NCBI RefSeq assembly: GCF_000473105.1
Contig: NZ_KI421498.1
Span: 620,001 to 684,000, forward strand
Direction: 5' to 3'
Length of the DNA stretch: 64,000 nucleotides
DNA from: Phaeobacter inhibens DSM 16374
Lineage (GTDB): Bacteria; Pseudomonadota; Alphaproteobacteria; Rhodobacterales; Rhodobacteraceae
The first letter of the stretch is position 1. Every line of letters starts with the position of its first letter. A program made the position numbers and the translations under genes. This document shows positions 1 to 64,000 of the stretch, one piece after another. The notes under the pieces are model-generated. The model had not been told where the DNA came from. It made no database searches and saw only the letters and a list, made by a program, of their open reading frames with translations.

Positions 1-52
1 CGCCTGTCTGTGACAGAACGGCCCCGGGTCTGTAGTGCAAATCGCCGACGGC

Positions 53-1357
53 TTAGGCGCCGAAGACCCGCTTGAAGATCGTGTCGACATGTTTGGTGTG
101 ATAGCCCATGTCGAATTTCTCGTTGATCGCCTCTTCGCCAAGGGCGGCGACCACATCCGCATCCGCCAGCAGCAGTTCACGGAAATCAACGCGATCTTCC
201 CAGACCTTCAGGGCGTTGCGCTGCACCATGGAATAGGCGTCCTCGCGGCTGACACCCGCCTGCGTCAGGGCCAGAAGAACCCGCTGCGACATCACCAGAC
301 CGGGGAATTTATTCATGTTGTCCAGCATGTTCTCTGGGAAGACCAGCATCTTGTCGATGACGCCTGCCAGACGGTTCAACGCAAAATCCAGGGTCACGGT
401 GGCGTCGGGGCCGATACCGCGCTCAACGGAGGAGTGCGAGATATCGCGCTCATGCCACAGGGCCACGTTTTCCATAGCCGGGATCACCGCCATGCGCACC
501 AGACGGGCAAGACCGGTGAGGTTCTCGGTCAGAACCGGGTTCTTCTTATGCGGCATCGCAGAGGAGCCTTTCTGCCCCATGGAGAAGAACTCGGCCCCCT
601 CCAGCACTTCGGTGCGCTGCATGTGGCGGATTTCCACCGCGATGTTTTCAATCGAGGAGGCAATCACCCCAAGCGTGGCAAAAAACATTGCGTGGCGGTC
701 GCGCGGGATCACCTGGGTCGAAATCGGTTCAGGGCTGAGGCCGAGCTGCTCGCAGACATGTTCTTCAACGCGGGGGTCGATATTGGCAAAGGTGCCAACC
801 GCGCCGGAGATCGCGCCTGTGGCAACTTCGCTACGGGCGTTCTGCAGGCGCTGTTTGTTGCGGTCCATCTCGGCGTAGAAACGGGCGAAGGTCAGACCCA
901 TGGTGGTCGGCTCGGCGTGGATCCCGTGGGACCGACCGACACGCACGGTGTCCTTGTGCTCCAGCGCGCGTTTTTTCAGCGCGGCCAGAACCTTGTCCAT
1001 GCCACCCAGCAGGATGTCGGCGGCGCGCACCAGCTGCACGTTGAGGCAGGTGTCCAGCACGTCAGACGATGTCATGCCCTGATGCACGAAGCGGGCTTCC
1101 TCTGATCCGACATGCTCGGCCAGATGGGTCAGAAAGGCGATGACGTCATGTTTGGTGACGGCCTCGATCTCATCAATACGCGCGACATCGAATTCGACAT
1201 CTTTGGCTTTCCATACCGCGTCGGCATTCTCGCGCGGGATCACACCCAGATTGGCCATGGCTTCGCAGGCGTGGGCCTCGATCTCGTACCAGATCTTGAA
1301 TTTGGTTTCCGGCGACCAGATGGCAACCATTTCAGGACGGGAATAGCGGGGGATCAT
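53..1357 (-). CDS. purB: adenylosuccinate lyase
   Basis: Cleaves SAICAR to AICAR and adenylosuccinate to AMP, two steps of purine synthesis in the cytoplasm. The 434-residue protein has the fumarase/aspartase-superfamily signature SSAMPHKKNP at residues 265-274, the TSSD motif at 96-99 and the GRSHGIHAEP block near 141-150 that carries a catalytic His. The frame stays open 39 codons further upstream, but that stretch is arginine/alanine-rich and unlike the family, so I start at MIPRYSRPEM. Length fits the short bacterial PurB class. It stands alone on the minus strand with about 270 bp of free sequence upstream. Confidence 0.96.
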   Translation of the reverse strand: MIPRYSRPEMVAIWSPETKFKIWYEIEAHACEAMANLGVIPRENADAVWKAKDVEFDVARIDEIEAVTKHDVIAFLTHLAEHVGSEEARFVHQGMTSSDVLDTCLNVQLVRAADILLGGMDKVLAALKKRALEHKDTVRVGRSHGIHAEPTTMGLTFARFYAEMDRNKQRLQNARSEVATGAISGAVGTFANIDPRVEEHVCEQLGLSPEPISTQVIPRDRHAMFFATLGVIASSIENIAVEIRHMQRTEVLEGAEFFSMGQKGSSAMPHKKNPVLTENLTGLARLVRMAVIPAMENVALWHERDISHSSVERGIGPDATVTLDFALNRLAGVIDKMLVFPENMLDNMNKFPGLVMSQRVLLALTQAGVSREDAYSMVQRNALKVWEDRVDFRELLLADADVVAALGEEAINEKFDMGYHTKHVDTIFKRVFGA

Positions 1358-1631
1358 GGGCAGCAGCACCTTTTCATAGCAGGGCAGAAGGGAAGCGGAT
1401 GATGCCGCGCGTCTTAGAGCAGCGCGCCCTACAGGGCAAGGGTGGGGGCGCGCGCCGCGACAGAAAGCCCGCAAATTCAGGTCTCTTATGGTACAAAGGC
1501 TGACGTCCGGCCTGCACAGGACACGGAATTGCCCAGGGCCTGCCGATAATTGGGCAGTGCCTCAGGCTGGGGAGGAGCCCCTTTTCGGAAGGGGGTCAGG
1601 CTGGTGTCATCAGGGCCGACGGGTTTTCGGA

Positions 1632-2888
1632 TCAGAACGGCAGATGGGCGGGATCGACATCTGTCTCGCTTTCAGGCTCATCCAACCGGGTGGTCACCTT
1701 GGCGCCATGTTCCAGCGTGCGATGCACCGGGCAGCGGTCGGCAATCTCCAGCAGCTTGGCGCGCTGATCCTGGGTCAGATTGCCGCTGAGGTAGATCACG
1801 CGGGTGAACTGGTCGATCTGCGCGGGACCGGAGGGTAGCGCGTCCTGTGCGTGAACCTTGTCATGGCAGACATCGACGCTGACGCCTTCCAGGGGCCACC
1901 CCTTGCGGCGGGCATACATGCGGATCGTCATGGAGGTGCAGGCTCCAAGCCCGGCAGAGATAAACCCATAAGGCGTCATGCCGCGATTGCTGCCGCCATA
2001 GGCCAGCGGCTCATCCGCGTAGGTGTGATGGCGCGGGCCGGACTGGATATCCTGCAGAAAACCGTTCGGATCAGCTTCGGTGACGCGCAACACACCCTCA
2101 GGCGCGCCGGGGGGCGGTGCCGGGGGGGACAGATCGATATAGCGCCCGGCCCAGGCGGCAATGACATCAGCGGCATATTCCGCATCACGGGGCCGCGTGA
2201 TCAGATGATCGGCATCATCCAGGGTAATGAAGCTCTTGGGGTGTTTCGCGGCAACAAAGATATCGGCGGCATTGTCGATACTGACCGTGGCATCCAGAGG
2301 GGCGTGCATCACCAGCAGGGCGGCATCCAGACCGGCAAGGGCGCTGGTCAGCGCCTCGGCGCGGATATCATCGACAAACTGCTTGCGGATCAGGAACGGG
2401 CGGTCAGCCAGACAGACCTCCGCCGCGCCTTCGGCCTCAATGACCTCCAGCGCATCTCCAAACTGATGGGCCACATGAGAAGGGTCAGAGGGCGCGCCCA
2501 GCGTAACAACGCCGCGCACCGATGGCAGCCCGGCCCGCGCCCGCAACACCGCAGCGCCGCCCAGCGAATGACCGATCAGCAATGATGGCGCCAGCCCGCG
2601 CCCGGCCAGATACTGGCCCGCCGCCACCAGATCGGCGACATTGGAGCTGAAGTTGGTATTGGAGAACTCACCATCGGAATGGCCAAGACCGGTGAAATCA
2701 AACCGCAATACGGCGATGCCCATGGCCGCCAGACGGGCCGAGATGCGCCGCGCGGCGGGGATGTCCTTGGAACAGGTAAAACAATGGGCAAAGAGTGCTG
2801 TGGACAGGATCGGCCCTTCGGGCAGGTCCAGCCGCGCAGCCAGCTGGTCACCGGAGTGTCCGGAAAAAGAAATGCGTTCGGTGGGCAT
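1632..2888 (-). CDS. alpha/beta hydrolase-OsmC fusion protein
   Basis: A 418-residue two-domain protein. Residues ~1-255 form an alpha/beta hydrolase with nucleophile elbow GHSLGG and a late DADH segment that probably gives the catalytic His. Residues ~265-405 form an OsmC/Ohr-type domain with both redox cysteines, in GACTSMT and in ADRCPVHRTL. OsmC domains reduce organic hydroperoxides by a Cys-Cys mechanism; the hydrolase substrate is unknown. This architecture is known as a bifunctional alpha/beta hydrolase/OsmC family protein. It is divergent from the Nudix gene to the right (95 bp apart). No signal peptide; cytoplasmic. Confidence 0.9.
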   Translation of the reverse strand: MPTERISFSGHSGDQLAARLDLPEGPILSTALFAHCFTCSKDIPAARRISARLAAMGIAVLRFDFTGLGHSDGEFSNTNFSSNVADLVAAGQYLAGRGLAPSLLIGHSLGGAAVLRARAGLPSVRGVVTLGAPSDPSHVAHQFGDALEVIEAEGAAEVCLADRPFLIRKQFVDDIRAEALTSALAGLDAALLVMHAPLDATVSIDNAADIFVAAKHPKSFITLDDADHLITRPRDAEYAADVIAAWAGRYIDLSPPAPPPGAPEGVLRVTEADPNGFLQDIQSGPRHHTYADEPLAYGGSNRGMTPYGFISAGLGACTSMTIRMYARRKGWPLEGVSVDVCHDKVHAQDALPSGPAQIDQFTRVIYLSGNLTQDQRAKLLEIADRCPVHRTLEHGAKVTTRLDEPESETDVDPAHLPF

Positions 2889-2983
2889 CAGGCTCGCCTT
2901 TATCTGGGGGTCACCCTAAGGTGCGGCGACAGGCGGGCGGGCACAAGGCATCCGCCGCCCACGTCACGGGAAGGTGAGGGATA

Positions 2984-3544
2984 TTGACAACAGACCGTTT
3001 GGCCGAGGCCTGCGCAGGCATTGGAAGTTTCGCGCCGCAGGATAAGCGCGATCACGAGATGTGGCAGCGCCTGACCGCGTTTTGCGCGCGCGAACCAAAG
3101 GCGTTTGACCGGGATCCAGCCTCCGGCCATGTGACCGGATCGGCCTTTGTCCTTTCGGCGGATCTGGACGCAGTGCTGCTGACCCATCACGTCAAACTGG
3201 ACCGTTGGCTACAATTGGGGGGACATTGCGATGGCATCGCCGATGCCCGGTTTACCGCCCTGAAAGAAGCCTATGAGGAAAGCGGTCTGGCCCGGATCAG
3301 CCTGTTGTCTGATCAGGTGTTTGACATTGATATCCACGAAATCCCTGCCAACAGCCGTGAGGCGGCGCATCTGCACTACGATGTGCGCTATCTGTTTCGC
3401 GCCGAGGCGGGGGATATCCGTGCCAGCGCCGAATCAAAGGCACTGGCCTGGGTGCCGCTGGCAAAGCTCTCGCAGTACAGTCGCGCTGACAGTGTGCTGG
3501 TCCTACAAGAGAAATTGGCCCGGTTACAAAGCGGAGGCGCCTGA
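2984..3544 (+). CDS. Nudix hydrolase family protein
   Basis: A 186-residue cytoplasmic protein that would hydrolyse nucleoside diphosphates linked to another moiety; the substrate cannot be told. The Nudix box lies around GGHCDGIADARF...KEAYEESGL. The metal-binding EAYEE core is kept, but the box is degenerate: the first conserved Glu of GX5E aligns with Ala, and the Arg before EUXEE is Lys. Start is TTG at 2984, chosen because GGTGAGGG lies just upstream and no better ATG fits. Convergent with dddP; the 78-bp gap holds a 7-bp hairpin. Confidence 0.85.
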   Translation: MTTDRLAEACAGIGSFAPQDKRDHEMWQRLTAFCAREPKAFDRDPASGHVTGSAFVLSADLDAVLLTHHVKLDRWLQLGGHCDGIADARFTALKEAYEESGLARISLLSDQVFDIDIHEIPANSREAAHLHYDVRYLFRAEAGDIRASAESKALAWVPLAKLSQYSRADSVLVLQEKLARLQSGGA

Positions 3545-3565
3545 CGGCGCCACAGGTTCAGCCGT

Positions 3566-3584
3566 CTCTCCCCAATTGGGAGAG
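3566..3584. terminator. hairpin between convergent Nudix gene and dddP
   Basis: Inverted repeat CTCTCCC / GGGAGAG with a 5-nt loop between two convergent genes. No T-run on either side, so intrinsic termination is only possible, not clear. Confidence 0.4.
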
Positions 3585-3622
3585 CAGCCGTTTGGTCGTC
3601 GCACCCGCAGGCAGCAGAAACC

Positions 3623-4975
3623 TCAAACCCAACGGGTGGTGCCCATCAGAGCCGGATCAAACGGGTAGGTGGTGAGGTTTTCATAGCCAGTTTCCGTGAT
3701 CAGCACCTGATCCTCCAGCTTGATCGAGAAATCGCCGCCTTCGGGGCTGACCAGCGCCTCGACACAAAGCACCATGCCCGGCTCCAGATCATAGTCGAAA
3801 GCGCCCTCGACCATGGCGTCCGGGTAGGCCACCAGCGGCCATTCATCGCAAAGCCCGACGCCGTGCATCATGCAGCCGTATTTCTGCTTCTGGAACTGGG
3901 CATCCAGCAGATGGCAGTTGCGTGACAGCTCCTGCAGGTTCACGCCGGGTTTCAGCATCTCCATATTGCTCTGGATATGGTCAACCCCGTGTTGCATGGC
4001 ATAGACCATATCGGCAGGCGGCGCGCGGTCGCCAATCCACCAGCTGCGCGAAATATCGATGCAGATCCCGTAGGCACCGACCAGATCGGTGTCAAAGCTG
4101 ACGATTTCATTGTTCTGGATGATGCGCCCGCCGCATTCCTGAAACCAGGGGTTGGTGCGCGGGCCTGAGGTCAGCAGCCTTGTTTCGATCCATTCACCGC
4201 CCCGGCGGATGTTTTCGGCGTGCAGAACGGCCCAGACGTCATCTTCACTGACGCCACCGCCGGGAATGGCGCTGCGGGCAAAGCGTTCCATCTCTGCGAC
4301 GGCGGTTTCACAGGCGTGATTGGCGCAGCGCATGGCGAGGATTTCATCCGGCCCTTTCACAGCACGGCATTTTTCGGTCAGTTCTTCGCCGGGGACCACC
4401 TCAAGCCCCTGTGCCTCAAGCGCGCGCAGCCCGTGCAGCATGATCTTGTCAACCGCGAGACGCGTGTTCTGGCCGCTATGTTCGGCCAGCAGACTGCGCA
4501 CCTCATTGGCAAAGACGTCCGCCGCCACATCCACCTTGTCGCCACGATCAAAGTAGAACAGATCGGCCCCGGCCCGCTGTTCACGCACCAGAGGGTTGAA
4601 TTCACTCAGGAACGGCGCCTGTTTGTAATCCCACATCACCATGTAGCCATCGGCGCAGATCAGCAGCGCGCGAAACGGATTATGGGTGTTCCACAGCTGC
4701 ATATTGGTGGAATCCGTCGCGTAGCGGATGTTCATCGGATCAAACACCAACAGCCCGGCATAATCGCGGTCATTGATGAACCGGGTCAGCCGTTCCCAAC
4801 GATAGCGGCGCATCGCCTGAAGGTCCGGCAGTTGCAGCCCTGCGGCGGCCCATTCACCAAAGGCCAGCTGGGTCGGCCCAATCTCGACGCGGTCCTGATC
4901 ATTGGGGGTGTTGTCCCCAAGGGTGGCACCGCGTGTCGGGTCGATCTTGCGTGTATCGCGGTAATGCTCGTTCAT
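3623..4975 (-). CDS. dddP: DMSP lyase DddP (M24 peptidase fold)
   Basis: Splits dimethylsulfoniopropionate into dimethyl sulfide and acrylate in the cytoplasm. The fold is that of M24 (Xaa-Pro peptidase) enzymes, but the residues match the DddP subgroup. Started at 4975 (450 residues), the metal ligands fall at D295, D297, D307, H371, E406 and E421, with Y366 and the proposed catalytic D377. These are the positions I recall for the characterised Ruegeria lacuscaerulensis enzyme. D295 is the extra acidic ligand absent from ordinary prolidases. The frame is open 63 codons further upstream; I prefer 4975 because GGAG lies just before it and the numbering then agrees. Divergent from the N-demethylase-like gene at 5163. 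Confidence 0.9.
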   Translation of the reverse strand: MNEHYRDTRKIDPTRGATLGDNTPNDQDRVEIGPTQLAFGEWAAAGLQLPDLQAMRRYRWERLTRFINDRDYAGLLVFDPMNIRYATDSTNMQLWNTHNPFRALLICADGYMVMWDYKQAPFLSEFNPLVREQRAGADLFYFDRGDKVDVAADVFANEVRSLLAEHSGQNTRLAVDKIMLHGLRALEAQGLEVVPGEELTEKCRAVKGPDEILAMRCANHACETAVAEMERFARSAIPGGGVSEDDVWAVLHAENIRRGGEWIETRLLTSGPRTNPWFQECGGRIIQNNEIVSFDTDLVGAYGICIDISRSWWIGDRAPPADMVYAMQHGVDHIQSNMEMLKPGVNLQELSRNCHLLDAQFQKQKYGCMMHGVGLCDEWPLVAYPDAMVEGAFDYDLEPGMVLCVEALVSPEGGDFSIKLEDQVLITETGYENLTTYPFDPALMGTTRWV

Positions 4976-5162
4976 CTCTGGCTCCGTATTCGACATCGTC
5001 TCGAAGGTATCGCTGGACATCTCTGTCCAATGTTGTGCGGAGCGCGGAGGGGAGTCGCCACCAAATGCGACCGCGCAGACGGTCGTTTTCAGACAGATGT
5101 GTTTGGGGTAGCGTGTCGCATGTAGCGGGTGGTGCTGCGCGTCGGGCTTGCTACAAAGTGTC

Positions 5163-5921
5163 ATGACCGAGATTCTGCAGACCCGCCTGTCGTATAATCC
5201 GCTGGAAAAGCGGAAGTTGCCCGGTATTCAGCCATTGGCATCGGAGGACTGGCTGCATTTTGATGACGCTTACGCCGGGCAGATGGCGGAGCGGGAGCGG
5301 CTGTTGCAGCAGTGCCGCGCGCAAGTTGTGTATTGCGCGCCCGAGGCCACCCCGGCTGCTTCTGAGCTGTTGGAGGCGGTTCTGGCCCAGCTCTACCCAG
5401 ATGCCACGGGTCACAATGTGGTGCGGCCGGATGGGGGCGAGGTGACGGTAGATTGGGAGGATCCGCTGGGCACGCTTGGCCGGATTGCCCAGCAGGATTT
5501 CTGTATCCTGGAAAAACCGGAGGGCGCGCAGGAACATGTGCTGACCGGCGCGGTTCTGTGCTTTCCCGCAAATTGGACCCTGGCGGAGAAAGCGGGGCGG
5601 CCATTGATTGCCATCCACGAACCGGTCGACAGCTATGATACTGGCATTGCTGCGCGGGTGCAGCGGCTGTTTGACGGGGTGCAGGTGGGGCGGCCCATGT
5701 GGCGGTTCAATGCGTTGTGGTACGCCGATGCGACACTGCATCAGCCGCGCCGCGTCAGTGGCGATCGCCCGCGTCCCGGCGCCGAAACGGCAGGCTATAT
5801 GCGCAGTGAGCGCCAGACTATCCTTCGCCTTCCGCGCAGCCGCGCCGTTATTTTCAGCATTCACACCAGTGTGTTACGTCGTACGGATGTGATGGCCCAA
5901 TGGGGGGCATCGCCGGCCTAG
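5163..5921 (+). CDS. heme-dependent oxidative N-demethylase family (DUF3445)
   Basis: A 252-residue member of the DUF3445/HODM alpha-subunit family, which includes the heme subunit of dimethylamine monooxygenase. Family-like blocks are LPGIQPL near the N-terminus, NWTLAEKAGRPLIAIHEPV in the middle and the C-terminal ERQTILRLPRSRAVIFSIHT. The ATG at 5163 is preferred over an upstream TTG. No reductase or ferredoxin subunit genes lie beside it, so it is a solo copy and its substrate is unknown. It shares a ~190-bp divergent region with dddP, which suggests, but does not prove, a shared link to methylated osmolytes. Confidence 0.82.
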   Translation: MTEILQTRLSYNPLEKRKLPGIQPLASEDWLHFDDAYAGQMAERERLLQQCRAQVVYCAPEATPAASELLEAVLAQLYPDATGHNVVRPDGGEVTVDWEDPLGTLGRIAQQDFCILEKPEGAQEHVLTGAVLCFPANWTLAEKAGRPLIAIHEPVDSYDTGIAARVQRLFDGVQVGRPMWRFNALWYADATLHQPRRVSGDRPRPGAETAGYMRSERQTILRLPRSRAVIFSIHTSVLRRTDVMAQWGASPA

Positions 5922-5937
5922 CCCGAATTCTCGGGCT
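5920..5937. terminator. hairpin between convergent genes
   Basis: AGCCCGA-ATTC-TCGGGCT, a perfect 7-bp stem at the end of the N-demethylase-family gene and facing the next minus-strand gene. There is no T-tract, so its role as terminator is uncertain. Confidence 0.4.
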
Positions 5938-5964
5938 GGCTGATCGTGAGACCGGGAAAGCGGT

Positions 5965-6990
5965 CTAAAAGGCGACGGCGGCCGAGCTTTGCAAGGCAAG
6001 AAGGGCCGTTGCGCCGCAGACAATGTGTAGATGGCCACGCAGCTGGGGGCTGCGCAGGAGATGGCTGGTGGTTGCGATCATTCGCTGCGGCATGGCCGCG
6101 AGAAGACCGCCCAGCCGGGCAACGGCGGTTCCGCTGCTGCGGGGAGGTGTCATAACAGCTTTGGCACGCGCCCGGGCGCGATTGCGCGCCTCCAGAGCAT
6201 GACGCCCGGTGGCGCGGGTGTCTGGGGACTGCAACATCGCGGCGTAGTGTTCCTCCAGCTGAGCAATCGTTACCTCGACCGGCTCAAAACAGGCGCGTCC
6301 GCGCAGGCGCCCATCTGCAACCGGCTTGGCGCCGTTCGTGGGCTGGGGGAGAGGCGGCGGCGTATCAAGTGCAGCGTCAATCGGTGTCGCAGCAGGGGGG
6401 GGCGCTTCGGGCGTCGTTTGCGGGCTGAGGGGCGCGCTCGACTTGGCGGCATGGATGCCGGCGATATCTGCGGCGATTTCGGTCACCGGGTAGGCGTCCG
6501 GTGCGGCGTGATCTGCTGCTGACTGCGGGTGGGATTCCGCCTGCGTTTCGGCATCTTCAAAAACCCCGAGGAAGGCGGCACGGGTCAGGGTGAAGGGCAC
6601 GTGCAGCCAATCCACCGTCGCCACATCCAGATCCTCGGCCAGGCGACGCAGGACCATTGCCAGCAACAGCTCGCTCAGTTCCACATCACAATGGTCCGGG
6701 TGGTTTGGGGTCAGCGTCACGCCAAGTGAACTGCGCAGCGGTGTCTCGGTGCTGTCAGCACCGGCAGCGCTGGCCTGCGTCGGTTTGATTGGATGGCGGC
6801 GATAGCGCAGCTCGACCCGGTAGTGATCACAATCAAGGCGGATCAGGTTGGGGTTTCGCGATTGGAACTGGCGCACGCTGTGGCCGTATTCCTCCAATGT
6901 ATCGACCACAGCAGTCGAGCCGCTGGACAGCGCATCTGGGTCTCGAATTTCAAAACCCAGCTTGCCTTTATACTGATCTACCTGTGTCAC
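5965..6990 (-). CDS. hypothetical protein with C-terminal hydrophobic segment
   Basis: A 341-residue protein that I cannot assign to a family. The N-terminal ~170 residues look globular (YKGKLGFEIRDPDALSSG..., HYRVELRYRRHP, HVPFTLTRAAFLGVFE). A Pro/Ala-rich linker (~180-260) follows, then a basic helical part and a hydrophobic C-terminus (HIVCGATALLALQSSAAVAF) that could anchor it in the membrane. Start is GTG at 6990, placed by GGAGG nine bases upstream; the frame runs on to 7179 but that part is A/T-rich and lies before the ribosome site. Monocistronic. Confidence 0.7.
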   Translation of the reverse strand: MTQVDQYKGKLGFEIRDPDALSSGSTAVVDTLEEYGHSVRQFQSRNPNLIRLDCDHYRVELRYRRHPIKPTQASAAGADSTETPLRSSLGVTLTPNHPDHCDVELSELLLAMVLRRLAEDLDVATVDWLHVPFTLTRAAFLGVFEDAETQAESHPQSAADHAAPDAYPVTEIAADIAGIHAAKSSAPLSPQTTPEAPPPAATPIDAALDTPPPLPQPTNGAKPVADGRLRGRACFEPVEVTIAQLEEHYAAMLQSPDTRATGRHALEARNRARARAKAVMTPPRSSGTAVARLGGLLAAMPQRMIATTSHLLRSPQLRGHLHIVCGATALLALQSSAAVAF

Positions 6991-7471
6991 CGTCAGGGTC
7001 CTCCGCTCAGGTGCTTCAGCAATTAAGTTAAAATTTGAAATGGCAGAAAGTGAGGCGGTGACAGCTGAGGGGTAAAAAATTCCTTTCCAATTTTGCGATT
7101 GTATTGCGATTGATTTAACGCATTGAAAATTAACATTAAAATAATCATCCGCCCTAAGCGCCTCTTTGAATTTGGGCAAGAACTGGGCAGCTGACGGCCA
7201 TATTGATGCCGTAGCCCTTACAAATTGGGCGTGAGGCTAGCAGTGTTTCCGATTGAGTGACGTTGGGTCAACACTGAGGGCTTGCGCGGAACGATCAGGC
7301 TGCGCCGGGGAAGGGGGGACAGTGTTGAAAATATGAAATCCAGAGCGTGCGACAGCCCGGTCGGCAGCCAATGCGTCAACCAAGGGCAGTGCCCCAGGCG
7401 GTCGGGGTGCATCTGTCAGACAAGGTTTGGCCGGGGGCTGGGGTTTCAAAAGGCGTGGGGCTCTGCAAACT
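6991..7471. other. gene-free stretch left of glnA
   Basis: About 480 bp with no convincing gene. The left part (7020-7150) is clearly A/T-rich and probably holds the promoter of the minus-strand hypothetical gene. The right part is G/C-rich and featureless. Short overlapping ORFs here look like chance. Confidence 0.5.
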
Positions 7472-7501
7472 AAAAAGGCGCCCCCAACAGATGGGAGCGC
7501 C
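7472..7501 (-). terminator. glnA intrinsic terminator
   Basis: On the minus strand, GGCGCTCCC pairs with GGGGGCGCC through a 9-bp stem with one mismatch, followed by five T. It lies 24 bp after the glnA stop. Confidence 0.8.
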
Positions 7502-7524
7502 CAGTAATTCCGCGTGATCGGGGA

Positions 7525-8931
7525 TCAGCAGCTGTAGTACATGCCGTATTCCACTGGATGCGGCGTGTGTTCGTAGGTTTCCACCTCTTCCATCTTGAGG
7601 GCGATATAGCCTTCGATCTGGTCTTTGGTGAACACGTCGCCCTGCAGCAGGAAGTCGTGATCGCCAGCCAGCGATTCCAGCGCTTCGCGCAGGGAGCCGC
7701 AGACGGTGGGGATATCGGCCAGCTCTTCTGCCGGCAGATCATAGAGGTTCTTATCCATGGCTTCGCCCGGATCGATTTTGTTCTTGATGCCGTCCAGACC
7801 AGCCATCAGCAGCGCGGCAAAGCACAGGTAGGGGTTCGCGGCCGGATCGGGGAAACGGGCCTCGACGCGTTTGGCTTTCGGGCTTTCGGTCCATGGGATC
7901 CGCACGCAGCCGGAGCGGTTGCGGGCGGAATAAGCGCGCAGAACCGGCGCTTCAAAGCCAGGGATCAGGCGCTTGTAGGAGTTGGTGGACGGGTTGGTGA
8001 AGGCGTTCAGTGTCTTGGCGTGCTTCAGGATACCGCCGATGAAATACAGCGCCTCATTGGAGAGATCTGCGTATTTGTCGCCCGCAAAGAGCGGCTTGCC
8101 GTCTTTCCAGATCGACATGTTCACATGCATGCCGGTGCCGTTGTCACCATAGATCGGCTTCGGCATGAAGGTCGCCGATTTGCCATAGGCGTGGGCCACA
8201 TTGTGGATCACATATTTGTATTTCTGCAGCTCGTCAGCCTGTTTGGTCAGGCTGTCAAAGATCAGACCCAACTCGTGCTGGCAGGAGGCCACCTCGTGGT
8301 GGTGCTTGTCGACCTTCATGCCCAGACGCTTCATGGTGGACAGCATCTCGGAGCGCAGATCTTGAGCTTCGTCGATGGGGTTCACTGGGAAGTAGCCGCC
8401 CTTGAGACCGGGGCGATGACCCATGTTGCCCATCTCATATTCAGTGTCGGTGTTCCAGGAGGCGTCGGTTGCGTCGACCTCAAAGGACACTTTGTTGATG
8501 GTGTTGGAGAAGCGCACATCATCAAACAGGAAGAATTCCGCCTCGGGCCCCATATAGGCCACGTCACCGATGCCGGAGGACTTCAGATAGGCCTCTGCCT
8601 TCTGCGCGGTGCCGCGTGGGTCACGCGGGTAGGCTTCGCCGGTGTCGGGCTCAACCACGGAGCAGTGGATGCAGATGGTTTTCTCGGCATAGAAGGGATC
8701 AACATAGGCCGAGGTGGTGTCGAGGATCAGCTTCATGTCGGAGTTTTCGATCGACTTCCAACCTGCGATGGAGGAACCGTCGAACATGAAGCCTTCTTCG
8801 ATAAAGTCTTCGTCCACCAGGTCGACATCAACGGTCACGTGCTGGAGCTTGCCCCGCACATCAGTGAAACGGATGTCGACATAGGCGATGTCTTCGTCCT
8901 TGATCATCTTCAGAACTGCGTCTGCGCTCAT
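7525..8931 (-). CDS. glnA: type I glutamine synthetase
   Basis: Makes glutamine from glutamate, ammonia and ATP; cytoplasmic dodecamer. 468 residues, the standard GSI-beta length. Tyr397 in NLYDLP is exactly at the adenylylation position, so activity is probably tuned by GlnE. The [11 protein letters not shown] block supplies glutamate/ammonia-site residues. The frame extends 24 codons upstream, but [10 protein letters not shown] is the family start. It follows glnB on the same strand (93-bp gap), the usual glnBA operon of Rhodobacterales, so nitrogen control is expected through promoters before glnB. Confidence 0.98.
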
Positions 8932-9024
8932 TTCCAATGGTCCTTCTGATCTTGTAATCTTGAGTGTATCTGGGCTGCCGCGCCAATCAGCGACGGCGGA
9001 CAACCGCGTGTTCTGGTGTCAGGC

Positions 9025-9396
<372 letters not shown>

Positions 9397-9555
9397 TCAG
9401 ATCACTTCTACTGAGCCGGGACAATAATAGCCGCAAGCGCTGCGGCGAAACTGCGCATGATTTCGCGACGACTGCCTAAAAATTAATCACAACGCCTGAT
9501 TTCTGCGCAATTTTGAATCGCTGCATGACCACGACATGAAAAAGAGGCTCCTGAC

Positions 9556-11226
9556 ATGACCGAATTGCTGACCGCCGCCCAGATGCAGGCGATTGAGCAG
9601 GTCGCCATCAGGTCCGGTGAAGTCACCGGGCTGGAGCTGATGGAACAGGCCGGGCAGGGGGTGGTCGAGGCCATCTTCGAGGAATGGCCGGAACTGGCTC
9701 AGCCTGTTGAAAGCGGGCGAGGGGCCAGCCCCTCGCGCTCCCCGGAGTATTTGGGGAAAGATGACGCGCCGCGCCGAGCAGTGGTCCTGTGCGGGCCGGG
9801 CAACAACGGCGGCGATGGTTTTGTGGTGGCGCGGCTGCTGAAGGAACGCGGCTGGGCGGTGGAGGTGTTCCTGTATGGAGAGCCTGAAAAACTGCCGCCG
9901 GATGCGAAGGTGAATTATGAGCGGTGGCAGCCGATTGGGCGCGTAGCTGAATGGGACGGGCGACGGATTGGCGAGGCGGTTGCGGACCTGTTTGTTGATG
10001 CGCTTTTCGGCGCTGGACTGAAACGGGCGCCATCGCGCGAAATACTCGAACCCCTGACCAAGCTCTACACCGAGGGCAAGACATTCGGGCGTATGGTCGC
10101 GATTGATGCGCCAACAGGTCTTTCTATGGACAGCGGGCGCGTGCTTTGTTCAGAGTTCGGGGCGGTCTGGAGCTGGCTCACAGTGACCTTTCATAGTCCA
10201 CGTATAGGTCATTTCATTGATGAGGGGCCGAGTTACTGCGGGGCAGTGAGGACCGTCGACATTGGGCTCGGGAACGTCGATTGCGGGGGAGCGGCTCGAA
10301 AAGCCCTGAACGGATTACACAACCTTGAAAATGGAAAAGGGCTGGGCCGACATGTTGCCAGTCTGATTGGGACGGTTGAGTTATCATCAAATCTTCCAAA
10401 AGAAACGGAGGAGCATAAATACAGCTACGGCCACGCCCTTCTCCTCTCCGGCGGACATGGCCGGACCGGAGCGGCCCGGCTGGCCGCCCGGGGCGCACTG
10501 CGGATCGGGGCGGGGCTGGTCACGGTTGGCTCACCGCGTTCGGCGATGATGGAAAACGCCTGTCAGCTTACGGCTATCATGTTGCGACAGATTGATGGGC
10601 CGAATGAGCTGGATCAGCTGTTGGAGGATCGGCGCATAAATGCGGTTTGTCTCGGTCCGGGGCTTGGGCTGGGAGCAGAGACGCAGATGTTGGTGATGTC
10701 TGTGCTGAAACAGGAGCGCGGTACGGTCTTGGATGCGGATGCGCTGACACAGTTTGAGCAGAATCCCGGGGTCTTGTTTGAGGCGCTGCATGGAAACTGC
10801 GTGATCACGCCCCATGGCGGCGAATTTGCCAGGCTGTTCCCGGACCTCGACGAAAAGCTGAACGCGCCAGCCACCACCGGCCCCGCCTATTCCAAGGTGG
10901 ACGCCACCCGCGAGGCCGCCAAACGCGCGGGCTGCGTGGTGCTGTTCAAGGGGCCGGATACGGTGATCGCTGCGCCGAATGGATGTTGCTCGGTCAACTC
11001 TGCCCATTACCAGCGCTCTGCGCCCTGGCTGGCGACGGCCGGGTCCGGCGACGTGCTGGCTGGATTCATCACCGGATTGATGGCGCGGGGATTGTCCCCG
11101 ATGCAGGCGGCAGAAACAGCTGCATATCTGCATGTTGAATGCGCGTTGAACTTCGGCCCGGGGCTAATCGCTGAGGATCTGCCGGAGCAAATTCCTACTG
11201 TTCTTCGCAGGCTCGATATCCCGTAG
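9556..11226 (+). CDS. nnr: bifunctional NAD(P)H-hydrate epimerase/dehydratase
   Basis: Repairs hydrated NAD(P)H. Residues ~1-230 are the YjeF-N epimerase (GPGNNGGDGFVVARLL; DAPTGLSMDSGRV). Residues ~280-550 are the ADP-dependent dehydratase with ribokinase-like fold (GHGRTGAARLAARGALRIGAG, LGPGLG, ATAGSGDVLAGFITGLMARG). 556 residues is slightly longer than usual. The extra length includes an in-frame insert around residues 52-72 whose DNA carries a repeat also found at 51604-51624. Residues ~250-280, between the domains, are poorly conserved-looking. Start ATG follows AGAGG. Confidence 0.94.
   Translation: MTELLTAAQMQAIEQVAIRSGEVTGLELMEQAGQGVVEAIFEEWPELAQPVESGRGASPSRSPEYLGKDDAPRRAVVLCGPGNNGGDGFVVARLLKERGWAVEVFLYGEPEKLPPDAKVNYERWQPIGRVAEWDGRRIGEAVADLFVDALFGAGLKRAPSREILEPLTKLYTEGKTFGRMVAIDAPTGLSMDSGRVLCSEFGAVWSWLTVTFHSPRIGHFIDEGPSYCGAVRTVDIGLGNVDCGGAARKALNGLHNLENGKGLGRHVASLIGTVELSSNLPKETEEHKYSYGHALLLSGGHGRTGAARLAARGALRIGAGLVTVGSPRSAMMENACQLTAIMLRQIDGPNELDQLLEDRRINAVCLGPGLGLGAETQMLVMSVLKQERGTVLDADALTQFEQNPGVLFEALHGNCVITPHGGEFARLFPDLDEKLNAPATTGPAYSKVDATREAAKRAGCVVLFKGPDTVIAAPNGCCSVNSAHYQRSAPWLATAGSGDVLAGFITGLMARGLSPMQAAETAAYLHVECALNFGPGLIAEDLPEQIPTVLRRLDIP
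9745..9765. repeat. dispersed repeat copy inside nnr
   Basis: Core GAGTATTTGGGGAAAGATGA, in frame within the nnr epimerase domain. It matches the intergenic copy at 51604-51624 at all but two positions. Confidence 0.6.
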
Positions 11227-11315
11227 ATGGAGGATGGAGTAAAAGTATGGAAAAGTTTGCCCGAAGGTCGCTTTCCCTTTTGCATCCGCCGAAAAGCTTT
11301 GCTATTGAGCGCCTC

Positions 11316-11335
11316 ACGATGGGTCAGCCCATCGT
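11316..11335. promoter_or_regulatory. perfect inverted repeat before tRNA-Leu
   Basis: ACGATGGG-TCAG-CCCATCGT, an 8-bp perfect stem ending 6 bp before the tRNA 5' end. It could be a leader hairpin used in processing, or a weak terminator for nnr; there is no T-run. Confidence 0.45.
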
Positions 11336-11341
11336 CAGGAT

Positions 11342-11426
11342 GCGGGTGTGGCGGAATTGGTAGACGCACCAGATTTAGGTTCTGGCGCCGCAAGGCGTGG
11401 GGGTTCAAGTCCCTTCACCCGCACCA
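11342..11426 (+). tRNA. tRNA-Leu(UAG)
   Basis: 85-nt cloverleaf with acceptor GCGGGTG/CACCCGC, discriminator A and encoded CCA. The anticodon stem CCAGA/TCTGG encloses loop TTTAGGT with anticodon TAG (reads CUN, mainly CUA). It has a long variable arm typical of leucine tRNA and a GGTTCAAGTCC T-arm. Confidence 0.97.
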
Positions 11427-11590
11427 TTTTTTCTCAGTTCAACTAGACTGAGGCGGCCTTGGTTCGTCGCGTACTCGGGCCCTTTTGCCGCTGCCTGTGC
11501 CGGACGGTTGCCTTGAGCTGAGAGACATCCGTGACGTCGGATGTCTCTCTACCTGTGCATGTCCAATGGATGCAGTGTTGCCTTCCCCAA

Positions 11591-13795
11591 TCAGGCTGAG
11601 CGGGCGTAGGCGTCCCTGTCATCAAAGGCGGTGTCGGCCCAGTCGTCGGAGGCGGGCGGAGGGGCGCTCGCCTTGGCCTGGCTGGCGGGATCGATGCGAA
11701 AGCCGGAGACTGCCTGCACCAATGTCTGGGCCTCCTCGCGCAGCATCTGGCCGGCAGCAGCGGTCTGTTCCAGCATGGCGGAGTTTTTCTGCGCGTTCTG
11801 ATCCAGGCTGACAACCGCTGTGTTCACCTCGGAAAGCCCGTTGGATTGTTCGACCGTGGTGGCGGCGATCTGTTCGACCTTGCCCACCACTGCTTCGACC
11901 GAACTTTGGATGGAGGCGAGTGCTGTGCCGGTCTGATCGACCAGTTTCACGCCCTGCGCCACCTCATGGGTGCTGACCTCAATCAGCTGGTTGATCTCCT
12001 GCACCGCATCTGCGGAGCGCTGCGCAAGGCCACGCACCTCGGACGCGACGACCGCAAAACCGCGACCGGCCTCGCCGGCGCGGGCGGCCTCGACCCCGGC
12101 GTTCAGCGCCAGAAGGTTGGTCTGGAAGGCGAGATCTTCGATCAGGTCCGTAATCTTGGCGATGGCGCCGGAAGAATCCTCAATCCGCTGCATGGCGCTG
12201 ATGGTCTGGCTGGCCAGTTCGCTGGTGGTACGGGCCTGGGTGAAGGCATCGCGCACGATGTCCTTGGCCTGTTCTGAGCCTTCGGCGGTGCCCCGCACGG
12301 TGTCATCGAGCGTTTGCAGCGCGGCGGCCGTTTCTTCGAGGGAGGCGGCGGAGGTTTCGCCCCGGCGCGAGGCGTCATCTGCGGCTGCGGCGATTTCTGC
12401 GGCGGTGGAATTCAGGACCTCACTGCTGTGCGACAGTTGCTTTACCATTCCGGTCAGATTGTCACTGAGGTTGTCGACCGCGTTGGCGATTTCCTTGAAG
12501 ATACCCTTCTGTCCATCCGGCATCCGCTGGGTCAGATCGCCGGCGGCCAGCGTATCCAGAACCTGGCGAATGTCGCCCAGCCCGCCCTCGGCGGCATCGC
12601 CAATGGCATTCACGCCGCGGCCCAGCTCAGCAAAGGAGCCACTGGCCCCCTCCACCTGCAGGCGTTTGGAGAAATCGCCGGCGGCGCAGGCGCGGATCAC
12701 CTCCGAGATGTCGCGAGTCAGCCGGTCCTTCATCTCATTGTCGGCCCGCAGCTCCTCAACGGCGGTGGCAATGGTCGATACCTCCCTGATGCGCGACTGC
12801 GGCGCCGGGGTGGAGAAATCACCGGCCATGATTTTCTGAAGGACGACATTGACCCGCGACAGCGGGCGCGAGATGCCGATGGCCAGGAAAAACGCGACCA
12901 CGACAAAGATGCCGAGCCCGCCAAATCCAGCCTTCAGCGCATTGGAATTGGCTGTGGTGATCGCCTCGGCGGCGCTGGCATGGATCCTGTCCAGTCGGGC
13001 AGTCGTCTGCTCATTCATGGCCGCGAGCACCGGTTCAGCGGCTTTTTCGATGGCGTCCAGCGCCTTGTAATGGCCATCGATATTGGTGACTTCCTCAGCA
13101 TAATCGTTGAAGGAATTCTGATAGCTGGTCAGCAAGCTGCCAATCCGGGCGCGCTGCGATATGTTCTTGTAGTAGCTGCCGGGAAAGGCACGGAATTCAT
13201 CAACCCGCGCGTTCAACCGCTCAGTGTATTTTGCGGCGTGGCGCATGATGAAGTCTTTCTCATGGCGACGCATCATCAGCATTTTGACTGTCATCTCGGG
13301 TTCGGCGGTGTCTTTCAGCGCCGTCTCAATGCTGCGAACGGAGCTGCGCAGGGCCCCCTGCAGCCCATCAGTTTCGTCAAACCCCAACCGATCCTGACTG
13401 GCAACAACCTCTGCAAAACCAGCCTCATAGGCCGTGATCGCCGCCGCCAGCTGGCGCAGATTATCCGCAGCGTCCGCCATGCCCTCCAGCTCCGCGATCT
13501 GCATTTTTGCGACCTCAATCCGGTTGGAAAGATGCGCCATCGTTTCAGCCTGCGTGGCAAGAGTGTCGTGGCTTGGTTTCAGGCGAAAGCTCATCTCCAC
13601 CAGACGGGTGCTTTGAAAGTCGGCGCTCACCTCAGACAGCGTCTGTGCAAACCCTTCGACTGCCGTGACCTCCGCCTCGATCTCCGTGCGCAGCTGTTCC
13701 GTGTAGCGTGACAGCCCAATCAGGGCGAACATGACTGCGCTGGCCAGGAAAACGATCAGAAATACGGCCGTCTTGATGGAAGTCTTGAATTTCAT
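11591..13795 (-). CDS. methyl-accepting chemotaxis protein
   Basis: A 734-residue transmembrane chemoreceptor. There is a transmembrane helix at ~8-27, then a large periplasmic all-helical sensor (~30-275, HBM-like by length and composition) and a second transmembrane helix at ~283-303 (GGLGIFVVVAFFLAIGIS). HAMP modules follow at ~305-360 and probably ~375-430. The signalling domain (~450-700) has the hairpin tip block LAFQTNLLALNAGVEAARAGEAGRGFAVVASEVR. The tip has Gly-Val where most receptors have Ala-Ile, a mild variant. There is no C-terminal CheR-tether pentapeptide. No other che genes are nearby; the ligand is unknown. Confidence 0.93.
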   Translation of the reverse strand: MKFKTSIKTAVFLIVFLASAVMFALIGLSRYTEQLRTEIEAEVTAVEGFAQTLSEVSADFQSTRLVEMSFRLKPSHDTLATQAETMAHLSNRIEVAKMQIAELEGMADAADNLRQLAAAITAYEAGFAEVVASQDRLGFDETDGLQGALRSSVRSIETALKDTAEPEMTVKMLMMRRHEKDFIMRHAAKYTERLNARVDEFRAFPGSYYKNISQRARIGSLLTSYQNSFNDYAEEVTNIDGHYKALDAIEKAAEPVLAAMNEQTTARLDRIHASAAEAITTANSNALKAGFGGLGIFVVVAFFLAIGISRPLSRVNVVLQKIMAGDFSTPAPQSRIREVSTIATAVEELRADNEMKDRLTRDISEVIRACAAGDFSKRLQVEGASGSFAELGRGVNAIGDAAEGGLGDIRQVLDTLAAGDLTQRMPDGQKGIFKEIANAVDNLSDNLTGMVKQLSHSSEVLNSTAAEIAAAADDASRRGETSAASLEETAAALQTLDDTVRGTAEGSEQAKDIVRDAFTQARTTSELASQTISAMQRIEDSSGAIAKITDLIEDLAFQTNLLALNAGVEAARAGEAGRGFAVVASEVRGLAQRSADAVQEINQLIEVSTHEVAQGVKLVDQTGTALASIQSSVEAVVGKVEQIAATTVEQSNGLSEVNTAVVSLDQNAQKNSAMLEQTAAAGQMLREEAQTLVQAVSGFRIDPASQAKASAPPPASDDWADTAFDDRDAYARSA

Positions 13796-14200
13796 AGTCT
13801 CAGTACCTGCTTTGTCGATCTGTCACGACTATCGGCGGGCTGTTAATAAATCATGGAAACTTGCGAAAAAGCTGCAGGTTTTCCACTCACAGCCGACCGC
13901 GGCCCACACAGGTTTTACGTTCCGTGATGACCGCCGGATGGTTGACCGGTTTTTTTGCCCGAACAGATGATTGTTGTCGTGGCCTGAGGTATCGGCAGGG
14001 GAAGGGGAGAACGGGCAGGGGGCAGAAAGCTGGGTGCGGCGATCACAATTCTGAGAGAATTTCCCCGGCTGCTGGCAAGGGAAGCAGCGCGGTATATTTC
14101 AAGAGTACTGCCGCGAAAAAACGCGTGATAGCACCTGCGCCAGGTCAGCCCCTCAGGGATGGAGAGGGAGCTGCCCTGAACAATATTGGAGCATCTCCTC
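13796..14200. other. divergent intergenic region, chemoreceptor and porin
   Basis: 405 bp holding the promoters of two divergent genes. I see no confident motif. A 376-codon porin starts immediately after its right edge. Confidence 0.5.
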
Positions 14201-15331
14201 ATGAACACCAGATTTGCCTCTCAACTCGGGGTGACGGCCTTGGTTTCCGGGCTTTTTGCCGGTCTTGCAGCGCCTGCGGTGGCCGGGCCAACCTACGAGA
14301 ACAACTTGGGCGGAACCTTCCGCTACTATGGTCAGTTCAACCCCTCCTTCCAGTCGTTTGACGATGGCGGCGACGATTTCAGCACGCTTGTCGACAACGC
14401 CAATTCGAACTCCCGTATCGGGTTCTGGCTGGAACAGCCTTTTGGCGAAAACACCCTGCGGTTCAATTTTGAGACCGCGCTTGGCCTGCGCTCCTCTGAC
14501 GGGGTGGACCAGAATGGGCGTCCACAGAATATCAGCTGGGATCGCACCCGAATCCGCAAGGTCGATCTCCAATACGCCACGGCGCGTTATGGCACGTTTT
14601 CCTTTGGTCAGGGGTCCATGGCGTCGGATGGGCTGGCGGAATCTGATCTCTCCGGCACCGGCGTGATCCAGACGTCCTCGATTGCGGATTCTGCTGGGGG
14701 CTTCCTGTTCCGCACCTCTACAGGCACGCTTTCCGGTGTCAGTATCGGATCTGCCTTCCGCAGCCTTGACGGCGGTCGCCTGGGCCGGGTGCGCTACGAT
14801 ACGCCTGAATTCAGCGGCTTCACCGTATCGGCGTCTTACGGCGAGGAAATCCTGCGCTCGAATTCTGACCGCGAAGCCTATGATGTTGCGGTGCGTTACA
14901 CCAATGATGACCTTGGCGACTTTACCATCAATGGCGCGTTGGGCGCGGTGTGGAATGAGAACGGTCCCGGTACCAAAACCCGCGATATTGTTGCCTCTTT
15001 CGCAGCACTGCACGAGCCGTCGGGCGTGTCCTTCGCCGTTGCCGGCGGTGACAGGGACACCGGCGGCGACTATGCCTTTGCCAAGCTGGGCTATACCGCG
15101 AATTTCCTGTCCGTTGGCGCGACGTCCTTTGCCATCGATTACTATGACGGGTCGGATATGGTCACCAGCGGCGACAGCGCCGAATCCTGGGGCATCGCGG
15201 CGGTTCAGAATTTCGACAATCTGAACCTTGAGACCTATGTCGCCTACCGTGACTACTCCTACTCGGACACCAGCGCGACCAGCTATCAGGACAGCTCGTC
15301 CATTATGGCCGGGGCCCGCTGGAAGTTCTGA
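14201..15331 (+). CDS. outer-membrane porin
   Basis: A 376-residue beta-barrel porin. The N-terminal signal peptide (~1-28) ends ...AAPAVAG. The mature chain has alternating amphipathic strands rich in Tyr, Gly and Asp and ends in the aromatic residue Phe (GARWKF), the outer-membrane insertion signal. The start at 14201 (MNTRFASQLG) is preferred over a TTG five codons upstream. Monocistronic: a strong terminator follows. It resembles the major porins of roseobacters, which pass small solutes; specificity is not evident. Confidence 0.88.
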   Translation: MNTRFASQLGVTALVSGLFAGLAAPAVAGPTYENNLGGTFRYYGQFNPSFQSFDDGGDDFSTLVDNANSNSRIGFWLEQPFGENTLRFNFETALGLRSSDGVDQNGRPQNISWDRTRIRKVDLQYATARYGTFSFGQGSMASDGLAESDLSGTGVIQTSSIADSAGGFLFRTSTGTLSGVSIGSAFRSLDGGRLGRVRYDTPEFSGFTVSASYGEEILRSNSDREAYDVAVRYTNDDLGDFTINGALGAVWNENGPGTKTRDIVASFAALHEPSGVSFAVAGGDRDTGGDYAFAKLGYTANFLSVGATSFAIDYYDGSDMVTSGDSAESWGIAAVQNFDNLNLETYVAYRDYSYSDTSATSYQDSSSIMAGARWKF

Positions 15332-15423
15332 TCCGACCAGTCGAGACAGCGCGATCCCGTGAGGGCTGCCGTACCGGCGCGCGCCTTCTGACCGATTGGG
15401 CCTTCACCGGGTCGCATAGCCTC

Positions 15424-15456
15424 AAAACACGCCCCTCTGGGCGTGTTTTTCTTTTT
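15424..15456 (+). terminator. porin terminator
   Basis: AAAACACGCCC / GGGCGTGTTTT, an 11-bp perfect stem with a 4-nt loop, followed by T-rich sequence, ~90 bp after the porin stop. Confidence 0.93.
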
Positions 15457-15602
15457 GAGGGGCCAAAAAACGCCGCATCCGCCCCGGTCTGAGCCGCTCT
15501 GGAGGCAATCCCTCTTGCGCCGCCGCTCATGTGCAAATAGAAGGCCACAAATTGTCTGGGGGAGCGCCTGCGCGCGCGCCCCGAATCTCTATGGGGAATA
15601 TG

Positions 15603-16934
15603 ATGCAGGTCACCGAGACGCTGAACGAAGGTCTGAAACGCGGTTACGCGATCACCGTCACCGCCGCCGAGCTGGACGCAAAGGTCAATGAAAAACTGGT
15701 CGAGGCACAGCCCGAAGTCGAGATGAAAGGCTTCCGCAAGGGCAAGGTTCCCATGGCGCTGCTGAAGAAGCAGTTCGGCCAGCGTCTGATCGGCGAAGCC
15801 ATGCAGGAAACCATCGACGGTGCGATGAACAAGCACTTCGAGGAAAGCGGCGACCGTCCGGCCATGCAGCCCGACGTGAAAATGACCAACGAAGACTGGA
15901 AAGAGGGCGACGACGTCAACGTCGAGATGTCCTATGAGGCGCTGCCTGAGATCCCCGAAGTTGATCTCTCCGGTGTTGAGCTGGAAAAGCTGGTTGTCAA
16001 AGCAGACGGCGCAGCGGTTGACGAAGCGCTGGCCAACCTCGCGGAGACCGCGCAGGACTTCGAAGCCCGCGAAGACGGTGCCGCAGCAGAAGATGGTGAT
16101 CAGGTTGTCATCGATTTCGTTGGCAAAGTTGACGGCGAAGCCTTTGACGGCGGCGCAGGCGACGACTACCCGCTGACGCTGGGCTCCAATTCCTTCATTC
16201 CCGGTTTCGAAGAGCAGCTGGTTGGCACCAAAGCGGGTGAAGAAAAAGACGTCACCGTCACCTTCCCCGAAGAATATCAGGCCGAGCATCTGGCTGGTAA
16301 GGAAGCCGTGTTCTCCTGCACCGTGAAAGAGGTGAAAGCCCCCAAAGCGGCAGAGATTAACGACGAGCTGGCGCAGAAATTCGGTGCCGAAGACCTCGCT
16401 GGCCTGAAAGGTCAGATCTCCGAGCGTCTGGAAGCGGAATACGCCGGTGCGGCCCGTGCCGTGATGAAGCGTGGCCTGTTGGACAAGCTGGACGATCTGG
16501 TCTCCTTCGACCTGCCGCCGTCGCTGGTCGAAGCAGAAGCCAAGCAGATTGCACATCAGCTGTGGCACGAGGAAAACCCCGAGGTTCAGGGCCACGATCA
16601 CGACGAGATCGAAGCCACTGACGAGCACAACAAGCTGGCCGAGCGCCGCGTGCGTCTGGGCCTCCTGCTGGCAGAACTGGGCCAGAAAGCCGAAGTCGAA
16701 GTGACCGACGCGGAAATGACCCAGGCGATTATGCAGCAGGCACGCCAGTACCCGGGTCAGGAACGTCAGTTCTTTGAGTTCATTCAGCAGAATGCCCAGA
16801 TGCAGCAGCAGCTGCGCGCGCCGATCTTTGAAGACAAAGTGATCGACCACATCGCCGAGCAGGCGAAAGTGGACGAGAAAGAAGTCTCCAAGGATGATCT
16901 GCAAGCCGCCGTTGAGGCACTGGAAGACGAGTAA
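15603..16934 (+). CDS. tig: trigger factor
   Basis: Ribosome-associated chaperone with peptidyl-prolyl isomerase activity. 443 residues: N-terminal ribosome-binding domain with [17 protein letters not shown] (~38-54), a central FKBP-type PPIase domain (~165-245; [35 protein letters not shown]) and a long helical C-terminal chaperone domain. Two adjacent ATGs (15600 and 15603) are possible; [10 protein letters not shown] matches the family start. The upstream in-frame extension to 15531 is not coding-like. Codon use is strongly biased, as for a highly expressed gene. Confidence 0.97.
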
Positions 16935-16986
16935 TCAGACCTCGGGCCTGCGCGTTGGCGCAGGCTCTTGCTTCTGACTATGGAAC

Positions 16987-17017
16987 AGGCCGCCTCTCAG
17001 GGGTGGCCTTTTTCTTT
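16987..17017 (+). terminator. tig terminator
   Basis: AGGCCGCC / GGTGGCCT stem with one G-T pair, then TTTTTCTTT. A second, T-poor hairpin (GCCTGCGC/GCGCAGGC, 16946-16965) lies just before it, so this is a tandem terminator. Confidence 0.88.
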
Positions 17018-17147
17018 GTCAGCTCAAACGGTCCCACCCGGACCGGTGGGGCTGCCCCTCACAAGCAGAAACCGCCCCCCGGGTCTATCCAAGGGCGGCG
17101 CGGCATGACGTTGACTTGGGTTTTCCGATCGACGCCGGAAACAGGTA

Positions 17148-18416
17148 TCAGAACAAGAAGTTATCGGAACTTGACAGCTCCGCTGCTGAGACATTCTCCA
17201 CCGTCACAACCACGTTGTCGAAGGAGATTACAACGTGATCGCCCTTCGCGGTGAAATCAATCTGACTGAGAGACTCTGCCCCGCTGATAATGTCGATTTT
17301 GTCGACACCCACCTCGAAGTCGCGGATCCGCGCACGCCCGTGATTGCTGCCGAAAGCAAATGTATCGGCGCCGTCACCGCCGATCAGCAGGTCGTTTCCC
17401 TGCTGGCCGAACAGTTTGTCATTGCCGTTGCCGCCAATCAGTGTGTCGTTGCCTGCGCCGCCACGGATCGTGTCAGCCCCGTGGGAGCCGTTCAGCTTGT
17501 CGTCACCATTCTGACCGATCAGCCGATCACGTCCGCCACCGCCGCGCAGGTCATCGTCGCCGGCGCGTCCGGCAAGCCGGTCATTACCACCTCGGCCTGA
17601 AATCAGATCATCCGCTCCGGTCCCATCGAGAATATCGCGGCTGACGGTTCCCAGCAGCGTTTCACCGACCTCAGGCTCTCCCATATCCAGCGGCGCGTTG
17701 CCACCTGCTTTGCGGTCCTGCCAGAAGGCGATCAGCGCGTCCGCAGTGGGGCTGTCGTAGCCGCCGAAATCCTTAACGTATTTCAGAATTGAGGTGCCGT
17801 ATTCATCCGTCGACGCGGTATCGCTCAGCAGCAGCGTGGCCAGCCCTGAAGCGCCGCGCAGATGCGCCGCCGCCATCAGCCCGGTCAGGGACAGGGTGAC
17901 GTCGACCATAGCACCATTCACATCGCGGTAAGAGACTGTTTCGCCCACGTAGTCGGCAATACTGCGTCCCTGCTGGCCCAAGTAGTGGGTGAGCATTTCG
18001 AAATTATAGCCAAAGGCCTCATTGATAGCGGTGTCCTGCGCGGCGTGGGTTTTGAAGTCATCCAGACTGTTGACGCCATTCTTGCCGGTCCAGGTGCCAT
18101 CCCAGCGATTGATCGTATCACCGCCCAGGTAGTAAACATCATCCCTGTAGTAGCCGAGATCAATGAGCAGCGCCTCGCCGAATTGATAGCCGACAAAGCC
18201 CAGAGAGTTGGTCGAATGATACGCCATATCGCGCCACTGGGTGGCGTCCAGCTGACCCCAGCTGCTCAGGCCAGGATAGAAACTGCCAACCGGCGCACCG
18301 GCCCATTGTGTCAGCTGCGCATCGCTGATCTGCCCCGCATCATAGCGGTCCCGGTCCCAGCCGGATTCAAACGCCAGAAGCGCATTGCGAAAATCATTGA
18401 AACTGCCGTTTGGCAT
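17148..18416 (-). CDS. RTX-type calcium-binding protein
   Basis: A 422-residue secreted protein. Residues ~1-245 form an N-terminal domain, with no family I can name, rich in Trp and Tyr (FNDFRNALLAFESGWDRDRY; NSLGFVGYQFGEALLIDLGYY). Residues ~260-345 hold ten nonapeptide repeats of the GGxGxD type, which bind Ca2+ as a parallel beta-roll. The C-terminal ~60 residues end DNFLF, a typical type I secretion signal. There is no Sec signal peptide, and no ABC exporter genes are in the window. The N-terminal domain might bind or degrade a surface or glycan polymer, but this is guesswork. Confidence 0.87.
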   Translation of the reverse strand: MPNGSFNDFRNALLAFESGWDRDRYDAGQISDAQLTQWAGAPVGSFYPGLSSWGQLDATQWRDMAYHSTNSLGFVGYQFGEALLIDLGYYRDDVYYLGGDTINRWDGTWTGKNGVNSLDDFKTHAAQDTAINEAFGYNFEMLTHYLGQQGRSIADYVGETVSYRDVNGAMVDVTLSLTGLMAAAHLRGASGLATLLLSDTASTDEYGTSILKYVKDFGGYDSPTADALIAFWQDRKAGGNAPLDMGEPEVGETLLGTVSRDILDGTGADDLISGRGGNDRLAGRAGDDDLRGGGGRDRLIGQNGDDKLNGSHGADTIRGGAGNDTLIGGNGNDKLFGQQGNDLLIGGDGADTFAFGSNHGRARIRDFEVGVDKIDIISGAESLSQIDFTAKGDHVVISFDNVVVTVENVSAAELSSSDNFLF

Positions 18417-18647
18417 CGTAACTGCTCCTCTTGCGTATCAACCGTCTTGACGCGGACTGCTGGTGTTCAGCGTTGTCCGACACATGGCATGTCAGAAAAC
18501 TCTGTCGCAAGAAGGGGGCAGAAATTTGGCAAACAAATGCCTAAAAAAGAGTAAGGACAGCGTAATTTTGCTCGAAATTTGTAAAAATTAACCTTTAGGG
18601 CGCACCTCAATAAATAGTGTGCAAGCGGGGCGTGTACGCCTAAATAT

Positions 18648-18675
18648 GCCGCCCGACTACGTTTGGCCGGGCGGC
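18648..18675 (-). terminator. cpdB 3' hairpin
   Basis: GCCGCCCG / CGGGCGGC perfect 8-bp stem with a 12-nt loop, ~40 bp after the cpdB stop. The T-run after it on the minus strand is weak. Confidence 0.5.
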
Positions 18676-18714
18676 GAGAATCATTTCATTTTGCACAAAT
18701 CGGAAACAGTCTGT

Positions 18715-20673
18715 TCACAGCGAGATTCTATAGCGTGCAAAGCCATCCGGGCCTTCACCTGCAGGTTCAATCGCAATGCTCTCGACGCTGTCGACATAAG
18801 CCGCCGCCTTTGGACCGGTGTCAAACAGAACCGATGTGTCCGCCAGCGGCGCAAAGCGCCAATTGGCATCCGCACGCGGGCTGATGGTGCCTTTCTCAAC
18901 GATATAGCGCACGATCACATCGCGGTTGGTGTCCGGCCCCTCAAAGACAACGGTATCTCCCATCGCGCCCGGGAAGGCGCCACCGCCGCCTGCGCGGTAG
19001 TTGTTGGTGGCGATAATGAACTCCTGCGCGGGATCAATCGGCGCGCCGTCGAACTCAAGATTGACGATGCGATTGGCGTCGGGGTTTTCCAATGCGCCCT
19101 TGGGGCCGAACTTGGAGGGTTGCGACAGATCAATCTGATAGGTCACCCCGTCGATCACGTCAAAGTTGTAGCTGGGGAAGACGGGATTGAGCAGCACCTG
19201 ATCCGCCGCACCGGGGGTAATCTGATTGAACATACCGGCAGAGCGTTCCAGCCAATCCTTGACCTGCGCGCCGGTTACCCGCACCGCACGGGCAGTGTTG
19301 GGATAGAGGTAGAGATCCGCGACATTCTTGATCGCGACATCGCCCTTGGGCACATCGGTGTAATACTCCGCACCACCGCGACCGCCAGCTTTGAACGGGG
19401 CCGCTGCAGAGAGGATCGGCAGGCCTTCATGTTCGGTGCCTTTGAGCATCTGCTCAATGTACCAGGTCTGCGCAATCGACACGATCTGCACCGATGGATC
19501 ATCGGCGACCAGTGCAAAATAGCTGTGCAGCGGCGCGTCAGTCTTGCCCACGGCGCGGCGCACATATTGCAGCGTCTCGTCATGTTCTTTCTGCGCGGCC
19601 GCCAGCACCGCAGGGGCACTTTCGACCAGGGCGGTGATCGACCGGTCCTCTTCGCGCTGAGAAATCGGGCGCGCCTCTGACGCGTGGCCGACGACGCGCC
19701 AGCCGCTGCCATCGCGTTCCAGCATCAGATCAATCAGACCCATATGGCTGCCCCAGAAACCGCCCATGGTGGCGGGGGTGCCGTGGATGGTGCCCTTGTC
19801 GACATCCACTCCGGCAAAATCGGCATAGGTGGAGGAGGGGAAGACCAGATGCGAATGGCCGGTCATAATGGCATCGATGCCCTCAACCGCCGCCAGCGGG
19901 ACCGAGGCATTCTCCATCCCGTCGACTTCCTGTGCGCTGCCAATACCGGAATGCGAGAGCGCGATAATGATGTCAGCGCCTTTCTCCTTCATCTCCGGTA
20001 CATAGGCGCGGGCAGTTTCCAAAATGTCGCGCGCCTGAACATTGCCCTCCAGATGGCGGCGATCCCAGTTCATCACCTGCGGGGGCACAAAACCAATCAG
20101 GCCGATCTTGATCGGATGGGTGTTGCCCGCGCCATCGGTCAGTTCGCGCTCCAGGATCACATAGGGCGGCAGCAGGGTTGTGTCGTCGCGCGGACCGGCG
20201 CCGGTTGATTTGGCGACATTGGCGCAGACCACGGGGAAGTCGGCCCCGGCGAGGGATTTCATCAGGAAATCCAGCCCGTAGTTGAACTCATGATTGCCCA
20301 GCGTCGAGCCATCAAACCCCACGGCATTCATCGCCTGAATGACCGGGTGGGTGTCGCCTTCCTTCATGCCCCGCTCATAGGCGATATAGTCGCCCATCGG
20401 ATTGCCCTGTAGAAAATCGCCATTGTCTAACAGCAGCGAATTGGTCGCCTCGGCGCGGATATCGCCAATCAGCGAGGCCGTACGGGCCAGTCCGACCGTG
20501 TCGCGGGGTTTGTCGGCATAATAGTCATAGGGAAACACATGCACATGCAGGTCCGTGGTCTCCATCAGGCGCAGATGCACCTGGTTGGAGGCCGCCTGAA
20601 CAGAAAACGGATGCAGTGCAATAAGCCCTGCGCTGCCAGCCAGAAAGGACCGGCGATCAAGTTGGATAGGCAT
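18715..20673 (-). CDS. cpdB: 2',3'-cyclic-nucleotide 2'-phosphodiesterase/3'-nucleotidase
   Basis: A 652-residue periplasmic enzyme that opens 2',3'-cyclic nucleotides and dephosphorylates 3'-nucleotides to scavenge nucleosides and phosphate. The N-terminus has a twin-arginine signal (DRRSFLAG, then ALHPFSVQA). The calcineurin-like metallophosphatase domain (~28-350) has metal-site motifs [23 protein letters not shown] and GHSHLVFP. The C-terminal 5'-nucleotidase domain (~380-650) has the substrate-stacking region [13 protein letters not shown]. Length is typical of CpdB. Monocistronic. Confidence 0.95.
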
Positions 20674-20822
20674 TTTTCACTCCGACGTCTTTTTATAATA
20701 GACATCTATGCTAGCAGAAAAATGCGTATCGTCATGTGACAGTTTTGCGCTAACAGGTTTTGCGGCAGCCTGTCGCGCAATTCTGAAATAGATTATGGTT
20801 TTCAGATGGTTGTGCGTGCCGC

Positions 20823-21293
20823 CTAGGGGCGCAACCCGGTTTCACGCAACATGCCACGGCGTTTGGCGGCGTAATAGTAGCCGCGCGAATAGTGCTTTAC
20901 CGCCTGATCATAACTGCCATCGGAGAGGAGCCAGGCCCCGCGCAGATATTTCACCGCATACTTCAGGTTGGTATCCGCATCCAGAAGATCCTTCGGTTTG
21001 CCCCGAAACCCCATGGAGCGGGCTGTGGCGGGCAGGATCTGCAGCAGACCATAATAGGGCCGGTTGATGGCCCAGGGGCGATGCGTGCTCTCCCGGATGG
21101 CGAGCCGATGCACCAGCGGGCGCGGCACCTCATAGTGGTCAGCCCAGAAATTGATCTTGCGCCGCAGTTCGGGTGTTTCATTGGGATAGAGCGGCGGTTT
21201 GGCGGCGCGTTTTGTTGCGGCGGGTGCATCGCCACAGGCCGCCAGAGCGAGCGGGCTGAGAAGGAAGGCCAAAGCCGTTCTGCGATCAATCAT
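20823..21293 (-). CDS. lytic transglycosylase lipoprotein
   Basis: A 156-residue SLT-fold muramidase. The N-terminal lipoprotein signal has lipobox LALAAC, with lipidated Cys at residue 20. The catalytic Glu lies in LAIRESTHRP, followed by the conserved GLLQILPATARSMGF (the family's GLMQ/MP block) and the late AVKYLRGA...AVKHYSRG part. It would cleave the glycan strand of peptidoglycan to leave 1,6-anhydro ends. The protein is small, with little beyond the catalytic domain. Monocistronic. Confidence 0.92.
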   Translation of the reverse strand: MIDRRTALAFLLSPLALAACGDAPAATKRAAKPPLYPNETPELRRKINFWADHYEVPRPLVHRLAIRESTHRPWAINRPYYGLLQILPATARSMGFRGKPKDLLDADTNLKYAVKYLRGAWLLSDGSYDQAVKHYSRGYYYAAKRRGMLRETGLRP

Positions 21294-21607
21294 GGAAACT
21301 GCCTGTTATATCCCCGGTCTGGCCAGGTCGGCGGCAGATTAGGCGGGGGATGGGATTTGGGCAAATGGCAGATATGGGCATCGGCGGATATCCCCCCCTG
21401 TCGGGGACCGGGGGCGAGGGGCGGGTGTCGCTGGCTAAAATTTTAGCGGCTATTCAATTGTGCCGGGCCGCCGGACACCGCAGGATTTTGACGCGCATGA
21501 ACCGGGCACAGAGCCCCGTCCCAACACGGCTCCCGTGCCTGCGGCCCGCTTGGGATGCACATGCAAAGGGGCCGCGAGGGGGAGCCTTCGCGGCTCCGCC
21601 TGCGCTG
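21294..21607. other. gene-free stretch
   Basis: About 310 bp with no supportable gene. A short dyad, GGGAGCC-TTCGC-GGCTCC (about 21578-21596), lies just after the end of the small minus-strand ORF and could terminate it. Confidence 0.4.
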
Positions 21608-21790
21608 TCAGGGCTGAATGAACCTGTGCGGATTGTGTTGGGTCAACTCCGCCGTGATCAACTCCGGTGGCACCAGATTGCTGATTGCCTCGCCCTTATG
21701 GCGCGGATTTTCAAAGCTGAATCCCCGCAGCAGCCGCAACAGCAACCGGCGGCGCAATGCAGTTTCTTCCCGGATCAGTTCCTCTTCCAT
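21608..21790 (-). CDS. small hypothetical protein
   Basis: A possible 60-residue protein (MEEELIREETALRRRLLLRL...), strongly charged at the N-terminus and helical in its first half. ATG at 21790 is preceded by GGGGGTGACC, a fair ribosome site. It lies in an otherwise empty 730-bp gap upstream of the lytic transglycosylase gene and downstream of rplI. I know no family for it; a conservation check would settle whether it is real. Confidence 0.42.
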   Translation of the reverse strand: MEEELIREETALRRRLLLRLLRGFSFENPRHKGEAISNLVPPELITAELTQHNPHRFIQP

Positions 21791-21963
21791 GGTCACCCCC
21801 AGATGACTGAATATCGTCGAGCACAGATGCGAGGGCACAAGCCCACGGCGGGGTCCAAGACTGGCAGAAACCACCGAAGATGAGATTACCAGCGCAGAGT
21901 TTATGCGGCGAGTTTGAAGCGAGTTTGATCTGTCTGCGCCCGCAGGATATCAGGCGGCATACG

Positions 21964-21993
21964 AAAAAGGCCGCCCCGGATGGAGCGGCCTTT
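21964..21993 (-). terminator. terminator of rpsF-rpsR-rplI
   Basis: AAAGGCCGC / GCGGCCTTT perfect 9-bp stem. Read on the minus strand it is followed by TTTTT, ~30 bp after the rplI stop. Confidence 0.93.
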
Positions 21994-22020
21994 CTCAATG
22001 TCGGATAGATCCAATGCCGA

Positions 22021-22638
22021 TCAGGCGTTGGTCTCTTCGTCGTCGCTTGCAGCCGGGGCTGCATCATCGTCGTCGTCCGAAGCGGCAGAGCCGATATCGT
22101 CGAACAGCTCGGAGATTTCGAATTCAGCAGCGGCTTCTTCTTCAGCGGCCAGCTCTTGAATCGATTTGCCCGAGGCCTGCAGCTCAGCTTCTTCAGCCGA
22201 ACGTGCAACGTTCAGTTTGATCTGAACTTCGACTTCAGGGTGCAGCTTCACAACAACGCTGTGCAGGCCCAGATCCTTGATCGGCGAGAGCAGAGCGATC
22301 TGCTTCTTGTCGACCGAGAAGCCTTCTTCGGTGGCTGCGTCTGCGGCGTCACGGGGGGTGACGGAACCGTAGAGCGCGCCCGCGTCAGAAGCGGAGCGAA
22401 TCACGATGAACTGCTGACCGTCCAGCTTTTCAGCCAGAGCTTCCGCTTCTTTTTTGGTTTCCAGGTTGCGCGCTTCAAGCTGCGCTTTCTGGTCCTCAAA
22501 ACGAGCGATGTTGTTCTGCGACGCGGTCAGCGCCTTGCCTTGCGGCAGCAGGAAGTTGCGAGCATAGCCGGGCTTGACGTCCACGACTTCGCCCATTTGG
22601 CCCAGCTTGGCCACACGTTCCAGAAGGATAACTTGCAT
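22021..22638 (-). CDS. rplI: 50S ribosomal protein bL9
   Basis: 205 residues against ~149 in E. coli. The N-domain ([36 protein letters not shown]) binds 23S rRNA; the C-domain reaches to ~150. The remaining ~55 residues are a very acidic Ala/Asp/Glu tail ([21 protein letters not shown]...), a common extension in Rhodobacterales and probably disordered. Last gene of rpsF-rpsR-rplI, 12 bp after rpsR. Confidence 0.97.
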
Positions 22639-22650
22639 GTGCTTATCTCC

Positions 22651-22878
22651 TTACTTCACGGCGTAGGGCAGCAGGGCGAGGAAGCGGGCGCGCTTGATAG
22701 CACGGGCCAGTTCACGCTGCTTCTTTGCCGAAACGGCGGTGATGCGCGAAGGCACAATCTTACCACGTTCGGAAATGTAGCGCTGCAGAAGACGGGTGTC
22801 TTTGTAGTCGATTTTCGGCGCATTGTCGCCCGAGAACGGGCATACTTTACGACGACGGAAAAACGGTTTGGCTGCCAT
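22651..22878 (-). CDS. rpsR: 30S ribosomal protein bS18
   Basis: 75 residues, standard length. It carries the conserved [20 protein letters not shown] core, with [30 protein letters not shown] behind it. It binds bS6 on the small subunit platform; the bS6 gene is immediately upstream in the same operon. Confidence 0.98.
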
Positions 22879-22906
22879 GGTTTAGCGTCCTTTTCTCAAG
22901 CGTTGA

Positions 22907-23260
22907 TCAGCGGCGCTCACGACGCGAGTCGCGCTCATCGCGCTTCTGCATCTGAACCGAGGGGCCGTCTTCATGTGCGTCAACCTTGATGGTCAGAACG
23001 CGCATAACGTCATCATGCAGGCGCATCAGACGCTCCATTTCCTGGATCGCCGCTGCGGATGCATCGGTCTTCAGGAAGGAGTAGTGGCCCTTACGATTTT
23101 TGTTGATCTTATAGGCCATCGTCTTGACGCCCCAGTACTCGCTGTCGACCAGGCTACCGCCGTTGTCGGACAGAACAGCACCGAAATGTTCGATGAGGCC
23201 TTCAGCTTGCGAGTTGGACAAGTCCTGACGCGCAATCATGACATGCTCGTAGAGTGGCAT
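22907..23260 (-). CDS. rpsF: 30S ribosomal protein bS6
   Basis: 117 residues with MPLYEHVMIARQDLSNSQ at the start and the GVKTMAYKINKNRKGHYSFL RNA-binding block. The C-terminus is charged and Arg-rich (MQKRDERDSRRERR). First gene of the operon; its promoter lies in the gap to the right. Confidence 0.98.
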   Translation of the reverse strand: MPLYEHVMIARQDLSNSQAEGLIEHFGAVLSDNGGSLVDSEYWGVKTMAYKINKNRKGHYSFLKTDASAAAIQEMERLMRLHDDVMRVLTIKVDAHEDGPSVQMQKRDERDSRRERR

Positions 23261-23790
23261 GTGAACTCCAGTTTGTGTCTAGGCGCATTTCATAGACGGG
23301 GCGGTTGATCCTTCCGCTGCCCTGTCACGAGAGTCTGCGCGGATCGAAAATGTCGCGGAAGGAAGCCCCCATATACAGGTTGCCGACAAAAGGGCAAGAC
23401 CCGTTTCCCGGCAGCCCTTGTCCGCACGGGTTTTCGGCGGCGATTACACCTTGCGGGGCTGGTTCAGCGCATGTGAACCAAATTTTAGCAAAATCATGCC
23501 ATTCTGAAGATGGCCAGAAGATTTTGAATGGATCCAGTGCGGCAACCACGGGCGCCGCCCCCATCAGCCCCCGCCTGAGGGGGCGTTGATCAAGGCAGTC
23601 AATGATCCGGGCAGCCAGCGGGAAACGGCGGGAAACGACGGCGACCACCAGATCCACAATAACCGCCGCTCTGCTGAAATCGTGTCAAAGGCGGGCAGGG
23701 CAGGACCAACCACTGGGCAATCGCATGGGCGCGACCTGTATTTACCGCAACTCCGCCCCATTTCAGCCCCAATGCTGGCGTCAATCTTGG
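23261..23790. other. gene-free divergent region before rpsF
   Basis: Most of a 634-bp gap between rpsF and a divergent membrane-protein gene. It should hold the rpsF promoter. Weak ORFs on both strands lack ribosome sites and family signal. Nothing else seen except the CtrA box at its right end. Confidence 0.5.
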
Positions 23791-23806
23791 TTAATGAAGC
23801 GTTAAC
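23791..23806 (+). promoter_or_regulatory. CtrA box
   Basis: TTAA-TGAAGCG-TTAAC matches the CtrA full-site consensus TTAA-N7-TTAAC exactly. It lies 89 bp before the next gene start on the plus strand. Confidence 0.6.
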
Positions 23807-23894
23807 CGGCCAGCCAGACCCAGACCAAAGGCGCAGAAAGCGCCGCCGAGAAGGCAGGGCAGACCGACCGCGTTAAGAGTGAGAAGGACCAGAG

Positions 23895-24491
23895 ATGAGC
23901 ATCATCGAACCATCCGACATCGGGTTTCAGCCTGCGCATCAGCCTCGTTTTGGTCATGCCATGCACGGTACGTCAGCTCAATCCTATGTCAGACAGTCTC
24001 GTGCCGCGCGACGTCTGGCGGATCTGGCCCGCTCCACGCCTTTGAACCTGCAAGTGCAGGCCAATTGGCCGGTTCGCTCCATTCTGCTGCGCATTCTTGG
24101 CGGTGGCATGGTGCTTGGCTCCACGGGGCTGTGGCTGCTGCCCGATGCCGGGGTTGATCCGCAGATGTCGCTGATCCGGATCGGGATTTCCATCGCCTTC
24201 CTCTTTGTCGGTCTGATCCTTCTGACCACACATCACCCCGACAGCCAGCCGGAGGCCTGTTTCGACCCGGTTCGCCGCGAGTTGCGGATCCTGCGCAAAT
24301 CCCGCAATGGAGCCCCCCGCGTTGTCCTGCGCCGCAGCTACGCCAGCCTTGGCGGCGTGCGCCTTTCGGCCAATGCCATTTCGGTGCTGGACAGCGATGG
24401 CTCCGTTCTGATGGACCTGCCGATTGACAGCGCGGACACCCGTCTGCGGCTGCGCGATCAGCTCAATGGCGCCTTGCCCATTCTCAGCTGA
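23895..24491 (+). CDS. hypothetical membrane protein behind a CtrA box
   Basis: A 198-residue protein of unknown family. A basic, soluble N-terminus (~1-60) is followed by two transmembrane helices (~66-85 ILLRILGGGMVLGSTGLWLL; ~95-113 IRIGISIAFLFVGLILLT). The ~85-residue cytoplasmic part (PEACFDPVRRELRILRKS...) resembles a small beta-rich domain. ATG follows GAGAAGGACCAGAG. It may belong to the CtrA regulon (motility, GTA, cell cycle in this order) because of the box upstream. Confidence 0.75.
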   Translation: MSIIEPSDIGFQPAHQPRFGHAMHGTSAQSYVRQSRAARRLADLARSTPLNLQVQANWPVRSILLRILGGGMVLGSTGLWLLPDAGVDPQMSLIRIGISIAFLFVGLILLTTHHPDSQPEACFDPVRRELRILRKSRNGAPRVVLRRSYASLGGVRLSANAISVLDSDGSVLMDLPIDSADTRLRLRDQLNGALPILS

Positions 24492-24716
24492 CCGCCCCGG
24501 CAGAAACCACCCCAACAGGCGGCGCTCTTGCCGATCTGTTCCGGCCCATTTCATACCGCGACCCATCACAACTGCGCGAGAACCCGCCGCTCTGCACAGA
24601 TGCAGCTTTGGTTGTTCATCTGAACACAGATAGTGTTGGGTTTTGCGGGCTTCCCTTTCGGGCGAGAAAATCCTCAACTGGGAAGTGATGTTACACGGTC
24701 CAATGGAGCCAAAATC

Positions 24717-25292
24717 ATGAAAACCACTCTTCTCGCTGCCGCCCTGATGGGCGCTGCCGCCACCACTGCCTTTGCTGCGCCCGAAGCCTATAACCTGGAT
24801 GCAAGCCACAGCCAGGTGGTGTTCAGCTACAACCACCTTGGGTTCTCCACCACCTATGGCATGTTCTCCGGCTTTGAGGGTGAGATTGCCTTTGATCAGG
24901 AAAACCCCGAAGCCTCCAGCGTCTCCGTCTCGATGCCTGCAAAATCCATGCTGACCGGCTGGGAAGGGCGTTTTGACCACTTTATGTCGAAGGATTTCTT
25001 TGGTGCCGATGACAAGGAGATGATCACCTTCACCTCCACCGGCATTAAGGTGACCGGCGAGAATACCGCTGAAATCACCGGCGATCTGACCCTGAACGGC
25101 GTCACCAAATCCGTGGTTCTGGACGCCAAACTGAACCAGGTCGGCGATCACCCGATGGCGGGCAAGCCCTGGGCCGGTTTTGACGCCACCACCACGCTGC
25201 TGCGCTCCGACTACGAACTGGGCAAATTCGCCCCCTTCGTCAGCGATGAGGTCGATGTGAAGATCTCGGTTGAGGCGATGAAGGCCGAATAA
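24717..25292 (+). CDS. periplasmic YceI-family protein
   Basis: A 191-residue protein with signal peptide (MKTTLLAAALMGAAATTAFA) and one YceI lipocalin-like barrel that binds a polyisoprenoid or other amphiphile. Family blocks seen are YNLDASHSQVVFSYNHLGFS near the mature N-terminus, the FDHFMSKDFFGADDKEMITF turn and GDLTLNGVTKSVVLDAKLN. ATG at 24717 is the signal-peptide start; the frame is open 28 codons upstream without meaning. A second YceI domain is fused to cytochrome b561 at 26328-27623. Confidence 0.93.
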   Translation: MKTTLLAAALMGAAATTAFAAPEAYNLDASHSQVVFSYNHLGFSTTYGMFSGFEGEIAFDQENPEASSVSVSMPAKSMLTGWEGRFDHFMSKDFFGADDKEMITFTSTGIKVTGENTAEITGDLTLNGVTKSVVLDAKLNQVGDHPMAGKPWAGFDATTTLLRSDYELGKFAPFVSDEVDVKISVEAMKAE

Positions 25293-25342
25293 GCCGGAGA
25301 CCACATCACGGTGCGACCATAAGGCTCACTGCGCGTAACCAG

Positions 25343-25374
25343 AAACCGCCGCCCCAAAGGGTGGCGGTTTTTTC
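25343..25374 (+). terminator. YceI gene terminator
   Basis: AAACCGCC / GGCGGTTT perfect 8-bp stem followed by T-rich sequence, ~50 bp after the stop. Confidence 0.88.
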
Positions 25375-25482
25375 TCGACACAGCACGTTGATCCACTTTG
25401 AGCCCAAACTGTAAGATGCTGCGCTTGACGCCAATGTCTGCTAACTTCGAATTCAAGGGTTTCAGCTAGGGTTTGTTTTGAA

Positions 25483-26241
25483 TTGAGACTATCCATCGCC
25501 GTTTTCGCTGCGCTCTTTTGGTTTGGGGTTTCATCACCCGTCCAAGCGCATTCGCCCTACTTTGGCCAAAGCGAGAGGATTGAACATCCAAAATTTGGCG
25601 TTGTTGAGTTCGCCGTTCTATACGGCGACGGCATATTCTTCGCTGATCCCTCGCAAGTAGTAGCACTTGATAGCGAAGGATATTTGCTTGCTGCAACGCC
25701 GCAGTCAAAGGCATTACTCATCCAATGCGACAGATCAGTCAGCCCACCAGATTGCCGGATTTACGATGAATTGCAGGGCGTTGTTCTTGAGCCCGACTAC
25801 AAACAGTGGGCGCGGGGCAGAATAATTGAAGAAGAAGGCAGGCCGCCCCGTGACGCATATCCAGAATACATGGACATACATTATGGTTTTTCCAAGCGCC
25901 CCGCGACGCCTATAGAAAAACTCAGATTTGAGATGGCCGGGGTTTGGGGTTCCCTTACGGGTAGCGCTTTGTCAGTGCTCTGGTGGGTTGTGACTTGGTC
26001 GCTTTTAACGCGTCTCACGTGGAAATGGAAACGCAATGGCTGGCAGCTAAGACCTTTCAAAATTACGGTGTTCGCACTGGCTGTTCTTGGTCTTGCAGTG
26101 TTCATAGGAATGAGCTTCTTGGCCGCCTACGGCTGGCTGCTATCGCCGTACTCACCCTACTTCTTCGCATTTGCTTTCATATTGGGGGCGCTGATCGCTA
26201 CAATCCTGACGCGACCCAAAGCAGTCGTTCAGCGAGATTGA
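25483..26241 (+). CDS. hypothetical exported/membrane protein, atypical composition
   Basis: A 252-residue protein of no family I recognise. Signal peptide (~1-22, ends PVQAHS), then an extracytoplasmic domain of ~130 residues with two Cys (CDRSVSPPDC) that could form a disulphide, and three hydrophobic helices (~152-175, ~198-218, ~222-245). Start appears to be TTG at 25483. Codon use and base composition are visibly more A/T-rich than its neighbours, and it stands alone, so horizontal acquisition is likely. Confidence 0.7.
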   Translation: MRLSIAVFAALFWFGVSSPVQAHSPYFGQSERIEHPKFGVVEFAVLYGDGIFFADPSQVVALDSEGYLLAATPQSKALLIQCDRSVSPPDCRIYDELQGVVLEPDYKQWARGRIIEEEGRPPRDAYPEYMDIHYGFSKRPATPIEKLRFEMAGVWGSLTGSALSVLWWVVTWSLLTRLTWKWKRNGWQLRPFKITVFALAVLGLAVFIGMSFLAAYGWLLSPYSPYFFAFAFILGALIATILTRPKAVVQRD

Positions 26242-26327
26242 CCCAGCGTCCGGTTTGTCCCGCATAGCTAACCAAGACTCTGTGTGAATACCCTCATCCA
26301 CCGGCCGTGTGCCTGCTACAGTCCCCC

Positions 26328-27623
26328 TCACGGCGCGCGGCTGGCGGTCAGGTCAACGACGATGGTCACCGCATAGGCCAGAGAGCCTTCGTCCTGCACA
26401 CCGCGCCCGATGTTGAAATCCAGCCGGTTCACTTCGGCGCTGCCGGACATCACCGCGGTGTCACCGTTCAGATCCAGCGTGAAGGGCAGGCGCAGTGGCA
26501 CCTCCTGGTCGCGGATGCGCAGGGTGCCCTCGGCAATATAACCCTCCGCCAGCTTTTCAATCTCGGCGCGGAACTCGGCGGTGGGGTAGCTGGCACTGTC
26601 GAAATAATCCGGCCCCATCGCCTGATCGGTGACCGATCCCAGCATCAGCGACGGGATTGCCACGGAGACGGTGACCGTGCCCGCAGGGCCGGGGGCGTTT
26701 GGCTCCTCAAACGCGATGCTCGCCTGCCACTGGTCGAACTGACCGCGCACTTCGCTGCCCATCTGTACGATGGCGATGGCCAGCGTACCGTCCTGAACCA
26801 CCCAGCTGCCAGCGGGCATTGTGTCGGTATCTGTGCCTGCCTCGTGGTCATGGTCATGCCCGTGGCCAGCAGCGGTGTCGGCCGGCGCGTGGCTATGCGG
26901 CGCATAAAGCCCGAAGGCCCCACCGCCCGCCAGCACCAGACCCCAGATTGCCAGCGCCACCAGAAACGGCAGGGCACCATGAGGCGTCTCGGTCTGGGCG
27001 GTGACCTCAGGTGCGCGCCCCGGCAGCATCCGGCGCAGGGTGGCGTCGCGGTCAACCACCTCATGTTTCAACGCACCGGCAATATGCAGCCCCAACGCCA
27101 CCGCAAGGGTCCAGACAAACAGCCAGTGCAGCCCGCCAAACACTGCAGCCACCGCCTCTGATTTCGGCACGAACGGCAGATCCTGACCAAACGGCCACCA
27201 GATCGGCGCAAAGCCGGTGGTCGCTGCGTGGTGGATCCAACCCGTCAGCGGCGCGGCAACCAGTGCACCATACAGCAGCCAATGCACCACCTCAGCCAGC
27301 ACTGTCTCCGCCCGTCGCTCCGGATGCAGCGGCACCGGCTTGGGCTGGCTCAGCGCCCAGAGAATGCGCAGCAGCGCGGTCAGGAACAGCGCCAGTCCCA
27401 GGGTTTTGTGCAGCGAGAACAGCAGCGCCGCGCGGGTCAGCGTCGCCTGCGCGCCGTCGAAATCGGCGCTCTGGATGTGATGTGCCAGATCATTCGCGAA
27501 ATACCCCAACGGGAACACCGCCAGCATCAAGAGGGCGGTCAGCCAGTGAAACCCCTTGGCGACGCTGCCATAATGGCGGGCGGTGTTGTGGCGGACGGCG
27601 GGAGAGCTGGCAGGGGAGGACAC
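26328..27623 (-). CDS. cytochrome b561-YceI fusion protein
   Basis: 431 residues. Residues ~15-195 are a four-helix cytochrome b561 with His pairs for two b hemes (SVAKGFHWLTALL, FSLHKTLGLALFL, VVHWLLYGALV, GLHWLFVWTLAVALGLHIAG). Another helix (~222-243) leads into a His/Asp-rich linker (GHGHDHDHEAGTD). The C-terminal ~165 residues are a YceI-type domain. It probably moves electrons between the quinone pool and a periplasmic acceptor, with the YceI domain binding an isoprenoid ligand; this is inference. The His-rich linker may bind metal. A stand-alone YceI gene is ~1 kb away on the other strand. Confidence 0.88.
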   Translation of the reverse strand: MSSPASSPAVRHNTARHYGSVAKGFHWLTALLMLAVFPLGYFANDLAHHIQSADFDGAQATLTRAALLFSLHKTLGLALFLTALLRILWALSQPKPVPLHPERRAETVLAEVVHWLLYGALVAAPLTGWIHHAATTGFAPIWWPFGQDLPFVPKSEAVAAVFGGLHWLFVWTLAVALGLHIAGALKHEVVDRDATLRRMLPGRAPEVTAQTETPHGALPFLVALAIWGLVLAGGGAFGLYAPHSHAPADTAAGHGHDHDHEAGTDTDTMPAGSWVVQDGTLAIAIVQMGSEVRGQFDQWQASIAFEEPNAPGPAGTVTVSVAIPSLMLGSVTDQAMGPDYFDSASYPTAEFRAEIEKLAEGYIAEGTLRIRDQEVPLRLPFTLDLNGDTAVMSGSAEVNRLDFNIGRGVQDEGSLAYAVTIVVDLTASRAP

Positions 27624-27808
27624 GTCAGGGAAAACCTTCTCTTCTGGAGCGACAGGATTACCCTATCTTCTCAGCAGGCTGAGACAACACGCATCTCTGT
27701 CACCTGATGCACAGGCTTGGTGCGCCCGCGCAAGGCTGTGCTTGTACGCAGCGTCACCTGCGTCTAAACCCGGTGCAACGCAGATGTGCAGAGAAGATGA
27801 GGTCTCAG

Positions 27809-28741
27809 ATGACAATTGCATTCGTGTTTCCAGGGCAGGGCGCGCAGACCATCGGGATGGGCAAGGCGCTGGCCGAGGCCTATCCGGCAGCCAAAGCGGT
27901 CTTTGACGAGGTGGATGCCGCACTGGGAGAGGCGCTGAGCCAGCTGGTCTGGGAAGGGGATATCGAAACCCTGACCCTTACCCAGAACGCTCAGCCGGCG
28001 CTGATGGCGACCTCGCTCGCCGCTATGCGCGCGCTTGAGGCGGAGGGTGTCAGCATCGATAAGGCCGCCTTTGTCGCCGGTCACAGCCTTGGTGAATATT
28101 CCGCATTGGCCGCAGCCGGTGCGATTTCGGTGGCCGATACAGCACGCCTGCTGCGCACCCGTGGTCAGGCCATGCAAAGCGCCGTGCCGGTGGGGGAGGG
28201 CGCAATGGCCGCCATTCTGGGGTTGGACCTTGAGGCGGTGCGTGCTGTCGCTGAGGAAGCCGCACAGGGCGAGGTCTGCCAGGCCGCCAATGACAATGAT
28301 CCCACCCAGGTGGTGGTCTCCGGCGCCAAGGCTGCCGTCGAGCGCGCCGCTGAGATCGCCAAGGAAAAAGGCGCGAAACGCGCCGTAATGCTGCCGGTCT
28401 CCGCCCCGTTCCACTGCGCCCTGATGCAGCCCGCAGCTGATGTGATGGCCGAAGCGCTGGCAGATGTCGCTATTACATCCCCCGCTGTGCCTCTGATCGC
28501 CAATGTGCGCGCCGATGCGGTGACGGACCCGGATGAGATCCGCAAACTGCTGGTCGAGCAGGTGACCGGATCCGTGCGCTGGCGTGAAAGCGTGCAGTCC
28601 ATGGCCGCCAAAGGTGTGACCGAGTTCTGGGAAATCGGCGCGGGCAAGGCGCTGTCCGGCATGATCCGCAAGATCGACCGCAATCTCACCAGCCGTCAGG
28701 TCGGCACCGCTGAGGACGTGGCAGCCATCACCGCGGGCTGA
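27809..28741 (+). CDS. fabD: malonyl-CoA:ACP transacylase
   Basis: Loads malonate onto acyl carrier protein for type II fatty-acid synthesis. 310 residues; active-site Ser93 in GHSLGEYSAL and His202 in SAPFHCALM, with the N-terminal FPGQGAQ oxyanion motif. ATG at 27809 (MTIAFVFPGQ) is the family start; the upstream open stretch is not coding-like. fabG follows 86 bp downstream and acpP further on. Confidence 0.98.
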   Translation: MTIAFVFPGQGAQTIGMGKALAEAYPAAKAVFDEVDAALGEALSQLVWEGDIETLTLTQNAQPALMATSLAAMRALEAEGVSIDKAAFVAGHSLGEYSALAAAGAISVADTARLLRTRGQAMQSAVPVGEGAMAAILGLDLEAVRAVAEEAAQGEVCQAANDNDPTQVVVSGAKAAVERAAEIAKEKGAKRAVMLPVSAPFHCALMQPAADVMAEALADVAITSPAVPLIANVRADAVTDPDEIRKLLVEQVTGSVRWRESVQSMAAKGVTEFWEIGAGKALSGMIRKIDRNLTSRQVGTAEDVAAITAG

Positions 28742-28827
28742 ACGCGGAATTTTCATTAAAATTCCGGCCCGTTTTCTTCCAAAGAAAATGGCGGACCGCG
28801 GGCCGGGGATGAGACAAAGGAAACCAT

Positions 28828-29565
28828 ATGTTTGATCTGACTGGCAAATCTGCCCTCATCACCGGGGCATCTGGCGGCATCGGTGGTGATATCGCCCGTG
28901 CGCTGCACGCCGCTGGCGCCACGGTTGGCCTCTCTGGCACCCGCGAAGCGCCGTTGCAGGAACTGGCGGCCGAACTCGGGGAGCGCGCGCATGTGCTGCC
29001 TTGCAATCTCTCGGATGCAGAGGCGGTAGAGGCGTTGCCGAAACAGGCCATCGCGGCGATGGGATCGGTTGATATTCTGGTCAACAACGCCGGTATCACC
29101 CGTGACAATCTCTTCATGCGGATGAAGGATGAGGAATGGGCCAGCGTGCTGGAGGTGAACCTGACCTCTACCATGCGCCTGTGCCGGGGTGTTCTGCGCG
29201 GCATGATGAAGGCGCGCTGGGGCCGGATCATCAATATCTCTTCCATCGTGGGGGCGACGGGCAACCCCGGTCAGGGCAATTATGCCGCCGCCAAGGCCGG
29301 TATGGTCGGCATGTCGAAATCGCTGGCCTATGAGGTCGCCAACCGGGGCATCACCGTCAATGCCGTGGCGCCCGGCTTTATCGCCACCGCCATGACCGAC
29401 AAGCTGAACGATGCCCAGAAAGACGCGATCCTGACCCAGATCCCCAGCGGTCGCATGGGCAATCCTGAGGAAATCGCCTCAGCCGTGTTGTATCTGGCCA
29501 GCGCTGAGGCTGGCTATGTCACCGGCACCACGCTGCATGTGAACGGCGGTATGGCCATGCTCTGA
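28828..29565 (+). CDS. fabG: 3-oxoacyl-ACP reductase
   Basis: NADPH-dependent reduction of 3-ketoacyl-ACP. 245 residues; Rossmann motif TGASGGIG (12-19), NNAG at 86-89, catalytic Ser138-139, Tyr152 and Lys156 (NYAAAK), and C-terminal GTTLHVNGGMAML. Good AAGGAAA site before ATG. Part of the fab block with fabD and acpP. Confidence 0.98.
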   Translation: MFDLTGKSALITGASGGIGGDIARALHAAGATVGLSGTREAPLQELAAELGERAHVLPCNLSDAEAVEALPKQAIAAMGSVDILVNNAGITRDNLFMRMKDEEWASVLEVNLTSTMRLCRGVLRGMMKARWGRIINISSIVGATGNPGQGNYAAAKAGMVGMSKSLAYEVANRGITVNAVAPGFIATAMTDKLNDAQKDAILTQIPSGRMGNPEEIASAVLYLASAEAGYVTGTTLHVNGGMAML

Positions 29566-30001
29566 TCCGGGGGCTGATAGCTCTTTGGATGAGGCGCCAG
29601 ACGCTCGAGTCAGTTGCCCCGTCTCCGGTTCGTCCGGCGGCGGGGTTTTCATTGTAGACCCCCGCTGCAACCGAACCGATATGTGACGCGGATGCCTCAG
29701 GACTTGTGCCGGATGCCGGCCTGCCTCGGTGATGATTTGCGTAAGATTTCGGGTCATTTTGCGATAGGTTTGCGTATGATTGCAGGGCGCACGCGGGCGA
29801 AACGCTGCCTTGCGAACCGGTGTGTCTGGCTGAAACCCGCTGAAAAATAATGTAAAAATCATACCGTCGATCCACATGGGATGAAAAATATCGCATACAA
29901 GTCTTGCATGTGCCGCCGCCTGTGGCCAAATGCTCACCCTGTTGCCTGAGCCCCAGGTGACAGGCTTCGGGTCGGCGGGTGCAGTGATGCTGCGAAATCG
30001 T
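29566..30001. other. gene-free stretch between fabG and acpP
   Basis: Part of a 635-bp gap. The section 29840-29910 is A/T-rich. Minus-strand ORFs across the gap have no coding character. The right end carries the likely acpP promoter and a 20-bp tandem repeat, listed separately. Confidence 0.5.
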
Positions 30002-30029
30002 TTGCCTCTGCGTCGGTCTGTGTTATAGG
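30002..30029 (+). promoter_or_regulatory. candidate acpP promoter
   Basis: TTGCCT, 16 nt, TATAGG resembles a housekeeping sigma-70 promoter ~170 bp before acpP. Based on sequence match only. Confidence 0.35.
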
Positions 30030-30145
30030 CGGCGCATATTCGCCATCTGCGGGTCCATGCCGGACCGGCAGGGGCACGTTCCGCTATGCGGAACACGATC
30101 GCCCGCATCGGGCACAACCACGCCGCCCCGAGCGGGCAAGGGCAG

Positions 30146-30185
30146 AACCGGGCGAAGGCCTGACAAACCGGGCGAATGCCTGAAA
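30146..30185. repeat. 20-bp tandem repeat in acpP leader
   Basis: Two adjacent copies of a 20-bp unit starting AACCGGGCGAA, differing at two positions, end 15 bp before the acpP start codon and so lie in its 5' leader. Confidence 0.75.
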
Positions 30186-30200
30186 AGATGAGGAATTGAC

Positions 30201-30434
30201 ATGAGCGACGTCGCAGACCGCGTAAAAAAGATCGTTGTGGAACACCTGGGTGTTGAAGAAGACAAAGTGACCGAGAACGCGTCGTTCATCGATGATCTGG
30301 GCGCAGACAGCCTGGACACCGTTGAGCTGGTTATGGCTTTCGAAGAAGAGTTCGGCATCGAAATCCCCGATGATGCAGCCGAGACCATCCAGACCTTTGG
30401 CGATGCGGTGAAGTTCATCAGCGAAGCTTCCTGA
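30201..30434 (+). CDS. acpP: acyl carrier protein
   Basis: 77 residues, highly acidic. Ser37 in [10 protein letters not shown] receives the 4'-phosphopantetheine arm. Length and sequence are standard for the fatty-acid ACP. It carries acyl chains for FabD, FabG and FabF encoded nearby. GAGG lies just before the ATG; a strong terminator follows. Confidence 0.99.
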
Positions 30435-30460
30435 TCTCACCTAATTGGTGACGATTGCAG

Positions 30461-30493
30461 ACGGCGCTTTCCAAGCAGGAAGGCGCCGTTTTG
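30461..30493 (+). terminator. acpP terminator
   Basis: ACGGCGCTTTCC / GGAAGGCGCCGT, a 12-bp stem with one wobble pair and 5-nt loop, then TTTTGCGTTT, 27 bp after acpP. Confidence 0.92.
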
Positions 30494-30598
30494 CGTTTGT
30501 GGACGTTTCCGACCCATGCGAGGTCGGGTTTTCTCCTTAGGGGTGATCGGTCTCCGTGCTAGCCTTGGCGAAACTGCCGACGACAGGAGGGCATTGCG

Positions 30599-31342
30599 AT
30601 GATGATCTACCCCACGATGGAGCTGAAGGACGGGCGCTGCGTGACGCTGGACAAGGGGCGGCTTGATACCGCCATGGTCTGGCATGTGGACCCGGTGGCC
30701 ACCGCTTGCAGCTTTGCGGCGGATGGTGCCGAATGGATGCATCTGACAGATTTCGATGCGATCGAAGGCGACAACCGCAATGCCGGGCTGGTGGAGGAAA
30801 TCATCCGCACCGCAGGCATTCCAGTGCAGTTGGGCGGCGGGATGCGCAGCCGCGAGCATGTCGAACATTGGATCGACAAGGGGGCAGGCCGGGTTGTGGT
30901 TGGTACCCTGGCCGCGCAGGATCCGGAGATGGTGCGCATGTTGACCCGTCTCTACCCCGATCAGATCGTGCTGGCGGTGGATGTCTGGGAAGGTCAGGTG
31001 ATGACCGATGGCTGGCGTCAGGCCGGGTCATTCACGCCCGAAGCCTTTATCGAAGCCTTTGCCGATTGTCCCTTTGCAGGGATCATCATCACCGACATCG
31101 AAAGCGATATGAGCGATGTCGAGGCGCAGCTGGGTCTGATCGCGGGGCTGGCAGAGAAGGCCCGCACACCGGTGATCGCCAGCGGTGTCGTGCGCACTGC
31201 TGATGATGTGGCGCGGTTGAAATACATCGGCTCGGTCTCCGGAACGCTGGTCGGGCGGGCGCTGTTCCGCAAGACATTGACCCTCGCCGAAGCGCTGGAG
31301 GAGGCGGCCCCCAGCCGCGAACCCGTGGCTGAGTTCCGCTGA
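30599..31342 (+). CDS. HisA/HisF-like TIM-barrel protein, divergent
   Basis: 247 residues of the HisA fold (phosphoribosyl-isomerase family). Kept: LGGGMRSREHVEHWIDKGAGRVVVGT (first phosphate-binding half) and GTLVGRAL (second half). Changed: the catalytic acid at the end of strand 1 is Glu8 (PTMELKDG) where HisA has Asp, and the loop TDIESDMSD replaces the usual TDIxRDGT. The strand-5 Asp (LAVDVWEG) is present. No histidine genes surround it; it sits between acpP and fabF with its own GGAGG site. It is probably a paralogue with another aminoaldose or phosphosugar substrate rather than the histidine enzyme, but a HisA role cannot be excluded. Confidence 0.75.
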   Translation: MMIYPTMELKDGRCVTLDKGRLDTAMVWHVDPVATACSFAADGAEWMHLTDFDAIEGDNRNAGLVEEIIRTAGIPVQLGGGMRSREHVEHWIDKGAGRVVVGTLAAQDPEMVRMLTRLYPDQIVLAVDVWEGQVMTDGWRQAGSFTPEAFIEAFADCPFAGIIITDIESDMSDVEAQLGLIAGLAEKARTPVIASGVVRTADDVARLKYIGSVSGTLVGRALFRKTLTLAEALEEAAPSREPVAEFR

Positions 31343-31505
31343 TCCAATCAGGGTCGGGCCAGGATCGTGCTAAGAATGTACGACGATGGTGCAAGGATCG
31401 CAGGATCCACTACCCAAAGGAGGCTGCGTAGGCGACTGCGCAGCCTTTCGCCATCTTGCGTTGCCGTGTTCTGGTGGCGGCGCAACCCGCGCATCAGGCC
31501 GGGTG

Positions 31506-31547
31506 TGATGATCTGGGGGTGATGATCTGGGTGCGATAATCCGGGTC
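31506..31547. repeat. three-copy 14-bp tandem repeat
   Basis: Two units TGATGATCTGGG+2 nt and a third degenerate one (CGATAATCCGGGTC), at the convergent junction just left of the PilZ gene stop. Confidence 0.7.
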
Positions 31548-31561
31548 TGGGCGTCCGGGGG

Positions 31562-32575
31562 TCAGCCAGAGACGGCGCTGTTGGTCTCCAGGTCCGGTGG
31601 CGTGTCGCCGCGCGCAAACCCTCGCTTGGCAGGTGACGGCGCCCGGCGGAATCCAGCCAGAGTTTTCACCACATCTCGGGGCAATCGGTCCTTGAACTGA
31701 ATGCCAAAATAGTTGGCGTTGCACCATTGGACCTGGCCAGACAGGTCAACCTGAGGCGCATCTTTGGGCAGATTCAGCGAGATCTTATCCCCGACAGCAC
31801 AGATAACATCGGATTTGATCTTTGCTCCTTCTTGGCTGATGTCCAGAAGTGTGGCCCCCGCTTCCTCTTCTGCATACAGCAGATGGCAGTCCAGATTGCA
31901 GGTATGGCGCTTGCGCCGCCGCTTCAGCGTGGCCATGCGCCGCTCAAACAGGATAAAGCAAAGCGCTCCGAACGCCACCAATCCCAGCGAGCCCGCCGCT
32001 GCGGTGGTGCTGGAAATCTGCCCAAGCGCGGGCAGCGCGCCTAAATTGCCATCCGTGGTCCCTTTCTTATGGGCGTTCTGGCAGGGCATACGTGCCAACT
32101 CCCGGCGATAGGCGGCCAGGGTTTCGCGGGCGAACAGCTTGATCGATGTCCGCTCCGCCGTGCGCCGATCCTTGATCGACAGAACCCGCAGCAGGCTGCG
32201 CTGCTGGGCGATCAGGTTGTGCGTGGCCTTGGACAGCTCATTCAGCTCTTCGCGCTGCATGCCACGATGCAGCTCCGTCTTGGTGGTATTGGACAAAAAC
32301 CGTTCCAACTCCTGCACGGCGCGCGAATTGCTGCCAGTACGCAGGTAGTTCAGCATCTCCTCACTGGCGAGTGTCAGGGTCATCAATTTGTTGAACACCC
32401 GGCATTCCCGCGCGGCCAGCGGTTCGGCGCCCAGGAAAAAACTGGTCACTATCAGAAGGGCGAACAGGCTCACCCCCCACATGCGCGAAGGGCGGCGCTG
32501 TGCTGCTCGCCGCCCCTGTTGCAAATCGGGGTCCGATGACGCGGGGCGTCTGAATAATAACTGAATATACACCAT
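31562..32575 (-). CDS. PilZ-domain membrane protein
   Basis: 337 residues. A transmembrane helix at ~32-50 (SLFALLIVTSFFLGAE), a periplasmic helical domain of ~140 residues with two Cys (ARECRVF, RMPCQN), and a second helix at ~195-215. A cytoplasmic PilZ domain (~220-310) has the c-di-GMP-binding RxxxR-type arginine cluster (LKRRRKRHTC) and DISQEGAKI (D/NxSxxG). It probably links c-di-GMP to an envelope process. Opposite in strand to the fab genes around it and divergent from fabF. Confidence 0.85.
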   Translation of the reverse strand: MVYIQLLFRRPASSDPDLQQGRRAAQRRPSRMWGVSLFALLIVTSFFLGAEPLAARECRVFNKLMTLTLASEEMLNYLRTGSNSRAVQELERFLSNTTKTELHRGMQREELNELSKATHNLIAQQRSLLRVLSIKDRRTAERTSIKLFARETLAAYRRELARMPCQNAHKKGTTDGNLGALPALGQISSTTAAAGSLGLVAFGALCFILFERRMATLKRRRKRHTCNLDCHLLYAEEEAGATLLDISQEGAKIKSDVICAVGDKISLNLPKDAPQVDLSGQVQWCNANYFGIQFKDRLPRDVVKTLAGFRRAPSPAKRGFARGDTPPDLETNSAVSG

Positions 32576-32711
32576 TTACGCCTTGCCCCAGAGCCGTAGA
32601 TCCAGATTTTGCGCCCCGTCAGTCGGGCGCGACATGTTGCGTCGCAGATGCCGTTGAGCCGGGATGACCCGGAGAGACGCCGCGAAACACCCTAGGGATA
32701 CCTTCGTGAGG

Positions 32712-32726
32712 TTAATTGCAATCTAA
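32712..32726. promoter_or_regulatory. near-consensus CtrA-like site
   Basis: TTAA-TTGCAAT-CTAA, one mismatch to TTAA-N7-TTAA, in the divergent region of the PilZ gene and fabF. Weak evidence alone. Confidence 0.3.
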
Positions 32727-32833
32727 GGGCGTCATTAAAATACCGTAAAACCGCGCGACTGTTCCGGCTCTTGCACCTTTGCGCCAATCCAAGCTATTTG
32801 GAGACAAATTGCCGAGGCAAAGGAGGGCAAGAA

Positions 32834-34099
32834 ATGCGTCGAGTAGTAGTCACCGGACTGGGCCTGGTCACACCGCTGGCCAGCGGCGTCGAAGAAAGCT
32901 GGTCACGGTTGCTGGACGGGCAGTCCGGCGCGGGTCCGATCACGCATTTTGATGCGGTCGAAAGCGGTGTCGCCACCACATATGCCTGCGAAGTGCCGCG
33001 TGGCGATGGCTCCGAGGGGACCTTCAACCCTGACGATTGGGTGGTGAAGAAAGACCAGAAGAAGATTGATGATTTCATCCTGTACGGCATTGCCGCCGCT
33101 GATATGGCCGTGCGTGATGCAGGTTGGACTCCCGAGGATGAGGCAAGCCGCCTGCGCACCGGCGTGATGATCGGCTCCGGCATCGGGGGTCTCAGCTCGA
33201 TCGCGGACACCGCCGTGATGATCAAGGAAAAAGGCCCGCGCCGGGTCTCGCCCTTCTTTATTCCCGGCGCGCTGATCAACCTGATTTCCGGTCAGGTCTC
33301 GATCCGCTTTGGCTTCAAGGGTCCGAACCACTCCGTCGTGACCGCGTGCTCCACTGGCGCCCATGCCATTGGCGACGCGGCCCGGCTGATCAAATCCGGC
33401 GATGCGGATGTGATGATTGCAGGCGGTGCCGAGGCGGCAATCTGCGAAATCGGCATCGCGGGCTTTAACGCCTGCAAGGCGCTGTCCACCAAACGTGCCG
33501 ATGACCCGAAGGCAGCCTCGCGCCCCTATGACGCCGACCGTGACGGTTTTGTCATGGGTGAGGGCGCCGGCATTGTGGTGCTGGAAGACTATGAGCACGC
33601 CAAGGCCCGTGGCGCCAAGATCTATGCCGAGGTGCTGGGCTATGGCCTGTCCGGCGATGCCTATCATATCACCGCGCCGTCTGAGAACGGCGAAGGCGGC
33701 GAACGCTCCATGCGGGCGGCGCTGGCCAATGCAGGGCTTGAGCCGAAGGATATCGACTACATCAACGCCCATGGCACGTCCACGATGGCCGATACCATCG
33801 AACTGGGCGCGGTTGAGCGGATGATGGGCGATGCCGCAGGCAAGGTCACTATGTCTTCCACCAAATCCGCCACCGGCCATCTTCTGGGCGCGGCTGGCGC
33901 GATTGAGGCGATCTTCTCCATTCTGGCGATCCGGGATCAGGTGGCACCGCCCACCATCAATCTGGACAATCCGGCTGTGGATACGGCGGTTGACCTTGCC
34001 CCCAATGCCAAGCGTGAGCGCGAGATCAACGTGGCGCTGTCGAATTCCTTCGGGTTTGGCGGCACCAATGCGTCGGTCCTGTTCGGAAAGCCTGAGTGA
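32834..34099 (+). CDS. fabF: 3-oxoacyl-ACP synthase II
   Basis: Condenses malonyl-ACP with acyl-ACP. 421 residues, thiolase fold. Catalytic triad Cys172 (VTACSTGAHAIG), His313 (NAHGTS) and His349 (KSATGHLLGA). Start at 32834 is set by AGGAGG seven bases before. Its TGA stop overlaps the mltG ATG by one base, so the two are translationally coupled. Confidence 0.98.
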   Translation: MRRVVVTGLGLVTPLASGVEESWSRLLDGQSGAGPITHFDAVESGVATTYACEVPRGDGSEGTFNPDDWVVKKDQKKIDDFILYGIAAADMAVRDAGWTPEDEASRLRTGVMIGSGIGGLSSIADTAVMIKEKGPRRVSPFFIPGALINLISGQVSIRFGFKGPNHSVVTACSTGAHAIGDAARLIKSGDADVMIAGGAEAAICEIGIAGFNACKALSTKRADDPKAASRPYDADRDGFVMGEGAGIVVLEDYEHAKARGAKIYAEVLGYGLSGDAYHITAPSENGEGGERSMRAALANAGLEPKDIDYINAHGTSTMADTIELGAVERMMGDAAGKVTMSSTKSATGHLLGAAGAIEAIFSILAIRDQVAPPTINLDNPAVDTAVDLAPNAKREREINVALSNSFGFGGTNASVLFGKPE

Positions 34100-35253
34100 T
34101 GTGGCGCAGCCTCGCCTCTAATATGCTGACTATCCTGGTGGTGGTGCTGTTCCTGCTAGGCGGCGTCATCCTCTGGGGGCAGTCGCAATACACCTCGGAA
34201 GGTCCGCTCGAGAGCGCGATCTGCCTGCGGGTGCCGTCGGGCAGCAACATGACCAAGGTCAGCCGCAACCTGCAAGAGCAGGGCGCGATCAGCTCTGGTC
34301 CGTTGTTTCGGATCGGGGTGCGTTATTCTGAAAAGACTGATCAGCTGAAGGCCGGCAGCTACCTGGTGCCTGCCGGCGCCTCCATGGATGCCATCGTTGA
34401 GCAGATCACCCGGGGCGGTGCCAGCAGCTGCGGCACTGAGATCGTCTATCGCGTGGGCGTGACCCGCGTGCTGGCCGAAGTGCGCGAACTGGATCCGGCC
34501 ACCAACCGCTTTGTTGAGCGCGCGGAATTCGTGCCCGGCGTCGATGAGGTGCCAGCCGTCTATGAAGAGAAGAAAGCCGACGCCGACACCCGCTACCGCA
34601 TTGCGCTGGCAGAAGGGGTGACCAGCTGGCAGGTGGTGGAATCGCTGAAGGCGATGGATATCCTTGAAGGCGAGCCAGGCGATCGCCCTGCGGAAGGGAT
34701 GCTGGCACCGGACAGCTATGAGGTCTCCCCCGGGGACAACCGTGCTGAGATCCTGGCCGAGATGCAGGAACGTCAGGTGCTGCGCATCAATGCCGCCTGG
34801 GAGAGCCGCTCGGACCGCGCGGCGGTCACCAGTCCGGAGGAGATGCTGATCCTTGCCTCGATCATCGAGAAGGAAACCGGCGTCGCCGAAGAACGTCGTC
34901 AGGTGGCTTCGGTCTTCACTAACCGTCTCAATCGCGGCATGCGGCTACAGACGGACCCGACGGTGATCTATGGCGTGACCAAGGGTGAGGGCGTGCTGGG
35001 CCGTGGGCTGCGCCAGAGTGAACTGCGCCGGGCCACCCCCTGGAACACCTATGTGATCGAAGGGCTGCCGCCGACCCCCATCGCCAATCCCGGCATGGCC
35101 AGCCTTGAGGCTGCGGTGGATCCTGATCAGGGTGATTATCTGTTCTTTGTTGCGGATGGGACTGGCGGTCATGCCTTTGCCGTCACTCTGGAAGAGCACA
35201 ACCGCAATGTTGCCAAATGGCGCGAGATCGAGGCCGAGCGCAACAGCAACTGA
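34099..35253 (+). CDS. mltG: endolytic murein transglycosylase
   Basis: 384 residues, anchored by an N-terminal transmembrane helix (~8-28, NMLTILVVVLFLLGGVILWG). Periplasmic LysM-like part (LRVPSGSNMTKVSRNLQEQGAI) and YceG catalytic domain with Glu in ILASIIEKETG, followed by VASVFTNRLNRGMRLQTDPTVIYG and GLPPTPIANPG. It cuts nascent glycan strands and sets their length. A fabF-mltG pair is common in this order. Confidence 0.96.
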   Translation: MWRSLASNMLTILVVVLFLLGGVILWGQSQYTSEGPLESAICLRVPSGSNMTKVSRNLQEQGAISSGPLFRIGVRYSEKTDQLKAGSYLVPAGASMDAIVEQITRGGASSCGTEIVYRVGVTRVLAEVRELDPATNRFVERAEFVPGVDEVPAVYEEKKADADTRYRIALAEGVTSWQVVESLKAMDILEGEPGDRPAEGMLAPDSYEVSPGDNRAEILAEMQERQVLRINAAWESRSDRAAVTSPEEMLILASIIEKETGVAEERRQVASVFTNRLNRGMRLQTDPTVIYGVTKGEGVLGRGLRQSELRRATPWNTYVIEGLPPTPIANPGMASLEAAVDPDQGDYLFFVADGTGGHAFAVTLEEHNRNVAKWREIEAERNSN

Positions 35254-35281
35254 TCGCAACCGCAGCATAAACCAAATCTGG

Positions 35282-35308
35282 AAAGGGACGCTTTGGCGTC
35301 CCTTTTTT
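35282..35308 (+). terminator. fabF-mltG terminator
   Basis: AAAGGGACGC / GCGTCCCTTT, 10-bp perfect stem, 4-nt loop, then TTTTTTCG. It separates the fab operon from the GTA cluster. Confidence 0.94.
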
Positions 35309-35544
35309 CGTGTGCGAACCCGTTAACTCCATCGTAGGGAAGTTAGGCATTTCCTTAATAAATTCGGTAGTTTGCGCCCGATACTTCAGGTGGTGAATTT
35401 TGACTTTTGCGCTGCTTTATGCCATGCTCTCTGGGCAGCTGGGAAACTGATCGATCCGCCGTGCAGAGGCCTCCACTGGTGCCTGCGCCTATGGCTGGAT
35501 CCGTGGTTTTGCGGATGGAGGTCCATCACTATGAGGCCCCAACC
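35309..35544 (+). promoter_or_regulatory. upstream region of the GTA cluster
   Basis: 236 bp between the mltG terminator and GTA g1. It is A/T-rich at 35320-35400 and must hold the main GTA promoter if transcription starts locally. Single TTAA half-sites are seen but no full CtrA box. In Rhodobacter capsulatus the equivalent promoter is controlled by GafA. Confidence 0.5.
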
Positions 35545-35886
35545 ATGAGCACCTACACACCGGAAAATCGGCTGGCGAAGACCGCCGATCTTCTTTTCTC
35601 ACTCCACAGCTCCATCGAACGGCTCCGGCAGGAGGCCGAGCAGATGCTCGAACGCCTTGCCTGCGATGAGGATGAGGGCGGCAGCACTCCGCGCATCGCC
35701 AAATTGGAAAGCCTGATCCGTGACAGCCAGAAAGTGGAGAAAACCCTTGTCGAACAAAGTGAACAGCATCAGGCCGCAGCCGGTCTCGACATCAAGGCCG
35801 CCCGCGATGAAATCGAAAACCGGTTGGCTCGCCTGCGCGCCAGCCTCGACGCAGAAGATGTTTCTGGACCGGCTCAGCGATCATGA
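35545..35886 (+). CDS. GTA g1, small terminase subunit
   Basis: 113 residues, mostly helical and charged (NRLAKTADLLFSLHSSIERLRQEAEQML), matching the position and character of RcGTA g1, now regarded as TerS. It would help the large terminase engage DNA without strong sequence preference, as GTAs package random host DNA. ATG at 35545 (MSTYTPENR) is chosen; the open frame to 35407 is not coding-like. Overlaps g2 by 29 nt. Confidence 0.82.
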   Translation: MSTYTPENRLAKTADLLFSLHSSIERLRQEAEQMLERLACDEDEGGSTPRIAKLESLIRDSQKVEKTLVEQSEQHQAAAGLDIKAARDEIENRLARLRASLDAEDVSGPAQRS

Positions 35887-37150
35887 CCTCTGTGCGATGC
35901 CCTATGTCTTTGATCTCTGGGCGCTGCCGCATCAACTGCCGCCGGCGGGGGACTGGCGCAGCTGGGTCATCCTTGGCGGACGGGGAGCGGGAAAAACCCG
36001 CGCCGGCGCCGAATGGGTGCGCACGCTGGCCGAAGGGGCAACACCGCTGTCCGCTGGCCGCGCCCGCCGCATCGCGCTCCTTGGGGAAACCTACGATCAG
36101 GTGCGCGATGTCATGGTGCAGGGCGACAGCGGCCTCCTTGCCTGCACGCCCCCCGACCGCCGCCCAACGTGGAAAGCCACCGAAAGACGGCTGATCTGGC
36201 CCAACGGGGCCACCGCGCAGGCGTTTTCGGCCCATGACCCAGAGGCGCTGCGTGGCCCGCAGTTTGATGCCGCCTGGGCGGATGAGCTGGCCAAGTGGAA
36301 GCGCGGGCAGGACAGCTGGGACATGCTGCAATTTGCGCTGCGGCTGGGACAGGACCCGCGTGTCTGCGTCACCACAACGCCGCGCAATGTGGGTGTGCTG
36401 CGCGATCTGCTTGCCAGCCCCTCCACCGTGCAGACCCATGCCGCGACGGAGGCCAACCGCGCCAATCTGGCAGCGTCCTTCCTGCAAGAGGTGCGCAATC
36501 GCTACGCCGGGTCGCGGCTGGGCCGACAAGAGCTGGACGGCATCCTGTTGCAGGATGTCGAGGGCGCGCTCTGGACCAATGCCGGGCTGGTTGCAGCGCA
36601 GATCGCAAAGGCCTCGACACTGGACCGGGTGGTGGTGGCGGTTGATCCGGCGGTGAGCGCGGGCAAACGCTCCGATGCCTGCGGCATCATGGTGGTTGGG
36701 GCGACGTTGCAGGGGCCGCCACAGGACTGGTGCGCCTATGTGCTGGCCGATTGCACCGTGCAGGGGGTTGGCCCGCTGACCTGGGCGCAGGCCGCCATTG
36801 ATGCGCGCGACCGCTACGGCGCCGACCGCGTGGTCGCCGAGGTCAATCAGGGCGGCGCATTGGTCGAAAGCCTGCTGCGCCAGATCGACCCGCTGGTGCC
36901 CTTTACCGCGCTGCATGCCAGCCGGGGCAAGGGCGCGCGGGCGGAACCGGTCGCCGCCCTCTACGAACAGGGCCGGGTGCGTCATGTGCCGGGGCTTGGC
37001 GCGCTGGAGGACCAGCTTTGCCAGATGACCCCGCGCGGCTATCTGGGGCAGGGATCGCCCGACCGGCTGGATGCGCTGGTCTGGGCCGTGCAGGAGCTGA
37101 TCCTGACCCCGGCCAACCGCCACCGGATGCCCCGTGCGCGCATGTTGTGA
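35858..37150 (+). CDS. GTA g2, large terminase
   Basis: Motor ATPase and nuclease that fills GTA heads with host DNA. 430 residues. Walker A GGRGAGKTRAGAEW with Lys46; Walker B region FDAAWADELAKW; RNase H-like nuclease domain starting AVDPAVSAGKRSDACG and a later VVAEVNQGG acid. MPYVFDLWALPHQLPPAGDWRSWVILGG is strongly GTA-type. Start at 35858 (MFLDRLSDHD) is preferred; 35897 is a possible shorter start. Followed by a strong terminator. Confidence 0.95.
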   Translation: MFLDRLSDHDLCAMPYVFDLWALPHQLPPAGDWRSWVILGGRGAGKTRAGAEWVRTLAEGATPLSAGRARRIALLGETYDQVRDVMVQGDSGLLACTPPDRRPTWKATERRLIWPNGATAQAFSAHDPEALRGPQFDAAWADELAKWKRGQDSWDMLQFALRLGQDPRVCVTTTPRNVGVLRDLLASPSTVQTHAATEANRANLAASFLQEVRNRYAGSRLGRQELDGILLQDVEGALWTNAGLVAAQIAKASTLDRVVVAVDPAVSAGKRSDACGIMVVGATLQGPPQDWCAYVLADCTVQGVGPLTWAQAAIDARDRYGADRVVAEVNQGGALVESLLRQIDPLVPFTALHASRGKGARAEPVAALYEQGRVRHVPGLGALEDQLCQMTPRGYLGQGSPDRLDALVWAVQELILTPANRHRMPRARML

Positions 37151-37178
37151 GCTGACAACATCCCGCTGACAGCCCCCG

Positions 37179-37208
37179 AAACGCCCGCAGTGATGCGGGC
37201 GTTTTTCG
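37179..37208 (+). terminator. intrinsic terminator inside the GTA cluster
   Basis: AAACGCCCGCA / TGCGGGCGTTT, an 11-bp perfect stem with a 4-nt loop and then TTCGTTTT, 28 bp after the g2 stop and ~145 bp before g3. By sequence it is one of the strongest terminators in the window. Confidence 0.92.
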
Positions 37209-37352
37209 TTTTATCACAGGCGTTTGCCCTGGGTGTTGCGCGCCCGGCGCGCGCCTCGCTCAAATCTTATTCAATTACAGCCGTCATAAAGGATCACAGC
37301 AAACAGGGGCAGGCTTTGCCCCGTCCCGCAAGTTCAATCAAAGGAGTGGCCC

Positions 37353-38546
37353 ATGGTCTTTGACCTCCTGCGGCGCAAGCAACAGCCCGTCGAAACCAAG
37401 ACAAGCGCCGCCGCCCGTGTGGTGGCCTGGCATGGCAGCACCGGTGGCGCCGGCTGGAGCCCCCGCGACAGCAGTTCACTGACCCGCAGCGGCTTTGCTG
37501 GCAATCCAGTCGGTTACCGCGCCGTCAAGATGATTATTGAGGCCGCCGCCGCCCTGCCGTTGGTCTTGCAGGACGGCACGCAGCGCTACGACAGCCACCC
37601 ATTGCTGGCGCTGCTGGCCCGGCCCAATGCCGCCCAAGGCCGCGCAGAGCTGTTGGAGGCGCTGTTTGGCCACCTGCTGTTGTCGGGCAACGCTTATATT
37701 GAGGCGGTTAGCGATCCCGACGGTCGCGACGTATTGCCGGTCGAACTGCATGTACTGCGCCCCGATCGGATGAGTGTTGTGCCTGGCAGCGATGGTTGGC
37801 CCGTGGCCTATGATTACAGCGTGTCGGGCCGGAAACACCGCTTTGATGTGACCATGCCCTGCGCCCCGATTTGCCATCTGCGCAGCTTTCACCCGCAGGA
37901 TGATCACTACGGGCTGTCGCCGATGCAGGCCGCCGCCATGGCGGTGGATGTGCATACCTCTGCCTCGCGCTGGTCCAAGGCGCTCTTGGACAATGCAGCC
38001 CGGCCTTCTGGCGCGCTGGTCTGGAGCGGCAGCGATGGTCAGGGGTTGATGGCAGAGGATCAGTTTCGACGCCTAAGTGACGAAATTGAAATGAATTTCC
38101 AAGGTGCGCGCAATGCCGGCCGTCCGATGGTGCTCGAAGGCGGGTTGGATTGGAAACCGATGGGCTTCTCGCCATCGGATATGGAATTTCACCAGACCAA
38201 GGACGCCGCTGCGCGTGAAATTGCGCTGGCCTTTGGGGTGCCACCGATGCTGTTGGGACTGCCCGGAGACGCCACCTATGCCAATTATCAAGAGGCCAAC
38301 CGCGCCTTTTACCGACTCACCGTGCTGCCGCTTGTGACCCGTGTCACGGCCACGCTGTCGGACTGGTTGTCGCGCTATCAGGGGTCTGCGGTGACGCTGA
38401 AACCGGACCTTGATCAGGTGTCTGCATTGGCCTCCGAACGTGAGGCGCAGTGGCGCCGTGTGGCCAGCGCCGACTTTCTGACCGTTGCAGAAAAACGCCG
38501 CCTTCTGGGCCTGCCGCCGCAAGAGGAGGCCGAGCGCGATGACTGA
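37353..38546 (+). CDS. GTA g3, HK97-family portal protein
   Basis: 397 residues; forms the dodecameric ring at the head vertex through which DNA passes. Seen: NPVGYRAVKMIIEAAAALPLV near the N-terminus, HPLLALLARPNAAQGRAELLEAL, and AFGVPPMLLGLPGDATYANYQEANRAFYRLTVLPL, a typical portal block. The start has AAAGGAG just upstream. The 200 bp before it (after the g2 terminator) may hold a second promoter. Confidence 0.95.
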   Translation: MVFDLLRRKQQPVETKTSAAARVVAWHGSTGGAGWSPRDSSSLTRSGFAGNPVGYRAVKMIIEAAAALPLVLQDGTQRYDSHPLLALLARPNAAQGRAELLEALFGHLLLSGNAYIEAVSDPDGRDVLPVELHVLRPDRMSVVPGSDGWPVAYDYSVSGRKHRFDVTMPCAPICHLRSFHPQDDHYGLSPMQAAAMAVDVHTSASRWSKALLDNAARPSGALVWSGSDGQGLMAEDQFRRLSDEIEMNFQGARNAGRPMVLEGGLDWKPMGFSPSDMEFHQTKDAAAREIALAFGVPPMLLGLPGDATYANYQEANRAFYRLTVLPLVTRVTATLSDWLSRYQGSAVTLKPDLDQVSALASEREAQWRRVASADFLTVAEKRRLLGLPPQEEAERDD

Positions 38547-38757
38547 GATCCCGATCCCGCCGTTTGAATGCTCTCCGGGGCTGCGGCTCACCGCCCATGA
38601 ACGCATTGCTGAAATCCAGCAAGAGGCGATGAACCGTCGGCTCGACCGGCTGGAGATGATGATGGAACGGATGGAAAAACGGCTCTGGCTCACCGTCTAC
38701 GGCGTTGCTGCGGTCATTCTTGCACAGGCTTTTCAGTCCTTTCTGGTGGTGCAGTAA
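38539..38757 (+). CDS. GTA g3.5, small membrane-type protein
   Basis: 72 residues; charged helix (ERIAEIQQEAMNRRLDRLEMMMERMEKRL) followed by a hydrophobic helix (TVYGVAAVILAQAF). Overlaps the g3 stop by 8 nt. Position and size match RcGTA g3.5, whose function is unknown to me. Confidence 0.85.
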   Translation: MTEIPIPPFECSPGLRLTAHERIAEIQQEAMNRRLDRLEMMMERMEKRLWLTVYGVAAVILAQAFQSFLVVQ

Positions 38758-38792
38758 TACCCATGAATTCAATGAGATATAAGGGGAAGATG

Positions 38793-39410
38793 ATGCGACA
38801 TGATGAGCATCTGGAACATAAATTCGCCCGCTTCGGCGAGGATCTGACCATCGGGGCTGAGGCCGACGATATGGTTGTGATCAGCGGCTACGCCAGCCTG
38901 TTCGGCTGCGTCGATGGCGGCGGTGATCTGGTGCAACCCGGCGCCTATCAGGCGTCCCTCGACCGTCTCTCAAAGGCGGGTATCGCGGTGAAAATGCTCT
39001 GGCAGCATGATCCGGCCCGGCCTATCGGCGTCTGGGACGTCGTGCGCGAAGATGCCCGTGGCCTGCATGTCAAAGGCCGCATTCTGACCCGCACCCAAAA
39101 GGGCGCCGAGGCTGCGGCGCTGATCGCGGTTGGCGCGCTGGATGGTCTTTCCATCGGCTATCGCGCCCGCCGCGCCACGCAGCGCAAAGGCGGCGGTCGC
39201 TGCCTCGCGGAACTGGATCTCTGGGAGGTGTCGCTGGTGACCTTCCCGATGTTGCCCACCGCCCGTGTCACCGCCACGGCACAGCCCGTGACTGCCGCCA
39301 AATCAACATCCGCTGAGCCGGATCTGAGCGATCCGGGCGAGACACCGCAGATCTGGCGCGAGGTGATCGAGATGTTGCGCAGCGGGGCCAGTCTCGCCCC
39401 CCTCGGCTGA
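38793..39410 (+). CDS. GTA g4, prohead protease
   Basis: HK97-type (U35) serine protease that trims the capsid protein. About 205 residues. Catalytic His in MLWQHDPARPIGVW and Ser in ALDGLSIGYRARR, then LWEVSLVTFPMLPTARV. Three starts are possible (38763, 38790, 38793); 38793 has GGGG at the best spacing. Confidence 0.93.
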   Translation: MRHDEHLEHKFARFGEDLTIGAEADDMVVISGYASLFGCVDGGGDLVQPGAYQASLDRLSKAGIAVKMLWQHDPARPIGVWDVVREDARGLHVKGRILTRTQKGAEAAALIAVGALDGLSIGYRARRATQRKGGGRCLAELDLWEVSLVTFPMLPTARVTATAQPVTAAKSTSAEPDLSDPGETPQIWREVIEMLRSGASLAPLG

Positions 39411-39458
39411 GCACATCGCCGTTTCCCGTCTTCTCCAACCGACCCAAAGGACAGACAG

Positions 39459-40643
39459 ATGAGCCACACCCAACCCCATCCGGACCCAACGGCCCACTCC
39501 CATGCGGCCCCGCAGGAGGTCAAGCAGGCCGTTGCTGACTTCGTGCATAATTTCAATGGGTTCAAAGATGACATTGCCCTGAAACTGAAACAGACAGAAG
39601 AGCGTATGACCATGCTGGATCGCAAATCCCACTTTGCCAATCGTCCCCCTCTGGCCGCAGCTGATGCGGGCACGGCCCCCCATCAAAAGGCGTTGGATGC
39701 CTATCTCCGCTCCGGTGATGATGCCGCCCTGCGCGGCCTGGATCTGGATGCCAAGGCGATGAGTTCAACCGTCAACGGCGATGGTGGCTATCTTGTCGAC
39801 CCTCAGACCGCCGAGACGGTCAAATCGGTGCTGACCAGCACCGCCTCCATCCGCGCCGTGGCGTCGGTGGTGATGGTAGAGGCGACGTCTTATGACGTGC
39901 TGATTGACCATGGTGATGTGGGCCATGGCTGGGCCAATGAGACCGGCGCCGTGATCGAGACATCCACCCCGGTGATCGACCGGATCACCATCCCGCTGCA
40001 TGAGCTGAGCGCGCTGCCCAAGGCGTCACAGCGGCTGCTGGATGACAGCGCCTTTGATATCGAGGGCTGGCTGGCGGGGCGCATCGCGGATAAATTCTCC
40101 CGTGCAGAGGCCGCCGCCTTCATCATGGGGGACGGCAATGACAAGCCGACCGGCATCCTCTACCACCCGGTGGTGGCCAATGACAGCTGGAGCTGGGGCA
40201 ACATTGGCTATGTCACCACCGGTGTTGAGGGCGATATCGGCGATGGGGATGCGATCATTGATCTGGTCTATGCGCTTGGCGCGCAGTATCGGGCCAACGC
40301 CAGCTTTGTGATGAACTCCAAAACTGCCGGCCTCCTGCGCAAGTTGAAGGACGCCGATGGCCGCTTCCTGTGGTCCGATGGTCTGGCTGCCGCAGAACCG
40401 GCGCGGTTGATGGGGTATCCCGTTGTCATTGCTGAGGATATGCCCGACGCCGATGTGAACGGCTATGCGGTGGCCTTTGGCGATTTCGCGGCTGGCTACA
40501 CCATCGCCGAACGCCCGGATCTGCGGGTGCTGCGCGATCCCTTCAGCGCCAAACCCCATGTGCTGTTCTATGCCACCAAACGTGTGGGCGGTGACGTCAG
40601 CGATTTTGCGGCCATCAAACTGCTGAAATTCGGCCTGAGCTGA
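39459..40643 (+). CDS. GTA g5, major capsid protein
   Basis: 394 residues, HK97 fold. The first ~100 residues (HNFNGFKDDIALKLKQTEERMTML) are a helical delta/scaffold domain removed by g4. The mature shell part has MSSTVNGDGGYLVDPQTAETV, the PLHELSALPKASQRLLDDSAFDIEGWLAGRI block and C-terminal PDLRVLRDPFSAKPHVLFYATKRVGGDVSDFAAIKLLKF. Most abundant GTA protein. Confidence 0.96.
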   Translation: MSHTQPHPDPTAHSHAAPQEVKQAVADFVHNFNGFKDDIALKLKQTEERMTMLDRKSHFANRPPLAAADAGTAPHQKALDAYLRSGDDAALRGLDLDAKAMSSTVNGDGGYLVDPQTAETVKSVLTSTASIRAVASVVMVEATSYDVLIDHGDVGHGWANETGAVIETSTPVIDRITIPLHELSALPKASQRLLDDSAFDIEGWLAGRIADKFSRAEAAAFIMGDGNDKPTGILYHPVVANDSWSWGNIGYVTTGVEGDIGDGDAIIDLVYALGAQYRANASFVMNSKTAGLLRKLKDADGRFLWSDGLAAAEPARLMGYPVVIAEDMPDADVNGYAVAFGDFAAGYTIAERPDLRVLRDPFSAKPHVLFYATKRVGGDVSDFAAIKLLKFGLS

Positions 40644-40822
40644 CGCTTGGACCGATGGCGGTACCGGCTCGTCGGTGCCGTCTGCGGATGCGCGCCCCGG
40701 CCACTGTCGTCCAGCTGCTCCCCTTCCGTCCCGCGGCAGCAGCCCGGCGCGCATCCGCCCCAACCCATCCGGCAACAGCCAGCCCGAGCAGCCCCCGAAC
40801 GAACAGCCGTTGGAGTGAAATG

Positions 40823-41470
40823 ATGATGTTGAGTGAAATGACACCGGTGCCAGAGGCAGTCCTGCCGCAAGAGGCGTTCAAGGCGCATCTGCGTCTGGGC
40901 ACCGGGTTTGACGAGGCGGGGTTGCAGGAGGCGGTGTTGATCAGCTTCCTGCGCGCGGCCATCGCGGCGATCGAGGCACGCACCGGCAAGGTGTTGCTGG
41001 CGCGGGATTTTCTGCTGACCCTTTCGACCTGGCGCGACCTGCAGGTGCAGGCACTACCGCTGGCGCCGGTGCAGATGATTCAATCGGTAACTCTGGTGGA
41101 TGGATCAGGCAGTGAACAGCTGCTGGCCCCGCAGCGCTATCGGCTGGAACCCGACAGCCAGCAGCCCCGGCTGCGCCCGGTGGGGGGACCGCTGCCGATG
41201 GTTGCCAGCGGTGGTGCGGTGCGGATCGCGATCCGCGCAGGCATGGCCAACAGCTGGGCGGCGTTGCCCGGTGATCTGGCGCAGGCGGTGCTGATGCTGG
41301 CGGCGCATTACTATGAATTCCGCGATGACACCCGGCTGCAGGGCGGTTGTATGCCCTTTGGCGTCACCAGCCTGATTGAACGCTACCGCGCCCTGCGGGT
41401 GAGCCTGGGGGTGGGGGCCGCTGTGGACCGTGGGTTTGGTCGCAACTTCGGGCCGGGGGCAGGCGCATGA
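40823..41470 (+). CDS. GTA g6, head-tail connector
   Basis: About 215 residues, adaptor-like (LRLGTGFDEAGLQEAVLISFLRAAIAAIEARTGK, then ALPGDLAQAVLMLAAHYYEFRD). It sits between portal and stopper in the RcGTA neck. Three ATGs in a row (40820, 40823, 40826) follow GGAG; the middle one has the best spacing. Ends in an ATGA overlap with g7. Confidence 0.88.
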   Translation: MMLSEMTPVPEAVLPQEAFKAHLRLGTGFDEAGLQEAVLISFLRAAIAAIEARTGKVLLARDFLLTLSTWRDLQVQALPLAPVQMIQSVTLVDGSGSEQLLAPQRYRLEPDSQQPRLRPVGGPLPMVASGGAVRIAIRAGMANSWAALPGDLAQAVLMLAAHYYEFRDDTRLQGGCMPFGVTSLIERYRALRVSLGVGAAVDRGFGRNFGPGAGA

Positions 41471-41838
41471 GCCGCCGCACCACCTCCCGCCGCGCATCCG
41501 CCACGACACCACGTCTCAACCGTTGTCTGGCGCTGGAAGATCCGCGCCGCACCTCGGATGGCGCGGGCGGGTTTCTTGAGGCATGGCAGCTGCTTGGCCA
41601 CCATTGGTGCGAGCTGCGTGCCCTCAGTGGCCGCAGCACCGACCAATCCGGCACCAGCCTGTCGCTGCAACGCTACCGCATCACCCTGCGTGCCCATCCC
41701 ACCGGCAGCCCTGCGCGGCCCCGGCCGGACCAGCGGCTGCGCGATGGTGCCCGGATCTTTCGCATTGATGCGGTGGCCGAGGGCGACCCCGACGGCCGCT
41801 ACCTGACCTGTTTCGCCACCGAGGAGACCACCGCATGA
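41467..41838 (+). CDS. GTA g7, head-tail joining protein
   Basis: 123 residues of the phage head-tail joining (SPP1 gp16-like stopper) family: LEDPRRTSDGAGGFLEAWQLLGHHWCELRALSGRS, RFRIDAV-like end (IFRIDAVAEGDPDGRYLTCFATEE). ATGA overlaps on both sides. Confidence 0.9.
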   Translation: MSRRTTSRRASATTPRLNRCLALEDPRRTSDGAGGFLEAWQLLGHHWCELRALSGRSTDQSGTSLSLQRYRITLRAHPTGSPARPRPDQRLRDGARIFRIDAVAEGDPDGRYLTCFATEETTA

Positions 41839-42242
41839 CCTATGCCCTGGCCCTGCCATTGCAGGAATCCCTGTTTCAGCACCTCAGCGCGGACCCCGAT
41901 CTGACCACCGCGCTGAGCGGCGCCATCTATGACGCGCTGCCCGCAGGCACGCTGCCGCAGACCTATGTGACCCTTGGCCCGGAGGAGGTGCGCGACCGCT
42001 CTGATCGCAGTGGCGCCGGTGCCCATCACCGGGTGGAGATCACCGTGCATACCGATACTGCCGGGTTCGCCGGGGCAAAGGCGATTGCCGCCATGCTCTG
42101 TGACAGCCTCGCCAGCGCCTCGCTGACCCTGTCACGCGGGCGGCTGGTGGGCCTGTGGTTTGAACGCGCCAGCGCCAGTCGCAACTCTTCCGGTGGCCGT
42201 CAGATCCGCCTGCGCTTTGCCGCGCGGCTGGAGGATGTCTGA
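41835..42242 (+). CDS. GTA g8, tail terminator (DUF3168)
   Basis: 135 residues of DUF3168: LPLQESLFQHLSADPDLTTALSGAIYDALPAGTLPQTYVTLGPE near the start and RQIRLRFAARLEDV at the end. In RcGTA this protein caps the tail tube at the neck. Translationally coupled to g7. Confidence 0.9.
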   Translation: MTYALALPLQESLFQHLSADPDLTTALSGAIYDALPAGTLPQTYVTLGPEEVRDRSDRSGAGAHHRVEITVHTDTAGFAGAKAIAAMLCDSLASASLTLSRGRLVGLWFERASASRNSSGGRQIRLRFAARLEDV

Positions 42243-42343
42243 CCGCAGTCACTCCATAACAGTTTTATAATTCAGATAATTACGCGGTTCAGCTCATGTC
42301 TTTCATGCCGTGCCGCCCCCTTCAACCACAGGAGATCACCACG

Positions 42344-42757
42344 ATGAGTGTCCAAAATGGCAAGGATCTATTGGTCAAGGTCGATATGACTGGCGACGGT
42401 CAGTTCGAAACCATCGCAGGGCTGCGCGCCACGCGGATCAGCTTCAACGCCGAAAGCGTCGATGTCACCAGTCTGGAAAGCCAGGGTGGCTGGCGCGAGC
42501 TGCTGTCCGGCGCGGGGGTGCGCTCGGCCAATATCTCCGGCTCTGGCATCTTTCGCGATGCCGGGACGGATGAGCGGGCGCGGCAGCTGTTCTTTGACGG
42601 GCTGACCCCGGCGTTTCAGGTGATCATCCCCGATTTCGGCATTGTCGAAGGCGCGTTTCAGGTGACCGCGCTGGAATATGCCGGCAGCCACAATGGTGAG
42701 GCGACTTATGAGCTGTCGCTGGCCAGCGCCGGGGCGCTGGTCTTCACCGCGATCTAA
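42344..42757 (+). CDS. GTA g9, major tail (tube) protein
   Basis: 137 residues; NGKDLLVKVDMTGDGQFETIAGLRATRISFNAESVDVTSLES is the standard tube-protein opening and GLTPAFQVIIPDFGIVEGAFQVTALEY follows. Start set by AGGAGATCACCACG before ATG. Forms the stacked hexamer rings of the tail. Confidence 0.94.
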   Translation: MSVQNGKDLLVKVDMTGDGQFETIAGLRATRISFNAESVDVTSLESQGGWRELLSGAGVRSANISGSGIFRDAGTDERARQLFFDGLTPAFQVIIPDFGIVEGAFQVTALEYAGSHNGEATYELSLASAGALVFTAI

Positions 42758-42770
42758 GGGGGGACCGACC

Positions 42771-43175
42771 ATGACCTCCTCTCAACAGTCAGCCCCAGCC
42801 GTTAACGCCTATGGAGCCAATCCCTATGCGGGCGAGGTGGCCCTGCGGATCAATGGCGAGGTACTGGCGCTGAAACTCACCCTCGGGGCGCTGGCGACGC
42901 TGGAAACGCGGCTCAGGACAGGATCGCTGATTGATCTGGTGACCCGGTTCGAAAGCGGCGGATTCTCGGCGGCGGATGTGCTGGCGCTGCTGGCGGCAGG
43001 GTTGCAGGGCGGTGGTCACCGGCTGAGTGAGGCCGATCTGGCTGCTGCCGATATCGACGGTGGTCCGATGCAGGCCGCACGGACCGCCGCACAGCTCCTG
43101 GCACGCAGCTTCGCGCTGCCGGGAGAGGCGGGCGCGCAGGTTCCGGGACAGGGGCCGGGATCGGTGGCCCCATGA
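42771..43175 (+). CDS. GTA g10, tail assembly protein
   Basis: 134 residues of the GTA-specific family: NPYAGEVALRINGEVLALKLTLGALATLETRLR, FSAADVLALLAAGLQGGGHRLSEADLA. Likely a tail-assembly chaperone that holds the tape measure. ATG after GGGGGGACCGACC; ATGA overlap with the next gene. Confidence 0.88.
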   Translation: MTSSQQSAPAVNAYGANPYAGEVALRINGEVLALKLTLGALATLETRLRTGSLIDLVTRFESGGFSAADVLALLAAGLQGGGHRLSEADLAAADIDGGPMQAARTAAQLLARSFALPGEAGAQVPGQGPGSVAP

Positions 43176-43429
43176 CGCCCCGGCAGCGCACCACAGACGG
43201 GCAGAGCACCGGCCTTGACTGGCCGGCGCTGATACGGGCGGGGCTGGTGGGGCTGCGCCTCACGCCGGACCAGTTCTGGCGCCTCACCCCGGCAGAGCTG
43301 CGGCTGATGCTGGGGCAGGACACTGGCGCCGTCCCTTTGGGGCGGGCAGGTCTGGATCGGCTGATGCACGCCTTCCCGGATCCCGCCGCGCCGAAATCCC
43401 CAGAAACAGGAGCAGTGAGCGATGAGTGA
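43172..43429 (+). CDS. GTA g10.1, tail assembly chaperone
   Basis: 85 residues; LDWPALIRAGLVGLRLTPDQFWRLTPAELRLMLG matches the small tail-assembly-chaperone family found between g10 and g11 in GTAs. Overlaps g10 by 4 nt and g11 by 8 nt. Confidence 0.88.
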   Translation: MTPRQRTTDGQSTGLDWPALIRAGLVGLRLTPDQFWRLTPAELRLMLGQDTGAVPLGRAGLDRLMHAFPDPAAPKSPETGAVSDE

Positions 43430-44078
43430 CACAGGACTGAACCAGCTGGAACAACAGGGCGAGGCGCTGAGCGACAGCCTTGGCGATGCGGCGGGCATGG
43501 CCGCCACATTCGACGCCGAACTGCGTCGGGTGCGTGCCGCCTTTGCCGCCACCGGCAAGGATGCCGATACACTGGAGCGCGGCATGTCCAAGGGGCTGCG
43601 CCGTGCTTTTGACGGTGTTGTCTTTGACGGCATGAAACTCTCGGATGCGCTGGATACCATGGCGCAGTCAATGATCCAGACCACCTATTCGGCGGCCATC
43701 AAACCCGTGACCAGCCATGTGGGCGGGTTGCTGTCGGATGGGGTGGGCAAACTGATGAGCGGCATTCTCCCCTTTGCCGACGGGGCGGCGTTTTCGCAAG
43801 GCCGGGTGATGCCCTTTGCCAAGGGGGGGATCGTCAGCGGCCCGGTGAGCTTTCCCATGCGCGGCGGCACCGGGCTGATGGGCGAGGCAGGCCCAGAGGC
43901 GATCCTGCCGCTGACCCGTGGCGCCGATGGCGCGCTTGGTGTGCGCAGTCAGGGCGGGCGGGCAACCTCAGTCGTGATGAACATCCAGACCCCCGATGTG
44001 CAGGGATTTCAACGCAGTCAGGGCCAGATCGCGGCCCAGCTGAGCCGCGCCCTGTCGCGTGGCAATCGCAACCGCTGA
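43422..44078 (+). CDS. GTA g11, tape measure protein
   Basis: 218 residues, very short for a tape measure (siphophages often exceed 700), matching the short GTA tail. The N-terminal half is helical (LNQLEQQGEALSDSLGDAAGMAATFDAELRRVRAAF). The second half is Gly-rich with GGIVSGPVSFPMRGGTGLMGEAGPEAILPLTRGADG, the hallmark block of this family, and it ends with a basic tail. Confidence 0.93.
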   Translation: MSDTGLNQLEQQGEALSDSLGDAAGMAATFDAELRRVRAAFAATGKDADTLERGMSKGLRRAFDGVVFDGMKLSDALDTMAQSMIQTTYSAAIKPVTSHVGGLLSDGVGKLMSGILPFADGAAFSQGRVMPFAKGGIVSGPVSFPMRGGTGLMGEAGPEAILPLTRGADGALGVRSQGGRATSVVMNIQTPDVQGFQRSQGQIAAQLSRALSRGNRNR

Positions 44079-44093
44079 GCCGGAGGACAGCAG

Positions 44094-44726
44094 ATGAATT
44101 TTCACGAGGTCAGATTTCCCGCATCGCTGAGCTTCGGCTCAATCGGCGGCCCGGAGCGGCGCACCGATGTGGTGACGCTTGCCAACGGGCATGAGGAACG
44201 CAACACCCCCTGGGCGCATTCGCGGCGCCGCTATGACGCGGGGCTGGGCCTGCGGGGGCTGGAGGATATCGAGGCGCTGATTGCCTTTTTCGAGGCACGG
44301 CAAGGCCAGATGTACGGCTTTCGCTGGAAAGATTGGTCCGACTACAAATCCGCCCGCGCCACGCTGGACGTGACCTTTGGGGATCAGGTGATCGGCATGG
44401 GCGACGGGGCGCAGCAGGTGTTCCAGCTGAGCAAGACCTATCGTTCCGGCAGCTTTGCCTATCAGCGTCCGATTACCAAACCTGTGGCGGGCAGCGTGCG
44501 CATCGGGATTGAGCAGGACGCCTTGCAGGAGACGGTGGATTACACGCTAGACAGCACCCTTGGCACCATCACGCTGGCGCATCCGCCAGAGGCGGGCCTG
44601 TCGGTGAAGGCGGGGTTTGAGTTTGATGTGCCGGTGCGCTTTGACACCGACCGGATCCAGACCAGCGTGGCGTCCTTTCAGGCGGGCGACGTGCCCAATG
44701 TCCCAGTGGTGGAGGTGCGGGTCTGA
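44094..44726 (+). CDS. GTA g12, distal tail protein (DUF2460)
   Basis: 210 residues; FHEVRFPASLSFGSIGGPERRTDVVTLANGHEERNTPWAHSRRRYDAGLGLR is the DUF2460 opening. Forms the ring at the tail end that joins the tube to the baseplate hub. Its stop overlaps the g13 ATG by one base. Confidence 0.94.
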   Translation: MNFHEVRFPASLSFGSIGGPERRTDVVTLANGHEERNTPWAHSRRRYDAGLGLRGLEDIEALIAFFEARQGQMYGFRWKDWSDYKSARATLDVTFGDQVIGMGDGAQQVFQLSKTYRSGSFAYQRPITKPVAGSVRIGIEQDALQETVDYTLDSTLGTITLAHPPEAGLSVKAGFEFDVPVRFDTDRIQTSVASFQAGDVPNVPVVEVRV

Positions 44727-45676
44727 TGGCGGGGGTAAGCGAGGCGTTTCAATCCCATGTGGCCAGCGGTCTCACCACGCTGTGTCGTTGCTGGCTGGTG
44801 ACCCGCAGCGATGGCGTGCGGTTCGGTTTTACCGACCATGACCGCGACCTGCGGTTCGAAAGCGCTGCCGAGGGCGAGGCCGGTCTGCTGTTTCGCGCAG
44901 GCACAGGCCTGACGGCGCGCAGCCTGCAACAGGTCACCGGGTTGGCGGTCGACAACACCGAGGCGCTTGGCGCGCTGAGCGATGCCGCCATCCGCGAAGA
45001 CGAGATCGAGGCCGGGCGCTTTGACGGCGCTGAGGTGCGCTGCTGGCTGGTGAACTGGGCCGATGTCTCGGTGCGCTGGTTGCAGTTTCGCGGCAGCTTT
45101 GGCCAGATCCGCCGTGCTGGTGGTGCCTTTGAGGCGGAGCTGCGCGGCCTGACGGAGGCGCTCAATCAGCCGATGGGGCGGATCTACCAGAAACCCTGCA
45201 CGGCGGTGCTGGGCGATGGCGCCTGCCGCTTTGACATGACAACGCCGGGCTACACGTTGGAGCTGGCCGCCGAAGAAATCCGCGAGGGGCAGTATTTCGG
45301 ATTTGCCGCCCTGCCGGGGTTTGAGCCGAACTGGTTCACGTCGGGTCGTCTCACGGTGATGAGCGGTGCAGCATCGGGCCTGTGGGGCTGGATCAAGCAG
45401 GACCGTCAGCAGGTCGGACGGCTGGGACAGGACGCAAGCGCGCCGGATCCGAACGCAGAGCACCGCCAGCTGACCCTCTGGGAACCGCTGCGGGCGCAGA
45501 TCCGACCCGGTGATCTGCTGCATCTGGCAGCGGGTTGCGACAAGCGGCTGAAGACCTGCCGGTTGAAGTTCAACAATGGCGTCAATTTTCAGGGCTTTCC
45601 GGATATCCCCGGCGAAGACTGGGTGATGAGCGTGCCGCGCCAGAGCGGCAATAACACTGGCGGCAGCCGCAGATGA
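44726..45676 (+). CDS. GTA g13, baseplate hub with Fe-S site (DUF2163)
   Basis: 316 residues. The N-terminal part (~20-170) is DUF2163 and the C-terminal part is the phage BR0599-like domain. Cys158, Cys167, Cys271 and Cys278 (KPCTAVLGDGACRF; AAGCDKRLKTCRL) are the likely ligands of the iron-sulfur cluster reported in the RcGTA hub structure. C20, C22 and C106 are extra. ATGA overlap with g14. Confidence 0.93.
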   Translation: MAGVSEAFQSHVASGLTTLCRCWLVTRSDGVRFGFTDHDRDLRFESAAEGEAGLLFRAGTGLTARSLQQVTGLAVDNTEALGALSDAAIREDEIEAGRFDGAEVRCWLVNWADVSVRWLQFRGSFGQIRRAGGAFEAELRGLTEALNQPMGRIYQKPCTAVLGDGACRFDMTTPGYTLELAAEEIREGQYFGFAALPGFEPNWFTSGRLTVMSGAASGLWGWIKQDRQQVGRLGQDASAPDPNAEHRQLTLWEPLRAQIRPGDLLHLAAGCDKRLKTCRLKFNNGVNFQGFPDIPGEDWVMSVPRQSGNNTGGSRR

Positions 45677-46143
45677 GCGGCGCCACGGGGATATTGCGCG
45701 CCCAGCTCGTTGCGGCGGCGCGGGGTTGGTTGGGCACGCCCTATGTGCATCAGGCCGCCCGGCGCGGGGCGGGCTGCGATTGCCTCGGCCTGATCCGGGG
45801 TCTCTGGCGCGAGGTCTACGGGCAGGAGCCGGAGGCGGTGCCGGGCTATACGATGGACTGGTCCGAACCCCAGGGCGAGGAGGCGCTGTGGCAGGCGGCT
45901 CTGCGCCATCTCAGCCCCCGACCGCTAGAGGATGCGCGCGCCGGAGACGTCCTCCTGTTTCGGATGCGCCGGGGGGCGGTGGCCAAACATATCGCGCTGC
46001 AAACTGAAACCGGCGCCATGCCGCGGTTCATCCATGCCTATAGCGGCCACGGTGTGGTCGAGAGCGCATTGAGCCAGCCGTGGCGACGGCGGATCGTGGC
46101 GCGGTTTTCCTTTCCTGATGTTGATGCTGATGAGGTGACGTGA
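45673..46143 (+). CDS. GTA g14, NlpC/P60 peptidase
   Basis: 156 residues. Catalytic Cys37 in GAGCDCLGL (the usual DCxGL motif) and His106 in VAKHIALQ. As part of the baseplate it would open recipient peptidoglycan cross-links during DNA delivery. ATGA overlaps on both sides. The final Asp/Asn/His of the triad was not pinned down. Confidence 0.94.
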   Translation: MSGATGILRAQLVAAARGWLGTPYVHQAARRGAGCDCLGLIRGLWREVYGQEPEAVPGYTMDWSEPQGEEALWQAALRHLSPRPLEDARAGDVLLFRMRRGAVAKHIALQTETGAMPRFIHAYSGHGVVESALSQPWRRRIVARFSFPDVDADEVT

Positions 46144-49100
46144 TGGCGACCATTCTTCTTTCTGCGGCGGGGGCGGCCCTTGGCGGCTCGGTTGGGGGGG
46201 CTGTGGCGGGTCTGTCCTCGGTAGCGATTGGCCGCGCACTTGGCGCCACCGTCGGGCGTGCCATCGACAGCCGCCTGCTGGGGGCGGGCAGTGAGCCGGT
46301 GGAGACCGGCCGGGTGGAACGCTTCCGCCTGACCCATGCCAGCGATGGCCAGCCGATTGCGCAGGTCTATGGCCGGATGCGGGTGGGCGGGCAGGTGATC
46401 TGGGCGTCTGAGTTCCGCGAGACCTCCACCACCAGTGGCGGCGGTGGCAAGGGCGGCGGTCCGCGCCAGCCCAAGGTCACCAGCTACAGCTATGATGTCT
46501 CGCTGGCGGTGGCGGTCTGCGCCGGAGAGGTCGCCTCCATCGGGCGGGTCTGGGCTGATGGGGAGGAGGTCGCGCCTAAGGATTTGAACATGACCGTCTA
46601 TCGCGGCACCATGGACCAGCTCCCCGATCCGGTGATTGAGGCGGTGGAGGGTGCGGGCGAGGTGCCCGCCTATCGTGGCACCGCCTATGTGGTGATGGAG
46701 AACCTGGCGCTGGAACGCTTTGGCAACCGGGTGCCGCAATTCTCGTTCGAGGTGCTGCGTGCCGAACAACCGGCCTCCAGCACCTATGATCTGGATCTGC
46801 CGCAGCTGGTGCAGGGGGTTGCCCTGATGCCGGGGACCGGGGAATACGCGCTGGCCAGCACGCCGGTGCATTACGACCACGGGCCGGGACAGGCCAAGCC
46901 CGCCAATTCGCACAGCCCCTCGGGGGAGACCGATCTGGTCACCTCGCTGACGACCCTTGGCGAGGAGCTGCCCGCCTGTGGCGCGGCCTCGCTGATTGTG
47001 TCGTGGTTTGGTAATGATCTGCGCTGTGGGGCCTGTACCGTCAAACCGAAGGTGGAGCGGCAGCATATCGAGGGGGCGAATATGCCCTGGTCGGTGGCCG
47101 GGCTGACCCGCACGGAGGCCGAGCTGATCGCGCGACAAGAGGACCGGCCGATCTATGGCGGCACCCCAACTGATGCCTCGGTGATTGAGGCCATTCGCGC
47201 ACTGCAGGAGCAGGGCAAGCGGGTGATGTTCTACCCGTTTATCCTGATGGATCAGATGGCGGGCAATGATCTGCCCGATCCCTGGAGCGGTGAGCCGGGA
47301 CAGGCGCATCTGCCCTGGCGGGGACGGATCACCCTGTCGCGGGCACCCGGCCAGCCCGGCAGCCCCGATGGCACGGCTACGGCGCGGGCTGAGGTGCAGC
47401 AGTTCTTTGGCACGGCAACCGCGGCGGATTTCACCGTGGCTGACGGGAGCGTCACCTATAGTGGCCCGTTGGAGGATTGGGGGCTGCGGCGGTTCATCCT
47501 GCATAATGCCGCGCTTTGTGCCGCAGCGGGCGGGGTGGAGGCGTTCTGCATCAGCTCGGAGATGCGTGGGTTGACCCAGATCCGCGATGAGGCAGGCTTT
47601 CCTGCGGTGGCAGAGCTGCGGGCGCTGACACAGGAGGTGCGCCAGATCCTTGGTCCGGACACCCAGATCGGCTATGCCGCCGACTGGTCGGAATACTGGG
47701 GCTACCAGAGCCCGGAGGGGGATCGCTATTTCCACCTTGATCCGCTGTGGGCGGATGAGGAGATCGACTTCATCGGCATCGACAATTACATGCCGCTGTC
47801 CGACTGGCGCGAGGGGGAGGATCATCTGGACGCCAAGGCCGGCACGCCCAATATCTATGACCTCAGCTATCTGCGCGCCAATATCGAAGGTGGCGAGGGC
47901 TATGACTGGTATTACCACTCGCCCGAGGCGGAGGCGGCCCAGATCCGCACACCAATCACCGATGGGGCGTATGAGGAGCCGTGGATCTGGCGCTACAAGG
48001 ATCTGCGCAGCTGGTGGTCGAAGCCGCATCATGACCGGATCAACGGGCAACGTGCCGCGCTGCCCACCGCATGGGAGCCGCAGAGCAAACCGATCTGGTT
48101 CACCGAACTGGGCTGTGCTGCGATCGACAAGGGCACCAATCAGCCGAACAAGTTTCTGGATCCCAAAAGCTCCGAATCCAAACTGCCGAAATTCTCTGAC
48201 GGGCAGCGCGATGACATGATGCAGCTAGCCTATCTGCGTGCATTACTGGGCTATTGGCAGGAGGAGGGGATGAACCCGGTCTCCGAGGTCTATGGTGGCC
48301 CGATGCTGGATATGTCGAACGCCTATGTCTGGGCCTGGGACGCGCGACCGTTTCCGACCTTTCCCAATGCGGTGGAGGTCTGGAGCGACGGGGAGAATTA
48401 CCTGCGCGGCCATTGGCTGAACGGACGGGTGGGGCAACGCACGCTGGCCTCGGTGCTGGAGGAGATCTGTGCCGCCTCGGGTGTTGCGGCGATTGATGTC
48501 AGCGACCTGCCTGCGCTGGTGCGCGGTTATGCGATCAGCGATGTCGGGGAGGCGCGCGCCGCGCTGCAGCCACTGTTGCTGCGCCACGGGGTGGATGCCA
48601 TCGAACGCGACGGGCTGCTGCGGTTCCGCCTGCGCAATGGGCGACAGGACGCAGCGCTGGATCTGGCGCAACTGGTTGAGGGGCAGGAGCTGGACGGGGT
48701 GCTGGAACAGACCCGCGCGCCGGAGGCCGAGCTGGCCGGGCGGATGCGGCTGCGTTTTGTCGAATGGGGCGGGCGCCATTATCTGCGCGGCGAGGAGGCC
48801 GTGCTGCCTGATGAGGCCACCCATGCGGTCAGCGACAATGAGCTGCCGATGGCGCTGACCCGCGCCGAGGGGCGGCAGGTGGTGGAGCGCTGGCTGAGCG
48901 AGGCCCGTATGGCCCGTGATACCCTGCGGCTGGAATTGCCGCCCTCCGCCATGGCGCTGGGCGCGGGCGATGTGATCCGCCTGCCGCTTGCGGGGACAGA
49001 GGCAGGTCCGGAGGCAGGCCCGGAGGCGGGTGCGGAGGTCGGCAGCGGTGCGCAGGCGCGCTACCGGATCGACCGGGTGGAACAGGGCGCGGCGCAGCTG

Positions 49101-50123
49101 ATCGAGGCGGTGCGGATCGAGCCGGAGAACTACCACCCCGCACCGGTGCCGGAGGAATTGCCCGGTGTCATCGCCTTTGCGGCGCCAGTGCCGGTGCTGC
49201 CGCTGTTCATGGACCTGCCGCTGATTGGCGGCGATGAGGTGCCCCATGCGCCGCATCTGGCGGTCACGGCGCAGCCCTGGCCGGGGAGCGTTGCCCTGTA
49301 TGGCGCACAGAGTGATGCGGATTATGTGCTGGAAGAAGTTCTGGCCGCGGCCTCAACCATTGCCATCACCAACACGGTGTTGCCTGCGGGTGCGCTGGGC
49401 CGTTGGGAGCGCGGTGCAGATCTGGAAGTCGATATGATCACCGGTCAATTCCAGAGCCGGGACCGGACATCGGTGCTGAACGGGGCCAATCTGGTGGCGA
49501 TTGGCGATGGCAGCCCCGGCAATTGGGAGCTGCTGCAATTTGCCAAGGCCGAGCTGATTGCGCCGGGGCGCTATCTTCTGCGCGACCGGCTGCGTGGGCA
49601 GCAGGGCAGCGATGCGCGGATGCCGGTGGCCTGGCCCAAGGGGTCTTATGTGGTGGCGCTGGATGGCACGCCGCAGCAGATCACTCTGGCTGCCAATCAG
49701 CGCGGCCTTAGCCGTCACTACCGCATCGGCACCGCCCGGCGCCCCTATGATGATCCAAGCTATGTGCATCTGGAGGCGGCCTTTGCCGGTGAAGGGCTAC
49801 GGCCCTATGCGCCGGTGCATCTGCGCCAGAAAGGCGTGTTGGGCAGCGGTGCGGTCGGGCTGGACTGGATCCGCCGCAGCCGCACCGACGGCGACCGCTG
49901 GGATCTGGCGGAGATCCCCTTGGGCGAGGATCTGGAGCGCTACCGCCTGCGGGTGCTGCGCGGCAGTGACGTGCTGCGCGAGGAGCTGCTGGACAGTCCC
50001 GGCTGGAGCTATCCGGTGGCGGCACAGACAGCGGATGCGGTGGCGCCGGGCGATCGCGTCGAGGTGGCGCAAGTCTCGGCCCGCTACGGGGCGGGCGCGG
50101 CCACCGCCCTGCGGCTGGTCTGA
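46140..50123 (+). CDS. GTA g15, megatron baseplate protein
   Basis: 1327 residues, the largest protein here. A hydrophobic Gly/Ala-rich N-terminus (~5-40) may insert in membranes on DNA ejection. A tail-hub part follows (GQPIAQVYGRMRVGGQVIWASEFRE). The GTA TIM-barrel-like domain lies at ~430-730 (GGVEAFCISSEMRGLTQIRDEAG; DWSEYWGYQSPEGDRYFHLDPLWADEEIDFIGIDNY; WFTELGCAAIDKGTNQPNKF). Beta-rich receptor-type domains follow to the C-terminus. A GPEA-type tandem repeat sits near residue 955. Contacts the recipient surface. Confidence 0.95.
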   Translation: MMATILLSAAGAALGGSVGGAVAGLSSVAIGRALGATVGRAIDSRLLGAGSEPVETGRVERFRLTHASDGQPIAQVYGRMRVGGQVIWASEFRETSTTSGGGGKGGGPRQPKVTSYSYDVSLAVAVCAGEVASIGRVWADGEEVAPKDLNMTVYRGTMDQLPDPVIEAVEGAGEVPAYRGTAYVVMENLALERFGNRVPQFSFEVLRAEQPASSTYDLDLPQLVQGVALMPGTGEYALASTPVHYDHGPGQAKPANSHSPSGETDLVTSLTTLGEELPACGAASLIVSWFGNDLRCGACTVKPKVERQHIEGANMPWSVAGLTRTEAELIARQEDRPIYGGTPTDASVIEAIRALQEQGKRVMFYPFILMDQMAGNDLPDPWSGEPGQAHLPWRGRITLSRAPGQPGSPDGTATARAEVQQFFGTATAADFTVADGSVTYSGPLEDWGLRRFILHNAALCAAAGGVEAFCISSEMRGLTQIRDEAGFPAVAELRALTQEVRQILGPDTQIGYAADWSEYWGYQSPEGDRYFHLDPLWADEEIDFIGIDNYMPLSDWREGEDHLDAKAGTPNIYDLSYLRANIEGGEGYDWYYHSPEAEAAQIRTPITDGAYEEPWIWRYKDLRSWWSKPHHDRINGQRAALPTAWEPQSKPIWFTELGCAAIDKGTNQPNKFLDPKSSESKLPKFSDGQRDDMMQLAYLRALLGYWQEEGMNPVSEVYGGPMLDMSNAYVWAWDARPFPTFPNAVEVWSDGENYLRGHWLNGRVGQRTLASVLEEICAASGVAAIDVSDLPALVRGYAISDVGEARAALQPLLLRHGVDAIERDGLLRFRLRNGRQDAALDLAQLVEGQELDGVLEQTRAPEAELAGRMRLRFVEWGGRHYLRGEEAVLPDEATHAVSDNELPMALTRAEGRQVVERWLSEARMARDTLRLELPPSAMALGAGDVIRLPLAGTEAGPEAGPEAGAEVGSGAQARYRIDRVEQGAAQLIEAVRIEPENYHPAPVPEELPGVIAFAAPVPVLPLFMDLPLIGGDEVPHAPHLAVTAQPWPGSVALYGAQSDADYVLEEVLAAASTIAITNTVLPAGALGRWERGADLEVDMITGQFQSRDRTSVLNGANLVAIGDGSPGNWELLQFAKAELIAPGRYLLRDRLRGQQGSDARMPVAWPKGSYVVALDGTPQQITLAANQRGLSRHYRIGTARRPYDDPSYVHLEAAFAGEGLRPYAPVHLRQKGVLGSGAVGLDWIRRSRTDGDRWDLAEIPLGEDLERYRLRVLRGSDVLREELLDSPGWSYPVAAQTADAVAPGDRVEVAQVSARYGAGAATALRLV
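48999..49046. repeat. 12-bp tandem repeat within g15
   Basis: Four 12-bp units beginning GAGG, in frame, encode EAGP-EAGP-EAGA-EVGS. The first two differ at one base; a likely slippage-prone linker in the megatron. Confidence 0.8.
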
Positions 50124-50135
50124 GGCGGGACGGGG

Positions 50136-50432
50136 ATGCGGCGTCCTGTCCTGCCCGGTGACATCACCAGCACCGCCCGCGCGTTGCTGGCGGTGGCCCC
50201 GGCGCAGCGGCGCGTGCTGTGCGAGCGGATCTTTGCCGGGGCCGGGCAGGCGTTGCGCCATTCGCGCCGCCATCGTCGGCTCTGTCCGGACTGGGGGGAT
50301 GGCTCCCTGAGTGCTGCGGCGCGGAGATTCCCGCTGGCGGATGAGCCGTTTTACGATGCGCCGCAATATCTGTCCTGTACCCGGCTGGTGCTGGCCCAAT
50401 TGGCGCGTCATGTCAGGCATAATCCGGAGTGA
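50136..50432 (+). CDS. small ORF after GTA g15, unknown
   Basis: 98 residues, Arg-rich and His-rich (PAQRRVLCERIFAGAGQALRHSRRHRRLCPDWGDGSLSAAARRF), helical, two Cys. It follows g15 by 12 bp on the same strand and is probably co-transcribed. I know no function; genes of this size after the GTA cluster occur in related genomes as far as I recall. Confidence 0.7.
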   Translation: MRRPVLPGDITSTARALLAVAPAQRRVLCERIFAGAGQALRHSRRHRRLCPDWGDGSLSAAARRFPLADEPFYDAPQYLSCTRLVLAQLARHVRHNPE

Positions 50433-50724
50433 TCCGGTGCCACGCTGCGCTGACGCCACCGGGTGTCGCGGCTGTGAGGGTCGAAGGGGGTAGCGCGCTG
50501 GCGCAGGCCGTCAGCGCGATCACATTGCGTGCCGCACAGAGGCTGTGCGGATACGCGTGTGGCCTGATCTTGCGCGTGGATGGCCTTAAAATCAACGGGC
50601 TGCCCGACCATATCTGCTGAACCTAGGCGAAAGATCAGCAGATCCGATGGCTGTCATCACGGATTTGCGGTTGGCCTTTTTGCGCTTACATAGGTAATCT
50701 GGTCGCAACACAGGAGGCAGAGCC
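50433..50724. other. gap between GTA cluster and cysE
   Basis: 292 bp. No GTA terminator with a clear stem and T-run was seen. The last ~70 bp before cysE should hold its promoter. Confidence 0.4.
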
Positions 50725-51540
50725 ATGCTTGAGACGCGCCACGCCGTTAGTTCCGTTGATCCGGTTTGGGATCAGATCACCACCGAGGCGCAGGACGCCG
50801 TGCGCCGCCAGCCGCTGATGGGCGGGCTGATCCATGCCTGCATCCTGCATCACACCTCGCTTGAGAAGGCGCTGTCCTATCGCATTGCGGCCAAGCTCTG
50901 CTCCAATGAGATGTCGATGGTAATCCTGCGCGAAATCGTTGACAAGGCCTATGGGGAAAACCCGGATCTGATTGCCGCTGGACGCGCCGATCTGATGGCG
51001 GTCTATGAACGTGATCCGGCCTGCCATCGTCTGTTGCAGCCGATCCTCTACTTCAAGGGCTATCAGGCGGTGCAGGCCTACCGGGTCGCCCATTGGCTGT
51101 GGCAGAAGGGGGATTACGACCTGTCCTATTTCTTCCAGATGCGAATTTCCGAGATCTTTGGCGTCGATATCCATCCGGCGGCCAAAATCGGACGCGGCAT
51201 CATGATCGACCACGCCCATTCCATTGTTATCGGTGAAACCGCTGTGGTTGGTGACAATGTATCGATGCTGCATTCGGTGACCCTCGGCGGCACCGGTAAG
51301 GAAGAGGAAGACCGCCATCCGAAGATTGGTGATGGTGTGCTGATCGGGGCCGGTGCCAAGGTTCTGGGCAACATCAAGGTCGGCCATTGCAGCCGCATTG
51401 CGGCCGGATCGGTGGTGCTGCAGGAGATCCCGCCCTGCAAGACCGTGGCGGGCGTGCCGGCCAAGATCGTCGGCGAGGCAGGCTGCGATCAGCCGTCAGT
51501 GAGCATGAATCAGGTGCTGGGAGGCGGCAAGCCGCAATAG
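50725..51540 (+). CDS. cysE: serine O-acetyltransferase
   Basis: Acetylates serine with acetyl-CoA, first step of cysteine synthesis. 271 residues: N-terminal helical domain (VWDQITTEAQDAVRR ... LHHTSLEKALSYRIAAKL) and C-terminal left-handed beta-helix of hexapeptide repeats (IDHAHSIVIGETAVVGDNVSMLHSVTLGGTG) with the catalytic His. GGAGG precedes ATG. Last residues NQVLGGGKPQ are variable; the usual end Ile for CysK binding is not obvious. Confidence 0.97.
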   Translation: MLETRHAVSSVDPVWDQITTEAQDAVRRQPLMGGLIHACILHHTSLEKALSYRIAAKLCSNEMSMVILREIVDKAYGENPDLIAAGRADLMAVYERDPACHRLLQPILYFKGYQAVQAYRVAHWLWQKGDYDLSYFFQMRISEIFGVDIHPAAKIGRGIMIDHAHSIVIGETAVVGDNVSMLHSVTLGGTGKEEEDRHPKIGDGVLIGAGAKVLGNIKVGHCSRIAAGSVVLQEIPPCKTVAGVPAKIVGEAGCDQPSVSMNQVLGGGKPQ

Positions 51541-51603
51541 GCCGCGCCGCTCTGCGGGGTTGAACATGGCGGGCGATGCGCGTGCCGCCATTGGTGCATT
51601 TGT

Positions 51604-51624
51604 GAGTATTTTTGGAAAGATGAC
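51604..51624. repeat. dispersed repeat copy after cysE
   Basis: Core GAGTATTTTTGGAAAGATGA; intergenic copy of the element that lies in frame inside nnr at 9745-9765. Confidence 0.6.
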
Positions 51625-51631
51625 GATGGAG

Positions 51632-51658
51632 AGGGGCGGCGCTGGCGGCCCCTTTTTT
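51632..51658 (+). terminator. cysE terminator
   Basis: GGGGC / GCCCC stem (extra pairs possible inside) followed by TTTTTT, ~92 bp after the stop. Confidence 0.78.
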
Positions 51659-52101
51659 CGTGGGGTGGGGGAGGTGTGCAGTCAATCGCAGGGCTGTTGC
51701 TATCGGCGTTTTTCGTCGGTGGCCGGGACGTCATAATGCGGCCCTCGTGTCAGCCCCGTTCGCGATGTTGCACTCGGAGTGAATGGTGTGATTGGGCTGG
51801 CTGCGATCAACGAGCGGCTGCGACGAGTTGCGGTATCGCTGCAACCCTGCTGTCGCACCGCCGCAAGTCGGCAGTGAGCCCATAATGACCGATGCTACAG
51901 GATCTACCAATGTCGGCTTTCGCGGTGCTAGCGCGATTGCATTGGAATGGATGCGCCCCAGTTTGGTTTAATGGATGCGCCCCAGTTTGGTTTGTAGGTC
52001 TCTTGCGTGATAAGCTCGTGGAGCCGTAGAGCGCTTATTGCAAAAAAATCGACCGGCTCGCCCACTTGATAGCCGAAGCTCAAACGAACCGCAGACGTAT
52101 C
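51659..52101. other. decayed region between cysE and the LysR module
   Basis: About 440 bp without an intact gene. It holds a perfect 24-bp tandem duplication. On the minus strand the LysR frame stays open for over 50 codons beyond the LysR stop, reading ...GEPVDFFAISALRLHELI..., across the duplication. This looks like a degraded gene or mobile-element end. Confidence 0.5.
51946..51993. repeat. perfect 24-bp tandem duplication
   Basis: Two identical adjacent 24-bp copies (each with GATGCGCCCCAGTTTGG), at the left edge of the LysR/aminotransferase/AEC module. The duplicated unit looks like an insertion-sequence end, but no transposase is present. Confidence 0.85.
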
Positions 52102-52974
52102 TCAGATCAATTCCCAAAAGGCTGACAGTGCCTCGGATGCAGGACCACCAGCAAGGCGGGCAAGGACGATTTCGCGGGGGGCTGGTGGGTCAAGAGGCAC
52201 CTTCAAGAGGCCAGGATGATGTTCTGGCGCGGCAAGATCGGCAATGATGGCCGCGCCCAGACCCGCGCGCACAAGCGCCAGAAGCGATGTGATCTGTTGT
52301 GCCTCATGCCGGATATCAGGCGTAACGCCGGCAAGGGCGAACCAGGCCCGCACCAAAGGCTCTGATCCGCCTTTCGTCATAACGAAAGGCAATGTCGCAA
52401 GGTCCTGCGGTGTAAGACGTTCAGGCCAGACTCGGTCATCGGGCATAAGGGCGACTAAGTGGTCATCAGTAAGTGGCAGCTGTTCCAGCGAAGGGTCGTC
52501 CTGCGCCAATGTGATGGCGACATCGACGACCCCGGTTTTGAGCGCTTCGGCCATCGCGGTCTCGGGAATTTCGCGGACAGCAAGGCGGATTTCCGGACAT
52601 CGGCTCTGATAGCGCCCCAGCAGTTGAGGCAAGAGCCGGGTCGAGGCGGAAGCACCAATAGAACCGATGCGCAAAGCCCCCGCTTTTTTGCGTTTCAGGG
52701 CGGTCACATCCTCCCACGCGTCCTGGCGCAGCAGTGCCTCGCGACGGCCGAGCTCCGCAAGGCGCTCACCCTCCGCCGTCAGTCTGATTTGCCCGCCCAT
52801 GCGGCGCGTCACCACGACCCCAGATTTGTCTTCTAGTGCTGCAATGGCTCGGCTGATGGCGGGTTGCGAAACACCCAAGGCCATTGCTGCGCGGGTCATG
52901 CTGCCGGTCTCCCGGATCACGGGCAAGGCACGTAAAGCGATGATTGGAACGGTATCGAGAGGACGCACATTCAT
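52102..52974 (-). CDS. LysR-family transcriptional regulator
   Basis: 290 residues. N-terminal winged helix (ALRALPVIRETGSMTRAAMALGVSQPAISRAIAALEDKSG, ~12-55) and a C-terminal periplasmic-binding-like effector domain (GALRIGSIGASASTRLLPQLL onward). Divergent from the aminotransferase-AEC operon with only 49 bp between start codons, so it is probably their regulator and binds the T-N11-A site between them. The effector is unknown, perhaps the amino acid handled by the operon. Confidence 0.93.
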   Translation of the reverse strand: MNVRPLDTVPIIALRALPVIRETGSMTRAAMALGVSQPAISRAIAALEDKSGVVVTRRMGGQIRLTAEGERLAELGRREALLRQDAWEDVTALKRKKAGALRIGSIGASASTRLLPQLLGRYQSRCPEIRLAVREIPETAMAEALKTGVVDVAITLAQDDPSLEQLPLTDDHLVALMPDDRVWPERLTPQDLATLPFVMTKGGSEPLVRAWFALAGVTPDIRHEAQQITSLLALVRAGLGAAIIADLAAPEHHPGLLKVPLDPPAPREIVLARLAGGPASEALSAFWELI

Positions 52975-52987
52975 AACTATTGGTTAT
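52973..52987. promoter_or_regulatory. LysR-type operator candidate
   Basis: ATAAC-TATTG-GTTAT, a perfect 5-bp inverted repeat fitting T-N11-A. It overlaps the lysR start codon and is 36 bp before the aminotransferase ATG. Confidence 0.55.
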
Positions 52988-53023
52988 TTGATTATGGCGA
53001 GCTTGTCACGCAAAGCATGATAT

Positions 53024-54208
53024 ATGACTTATCTGACCCCTTATACGACTGCACTGTCCCGCGCCGCAGTGGCGCTTCCTGAAAATCCGTTGCGCGCGCT
53101 TTATCCCGTAGCAGCGCGCGATGGCATGATTTCGCTGGCCAACGGCCATCCGTCGCCCGACGCCTGCGATTACATCGGTTTGCAAGACGCGCTTCAAGCG
53201 GTAGCGGCTGACCCGATGGCGTGGCTCTATGGCCCCACGGCAGGTGATCCACGGCTGCGGCGCGCGCTTGCGCATCTGTCGGGGGACCAGCCGGACAGCG
53301 TGATCGTTACGTCTGGCGCACAACAAGGGATCGATTTGGCAATACGAACGCTGTGCGATCCTGGCGACACTGTTTTGGTGCCAGAGGCGCTCTATCCTGC
53401 TACGTTGTCGGTCTTGGCGGCTTGCGGTGTCAGCGCCAAACCTGTGTCCGAAGACGCCGACGGCCTTTGCCTCGACGCGTTGGAGAAAGCCTTTCAGGCG
53501 ACGCATGGGCGTATGCTTTATCTCACGCCAACGTTTGGGAATCCAACCGGGTCGGTTCTAAGCGAAGAGCGCAGATGCGCGCTGTTAGCGCTCTGTGCCC
53601 GGATGGGTGTGTCGATCATTGAGGACGACCCTTATCGCGATCTATGGTTCGATGCGCCGCCACCGCCATCCCTTTGGAAGATGGCCGGGGAGAGCGGCGC
53701 ACGGGTGATTTCGCTGCGATCTTGCTCCAAATCCATCGCTCTAGGCCTACGGATCGGCTGGATGCTGGTCTCTCCCGAGATTGCGCCGCACATCACGGCA
53801 ATGAAACAGGCAAGCGACCTGCAATCGAGCGGCACAGCACAAATGACCGTTCTGGCCTATCTGTCCTCGGGTCGGTTCGATGACTGGCTGATCAAGGTAC
53901 GCGCGCTTTGCCACAGGCGGCACGATACCTTGCGCGAGGGGTTGATTGCGGCAGGGTTTGACGCACCTGCCGTAGCGGGCGGAATGTTCCTGTGGGCGCG
54001 ACTGCCTGAACGCATTGACGTATCGCGGCTGTTCGAGACAGCAGTTGCCCAAGGCGTGCTCTACGCGCCTGGCGCGGCCTTCGACGCCAGCGGCCAAGGT
54101 GTCGAGATTGCGCGCTATGCCCGGTTCTGTTTTGCCTCCAATGATGTGGCGTCGTTGAAACAGGCAACTGACCGCCTGGCCGGGGCCGCACGCTTGGTCG
54201 CCCGATGA
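53024..54208 (+). CDS. PLP-dependent class I/II aminotransferase
   Basis: 394 residues of the fold-type I, 2-aminoadipate/MocR-type aminotransferase group but without a DNA-binding domain. PLP Lys236 in RSCSKSIALGLRIGW; GNPTG at 172-176; DDPYRDLWF near 201-209 (Asp/Tyr of the pyridoxal site); VTSGAQQGIDLAIR. Substrate unknown. Base composition is a little lower in GC than its neighbours. Overlaps the exporter gene by ATGA, so the two probably act on one compound. Confidence 0.9.
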   Translation: MTYLTPYTTALSRAAVALPENPLRALYPVAARDGMISLANGHPSPDACDYIGLQDALQAVAADPMAWLYGPTAGDPRLRRALAHLSGDQPDSVIVTSGAQQGIDLAIRTLCDPGDTVLVPEALYPATLSVLAACGVSAKPVSEDADGLCLDALEKAFQATHGRMLYLTPTFGNPTGSVLSEERRCALLALCARMGVSIIEDDPYRDLWFDAPPPPSLWKMAGESGARVISLRSCSKSIALGLRIGWMLVSPEIAPHITAMKQASDLQSSGTAQMTVLAYLSSGRFDDWLIKVRALCHRRHDTLREGLIAAGFDAPAVAGGMFLWARLPERIDVSRLFETAVAQGVLYAPGAAFDASGQGVEIARYARFCFASNDVASLKQATDRLAGAARLVAR

Positions 54209-55110
54209 CCGGGGCAAGCTCAGTCGCGCTGGCCCTTGCGCCAGATATCCTCATCATCGCGCTCGGCATGCTGCTTGGACGATTTTTCGACAACACCCTA
54301 TGGGTCGCCCTCGATAGGCTCTGCTTTTACGTCTTCTTCCCCGCCCTCATGTTCACTGCGGCGGCCGCACGTCCGATTGGCCTTAGCGACATCGCCTCTA
54401 TCGGCGTTGCGGTCTGGGTCTTGATGGGGCTCGGCTTTGTCTTGGCCTTGCCGTTACGGAGGATTGGACCCGCGTCCTTCCTGGATTTCGCCGGTGTTTG
54501 GCAGACGGCCTGGAGATTCAATGCGGGGCTTGCCTTTGTGGTGGCTCAGACGCTGCCGGAAGAGGCGGCTGCCTTGATGGCGGTTGCCATCGGCTTGGCT
54601 GTACCGCTGGCCAACGTCCTTGCCGTGGGCGCGCTGGCACGCGGCGCGGGCCAGACCATGGGCCCCATATTCAAAGCGATTGTGACGAACCCCTTCTTTC
54701 TGGCCAGCAGTGCAGGATTGCTTGTCGGAGCCACAGGCCACGCCGTGCCGGGCACAGCTGAATTGGCGCTGGACCGTCTGGCCAATGTCGCAATTCCGGC
54801 AGCACTCCTGTCTATCGGAGCATCCTTGAGCTTGCGTGTGCTCTGTGGGCTCAATGGCCTCACAGGCGGATTCCATCTGATAAAATTGGTTCTGCTGCCA
54901 CTTTGCGCTCTTGGGCTGGCTGAGCTCATGGCGTTAAGTCCGACGCAAACATCTATCATCGTTCTATTCGCCGCCTTGCCAACCGCCGCCGCCGCGCAAA
55001 CGCTAGCGGTGCGCTTCGGCGCAGACCGACGCGCGCCAGCAGCCATCATTGCCCAATCTACGGGCTTAGCTTGCGTGACCCTACCCGTATGGATTGCGCT
55101 CATTGTCTAG
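54205..55110 (+). CDS. AEC-family transporter
   Basis: 301 residues, about ten hydrophobic helices in two five-helix repeats, of the auxin-efflux-carrier family (LFDNTLWVALDRLCFYVFFPALMFTAAAARP-like opening; FAALPTAAAAQTLAVRFGADRR near the end). Probably exports an organic or amino acid made or removed by the coupled aminotransferase. Start is the ATGA overlap. Confidence 0.88.
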   Translation: MTGASSVALALAPDILIIALGMLLGRFFDNTLWVALDRLCFYVFFPALMFTAAAARPIGLSDIASIGVAVWVLMGLGFVLALPLRRIGPASFLDFAGVWQTAWRFNAGLAFVVAQTLPEEAAALMAVAIGLAVPLANVLAVGALARGAGQTMGPIFKAIVTNPFFLASSAGLLVGATGHAVPGTAELALDRLANVAIPAALLSIGASLSLRVLCGLNGLTGGFHLIKLVLLPLCALGLAELMALSPTQTSIIVLFAALPTAAAAQTLAVRFGADRRAPAAIIAQSTGLACVTLPVWIALIV

Positions 55111-55361
55111 TGTGCTCTTCGCGTGTCGGCACCGTGTACCGCAAGCCAGTTCAGACTGGGTTGCGGACATTAGAATAAGCACGGGGAATGTTCGCTTCGT
55201 CCGCTTAGCAGAGATTGCATGATATTTGGTCGCTGCAGGCAGAGCGACTCCGGAAATTGCGCGCTTCGGATACTGGTGCACACTCAATTTTGCCTGAGGT
55301 CTATCGCGGGTGCCCTCGTGGGCCATCTACACAGGCGCAGTCAACCCAACACCCGAGCCGT
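55111..55361. other. gene-free right edge of the LysR module
   Basis: About 250 bp with lower GC and no coding signal, between the AEC gene and the shared terminator. Probably the right border of an acquired segment. Confidence 0.4.
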
Positions 55362-55398
55362 ATAAAAGGGACCGGAGCAATGCCCCGCTCCCTTTTAT
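55362..55398. terminator. bidirectional terminator, AEC gene and pdh operon
   Basis: ATAAAAGGGA / TCCCTTTTAT, 10-bp perfect stem with an inner G/C part, between convergent transcripts 22 bp from the pdhC stop. Confidence 0.85.
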
Positions 55399-55419
55399 AT
55401 CTCCGTTGATTTACGGGGC

Positions 55420-56739
55420 TCAGGCCAGCATCATCATCGGGTTTTCGAGGTTGTCCTTGATCGCGTTCAGCAGTTCGGCGCCAAGCGCGCCGTCGATGAC
55501 GCGGTGGTCGACGGACATGGTCACCGACATCACGGTGGCCACGGCCAGTTCGCCGTCTGCACCGACAACCGGTTTCTTGACCCCTGCGCCCACGGCGAGG
55601 ATGCCTGCGTGCGGCGGGTTCACGATGGCGTCGAAATTGTCGATGCCGAACATGCCGAGGTTGGAGATCGCAAAGCTGCCACCCTGATATTCATGCGGCG
55701 CAAGCTTGCGGTCGCGGGCGCGTTTGGCGAGGTCTTTCATCTCGGTCGACAGGGTCGAGAGCGATTTGGTGTCGCTGTTCTGCAGGACGGGCGTGAACAA
55801 GCCGCCCTCAATCGCGACGGCGACCGCCACATCGGAGGCTTCCATCTTCAGCACGCGATCCCCGGCCCAGACGGCGTTTGCGTCCGGCACGGCCTGCAGC
55901 GCCAGGGCACAGGCCTTGATGATGAAGTCATTGACCGAGAGTTTCACACCGCGGCCCTCGAGCTGTTTGTTCAGCTCGCCGCGGAACTTCAGCAGCGCAT
56001 CCAGCTGGATGTCGCGGCGCAGGTAGAAATGCGGCACGGTTTGCTTGGCTTCGGTGAGGCGGGCGGCGATTGTCTTGCGCATGCCGTCCAGTTTGACCTC
56101 CTCATAGGTGCGGCCTTCGTACATGCGGGCGACCTGATCGGCGGAGGGGCCTGTGGGGGCGGCAGCTGCGGCAGAGGCTGCGGCGGTTGCCGGAGCGGCT
56201 GCTGCCGGGGCGTCGGCGGCCTGCGGTTTGGCGTTTTCCACGTCGGCCTTCACGATGCGGCCACGGGGGCCGGAGCCGTTCAGCTGGGCCAGATCCAACC
56301 CCTTGTCAGCCGCGATACGGCGCGCCAGAGGCGACGCAAAGATGCGGTTGCCATCTGCCGCGGTTGGTGCGGCAGGCGCTGGTGTTGCCGCAGCTGCCGC
56401 TGGTGCAGGGGCGGCTTCCTCGGGCGCCACAGGGGCGGCCTCGTCTGCCGCGGCTGCGGGTGCAGCCGGGGTGGTGCCGATGTCGTCGGCGCTTTCGCCA
56501 TCTTCCAGCAGCACGGCGATGGGGCTGTTGACCTTCACGCCTTCGCTGCCTTCGGGGATCAGGATCTTGCCGATGGTGCCTTCGTCGACGGCCTCAAACT
56601 CCATCGTCGCCTTGTCGGTTTCGATTTCCGCCAGCAGGTCGCCAGAGGCGACGGTGTCGCCTTCCTTCACGAGCCATTTGGCGAGCGTGCCTTCTTCCAT
56701 AGTGGGGGAGAGGGCGGGCATCAGGATTTCTGTGGGCAT
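55420..56739 (-). CDS. pdhC: pyruvate dehydrogenase E2, dihydrolipoamide acetyltransferase
   Basis: 439 residues. N-terminal lipoyl domain with lipoylated Lys in [12 protein letters not shown] (~40-50), a long Ala/Pro linker, E3/E1-binding domain ([34 protein letters not shown]) and a catalytic acetyltransferase domain ending with [17 protein letters not shown] (HxxxDG active site). Transfers acetyl to Co[18 protein letters not shown] start; the 24-codon upstream extension belongs to the preceding ORF region. Third enzyme gene of the pdh operon. Confidence 0.97.
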
Positions 56740-56740
56740 T

Positions 56741-57034
56741 TTATGATCCCTCACCTTTCGGAACAAACGGTCCTTCCGCTTCTTTGCCGATAACTCGGAA
56801 CTCACTTTCATGAACCAACCGGCAAAAGTATGGTGCAGAAGTTGGGAGCGGATAGTCAGCGTGTGCCATTGAAGTCATGGCGTCGGTTCGAACCTCGCTA
56901 GAGTTGCCTAGTTCAGTATAGGTTACAAACACGGTTACAGGTTCAAAGAAAACTTCCCCTGACATTGCGAACGCAGCCCACCAACCGCTTGCGGATGCTG
57001 TGCTTATTACACTGATATCATTCAAGTTGTTCAT
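56741..57034 (-). CDS. small unknown ORF inside the pdh operon
   Basis: 97 residues, no family recognised. The ATG overlaps the pdhB stop (ATGA) and its stop lies one base before the pdhC start, so it fills exactly the space between the two genes and is translationally coupled. Sequence is mixed, with two aromatic patches ([25 protein letters not shown]), one Cys and a charged end. Codon use is clearly less GC-rich than pdhA/B/C, pointing to a recent insertion. Confidence 0.65.
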
Positions 57035-58416
57035 CGATAAGTCACTTGTTTCACTGCTTCGATCACCTCATCGGTGGTGACCAGCGCGTGTTTTTCGAGA
57101 TTGGCGGCATAGGGCATGGGGACGTCCTTGCCGGTGCAGGTGATGACGGGGGCGTCGAGGTAATCAAACGCCTCCTGCATCACCACGGAGGAGATATAGC
57201 TGCCAACAGAGCCCTGCGGCCAGCCTTCCTCAACTGTGACCAGACGGTTGGTCTTCATCACCGATTTGATGATGGAACCGGTGTCCATCGGGCGCAGGGT
57301 GCGCAGGTCGATGACCTCGGCGCTGATGCCATCCTCGGCCAGTTTCTCCGCCGCTTCCAGCGCATAGGTCATGCCGATGCCAAAGGAGACGATGGTGACG
57401 TCAGTGCCTTCCCGCCAGATCCGGGCCTTGCCAAAGGGAACGGTGTAATCATCCAGCTTCGGCACTTCAAAGGACTTGCCGTAGAGGATCTCGTTCTCGA
57501 GGAAGATCACCGGGTTGTTGTCGCGGATGGCGGTTTTCATCAGACCTTTGGCGTCGGAGGCGGAGTAGGGCATCGCCACCTTCAGGCCGGGGATCTGCAT
57601 GTACCAGGCGGCATAATCCTGGCTGTGCTGTGCGCCCACGCGCGCGGCGGCACCGTTGGGACCACGGAACACCATCGGTGCACCCATCTGACCGCCGGAC
57701 ATATAGAGCGTCTTGGCGGCAGAGTTGATGATGTGGTCAATCGCCTGCATGGCGAAGTTGAAGGTCATGAATTCCACAATCGGGCGCAGACCGCCAAAGG
57801 CCGCGCCGGTGGCGATGCCGGCAAAACCATGTTCGGTGATCGGGGTGTCGATCACCCGCTTGGCGCCGAATTCGTCCAACAGGCCCTGAGAGATCTTATA
57901 GGCGCCCTGATATTCGGCGACTTCCTCGCCCATCAGGAAGACATCATCGTCACGGCGCATTTCCTCGGCCATGGCGTCGCGCAGGGCTTCGCGGACCGTG
58001 GTCTGCACCACTTCGGTACCCTCGGGCCAGTCGGGGGTGGTGTCCACCTCCGGTGCGGCGGGGGCTGCGGCAGCAGCGGCGGTGGTTGCGGGCGCCGCAG
58101 GTGCCTCTGCCGCCGGCGCTTCGCTTGCGGAGGGCGCGGATGCTGCAGGGGCCGCGTCGGGGTCGTAGCTTTCGCCCTCTTCCAGCAGCACGGCGATGGG
58201 GCTGTTGACCTTCACGTTTTCGCTGCCTTCACCGATCAGGATCTTGCCGATGACGCCTTCGTCAACGGCTTCGAATTCCATCGTCGCCTTGTCGGTTTCG
58301 ATCTCGGCCAGAATATCGCCGGAATTTACGGTATCGCCCTCTTTGACCAGCCATTTGGCCAGGGTGCCTTCCTCCATGGTCGGCGACAGGGCGGGCATCA
58401 GGATTTCAGTTGCCAT
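57031..58416 (-). CDS. pdhB: pyruvate dehydrogenase E1 beta with lipoyl domain
   Basis: 461 residues. An N-terminal lipoyl domain ([26 protein letters not shown]; Lys in [10 protein letters not shown]) is joined by an Ala/Pro linker to a complete E1 beta chain ([36 protein letters not shown]...). The alphaproteobacterial form of E1 beta has this extra lipoyl domain. With PdhA it decarboxylates pyruvate using thiamine diphosphate. Starts 16 bp after pdhA. Confidence 0.97.
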
Positions 58417-58432
58417 ATCGTGTTACGTCCCC

Positions 58433-59446
58433 TCAGGCGGTTTCTTGCGGCAGATCGTCCGCATAAATATCGGTCCAGAGTTCTTCGAGCGCCGGTTCCG
58501 GGCTCTCTTTGGAGAAGTCTGCGGATTTGTTGACGATGTCCTTGATCTCTTTGTCGATCGCCTTCAGATCATCCTCGCTGGCGTGGCTGCCGGTCAGCAG
58601 CATTGAGCGGATTTGCTCGATCGGGTCGCGTTCCTCGCGCATTTTCTGCACCTCTTCGCGGGTGCGGTATTTGGCGGGGTCGGACATAGAGTGACCACGG
58701 TAGCGGTAGGTCTTGACCTCAAGGATATAGGGGCCTTTGCCCGCGCGGCAGTGGGCAACGGCGCGTTCGCCGGCCTCTTTCACCGCCAGCACATCCATGC
58801 CGTCCACTTCTTCACCCTTGATGCCGTAGGCTTCGCCGCGTTTCCACAGGGCGGGGGATTTGGTGGAGCGCTGGACCGAGGTACCCATGGCGTATTGGTT
58901 GTTTTCAATGACAAAAACCACCGGCAGATCCCAAAGCTGCGCCATATTGTAGGTCTCGTAAACCTGGCCCTGGTTGGCCGCGCCATCGCCGAAATAGGCG
59001 AATGTCACGCGGTCGTTGCCTTTGTATTTGTCAGAGAAGGCGAGGCCTGCACCCAGTGGTACCTGAGCGCCGACGATGCCGTGGCCGCCGTAGAAATGCT
59101 TCTCCTTGGAGAACATATGCATGGAGCCGCCCTTACCCTTGGAATAGCCGCCTTCGCGACCGGTAAGTTCTGCCATCACGCCGTCCGGGTCCATGCCACA
59201 GGCCAGCATATGGCCGTGATCGCGATAGGAAGTCACGCGTTTGTCGCCATCTTCGGCGGCGGCCTCAAGGCCGACAACAACCGCTTCCTGGCCGATATAG
59301 AGATGGCAGAAGCCGCCAATCAGACCCATGCCATAAAGTTGGCCGGCCTTTTCCTCGAATCGCCGGATGAGCAGCATCTCGCGGTAGTATTCGAGCAACT
59401 CATCGGCAGAAACATTTGGTTTCTTGACACTTTTTCTCGCAGCCAT
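58433..59446 (-). CDS. pdhA: pyruvate dehydrogenase E1 alpha
   Basis: 337 residues; thiamine diphosphate/Mg motif GDGAANQGQVYETYNMAQLWDLPVVFVIENN and the phosphorylation-loop-like YRYRGHSMSDPAKYRTREEV. First gene of the operon pdhA-pdhB-ORF-pdhC. Two inverted repeats in the 90 bp before it suggest regulation by a repressor or activator. Confidence 0.97.
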   Translation of the reverse strand: MAARKSVKKPNVSADELLEYYREMLLIRRFEEKAGQLYGMGLIGGFCHLYIGQEAVVVGLEAAAEDGDKRVTSYRDHGHMLACGMDPDGVMAELTGREGGYSKGKGGSMHMFSKEKHFYGGHGIVGAQVPLGAGLAFSDKYKGNDRVTFAYFGDGAANQGQVYETYNMAQLWDLPVVFVIENNQYAMGTSVQRSTKSPALWKRGEAYGIKGEEVDGMDVLAVKEAGERAVAHCRAGKGPYILEVKTYRYRGHSMSDPAKYRTREEVQKMREERDPIEQIRSMLLTGSHASEDDLKAIDKEIKDIVNKSADFSKESPEPALEELWTDIYADDLPQETA

Positions 59447-59473
59447 AGTGGCGGGCTCCCCCTTAAGGCTAGA

Positions 59474-59491
59474 TAGTTTAATGCTAAACTA
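59474..59491. promoter_or_regulatory. palindrome upstream of pdhA (site 1)
   Basis: TAGTTTA-ATGC-TAAACTA, a perfect 7-bp dyad with 4-nt spacer, 28 bp before the pdhA start codon. Placed to overlap the promoter or the start of the transcript. Confidence 0.55.
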
Positions 59492-59510
59492 GTTCATAAT
59501 GGATTTTACG

Positions 59511-59536
59511 ACGTCATGCGAGTGTTATTATGACGT
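59511..59536. promoter_or_regulatory. inverted repeat upstream of pdhA (site 2)
   Basis: ACGTCAT-N12-ATGACGT, perfect 7-bp arms, ~65 bp before the start codon. Confidence 0.45.
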
Positions 59537-59670
59537 GCCGTCACCAAGGGGTAAAGGCGATGGTGTTATCCGGGGGTAACCTGAGGGCAGCAGGCCAGGC
59601 CGGTGACCGTTTGCACGGTAACTGTGTGGTGCTGGGGTAAGGATGGTGGTCCTATTGCTGGCGGAACAGC

Positions 59671-59700
59671 AAAACGCCCGCGAGCGGGGCTGCGGGCGTT
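59671..59700 (-). terminator. ftsB/divIC terminator
   Basis: AACGCCCGC / GCGGGCGTT perfect 9-bp stem, followed on the minus strand by TTTT, ~35 bp after the ftsB stop. Confidence 0.85.
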
Positions 59701-59734
59701 GGTCATGAGACGAGATTGTCAAATTCTGGTCAGA

Positions 59735-60034
59735 TCAGCGAATGACGATTTCATCCGCGCGCAACAGCCCCAGCACCGAGCGCGCCTGCTCATCCAGCAG
59801 ATCCAGATCGAGGTAGTCATCAGACAGCCGGTGGGTGAGATTTTCCATCTGCGCGGTTTCGCGTTTCAGCTGGTCGAGATCCTGACGCAGCGCTTCGGCC
59901 TCGGCCTGGATCTCGACCCGCCTGAACAACCCGAAGTCGCCCTGCACGGCGGCAAAGGTAAAATATGCGCTGAGTGCGAATGCAATCGTTGAGAAAACGA
60001 ATGCGCCCAGAGAGGGTCGGTTGCTTCGGGTCAC
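59735..60034 (-). CDS. FtsB/DivIC-type septum formation initiator
   Basis: 99 residues: one transmembrane helix (~10-30, LGAFVFSTIAFALSAYFTFAAVQG) followed by a periplasmic coiled coil (VEIQAEAEALRQDLDQLKRETAQMENLTHRL). It is the usual small divisome protein that links FtsL and FtsQ. GTG at 60034 is the likely start; the frame runs 45 codons further but that stretch is not protein-like. It lies between pdhA and pgk, its usual site in this order. Confidence 0.85.
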   Translation of the reverse strand: MTRSNRPSLGAFVFSTIAFALSAYFTFAAVQGDFGLFRRVEIQAEAEALRQDLDQLKRETAQMENLTHRLSDDYLDLDLLDEQARSVLGLLRADEIVIR

Positions 60035-60290
60035 GGTGGATAGCCTGTATGATCTGCTGCTCAAGTCTCGCGCCAGTTTGCCCGGCGTCTGCAACAATAC
60101 TGCCACAGGCAACATGGTTTGTGAAACGTAAAAATTGTTAATTTTGAACATTCTCAGGCAAAACCGCACCCCAACCGCGTGGCAGGGGTGCGAATGGTAA
60201 ACAGATGGTTAATGCGTTCTGCGGATCGCTGCGATCTTAACCTTTTGCGGCAGCGATGGCGTCAGGTCGACGCCAGACCGAGCGGCTGAT

Positions 60291-61481
60291 TCAACCTTCG
60301 AGGGCGGCAACGCCGGGCAGGGTCTTGCCCTCCATCCACTCCAGAAAGGCGCCGCCTGCGGTGGAGATATAGGTGAAATCAGCTGCAGCCCCGGCCTGAT
60401 TGAGGGCGGCCACGGTGTCGCCGCCGCCTGCCACGCTGACCAGCGCGCCGGATTTGGTGAGGCTGGCGGCCTGTTGTGCAGCGGCATTGGTGGCAGCATC
60501 AAAGGGCGCGATTTCAAAGGCGCCCATCGGGCCATTCCAGATCAGCGTTTTGGAGGCGAAAAGCGTATCGGCGACGGCAGCGACAGTCTGCGGGCCTGCG
60601 TCCAGGATCATTGCATCGGCGGGGCAGGCGTCAGCGGCGACGGTTTCATTGTCGGCACCTGCCTTGAACTCGCGCGCGACCACGACGTCGATGGGCAGGA
60701 TGATCTTACAGCCCTGAGTTTCGGCCTTGCTCAGGATCTCGCGGGCGGTGTCGGCCATATCATGCTCACAGAGGGATTTGCCCACGTCGATGCCCTGTGC
60801 CGCGAGAAAGGTATTGGCCATGCCGCCACCAATCACCAGATTGTCGACCTTGCCGACCAGATTGCCCAGAAGCTCGAGCTTGGTAGAGACCTTTGCGCCG
60901 CCGACGACGGCTGTCACCGGGCGCTGGGGTTGGCCAAGAGCGGTTTCCAGCGCTGTCAGCTCGGCCTGCATCAGACGACCAGCACAGGCGGGCAGCAGAC
61001 GGGCCAACGCCTCAGTCGAGGCGTGGGCGCGGTGGGCGGCGGAAAACGCATCATTGCAGTAGATATCGCCCAGCTTGGCCATCTCAGCGGCAAGATCGGC
61101 GTCGTTCTTTTCCTCGCCCGCGTGGAAACGGGTATTTTCCAGCAGCAGCACGCCACCGGCTGGCAGGCCCTGAACGGCGGCTTCGGCAGCGGGGCCACGG
61201 CAATCCGCAGCAAAGGTGACGGGGGCGCCGAACGCGGCCTCAAGTGCCGGCACCAGCGGGCGTAGCGACATCTCTGCGACGACCTTGCCCTTTGGACGGC
61301 CGAAATGGGCCAGCAGAATTGGAGTGCCGCCTGCGGCGAGGATATCCTTGATCGTGGGGGCGACGCGCTGGATGCGGGTGTCATCGGTGACCCGGCCATC
61401 CTCAACCGGGACGTTGATATCGACGCGCACCAGAACGCGCTTGCCTGCCAGGTCCATCGTGTCGAGTGCGTTCCAGCCCAT
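60291..61481 (-). CDS. pgk: phosphoglycerate kinase
   Basis: 396 residues. Blocks [36 protein letters not shown] and the nucleotide loop [11 protein letters not shown] identify it. Transfers phosphate between 1,3-bisphosphoglycerate and ADP in glycolysis. ATG at 61481 ([10 protein letters not shown]) has AAGGA at good spacing; another ATG two codons upstream is too close to it. Confidence 0.98.
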
Positions 61482-61662
61482 GATCATATCCTTCTTTGGT
61501 CTTGGTTTGATGCGCCAGCGGCGGAAACTGTGCCGCTGGCGGTGTTGGCGCGATGTTTCGGGGCTTTTTGCCGCTCAGTCAATGCTCTGTGACCAAAGCT
61601 CCCTTGGCAATTGCGGGCGCTGGCCTTAACTATCGGGCAAATGCAAAGAACAGGAGCGCCAC

Positions 61663-62169
61663 ATGGCCGAGATCAAAGACCCCGAAAACACCATCATCAT
61701 GGAGCTGAAAGACGGCAAGGTGGTGATCGAACTGCTGCCCGACGTGGCCCCTCAGCACAGCGCGCGCATGAAAGAACTGGCCCGTAGCGGCGCATATGAC
61801 AATGTGGCGTTTCACCGGGTGATCGATGGTTTCATGGCGCAGACCGGCGACGTGCAGCACGGCGACATGGAAGACGGGTTCAACCTGCGTATGGCGGGCA
61901 CCGGTGGCTCTGATCTGCCGAATGTTCCGGCGGAATTCTCCAAGCTGCCGCATGACCGTGGCACGCTGGGCGCGGCGCGCTCCGCCAACCCGGATTCGGC
62001 CAACTCTCAGTTCTTCATCAACTTCAAGGACAACCACTTCCTGAACGGTCAGTACACGGTCTATGGCCGCGTGATCGAGGGGATGGAGCATGTCGATGCG
62101 ATCACCCGGGGTGAGCCGCCTGCGAACCCTGACCGCATGGTCAGCGTCAAGGTGGCAGCCGATGTATAA
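61663..62169 (+). CDS. cyclophilin-type peptidyl-prolyl isomerase, cytosolic
   Basis: 168 residues without a signal peptide; FHRVIDGFMAQTGDVQHGDM and SANSQFFINFKDNHFLNGQYTVYGRVIEGM are the cyclophilin core with the catalytic Arg in FHRV. Catalyses proline cis-trans change during folding. Overlaps the next, exported cyclophilin by 8 nt. Confidence 0.96.
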   Translation: MAEIKDPENTIIMELKDGKVVIELLPDVAPQHSARMKELARSGAYDNVAFHRVIDGFMAQTGDVQHGDMEDGFNLRMAGTGGSDLPNVPAEFSKLPHDRGTLGAARSANPDSANSQFFINFKDNHFLNGQYTVYGRVIEGMEHVDAITRGEPPANPDRMVSVKVAADV

Positions 62170-62713
62170 GCTGGCAGCGGTATTTGCGCTGATGGCGGGT
62201 CCGGCACTGGCCAGCGGTCTGGAGATCGCGGTTGAGGGCGAGGGCGCCAATGGCACCATCAAGATCGACCTGTTCGAGGACGTGGCCCCCAAGCATGTCG
62301 AGCAGATCACCGCACTGGCGGCTGAGGGCAAATATGATGGCGTGGTCTTTCACCGCGTGATCGAAGGCTTCATGGCGCAGACCGGTGATGTGGAATTCGG
62401 CAAGCTGGGTGGCGATATGCGCCGCGCCGGCATGGGCGGTTCCGAGCGGTCGGACCTGCCGGCCGAATTTTCCGATCTGGAGTTTGATCGCGGTGTGGTC
62501 GGCATGGCCCGCTCGCAGGATCCCGATAGCGCCAATTCGCAGTTTTTCATCATGTTTGCGCCGGGGCATTTCCTGAACGGTCAGTACACCGTTGTGGGCA
62601 AGGTGACCGAGGGCATGGATGTGGTCGACGCGATCAAACGTGGCAGCGGCAGTCAGAACGGCGCCGTTGTCGGTCAGCCCGATGTGATGAAAACGGTCTC
62701 TGTGACTGAGTGA
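62162..62713 (+). CDS. cyclophilin-type peptidyl-prolyl isomerase, exported
   Basis: 183 residues with a short signal peptide (MYKLAAVFALMAGPALAS). Core FHRVIEGFMAQTGDVEFGKL and SANSQFFIMFAPGHFLNGQYTVVGKV is very close to the cytosolic copy just upstream, so the pair comes from a tandem duplication in which one copy gained an export signal. Periplasmic folding role. Confidence 0.95.
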   Translation: MYKLAAVFALMAGPALASGLEIAVEGEGANGTIKIDLFEDVAPKHVEQITALAAEGKYDGVVFHRVIEGFMAQTGDVEFGKLGGDMRRAGMGGSERSDLPAEFSDLEFDRGVVGMARSQDPDSANSQFFIMFAPGHFLNGQYTVVGKVTEGMDVVDAIKRGSGSQNGAVVGQPDVMKTVSVTE

Positions 62714-62755
62714 GCCTTGCTTCGCGTGATCTTGTGGTCCGCAGGTCATTGTTTG

Positions 62756-62796
62756 AACGGCCCGTACCTTGAATGGTGCGGGCCGTTTGCTGTTTT
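62756..62796 (+). terminator. terminator of the cyclophilin pair
   Basis: AACGGCCCGTACC / GGTGCGGGCCGTT, 13-bp stem with one wobble, 6-nt loop, then TTTGCTGTTTT. Confidence 0.92.
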
Positions 62797-62927
62797 CCGC
62801 CTAGGACGCGCGCGCCTGTCACGGGCTTGTGCGGTGCATGTGAGGTGGGTTTGCGGCAAGCTGTGCCCCTGATTTGGGCCGGGGAACCCATGGGAGACCT
62901 CTTGGGGACACAGGGAGGAGGCCTGCG

Positions 62928-63935
62928 GTGTCACAAATGACTGCAAAAAATATATTCTTATTGCAAAACAAAGCGGTGGCGGGACTGTCGCTGCTGTTGA
63001 TGCTATCCTGGCTGGCGGTGGCCCGTGCGGATCCCGCCGTCTGGGCGCGGGAATGGCCGACCACGGATTTTAGCCGCACCACTGTTGCGGACTGGGGCGA
63101 AATCAAATCCGGTGGCCCACCAAAGGATGGCATTCCGGCCCTGAGCGATCCGGCGTTTCACCCTGCGGCGCAGGTGAAGGGGCTGAGTCCCGCCGAGCCG
63201 GTTGTGGTGCTGGATCTGCCGGGGCAGGTGGCGCGTGCCTATCCGCTGCGCTACCTGATCTGGCATGAAATCGTCAATGACCGGGTGGGCGGCACGCCGG
63301 TTGCGGTGACCTATTGCCCCTTGTGCAATTCCGCGATGAGCTTTGACCGGCGGGTGGCTGGTCGCACCCTGAGTTTTGGTGTCACCGGCAAGCTGCGCCA
63401 GTCCGATATGGTAATGTATGACCGCGAGAGCGAGAGCTGGTGGCAGCAGGCCACCGGCACCGGGATCGTGGGCGAGATGACTGGCCGGGAGCTGCGGCAA
63501 CTGCCCAGCTGGCTGGACAGTTGGCAGGGATTTCAGGCCGCCTACCCATTGGGGCTGGTGATGGCCGAGCCGCGCCACAACCGCAGCTACGGGCGCAATC
63601 CCTATCAGGGCTATGACCGGTCGAATTGGCCGTTTCTTTATGATGGCGCGCCACCGCCCCATGGTATCGCGCCGCTGGCGCGTGTGGTGCGGGTGGGGGA
63701 TCGGGCCTGGCCCTTGGCGCGCTTGGCCAAGGCCGGGGAAATTCGCGAGGCCGGGGTGATCCTCAGCTGGCGGGCCGGGCAGGCCTCGGCGCTGGATGCG
63801 GGGCATGTCGGCAAGGGGCGCGATGTGGGATCGGTGCGGGTGCAGGGGCGCAATGGCGCGGATCTGCCCCATGATGTGATGTTTGCCTTTGCCTATCACG
63901 CCTTCTGGCCCAAGGGGGACTGGATGCTGGAGTGA
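62928..63935 (+). CDS. DUF3179 domain-containing protein
   Basis: 335 residues. GTG at 62928 is set by GGAGG six bases before; an N-terminal hydrophobic stretch (~14-36, KAVAGLSLLLMLSWLAVARA) is a signal peptide or anchor. The DUF3179 core has PLRYLIWHEIVNDRVGGTPVAVTYCPLCNSAMSFDR, with a CPLC motif that may bind metal or form a disulphide, and VMYDRESESWWQQATGTGIVG. Function unknown; extracytoplasmic. Upstream gap holds the cyclophilin terminator. Confidence 0.9.
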   Translation: MSQMTAKNIFLLQNKAVAGLSLLLMLSWLAVARADPAVWAREWPTTDFSRTTVADWGEIKSGGPPKDGIPALSDPAFHPAAQVKGLSPAEPVVVLDLPGQVARAYPLRYLIWHEIVNDRVGGTPVAVTYCPLCNSAMSFDRRVAGRTLSFGVTGKLRQSDMVMYDRESESWWQQATGTGIVGEMTGRELRQLPSWLDSWQGFQAAYPLGLVMAEPRHNRSYGRNPYQGYDRSNWPFLYDGAPPPHGIAPLARVVRVGDRAWPLARLAKAGEIREAGVILSWRAGQASALDAGHVGKGRDVGSVRVQGRNGADLPHDVMFAFAYHAFWPKGDWMLE

Positions 63936-63970
63936 GGGGGCGGCGCTCAGCTGAGTTCTGTACAAAAAAT

Positions 63971-63994
63971 GGGCGCACCGACAAAGGCGCGCCC
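63971..63994 (-). terminator. terminator of a gene beyond the right edge
   Basis: GGGCGC / GCGCCC stem; on the minus strand it is followed by ATTTTTTG. It would end a convergent gene outside the window, and may also serve the DUF3179 gene. Confidence 0.65.
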
Positions 63995-64000
63995 AAGGCC

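Follow-up and report, generated by a model that had tools for sequence, protein, structure and literature searches.

Gene transfer agents (GTAs) related to the locus described here have been studied in Rhodobacter capsulatus (RcGTA), Caulobacter crescentus and Phaeobacter piscinae. In R. capsulatus the cluster is located between yceG and cysE1 (PMC9552610), and the binding site of the activator GafA in the RcGTA promoter spans 76-125 bp upstream of g1 (-35/-10/start region; PMC6363796). The mode of action of GafA is unsettled, as it has been proposed to be an alternative sigma-like factor (PMC6363796), an omega-subunit recruiter (PMC9638019) and an antiterminator (PMC11150451). In Caulobacter, a terminator directly behind gtaT is overcome by GafZ (PMC11150451). 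The C-terminal part of GafA is homologous to this antiterminator (PMC9632790, PMC11150451), and the discoverers of GafZ raised the possibility that such an activity has been overlooked in GafA (PMC11150451). For P. piscinae, expression of the GTA region and capsids in supernatants have been described, but a prophage was induced as well (PMC9942592).

The window analyzed here, a stretch of 64,000 nucleotides from Phaeobacter inhibens DSM 16374, contains a complete RcGTA-type head-tail cluster (35,545-50,432) in which g1-g15 and g16 follow each other in order and with open frames. In agreement with a preceding sequence-only reading, the core RcGTA homologues were identified by Pfam matches, by position and by structure matches of g5 and g15. 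Such a cluster as such is of an already known kind. What is new here is the layout of its control, i.e., a terminator behind terL, a conserved sequence element ahead of the portal gene and a leader terminator in relatives. The features of the window are the following:

35276..35312, + strand: terminator-like hairpin and T-run behind yceG/mltG, upstream cluster boundary (read from the sequence, no separate score)
35399..35428, + strand: putative g1 promoter, TTTGAC, 18-base spacer, CATGCT; weak -10
35545..35886, + strand: g1, small-terminase position, 113 aa
35858..37150, + strand: g2, terL, large terminase (Terminase_6N/6C); start inferred as first in-frame ATG after the g1 overlap
37178..37213, + strand: intrinsic terminator behind terL; 12-bp stem, 4-base loop, T-rich tail
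37235..37253, + strand: conserved element GTTGC-N8-CGNNCG, 118 bases upstream of the portal ATG
37261..37300, + strand: conserved block CAAATCTTATTCAATTACAGCCGTCATAAAGGATCACAGC, possible g3 core promoter
37353..38546, + strand: g3, portal (Phage_portal)
38485..38757, + strand: g3.5 position, 90 aa, TTG start
38763..39410, + strand: g4, prohead protease (Peptidase_S78)
39459..40643, + strand: g5, major capsid protein (Phage_capsid; structure match)
40820..41470, + strand: g6, head-tail connector (Pfam score slightly under cut-off, 20.3 of 21.2 bits); start inferred
41467..41838, + strand: g7, head completion (Phage_HCP)
41835..42242, + strand: g8, tail completion (Tail_completion_gp17)
42344..42757, + strand: g9, tail tube (Phage_tail_2); start inferred
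42771..43175, + strand: g10 (Phage_TAC_11, GTA-gp10); start inferred
43172..43429, + strand: g10.1, tail assembly chaperone (Phage_TAC_6)
43422..44078, + strand: g11, short tape measure, 218 aa
44094..44726, + strand: g12, distal tail (DUF2460)
44726..45676, + strand: g13, hub (Gp84_N + BR0599)
45673..46143, + strand: g14, NlpC/P60 peptidase (NLPC_P60)
46140..50123, + strand: g15, megatron (GTA_TIM + Phage-tail_3 + Rcc01698_C; structure match)
50136..50432, + strand: g16, 98 aa, rcc01699 counterpart (DUF7742)
50725..51540, + strand: cysE-type serine acetyltransferase, a neighbor like cysE1 in R. capsulatus

Without a Pfam match, g1, g3.5 and g11 were assigned by position, g1 and g11 additionally by conserved counterparts; the only structure match of g11 is the tape measure of another phage. 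The best solved-structure matches of g5 and g15 are from RcGTA (6tb9 Rcc01687, E 5.5e-173, and 6tba, 1610.7 bits, respectively). With yceG/mltG on one side and cysE on the other, the immediate flanks of the cluster hold no integrase or replication genes. The tape measure is indeed short, but its length is ruled out as an oddity, as that of RcGTA is given as a similar 113 + 83 + 20 residues (PMC7296036). The same applies to the trailing ORF, previously classed as unknown: it is g16, a known feature of RcGTA whose deletion in R. capsulatus is reported to have had no phenotype (PMC9552610).

The expectation that lysis genes, the regulator GafA and fibers would be found outside the cluster proved correct. 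Elsewhere in the same genome, gafA (DUF6456, 362 aa), which encodes a GafA-type protein, a GafZ homologue, adjoins a DUF6477 gene, while an endolysin gene (Glyco_hydro_108 + PG_binding_3) followed by GTA_holin_3TM forms a separate locus. A DUF2793 tail-fiber gene is plasmid-borne (~68-kb biofilm plasmid), and a pectate-lyase-like gene beside lysS is a candidate for tspA. A second Glyco_hydro_108 gene sits in a Mu-like prophage and was set aside. Pairwise dN/dS ranged from 0 to 0.52, with most pairs below 0.3, for 17 genes compared with six congeners (g3.5 lies outside this set and the stretch of genome G001 ends within g15). This is the purifying selection that the sequence-only reading had named as a sign of function. 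Gene content and selection are both documented at the level of sequence; given the separate GTA loci, the selection, and the expression and capsids in P. piscinae, functional GTA particles are likely in this strain. It may be objected that no particle gene by itself proves use and that the cluster is a decaying prophage remnant without function. We consider this exceedingly improbable, as the dN/dS values of all computed gene pairs contradict decay, the genome possesses lysis, activator and fiber genes, and GTA expression has been described in P. piscinae (PMC9942592).

Absent from the earlier reading were the 202-base gap between g2 and g3 and the strong intrinsic terminator that it carries. 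This terminator (37,178-37,205) starts 27 bases 3' of the terL stop, was the top of 15 sites scored and folds with -27 kcal/mol over a 75-nt stretch (z -3.40). In all seven genomes of the genus it is kept while its flanks drift, the weakest example being that of G001 (-15.4 kcal/mol). As the gap holds both the terminator and the conserved element, its interpretation as a lost gene is ruled out. Outside the genus, the comparison comprised 76 loci (80 minus L024, L030, L067 and L079, which do not have both terL and portal). The terL-portal gap measures at least 114 bases in nearly all of these, with one exception of 51, and junction terminators are partly conserved (28/56 short-gap loci at -13 vs. 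75/560 shuffles).

The element GTTGC-N8-CGNNCG is found upstream of the portal gene, the endolysin gene (7/7 genomes of the genus) and the tail-fiber gene (5/5 genomes having it). Its pattern precedes g3 in 45 of the 76 loci, and in some relatives the element also precedes g1. When a weight matrix built from these 45 loci, all from other genera, was applied, the window site came first of 127,932 positions (23.8 vs. 12.4 for the runner-up), the endolysin site first of 22,934 and the tail-fiber site first of 27,934. Within the genus, scores of at least 17.8 were obtained for endolysin in seven of seven genomes and for the DUF2793 gene in all five that have it. For the tspA candidate, the best site of a 17-kb stretch lies 131 bases upstream and is weak (11.7); it was looked up afterwards. 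The short pattern is not enriched genome-wide (90 sites vs. 108 in a reversed-pattern control), which rules it out as a marker of a regulon across the genome. Among these 90, the GTA sites take ranks 3, 5 and 6, unrelated sites rank higher, and no further GTA genes were seen by eye around the other high-ranking sites. An element at gafA is unsupported by the genus score test (0/7 genomes at a score of at least 17) and by the weight matrix. Outside the genus, the element precedes endolysin in 0/22, DUF2793 in 1/25 and gafA in 1/20 cases.

With a terminator behind terL and a conserved element ahead of the portal, the cluster seems to consist of two transcription units, g1-g2 and g3-g16, and the single cluster under single control implied by the earlier reading is doubtful. 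A common promoter for the cluster is assumed in the field (PMC10883770) and R. capsulatus RNA-seq places g16 on the core transcript (PMC9552610), in line with a single operon transcribed from g1 to g16 under a GafA-activated promoter ahead of g1. The terL hairpin would then be leaky or merely tune how much terminase is made relative to capsid, and the element before g3 would be a relic. We regard this scenario as unlikely, since the terminator stem is kept in seven of seven congeners and a relic does not explain the retention of the g3 element in 45 of the 76 loci and at interrupted junctions: inserts of 0.55-5.9 kb separate terL from portal in 20 of the 76 loci, 18 of which retain the element before g3. 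The longest insert ORF points against the cluster in 16 of these 20 loci, and the cargo includes DMSP lyase, a cation exporter, SDR, choloylglycine hydrolase and GNAT proteins. Such junctions show a domesticated cluster accepting cargo while its particle genes are kept.

In other Rhodobacterales, 68 of 71 loci carry a covarying terminator ~20 nt downstream of where g1 transcription is predicted to begin (the 71 are the 76 minus L008, L057, L058, L077 and L080, in which the -35 hexamer is missing from its expected position or terL is off the contig). Hairpins of -13 kcal/mol or lower were found in these 68/71 leaders vs. 104/1,667 random stretches vs. 37/710 shuffles; at -16 kcal/mol the numbers are 62 loci, 50 random stretches and 11 shuffles. 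Among 59 aligned leaders (72 minus 13, five of which were dropped for poor or missing hairpins), 92.6% of cells are paired, 9/11 pairs feature double changes, and 35 double-change cells compare with 8.6 in shuffled alignments (0/500 shuffles). Paracoccus loci, which were outside model training and are independent, match the leader model at 57.8-62.6 bits. In a model search of 61 genomes, 16 of 20 matches adjoin terL and the other four are weak, although this is not independent confirmation because the genomes overlap the main locus set. The leader terminator is lacking from the region upstream of g1 in the window and from the leaders of its genus; G005 shows a weaker hairpin at a shifted position. 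The putative g1 promoter aligns by position with CTTGAC-N18-TATARR of the other genera. RcGTA was not among the 25 listed portal matches in the phage collection, nor R. capsulatus among the best 80 matches of one contig scan. A literature search, with most subscription journals beyond reach, revealed no report of a terminator in the leader or at the terL-portal junction of a Rhodobacterales GTA.

The leader terminator bears on a further possibility, namely that GafA activates initiation only, at both g1 and g3, and that the terminators insulate the two units. The sharing of the element by g3, accessory genes and, in some relatives, g1 fits this, as do the orientation of junction-inserted host genes, mostly against the cluster, and the binding of GafA to the omega subunit (PMC9638019). 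However, the terminator so close to the g1 start in 68/71 loci is left unexplained, and as a promoter with a terminator ~20 nt downstream is useless unless the terminator is overcome, we consider initiation alone somewhat unlikely. Conservation of the initial 20 nt of the predicted transcript (CATGCTAGAAGAAGTGGGC) is on a par with that of the promoter, and part of this segment pairs with the T-tract according to RNAalifold. This would suit an attenuator controlled by a small molecule, ribosome or metabolite, or a small-RNA 3' end, rather than a GafA target. The location of most model matches next to terL and the GafZ precedent in Caulobacter (PMC11150451) speak against such a role, which appears quite improbable. 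The hairpins might also stabilize mRNA rather than terminate transcription.

Terminators, covariation and the shared element can be read directly from the genomes; from there we infer two transcription units, a GafA reading the element and a GafA acting in antitermination. In Phaeobacter, transcription from the g1 promoter would be halted by the intrinsic terminator behind terL, making packaging genes (g1-g2) separable from particle genes (g3-g16). The latter would be turned on via their own element, common to the endolysin-holin and tail-fiber genes, GafA being the most likely activator. Elsewhere, in most of the Rhodobacterales sampled, the gate would lie earlier, ~20 nt behind the g1 start, where it would halt unmodified polymerase, with GafA as the likely antiterminator. 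Antitermination in a Bartonella GTA is reportedly the subject of a cited paper. On balance, we lean slightly toward a functional RcGTA-type cluster in which transcription terminators act as gates for expression. Only tentatively, and with somewhat more doubt than belief, do we extend this to Rhodobacterales GTAs in general, with a terminator gate and processive antitermination by GafA, two units, a junction at which incoming host genes are tolerated, and a particle unit in one regulon with lysis, tail-fiber and tailspike genes. The mapped terminator and element sites make GafA antitermination testable, and the covarying terminator right behind a promoter offers a concrete and cheap reporter test. 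The terminators could be the switch deciding when a particle is made; if so, the gate would link the control of Caulobacter and Rhodobacterales GTAs and explain the silence of a lethal program in most cells, and packaging and particle genes could be regulated apart.

As for related systems, the functional analogy with lambda Q and AlpA, drawn for Caulobacter (PMC11150451), lies in a promoter-proximal terminator overcome by a promoter-loaded factor and implies no sequence relation to GafA. With RcGTA, the cluster shares content and order of g1-g16, the yceG and cysE1 flanks, the best structure matches of g5 and g15, and the placement of GafA, endolysin-holin, tail fiber and the tspA candidate in separate loci. 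It differs in the plasmid-borne tail-fiber gene and may differ in the terminator and regulon element that the window has between terL and portal. A terminator directly behind terL is shared with the Caulobacter GTA (PMC11150451), and GafA is a fused homologue of its GafY and GafZ (PMC9632790). In contrast, terGTA is described there as three 150-bp GC-rich repeats with imperfect inverted repeats, whereas the 202-base gap contains no such repeats and a single simple hairpin with a T-tract; moreover, antitermination has been demonstrated in Caulobacter and is proposed here. Finally, P. piscinae S26 has a like cluster beside cysE, for which expression and capsids have been observed (PMC9942592).

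The cluster at 35,545-50,432, which the sequence-only reading had described as a complete gene transfer agent (GTA) cluster in order, holds 18 reading frames, all open and matched in a domain search by the domains to be expected, terminase through megatron, and is real and of known kind. The best PDB match of g5 is the major capsid protein of the Rhodobacter capsulatus GTA (RcGTA; E 5.5e-173) and that of g15 the RcGTA megatron (1610.7 bits). The tape measure protein, noted as only 218 residues long, has the length of its RcGTA equivalent, and the trailing frame, listed as unknown, carries DUF7742 and is by position the counterpart of g16. The flanking genes are likewise similar, i.e., yceG/mltG and a serine acetyltransferase gene in the window and yceG and, after g16, cysE1 as described for RcGTA (PMC9552610). 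When 17 window genes (g3.5 outside the set) were compared with six congeners (Nei-Gojobori, own script; the stretch of congener G001 ends inside g15, so that its comparison is without g16), dN/dS ranged from 0 (g9) to 0.52 (g1 versus the most distant congener) and was mostly below 0.3, i.e., well below 1 as had been proposed as a check. The cluster is probably functional.

A terminator scan returned 15 sites versus 9.4 +/- 3.2 in shuffles, so most sites other than the first-ranking one must be due to chance. This first site is a 12-pair hairpin at 37,178-37,205, behind terL (g2), and the 75-nt stretch containing it folds at -27 kcal/mol (z -3.40; 0/200 shuffles as good). The same stem is present behind terL in all six congeners with differing surrounding bases; changes within the hairpin affect the loop in G004 and the stem itself in G001 and G002. 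A hairpin of -15.4 kcal/mol or better occurs in the terL-portal gap in 7/7 genomes of the genus, the score for G006 stemming from a neighboring hairpin picked by the script, while the conserved stem is nevertheless present in G006.

Among 76 loci of other genera with both terL and portal (g3) genes, 71 feature a promoter (TTGAC-N18-TA) about 465 bases before terL. Within 140 bases of this promoter a terminator of -13 kcal/mol or better is found in 68/71 and of -16 in 62/71 cases, compared with 104/1,667 and 50/1,667 random stretches and 37/710 and 11/710 shuffles, respectively. The leader hairpin starts at a median of 54 bases behind the -35 box, i.e., about 20 nt behind the expected transcript start. 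In an alignment of 59 leaders, 92.6% of cells are paired in the 11-pair hairpin; the choice of these leaders favors the structure, since 13 of 72 were left out (the window, L003, L007, L013, L018 and L023 beforehand, seven of a different sequence type afterwards). Double changes number 35 versus 8.6 in shuffled alignments (0/500) and affect 9/11 pairs; with the partner slid by one to three columns, at most 59% are paired. A structure model of the leader matched three Paracoccus loci at 57.8-62.6 bits. Among 61 genomes it yielded 20 matches in 19 genomes, 16 of them just before terL and the remaining four weak (E 7e-4 or worse), with no match for the GTA of the window's genus; as this set overlaps the 76 loci, the search mainly shows specificity. 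The first 20 nt of the predicted g1 transcript (CATGCTAGAAGAAGTGGGC; columns 4-22 of alignment A1, 59 leaders) reach almost the conservation of the promoter and could serve as an RNA site for pausing, loading or antitermination; RNAalifold pairs AGTGGG of the predicted transcript start with the T-tract. The usual leader hairpin is missing at its place in the window's genus and lacking or poor in loci L018, L023 and L058, with L023 and L058 possessing a terL-portal terminator instead, like the window. This pattern suggests that the gate has moved.

A second element, TTGC-N8-CGNNCG (GTTGC-N8-CGNNCG in the window), lies upstream of the portal gene in 45/76 loci, frequently in the form CGTACG, and also before g1 in some (L003, L004, L005, L015, L022, L025, L028, L033 and L048, among others). 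With a weight matrix trained on these 45 loci, the window's genus outside training, the window site is the top of 127,932 positions. The pattern was fixed before two accessory loci of the window's genome (4.13 Mb, six contigs, the window being C6:620,001-684,000) were inspected. The first is for lysis, which had been expected to be encoded elsewhere and indeed is, by an endolysin gene (Glyco_hydro_108 and PG_binding_3) followed by GTA_holin_3TM. The second concerns DUF2793, the family of the RcGTA tail fiber (PMC10883770):

L124:6355-7611 (contig C5 of the window's genome), the single DUF2793 tail-fiber gene, element at 6268; by domain match and pattern
L325:8001-9257 (P. inhibens pPGA1_65), DUF2793 gene; by plasmid match

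Before both the endolysin and the DUF2793 gene of the window's genome the element lies 87 bases from the ATG and is the top of its own stretch. It scores at least 18.3 before endolysin in 7/7 genomes of the genus and at least 17.8 before DUF2793 in the 5/5 possessing that gene. In other genera it hardly occurs before either gene at a score of at least 17 (endolysin 0/22, DUF2793 1/25). The matrix search gave no supported element upstream of gafA. As the bare pattern is not enriched genome-wide, the argument rests on matrix and positions, not on count. A pectate-lyase-like protein of 761 aa adjoining lysS is a candidate for TspA by neighborhood, tspA having been reported near lysS (PMC13420450); the best of 33,934 positions there, 131 bases upstream, scores only 11.7. 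A region resembling, by eye, a Mu-like prophage (C6:484000-496500) carries a second Glyco_hydro_108 gene.

The N-terminus of the DUF2793 protein matches a roseophage R4C chain (8gtc, E 8.1e-14). Contig C5 (68.6 kb) contains a stretch 97-98% identical to P. inhibens 65-70-kb plasmids among the best 30 matches listed, on which the assignment of the genome to Phaeobacter is based. Plasmid pPGA1_65 of P. inhibens DSM 17395 carries the same DUF2793 gene, flanked by rhamnose and GDP-fucose genes. A part of the particle that binds the receptor is thus encoded on a mobile replicon, next to genes for surface sugars. This rhamnose/biofilm plasmid also harbors EPS and RTX genes around the tail-fiber gene, which is matched by 58 Phaeobacter plasmid records; among the congeners, a DUF2793 match is entirely lacking in G001 and G002.

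Gaps of more than 400 bases between terL and portal (554 to 5,853) occur in 20/76 loci. Ten scanned inserts feature short-chain dehydrogenase, choloylglycine hydrolase, cation efflux, DMSP lyase and GNAT genes, several being without Pfam match. The longest insert ORF opposes the cluster in 16/20 loci and the element before g3 is kept in 18/20; an oppositely oriented gene at this junction would be tolerated most easily if g3 had its own promoter. In Pelagivirga sediminicola (L063, ~9155-10000) the DMSP lyase gene is preceded by a very strong terminator (-28.0 kcal/mol), and the 5.85-kb insert of Ruegeria sp. PrR005 (L010, 4148-10000) includes an ORF resembling, by eye, a transporter-binding protein.

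Read-through of the Caulobacter terminator that immediately follows gtaT (terL) requires GafZ, a protein binding between the -35 and -10 boxes (PMC11150451). The GTA activator GafA is a fused homologue of GafY and GafZ (PMC9632790) and binds at the -10 box and the transcript start of the RcGTA promoter (PMC6363796). The Rhodobacterales -35/-10 spacer, the expected place of a loading site, is itself conserved (TTTGCGCaCGgT). Based on this precedent, homology, promoter binding and conservation, we favor a terminator gate that would be opened by GafA; in most of the sampled lineages it would lie in the g1 leader and in Phaeobacter after terL. The sites are present and conserved; termination at them in the cell, GafA as their reader and two transcription units are what we infer. 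With these control sites, of which our literature search showed no earlier report for Rhodobacterales GTAs, the printed suggestion of the Caulobacter authors that GafA might antiterminate (PMC11150451) becomes directly testable.
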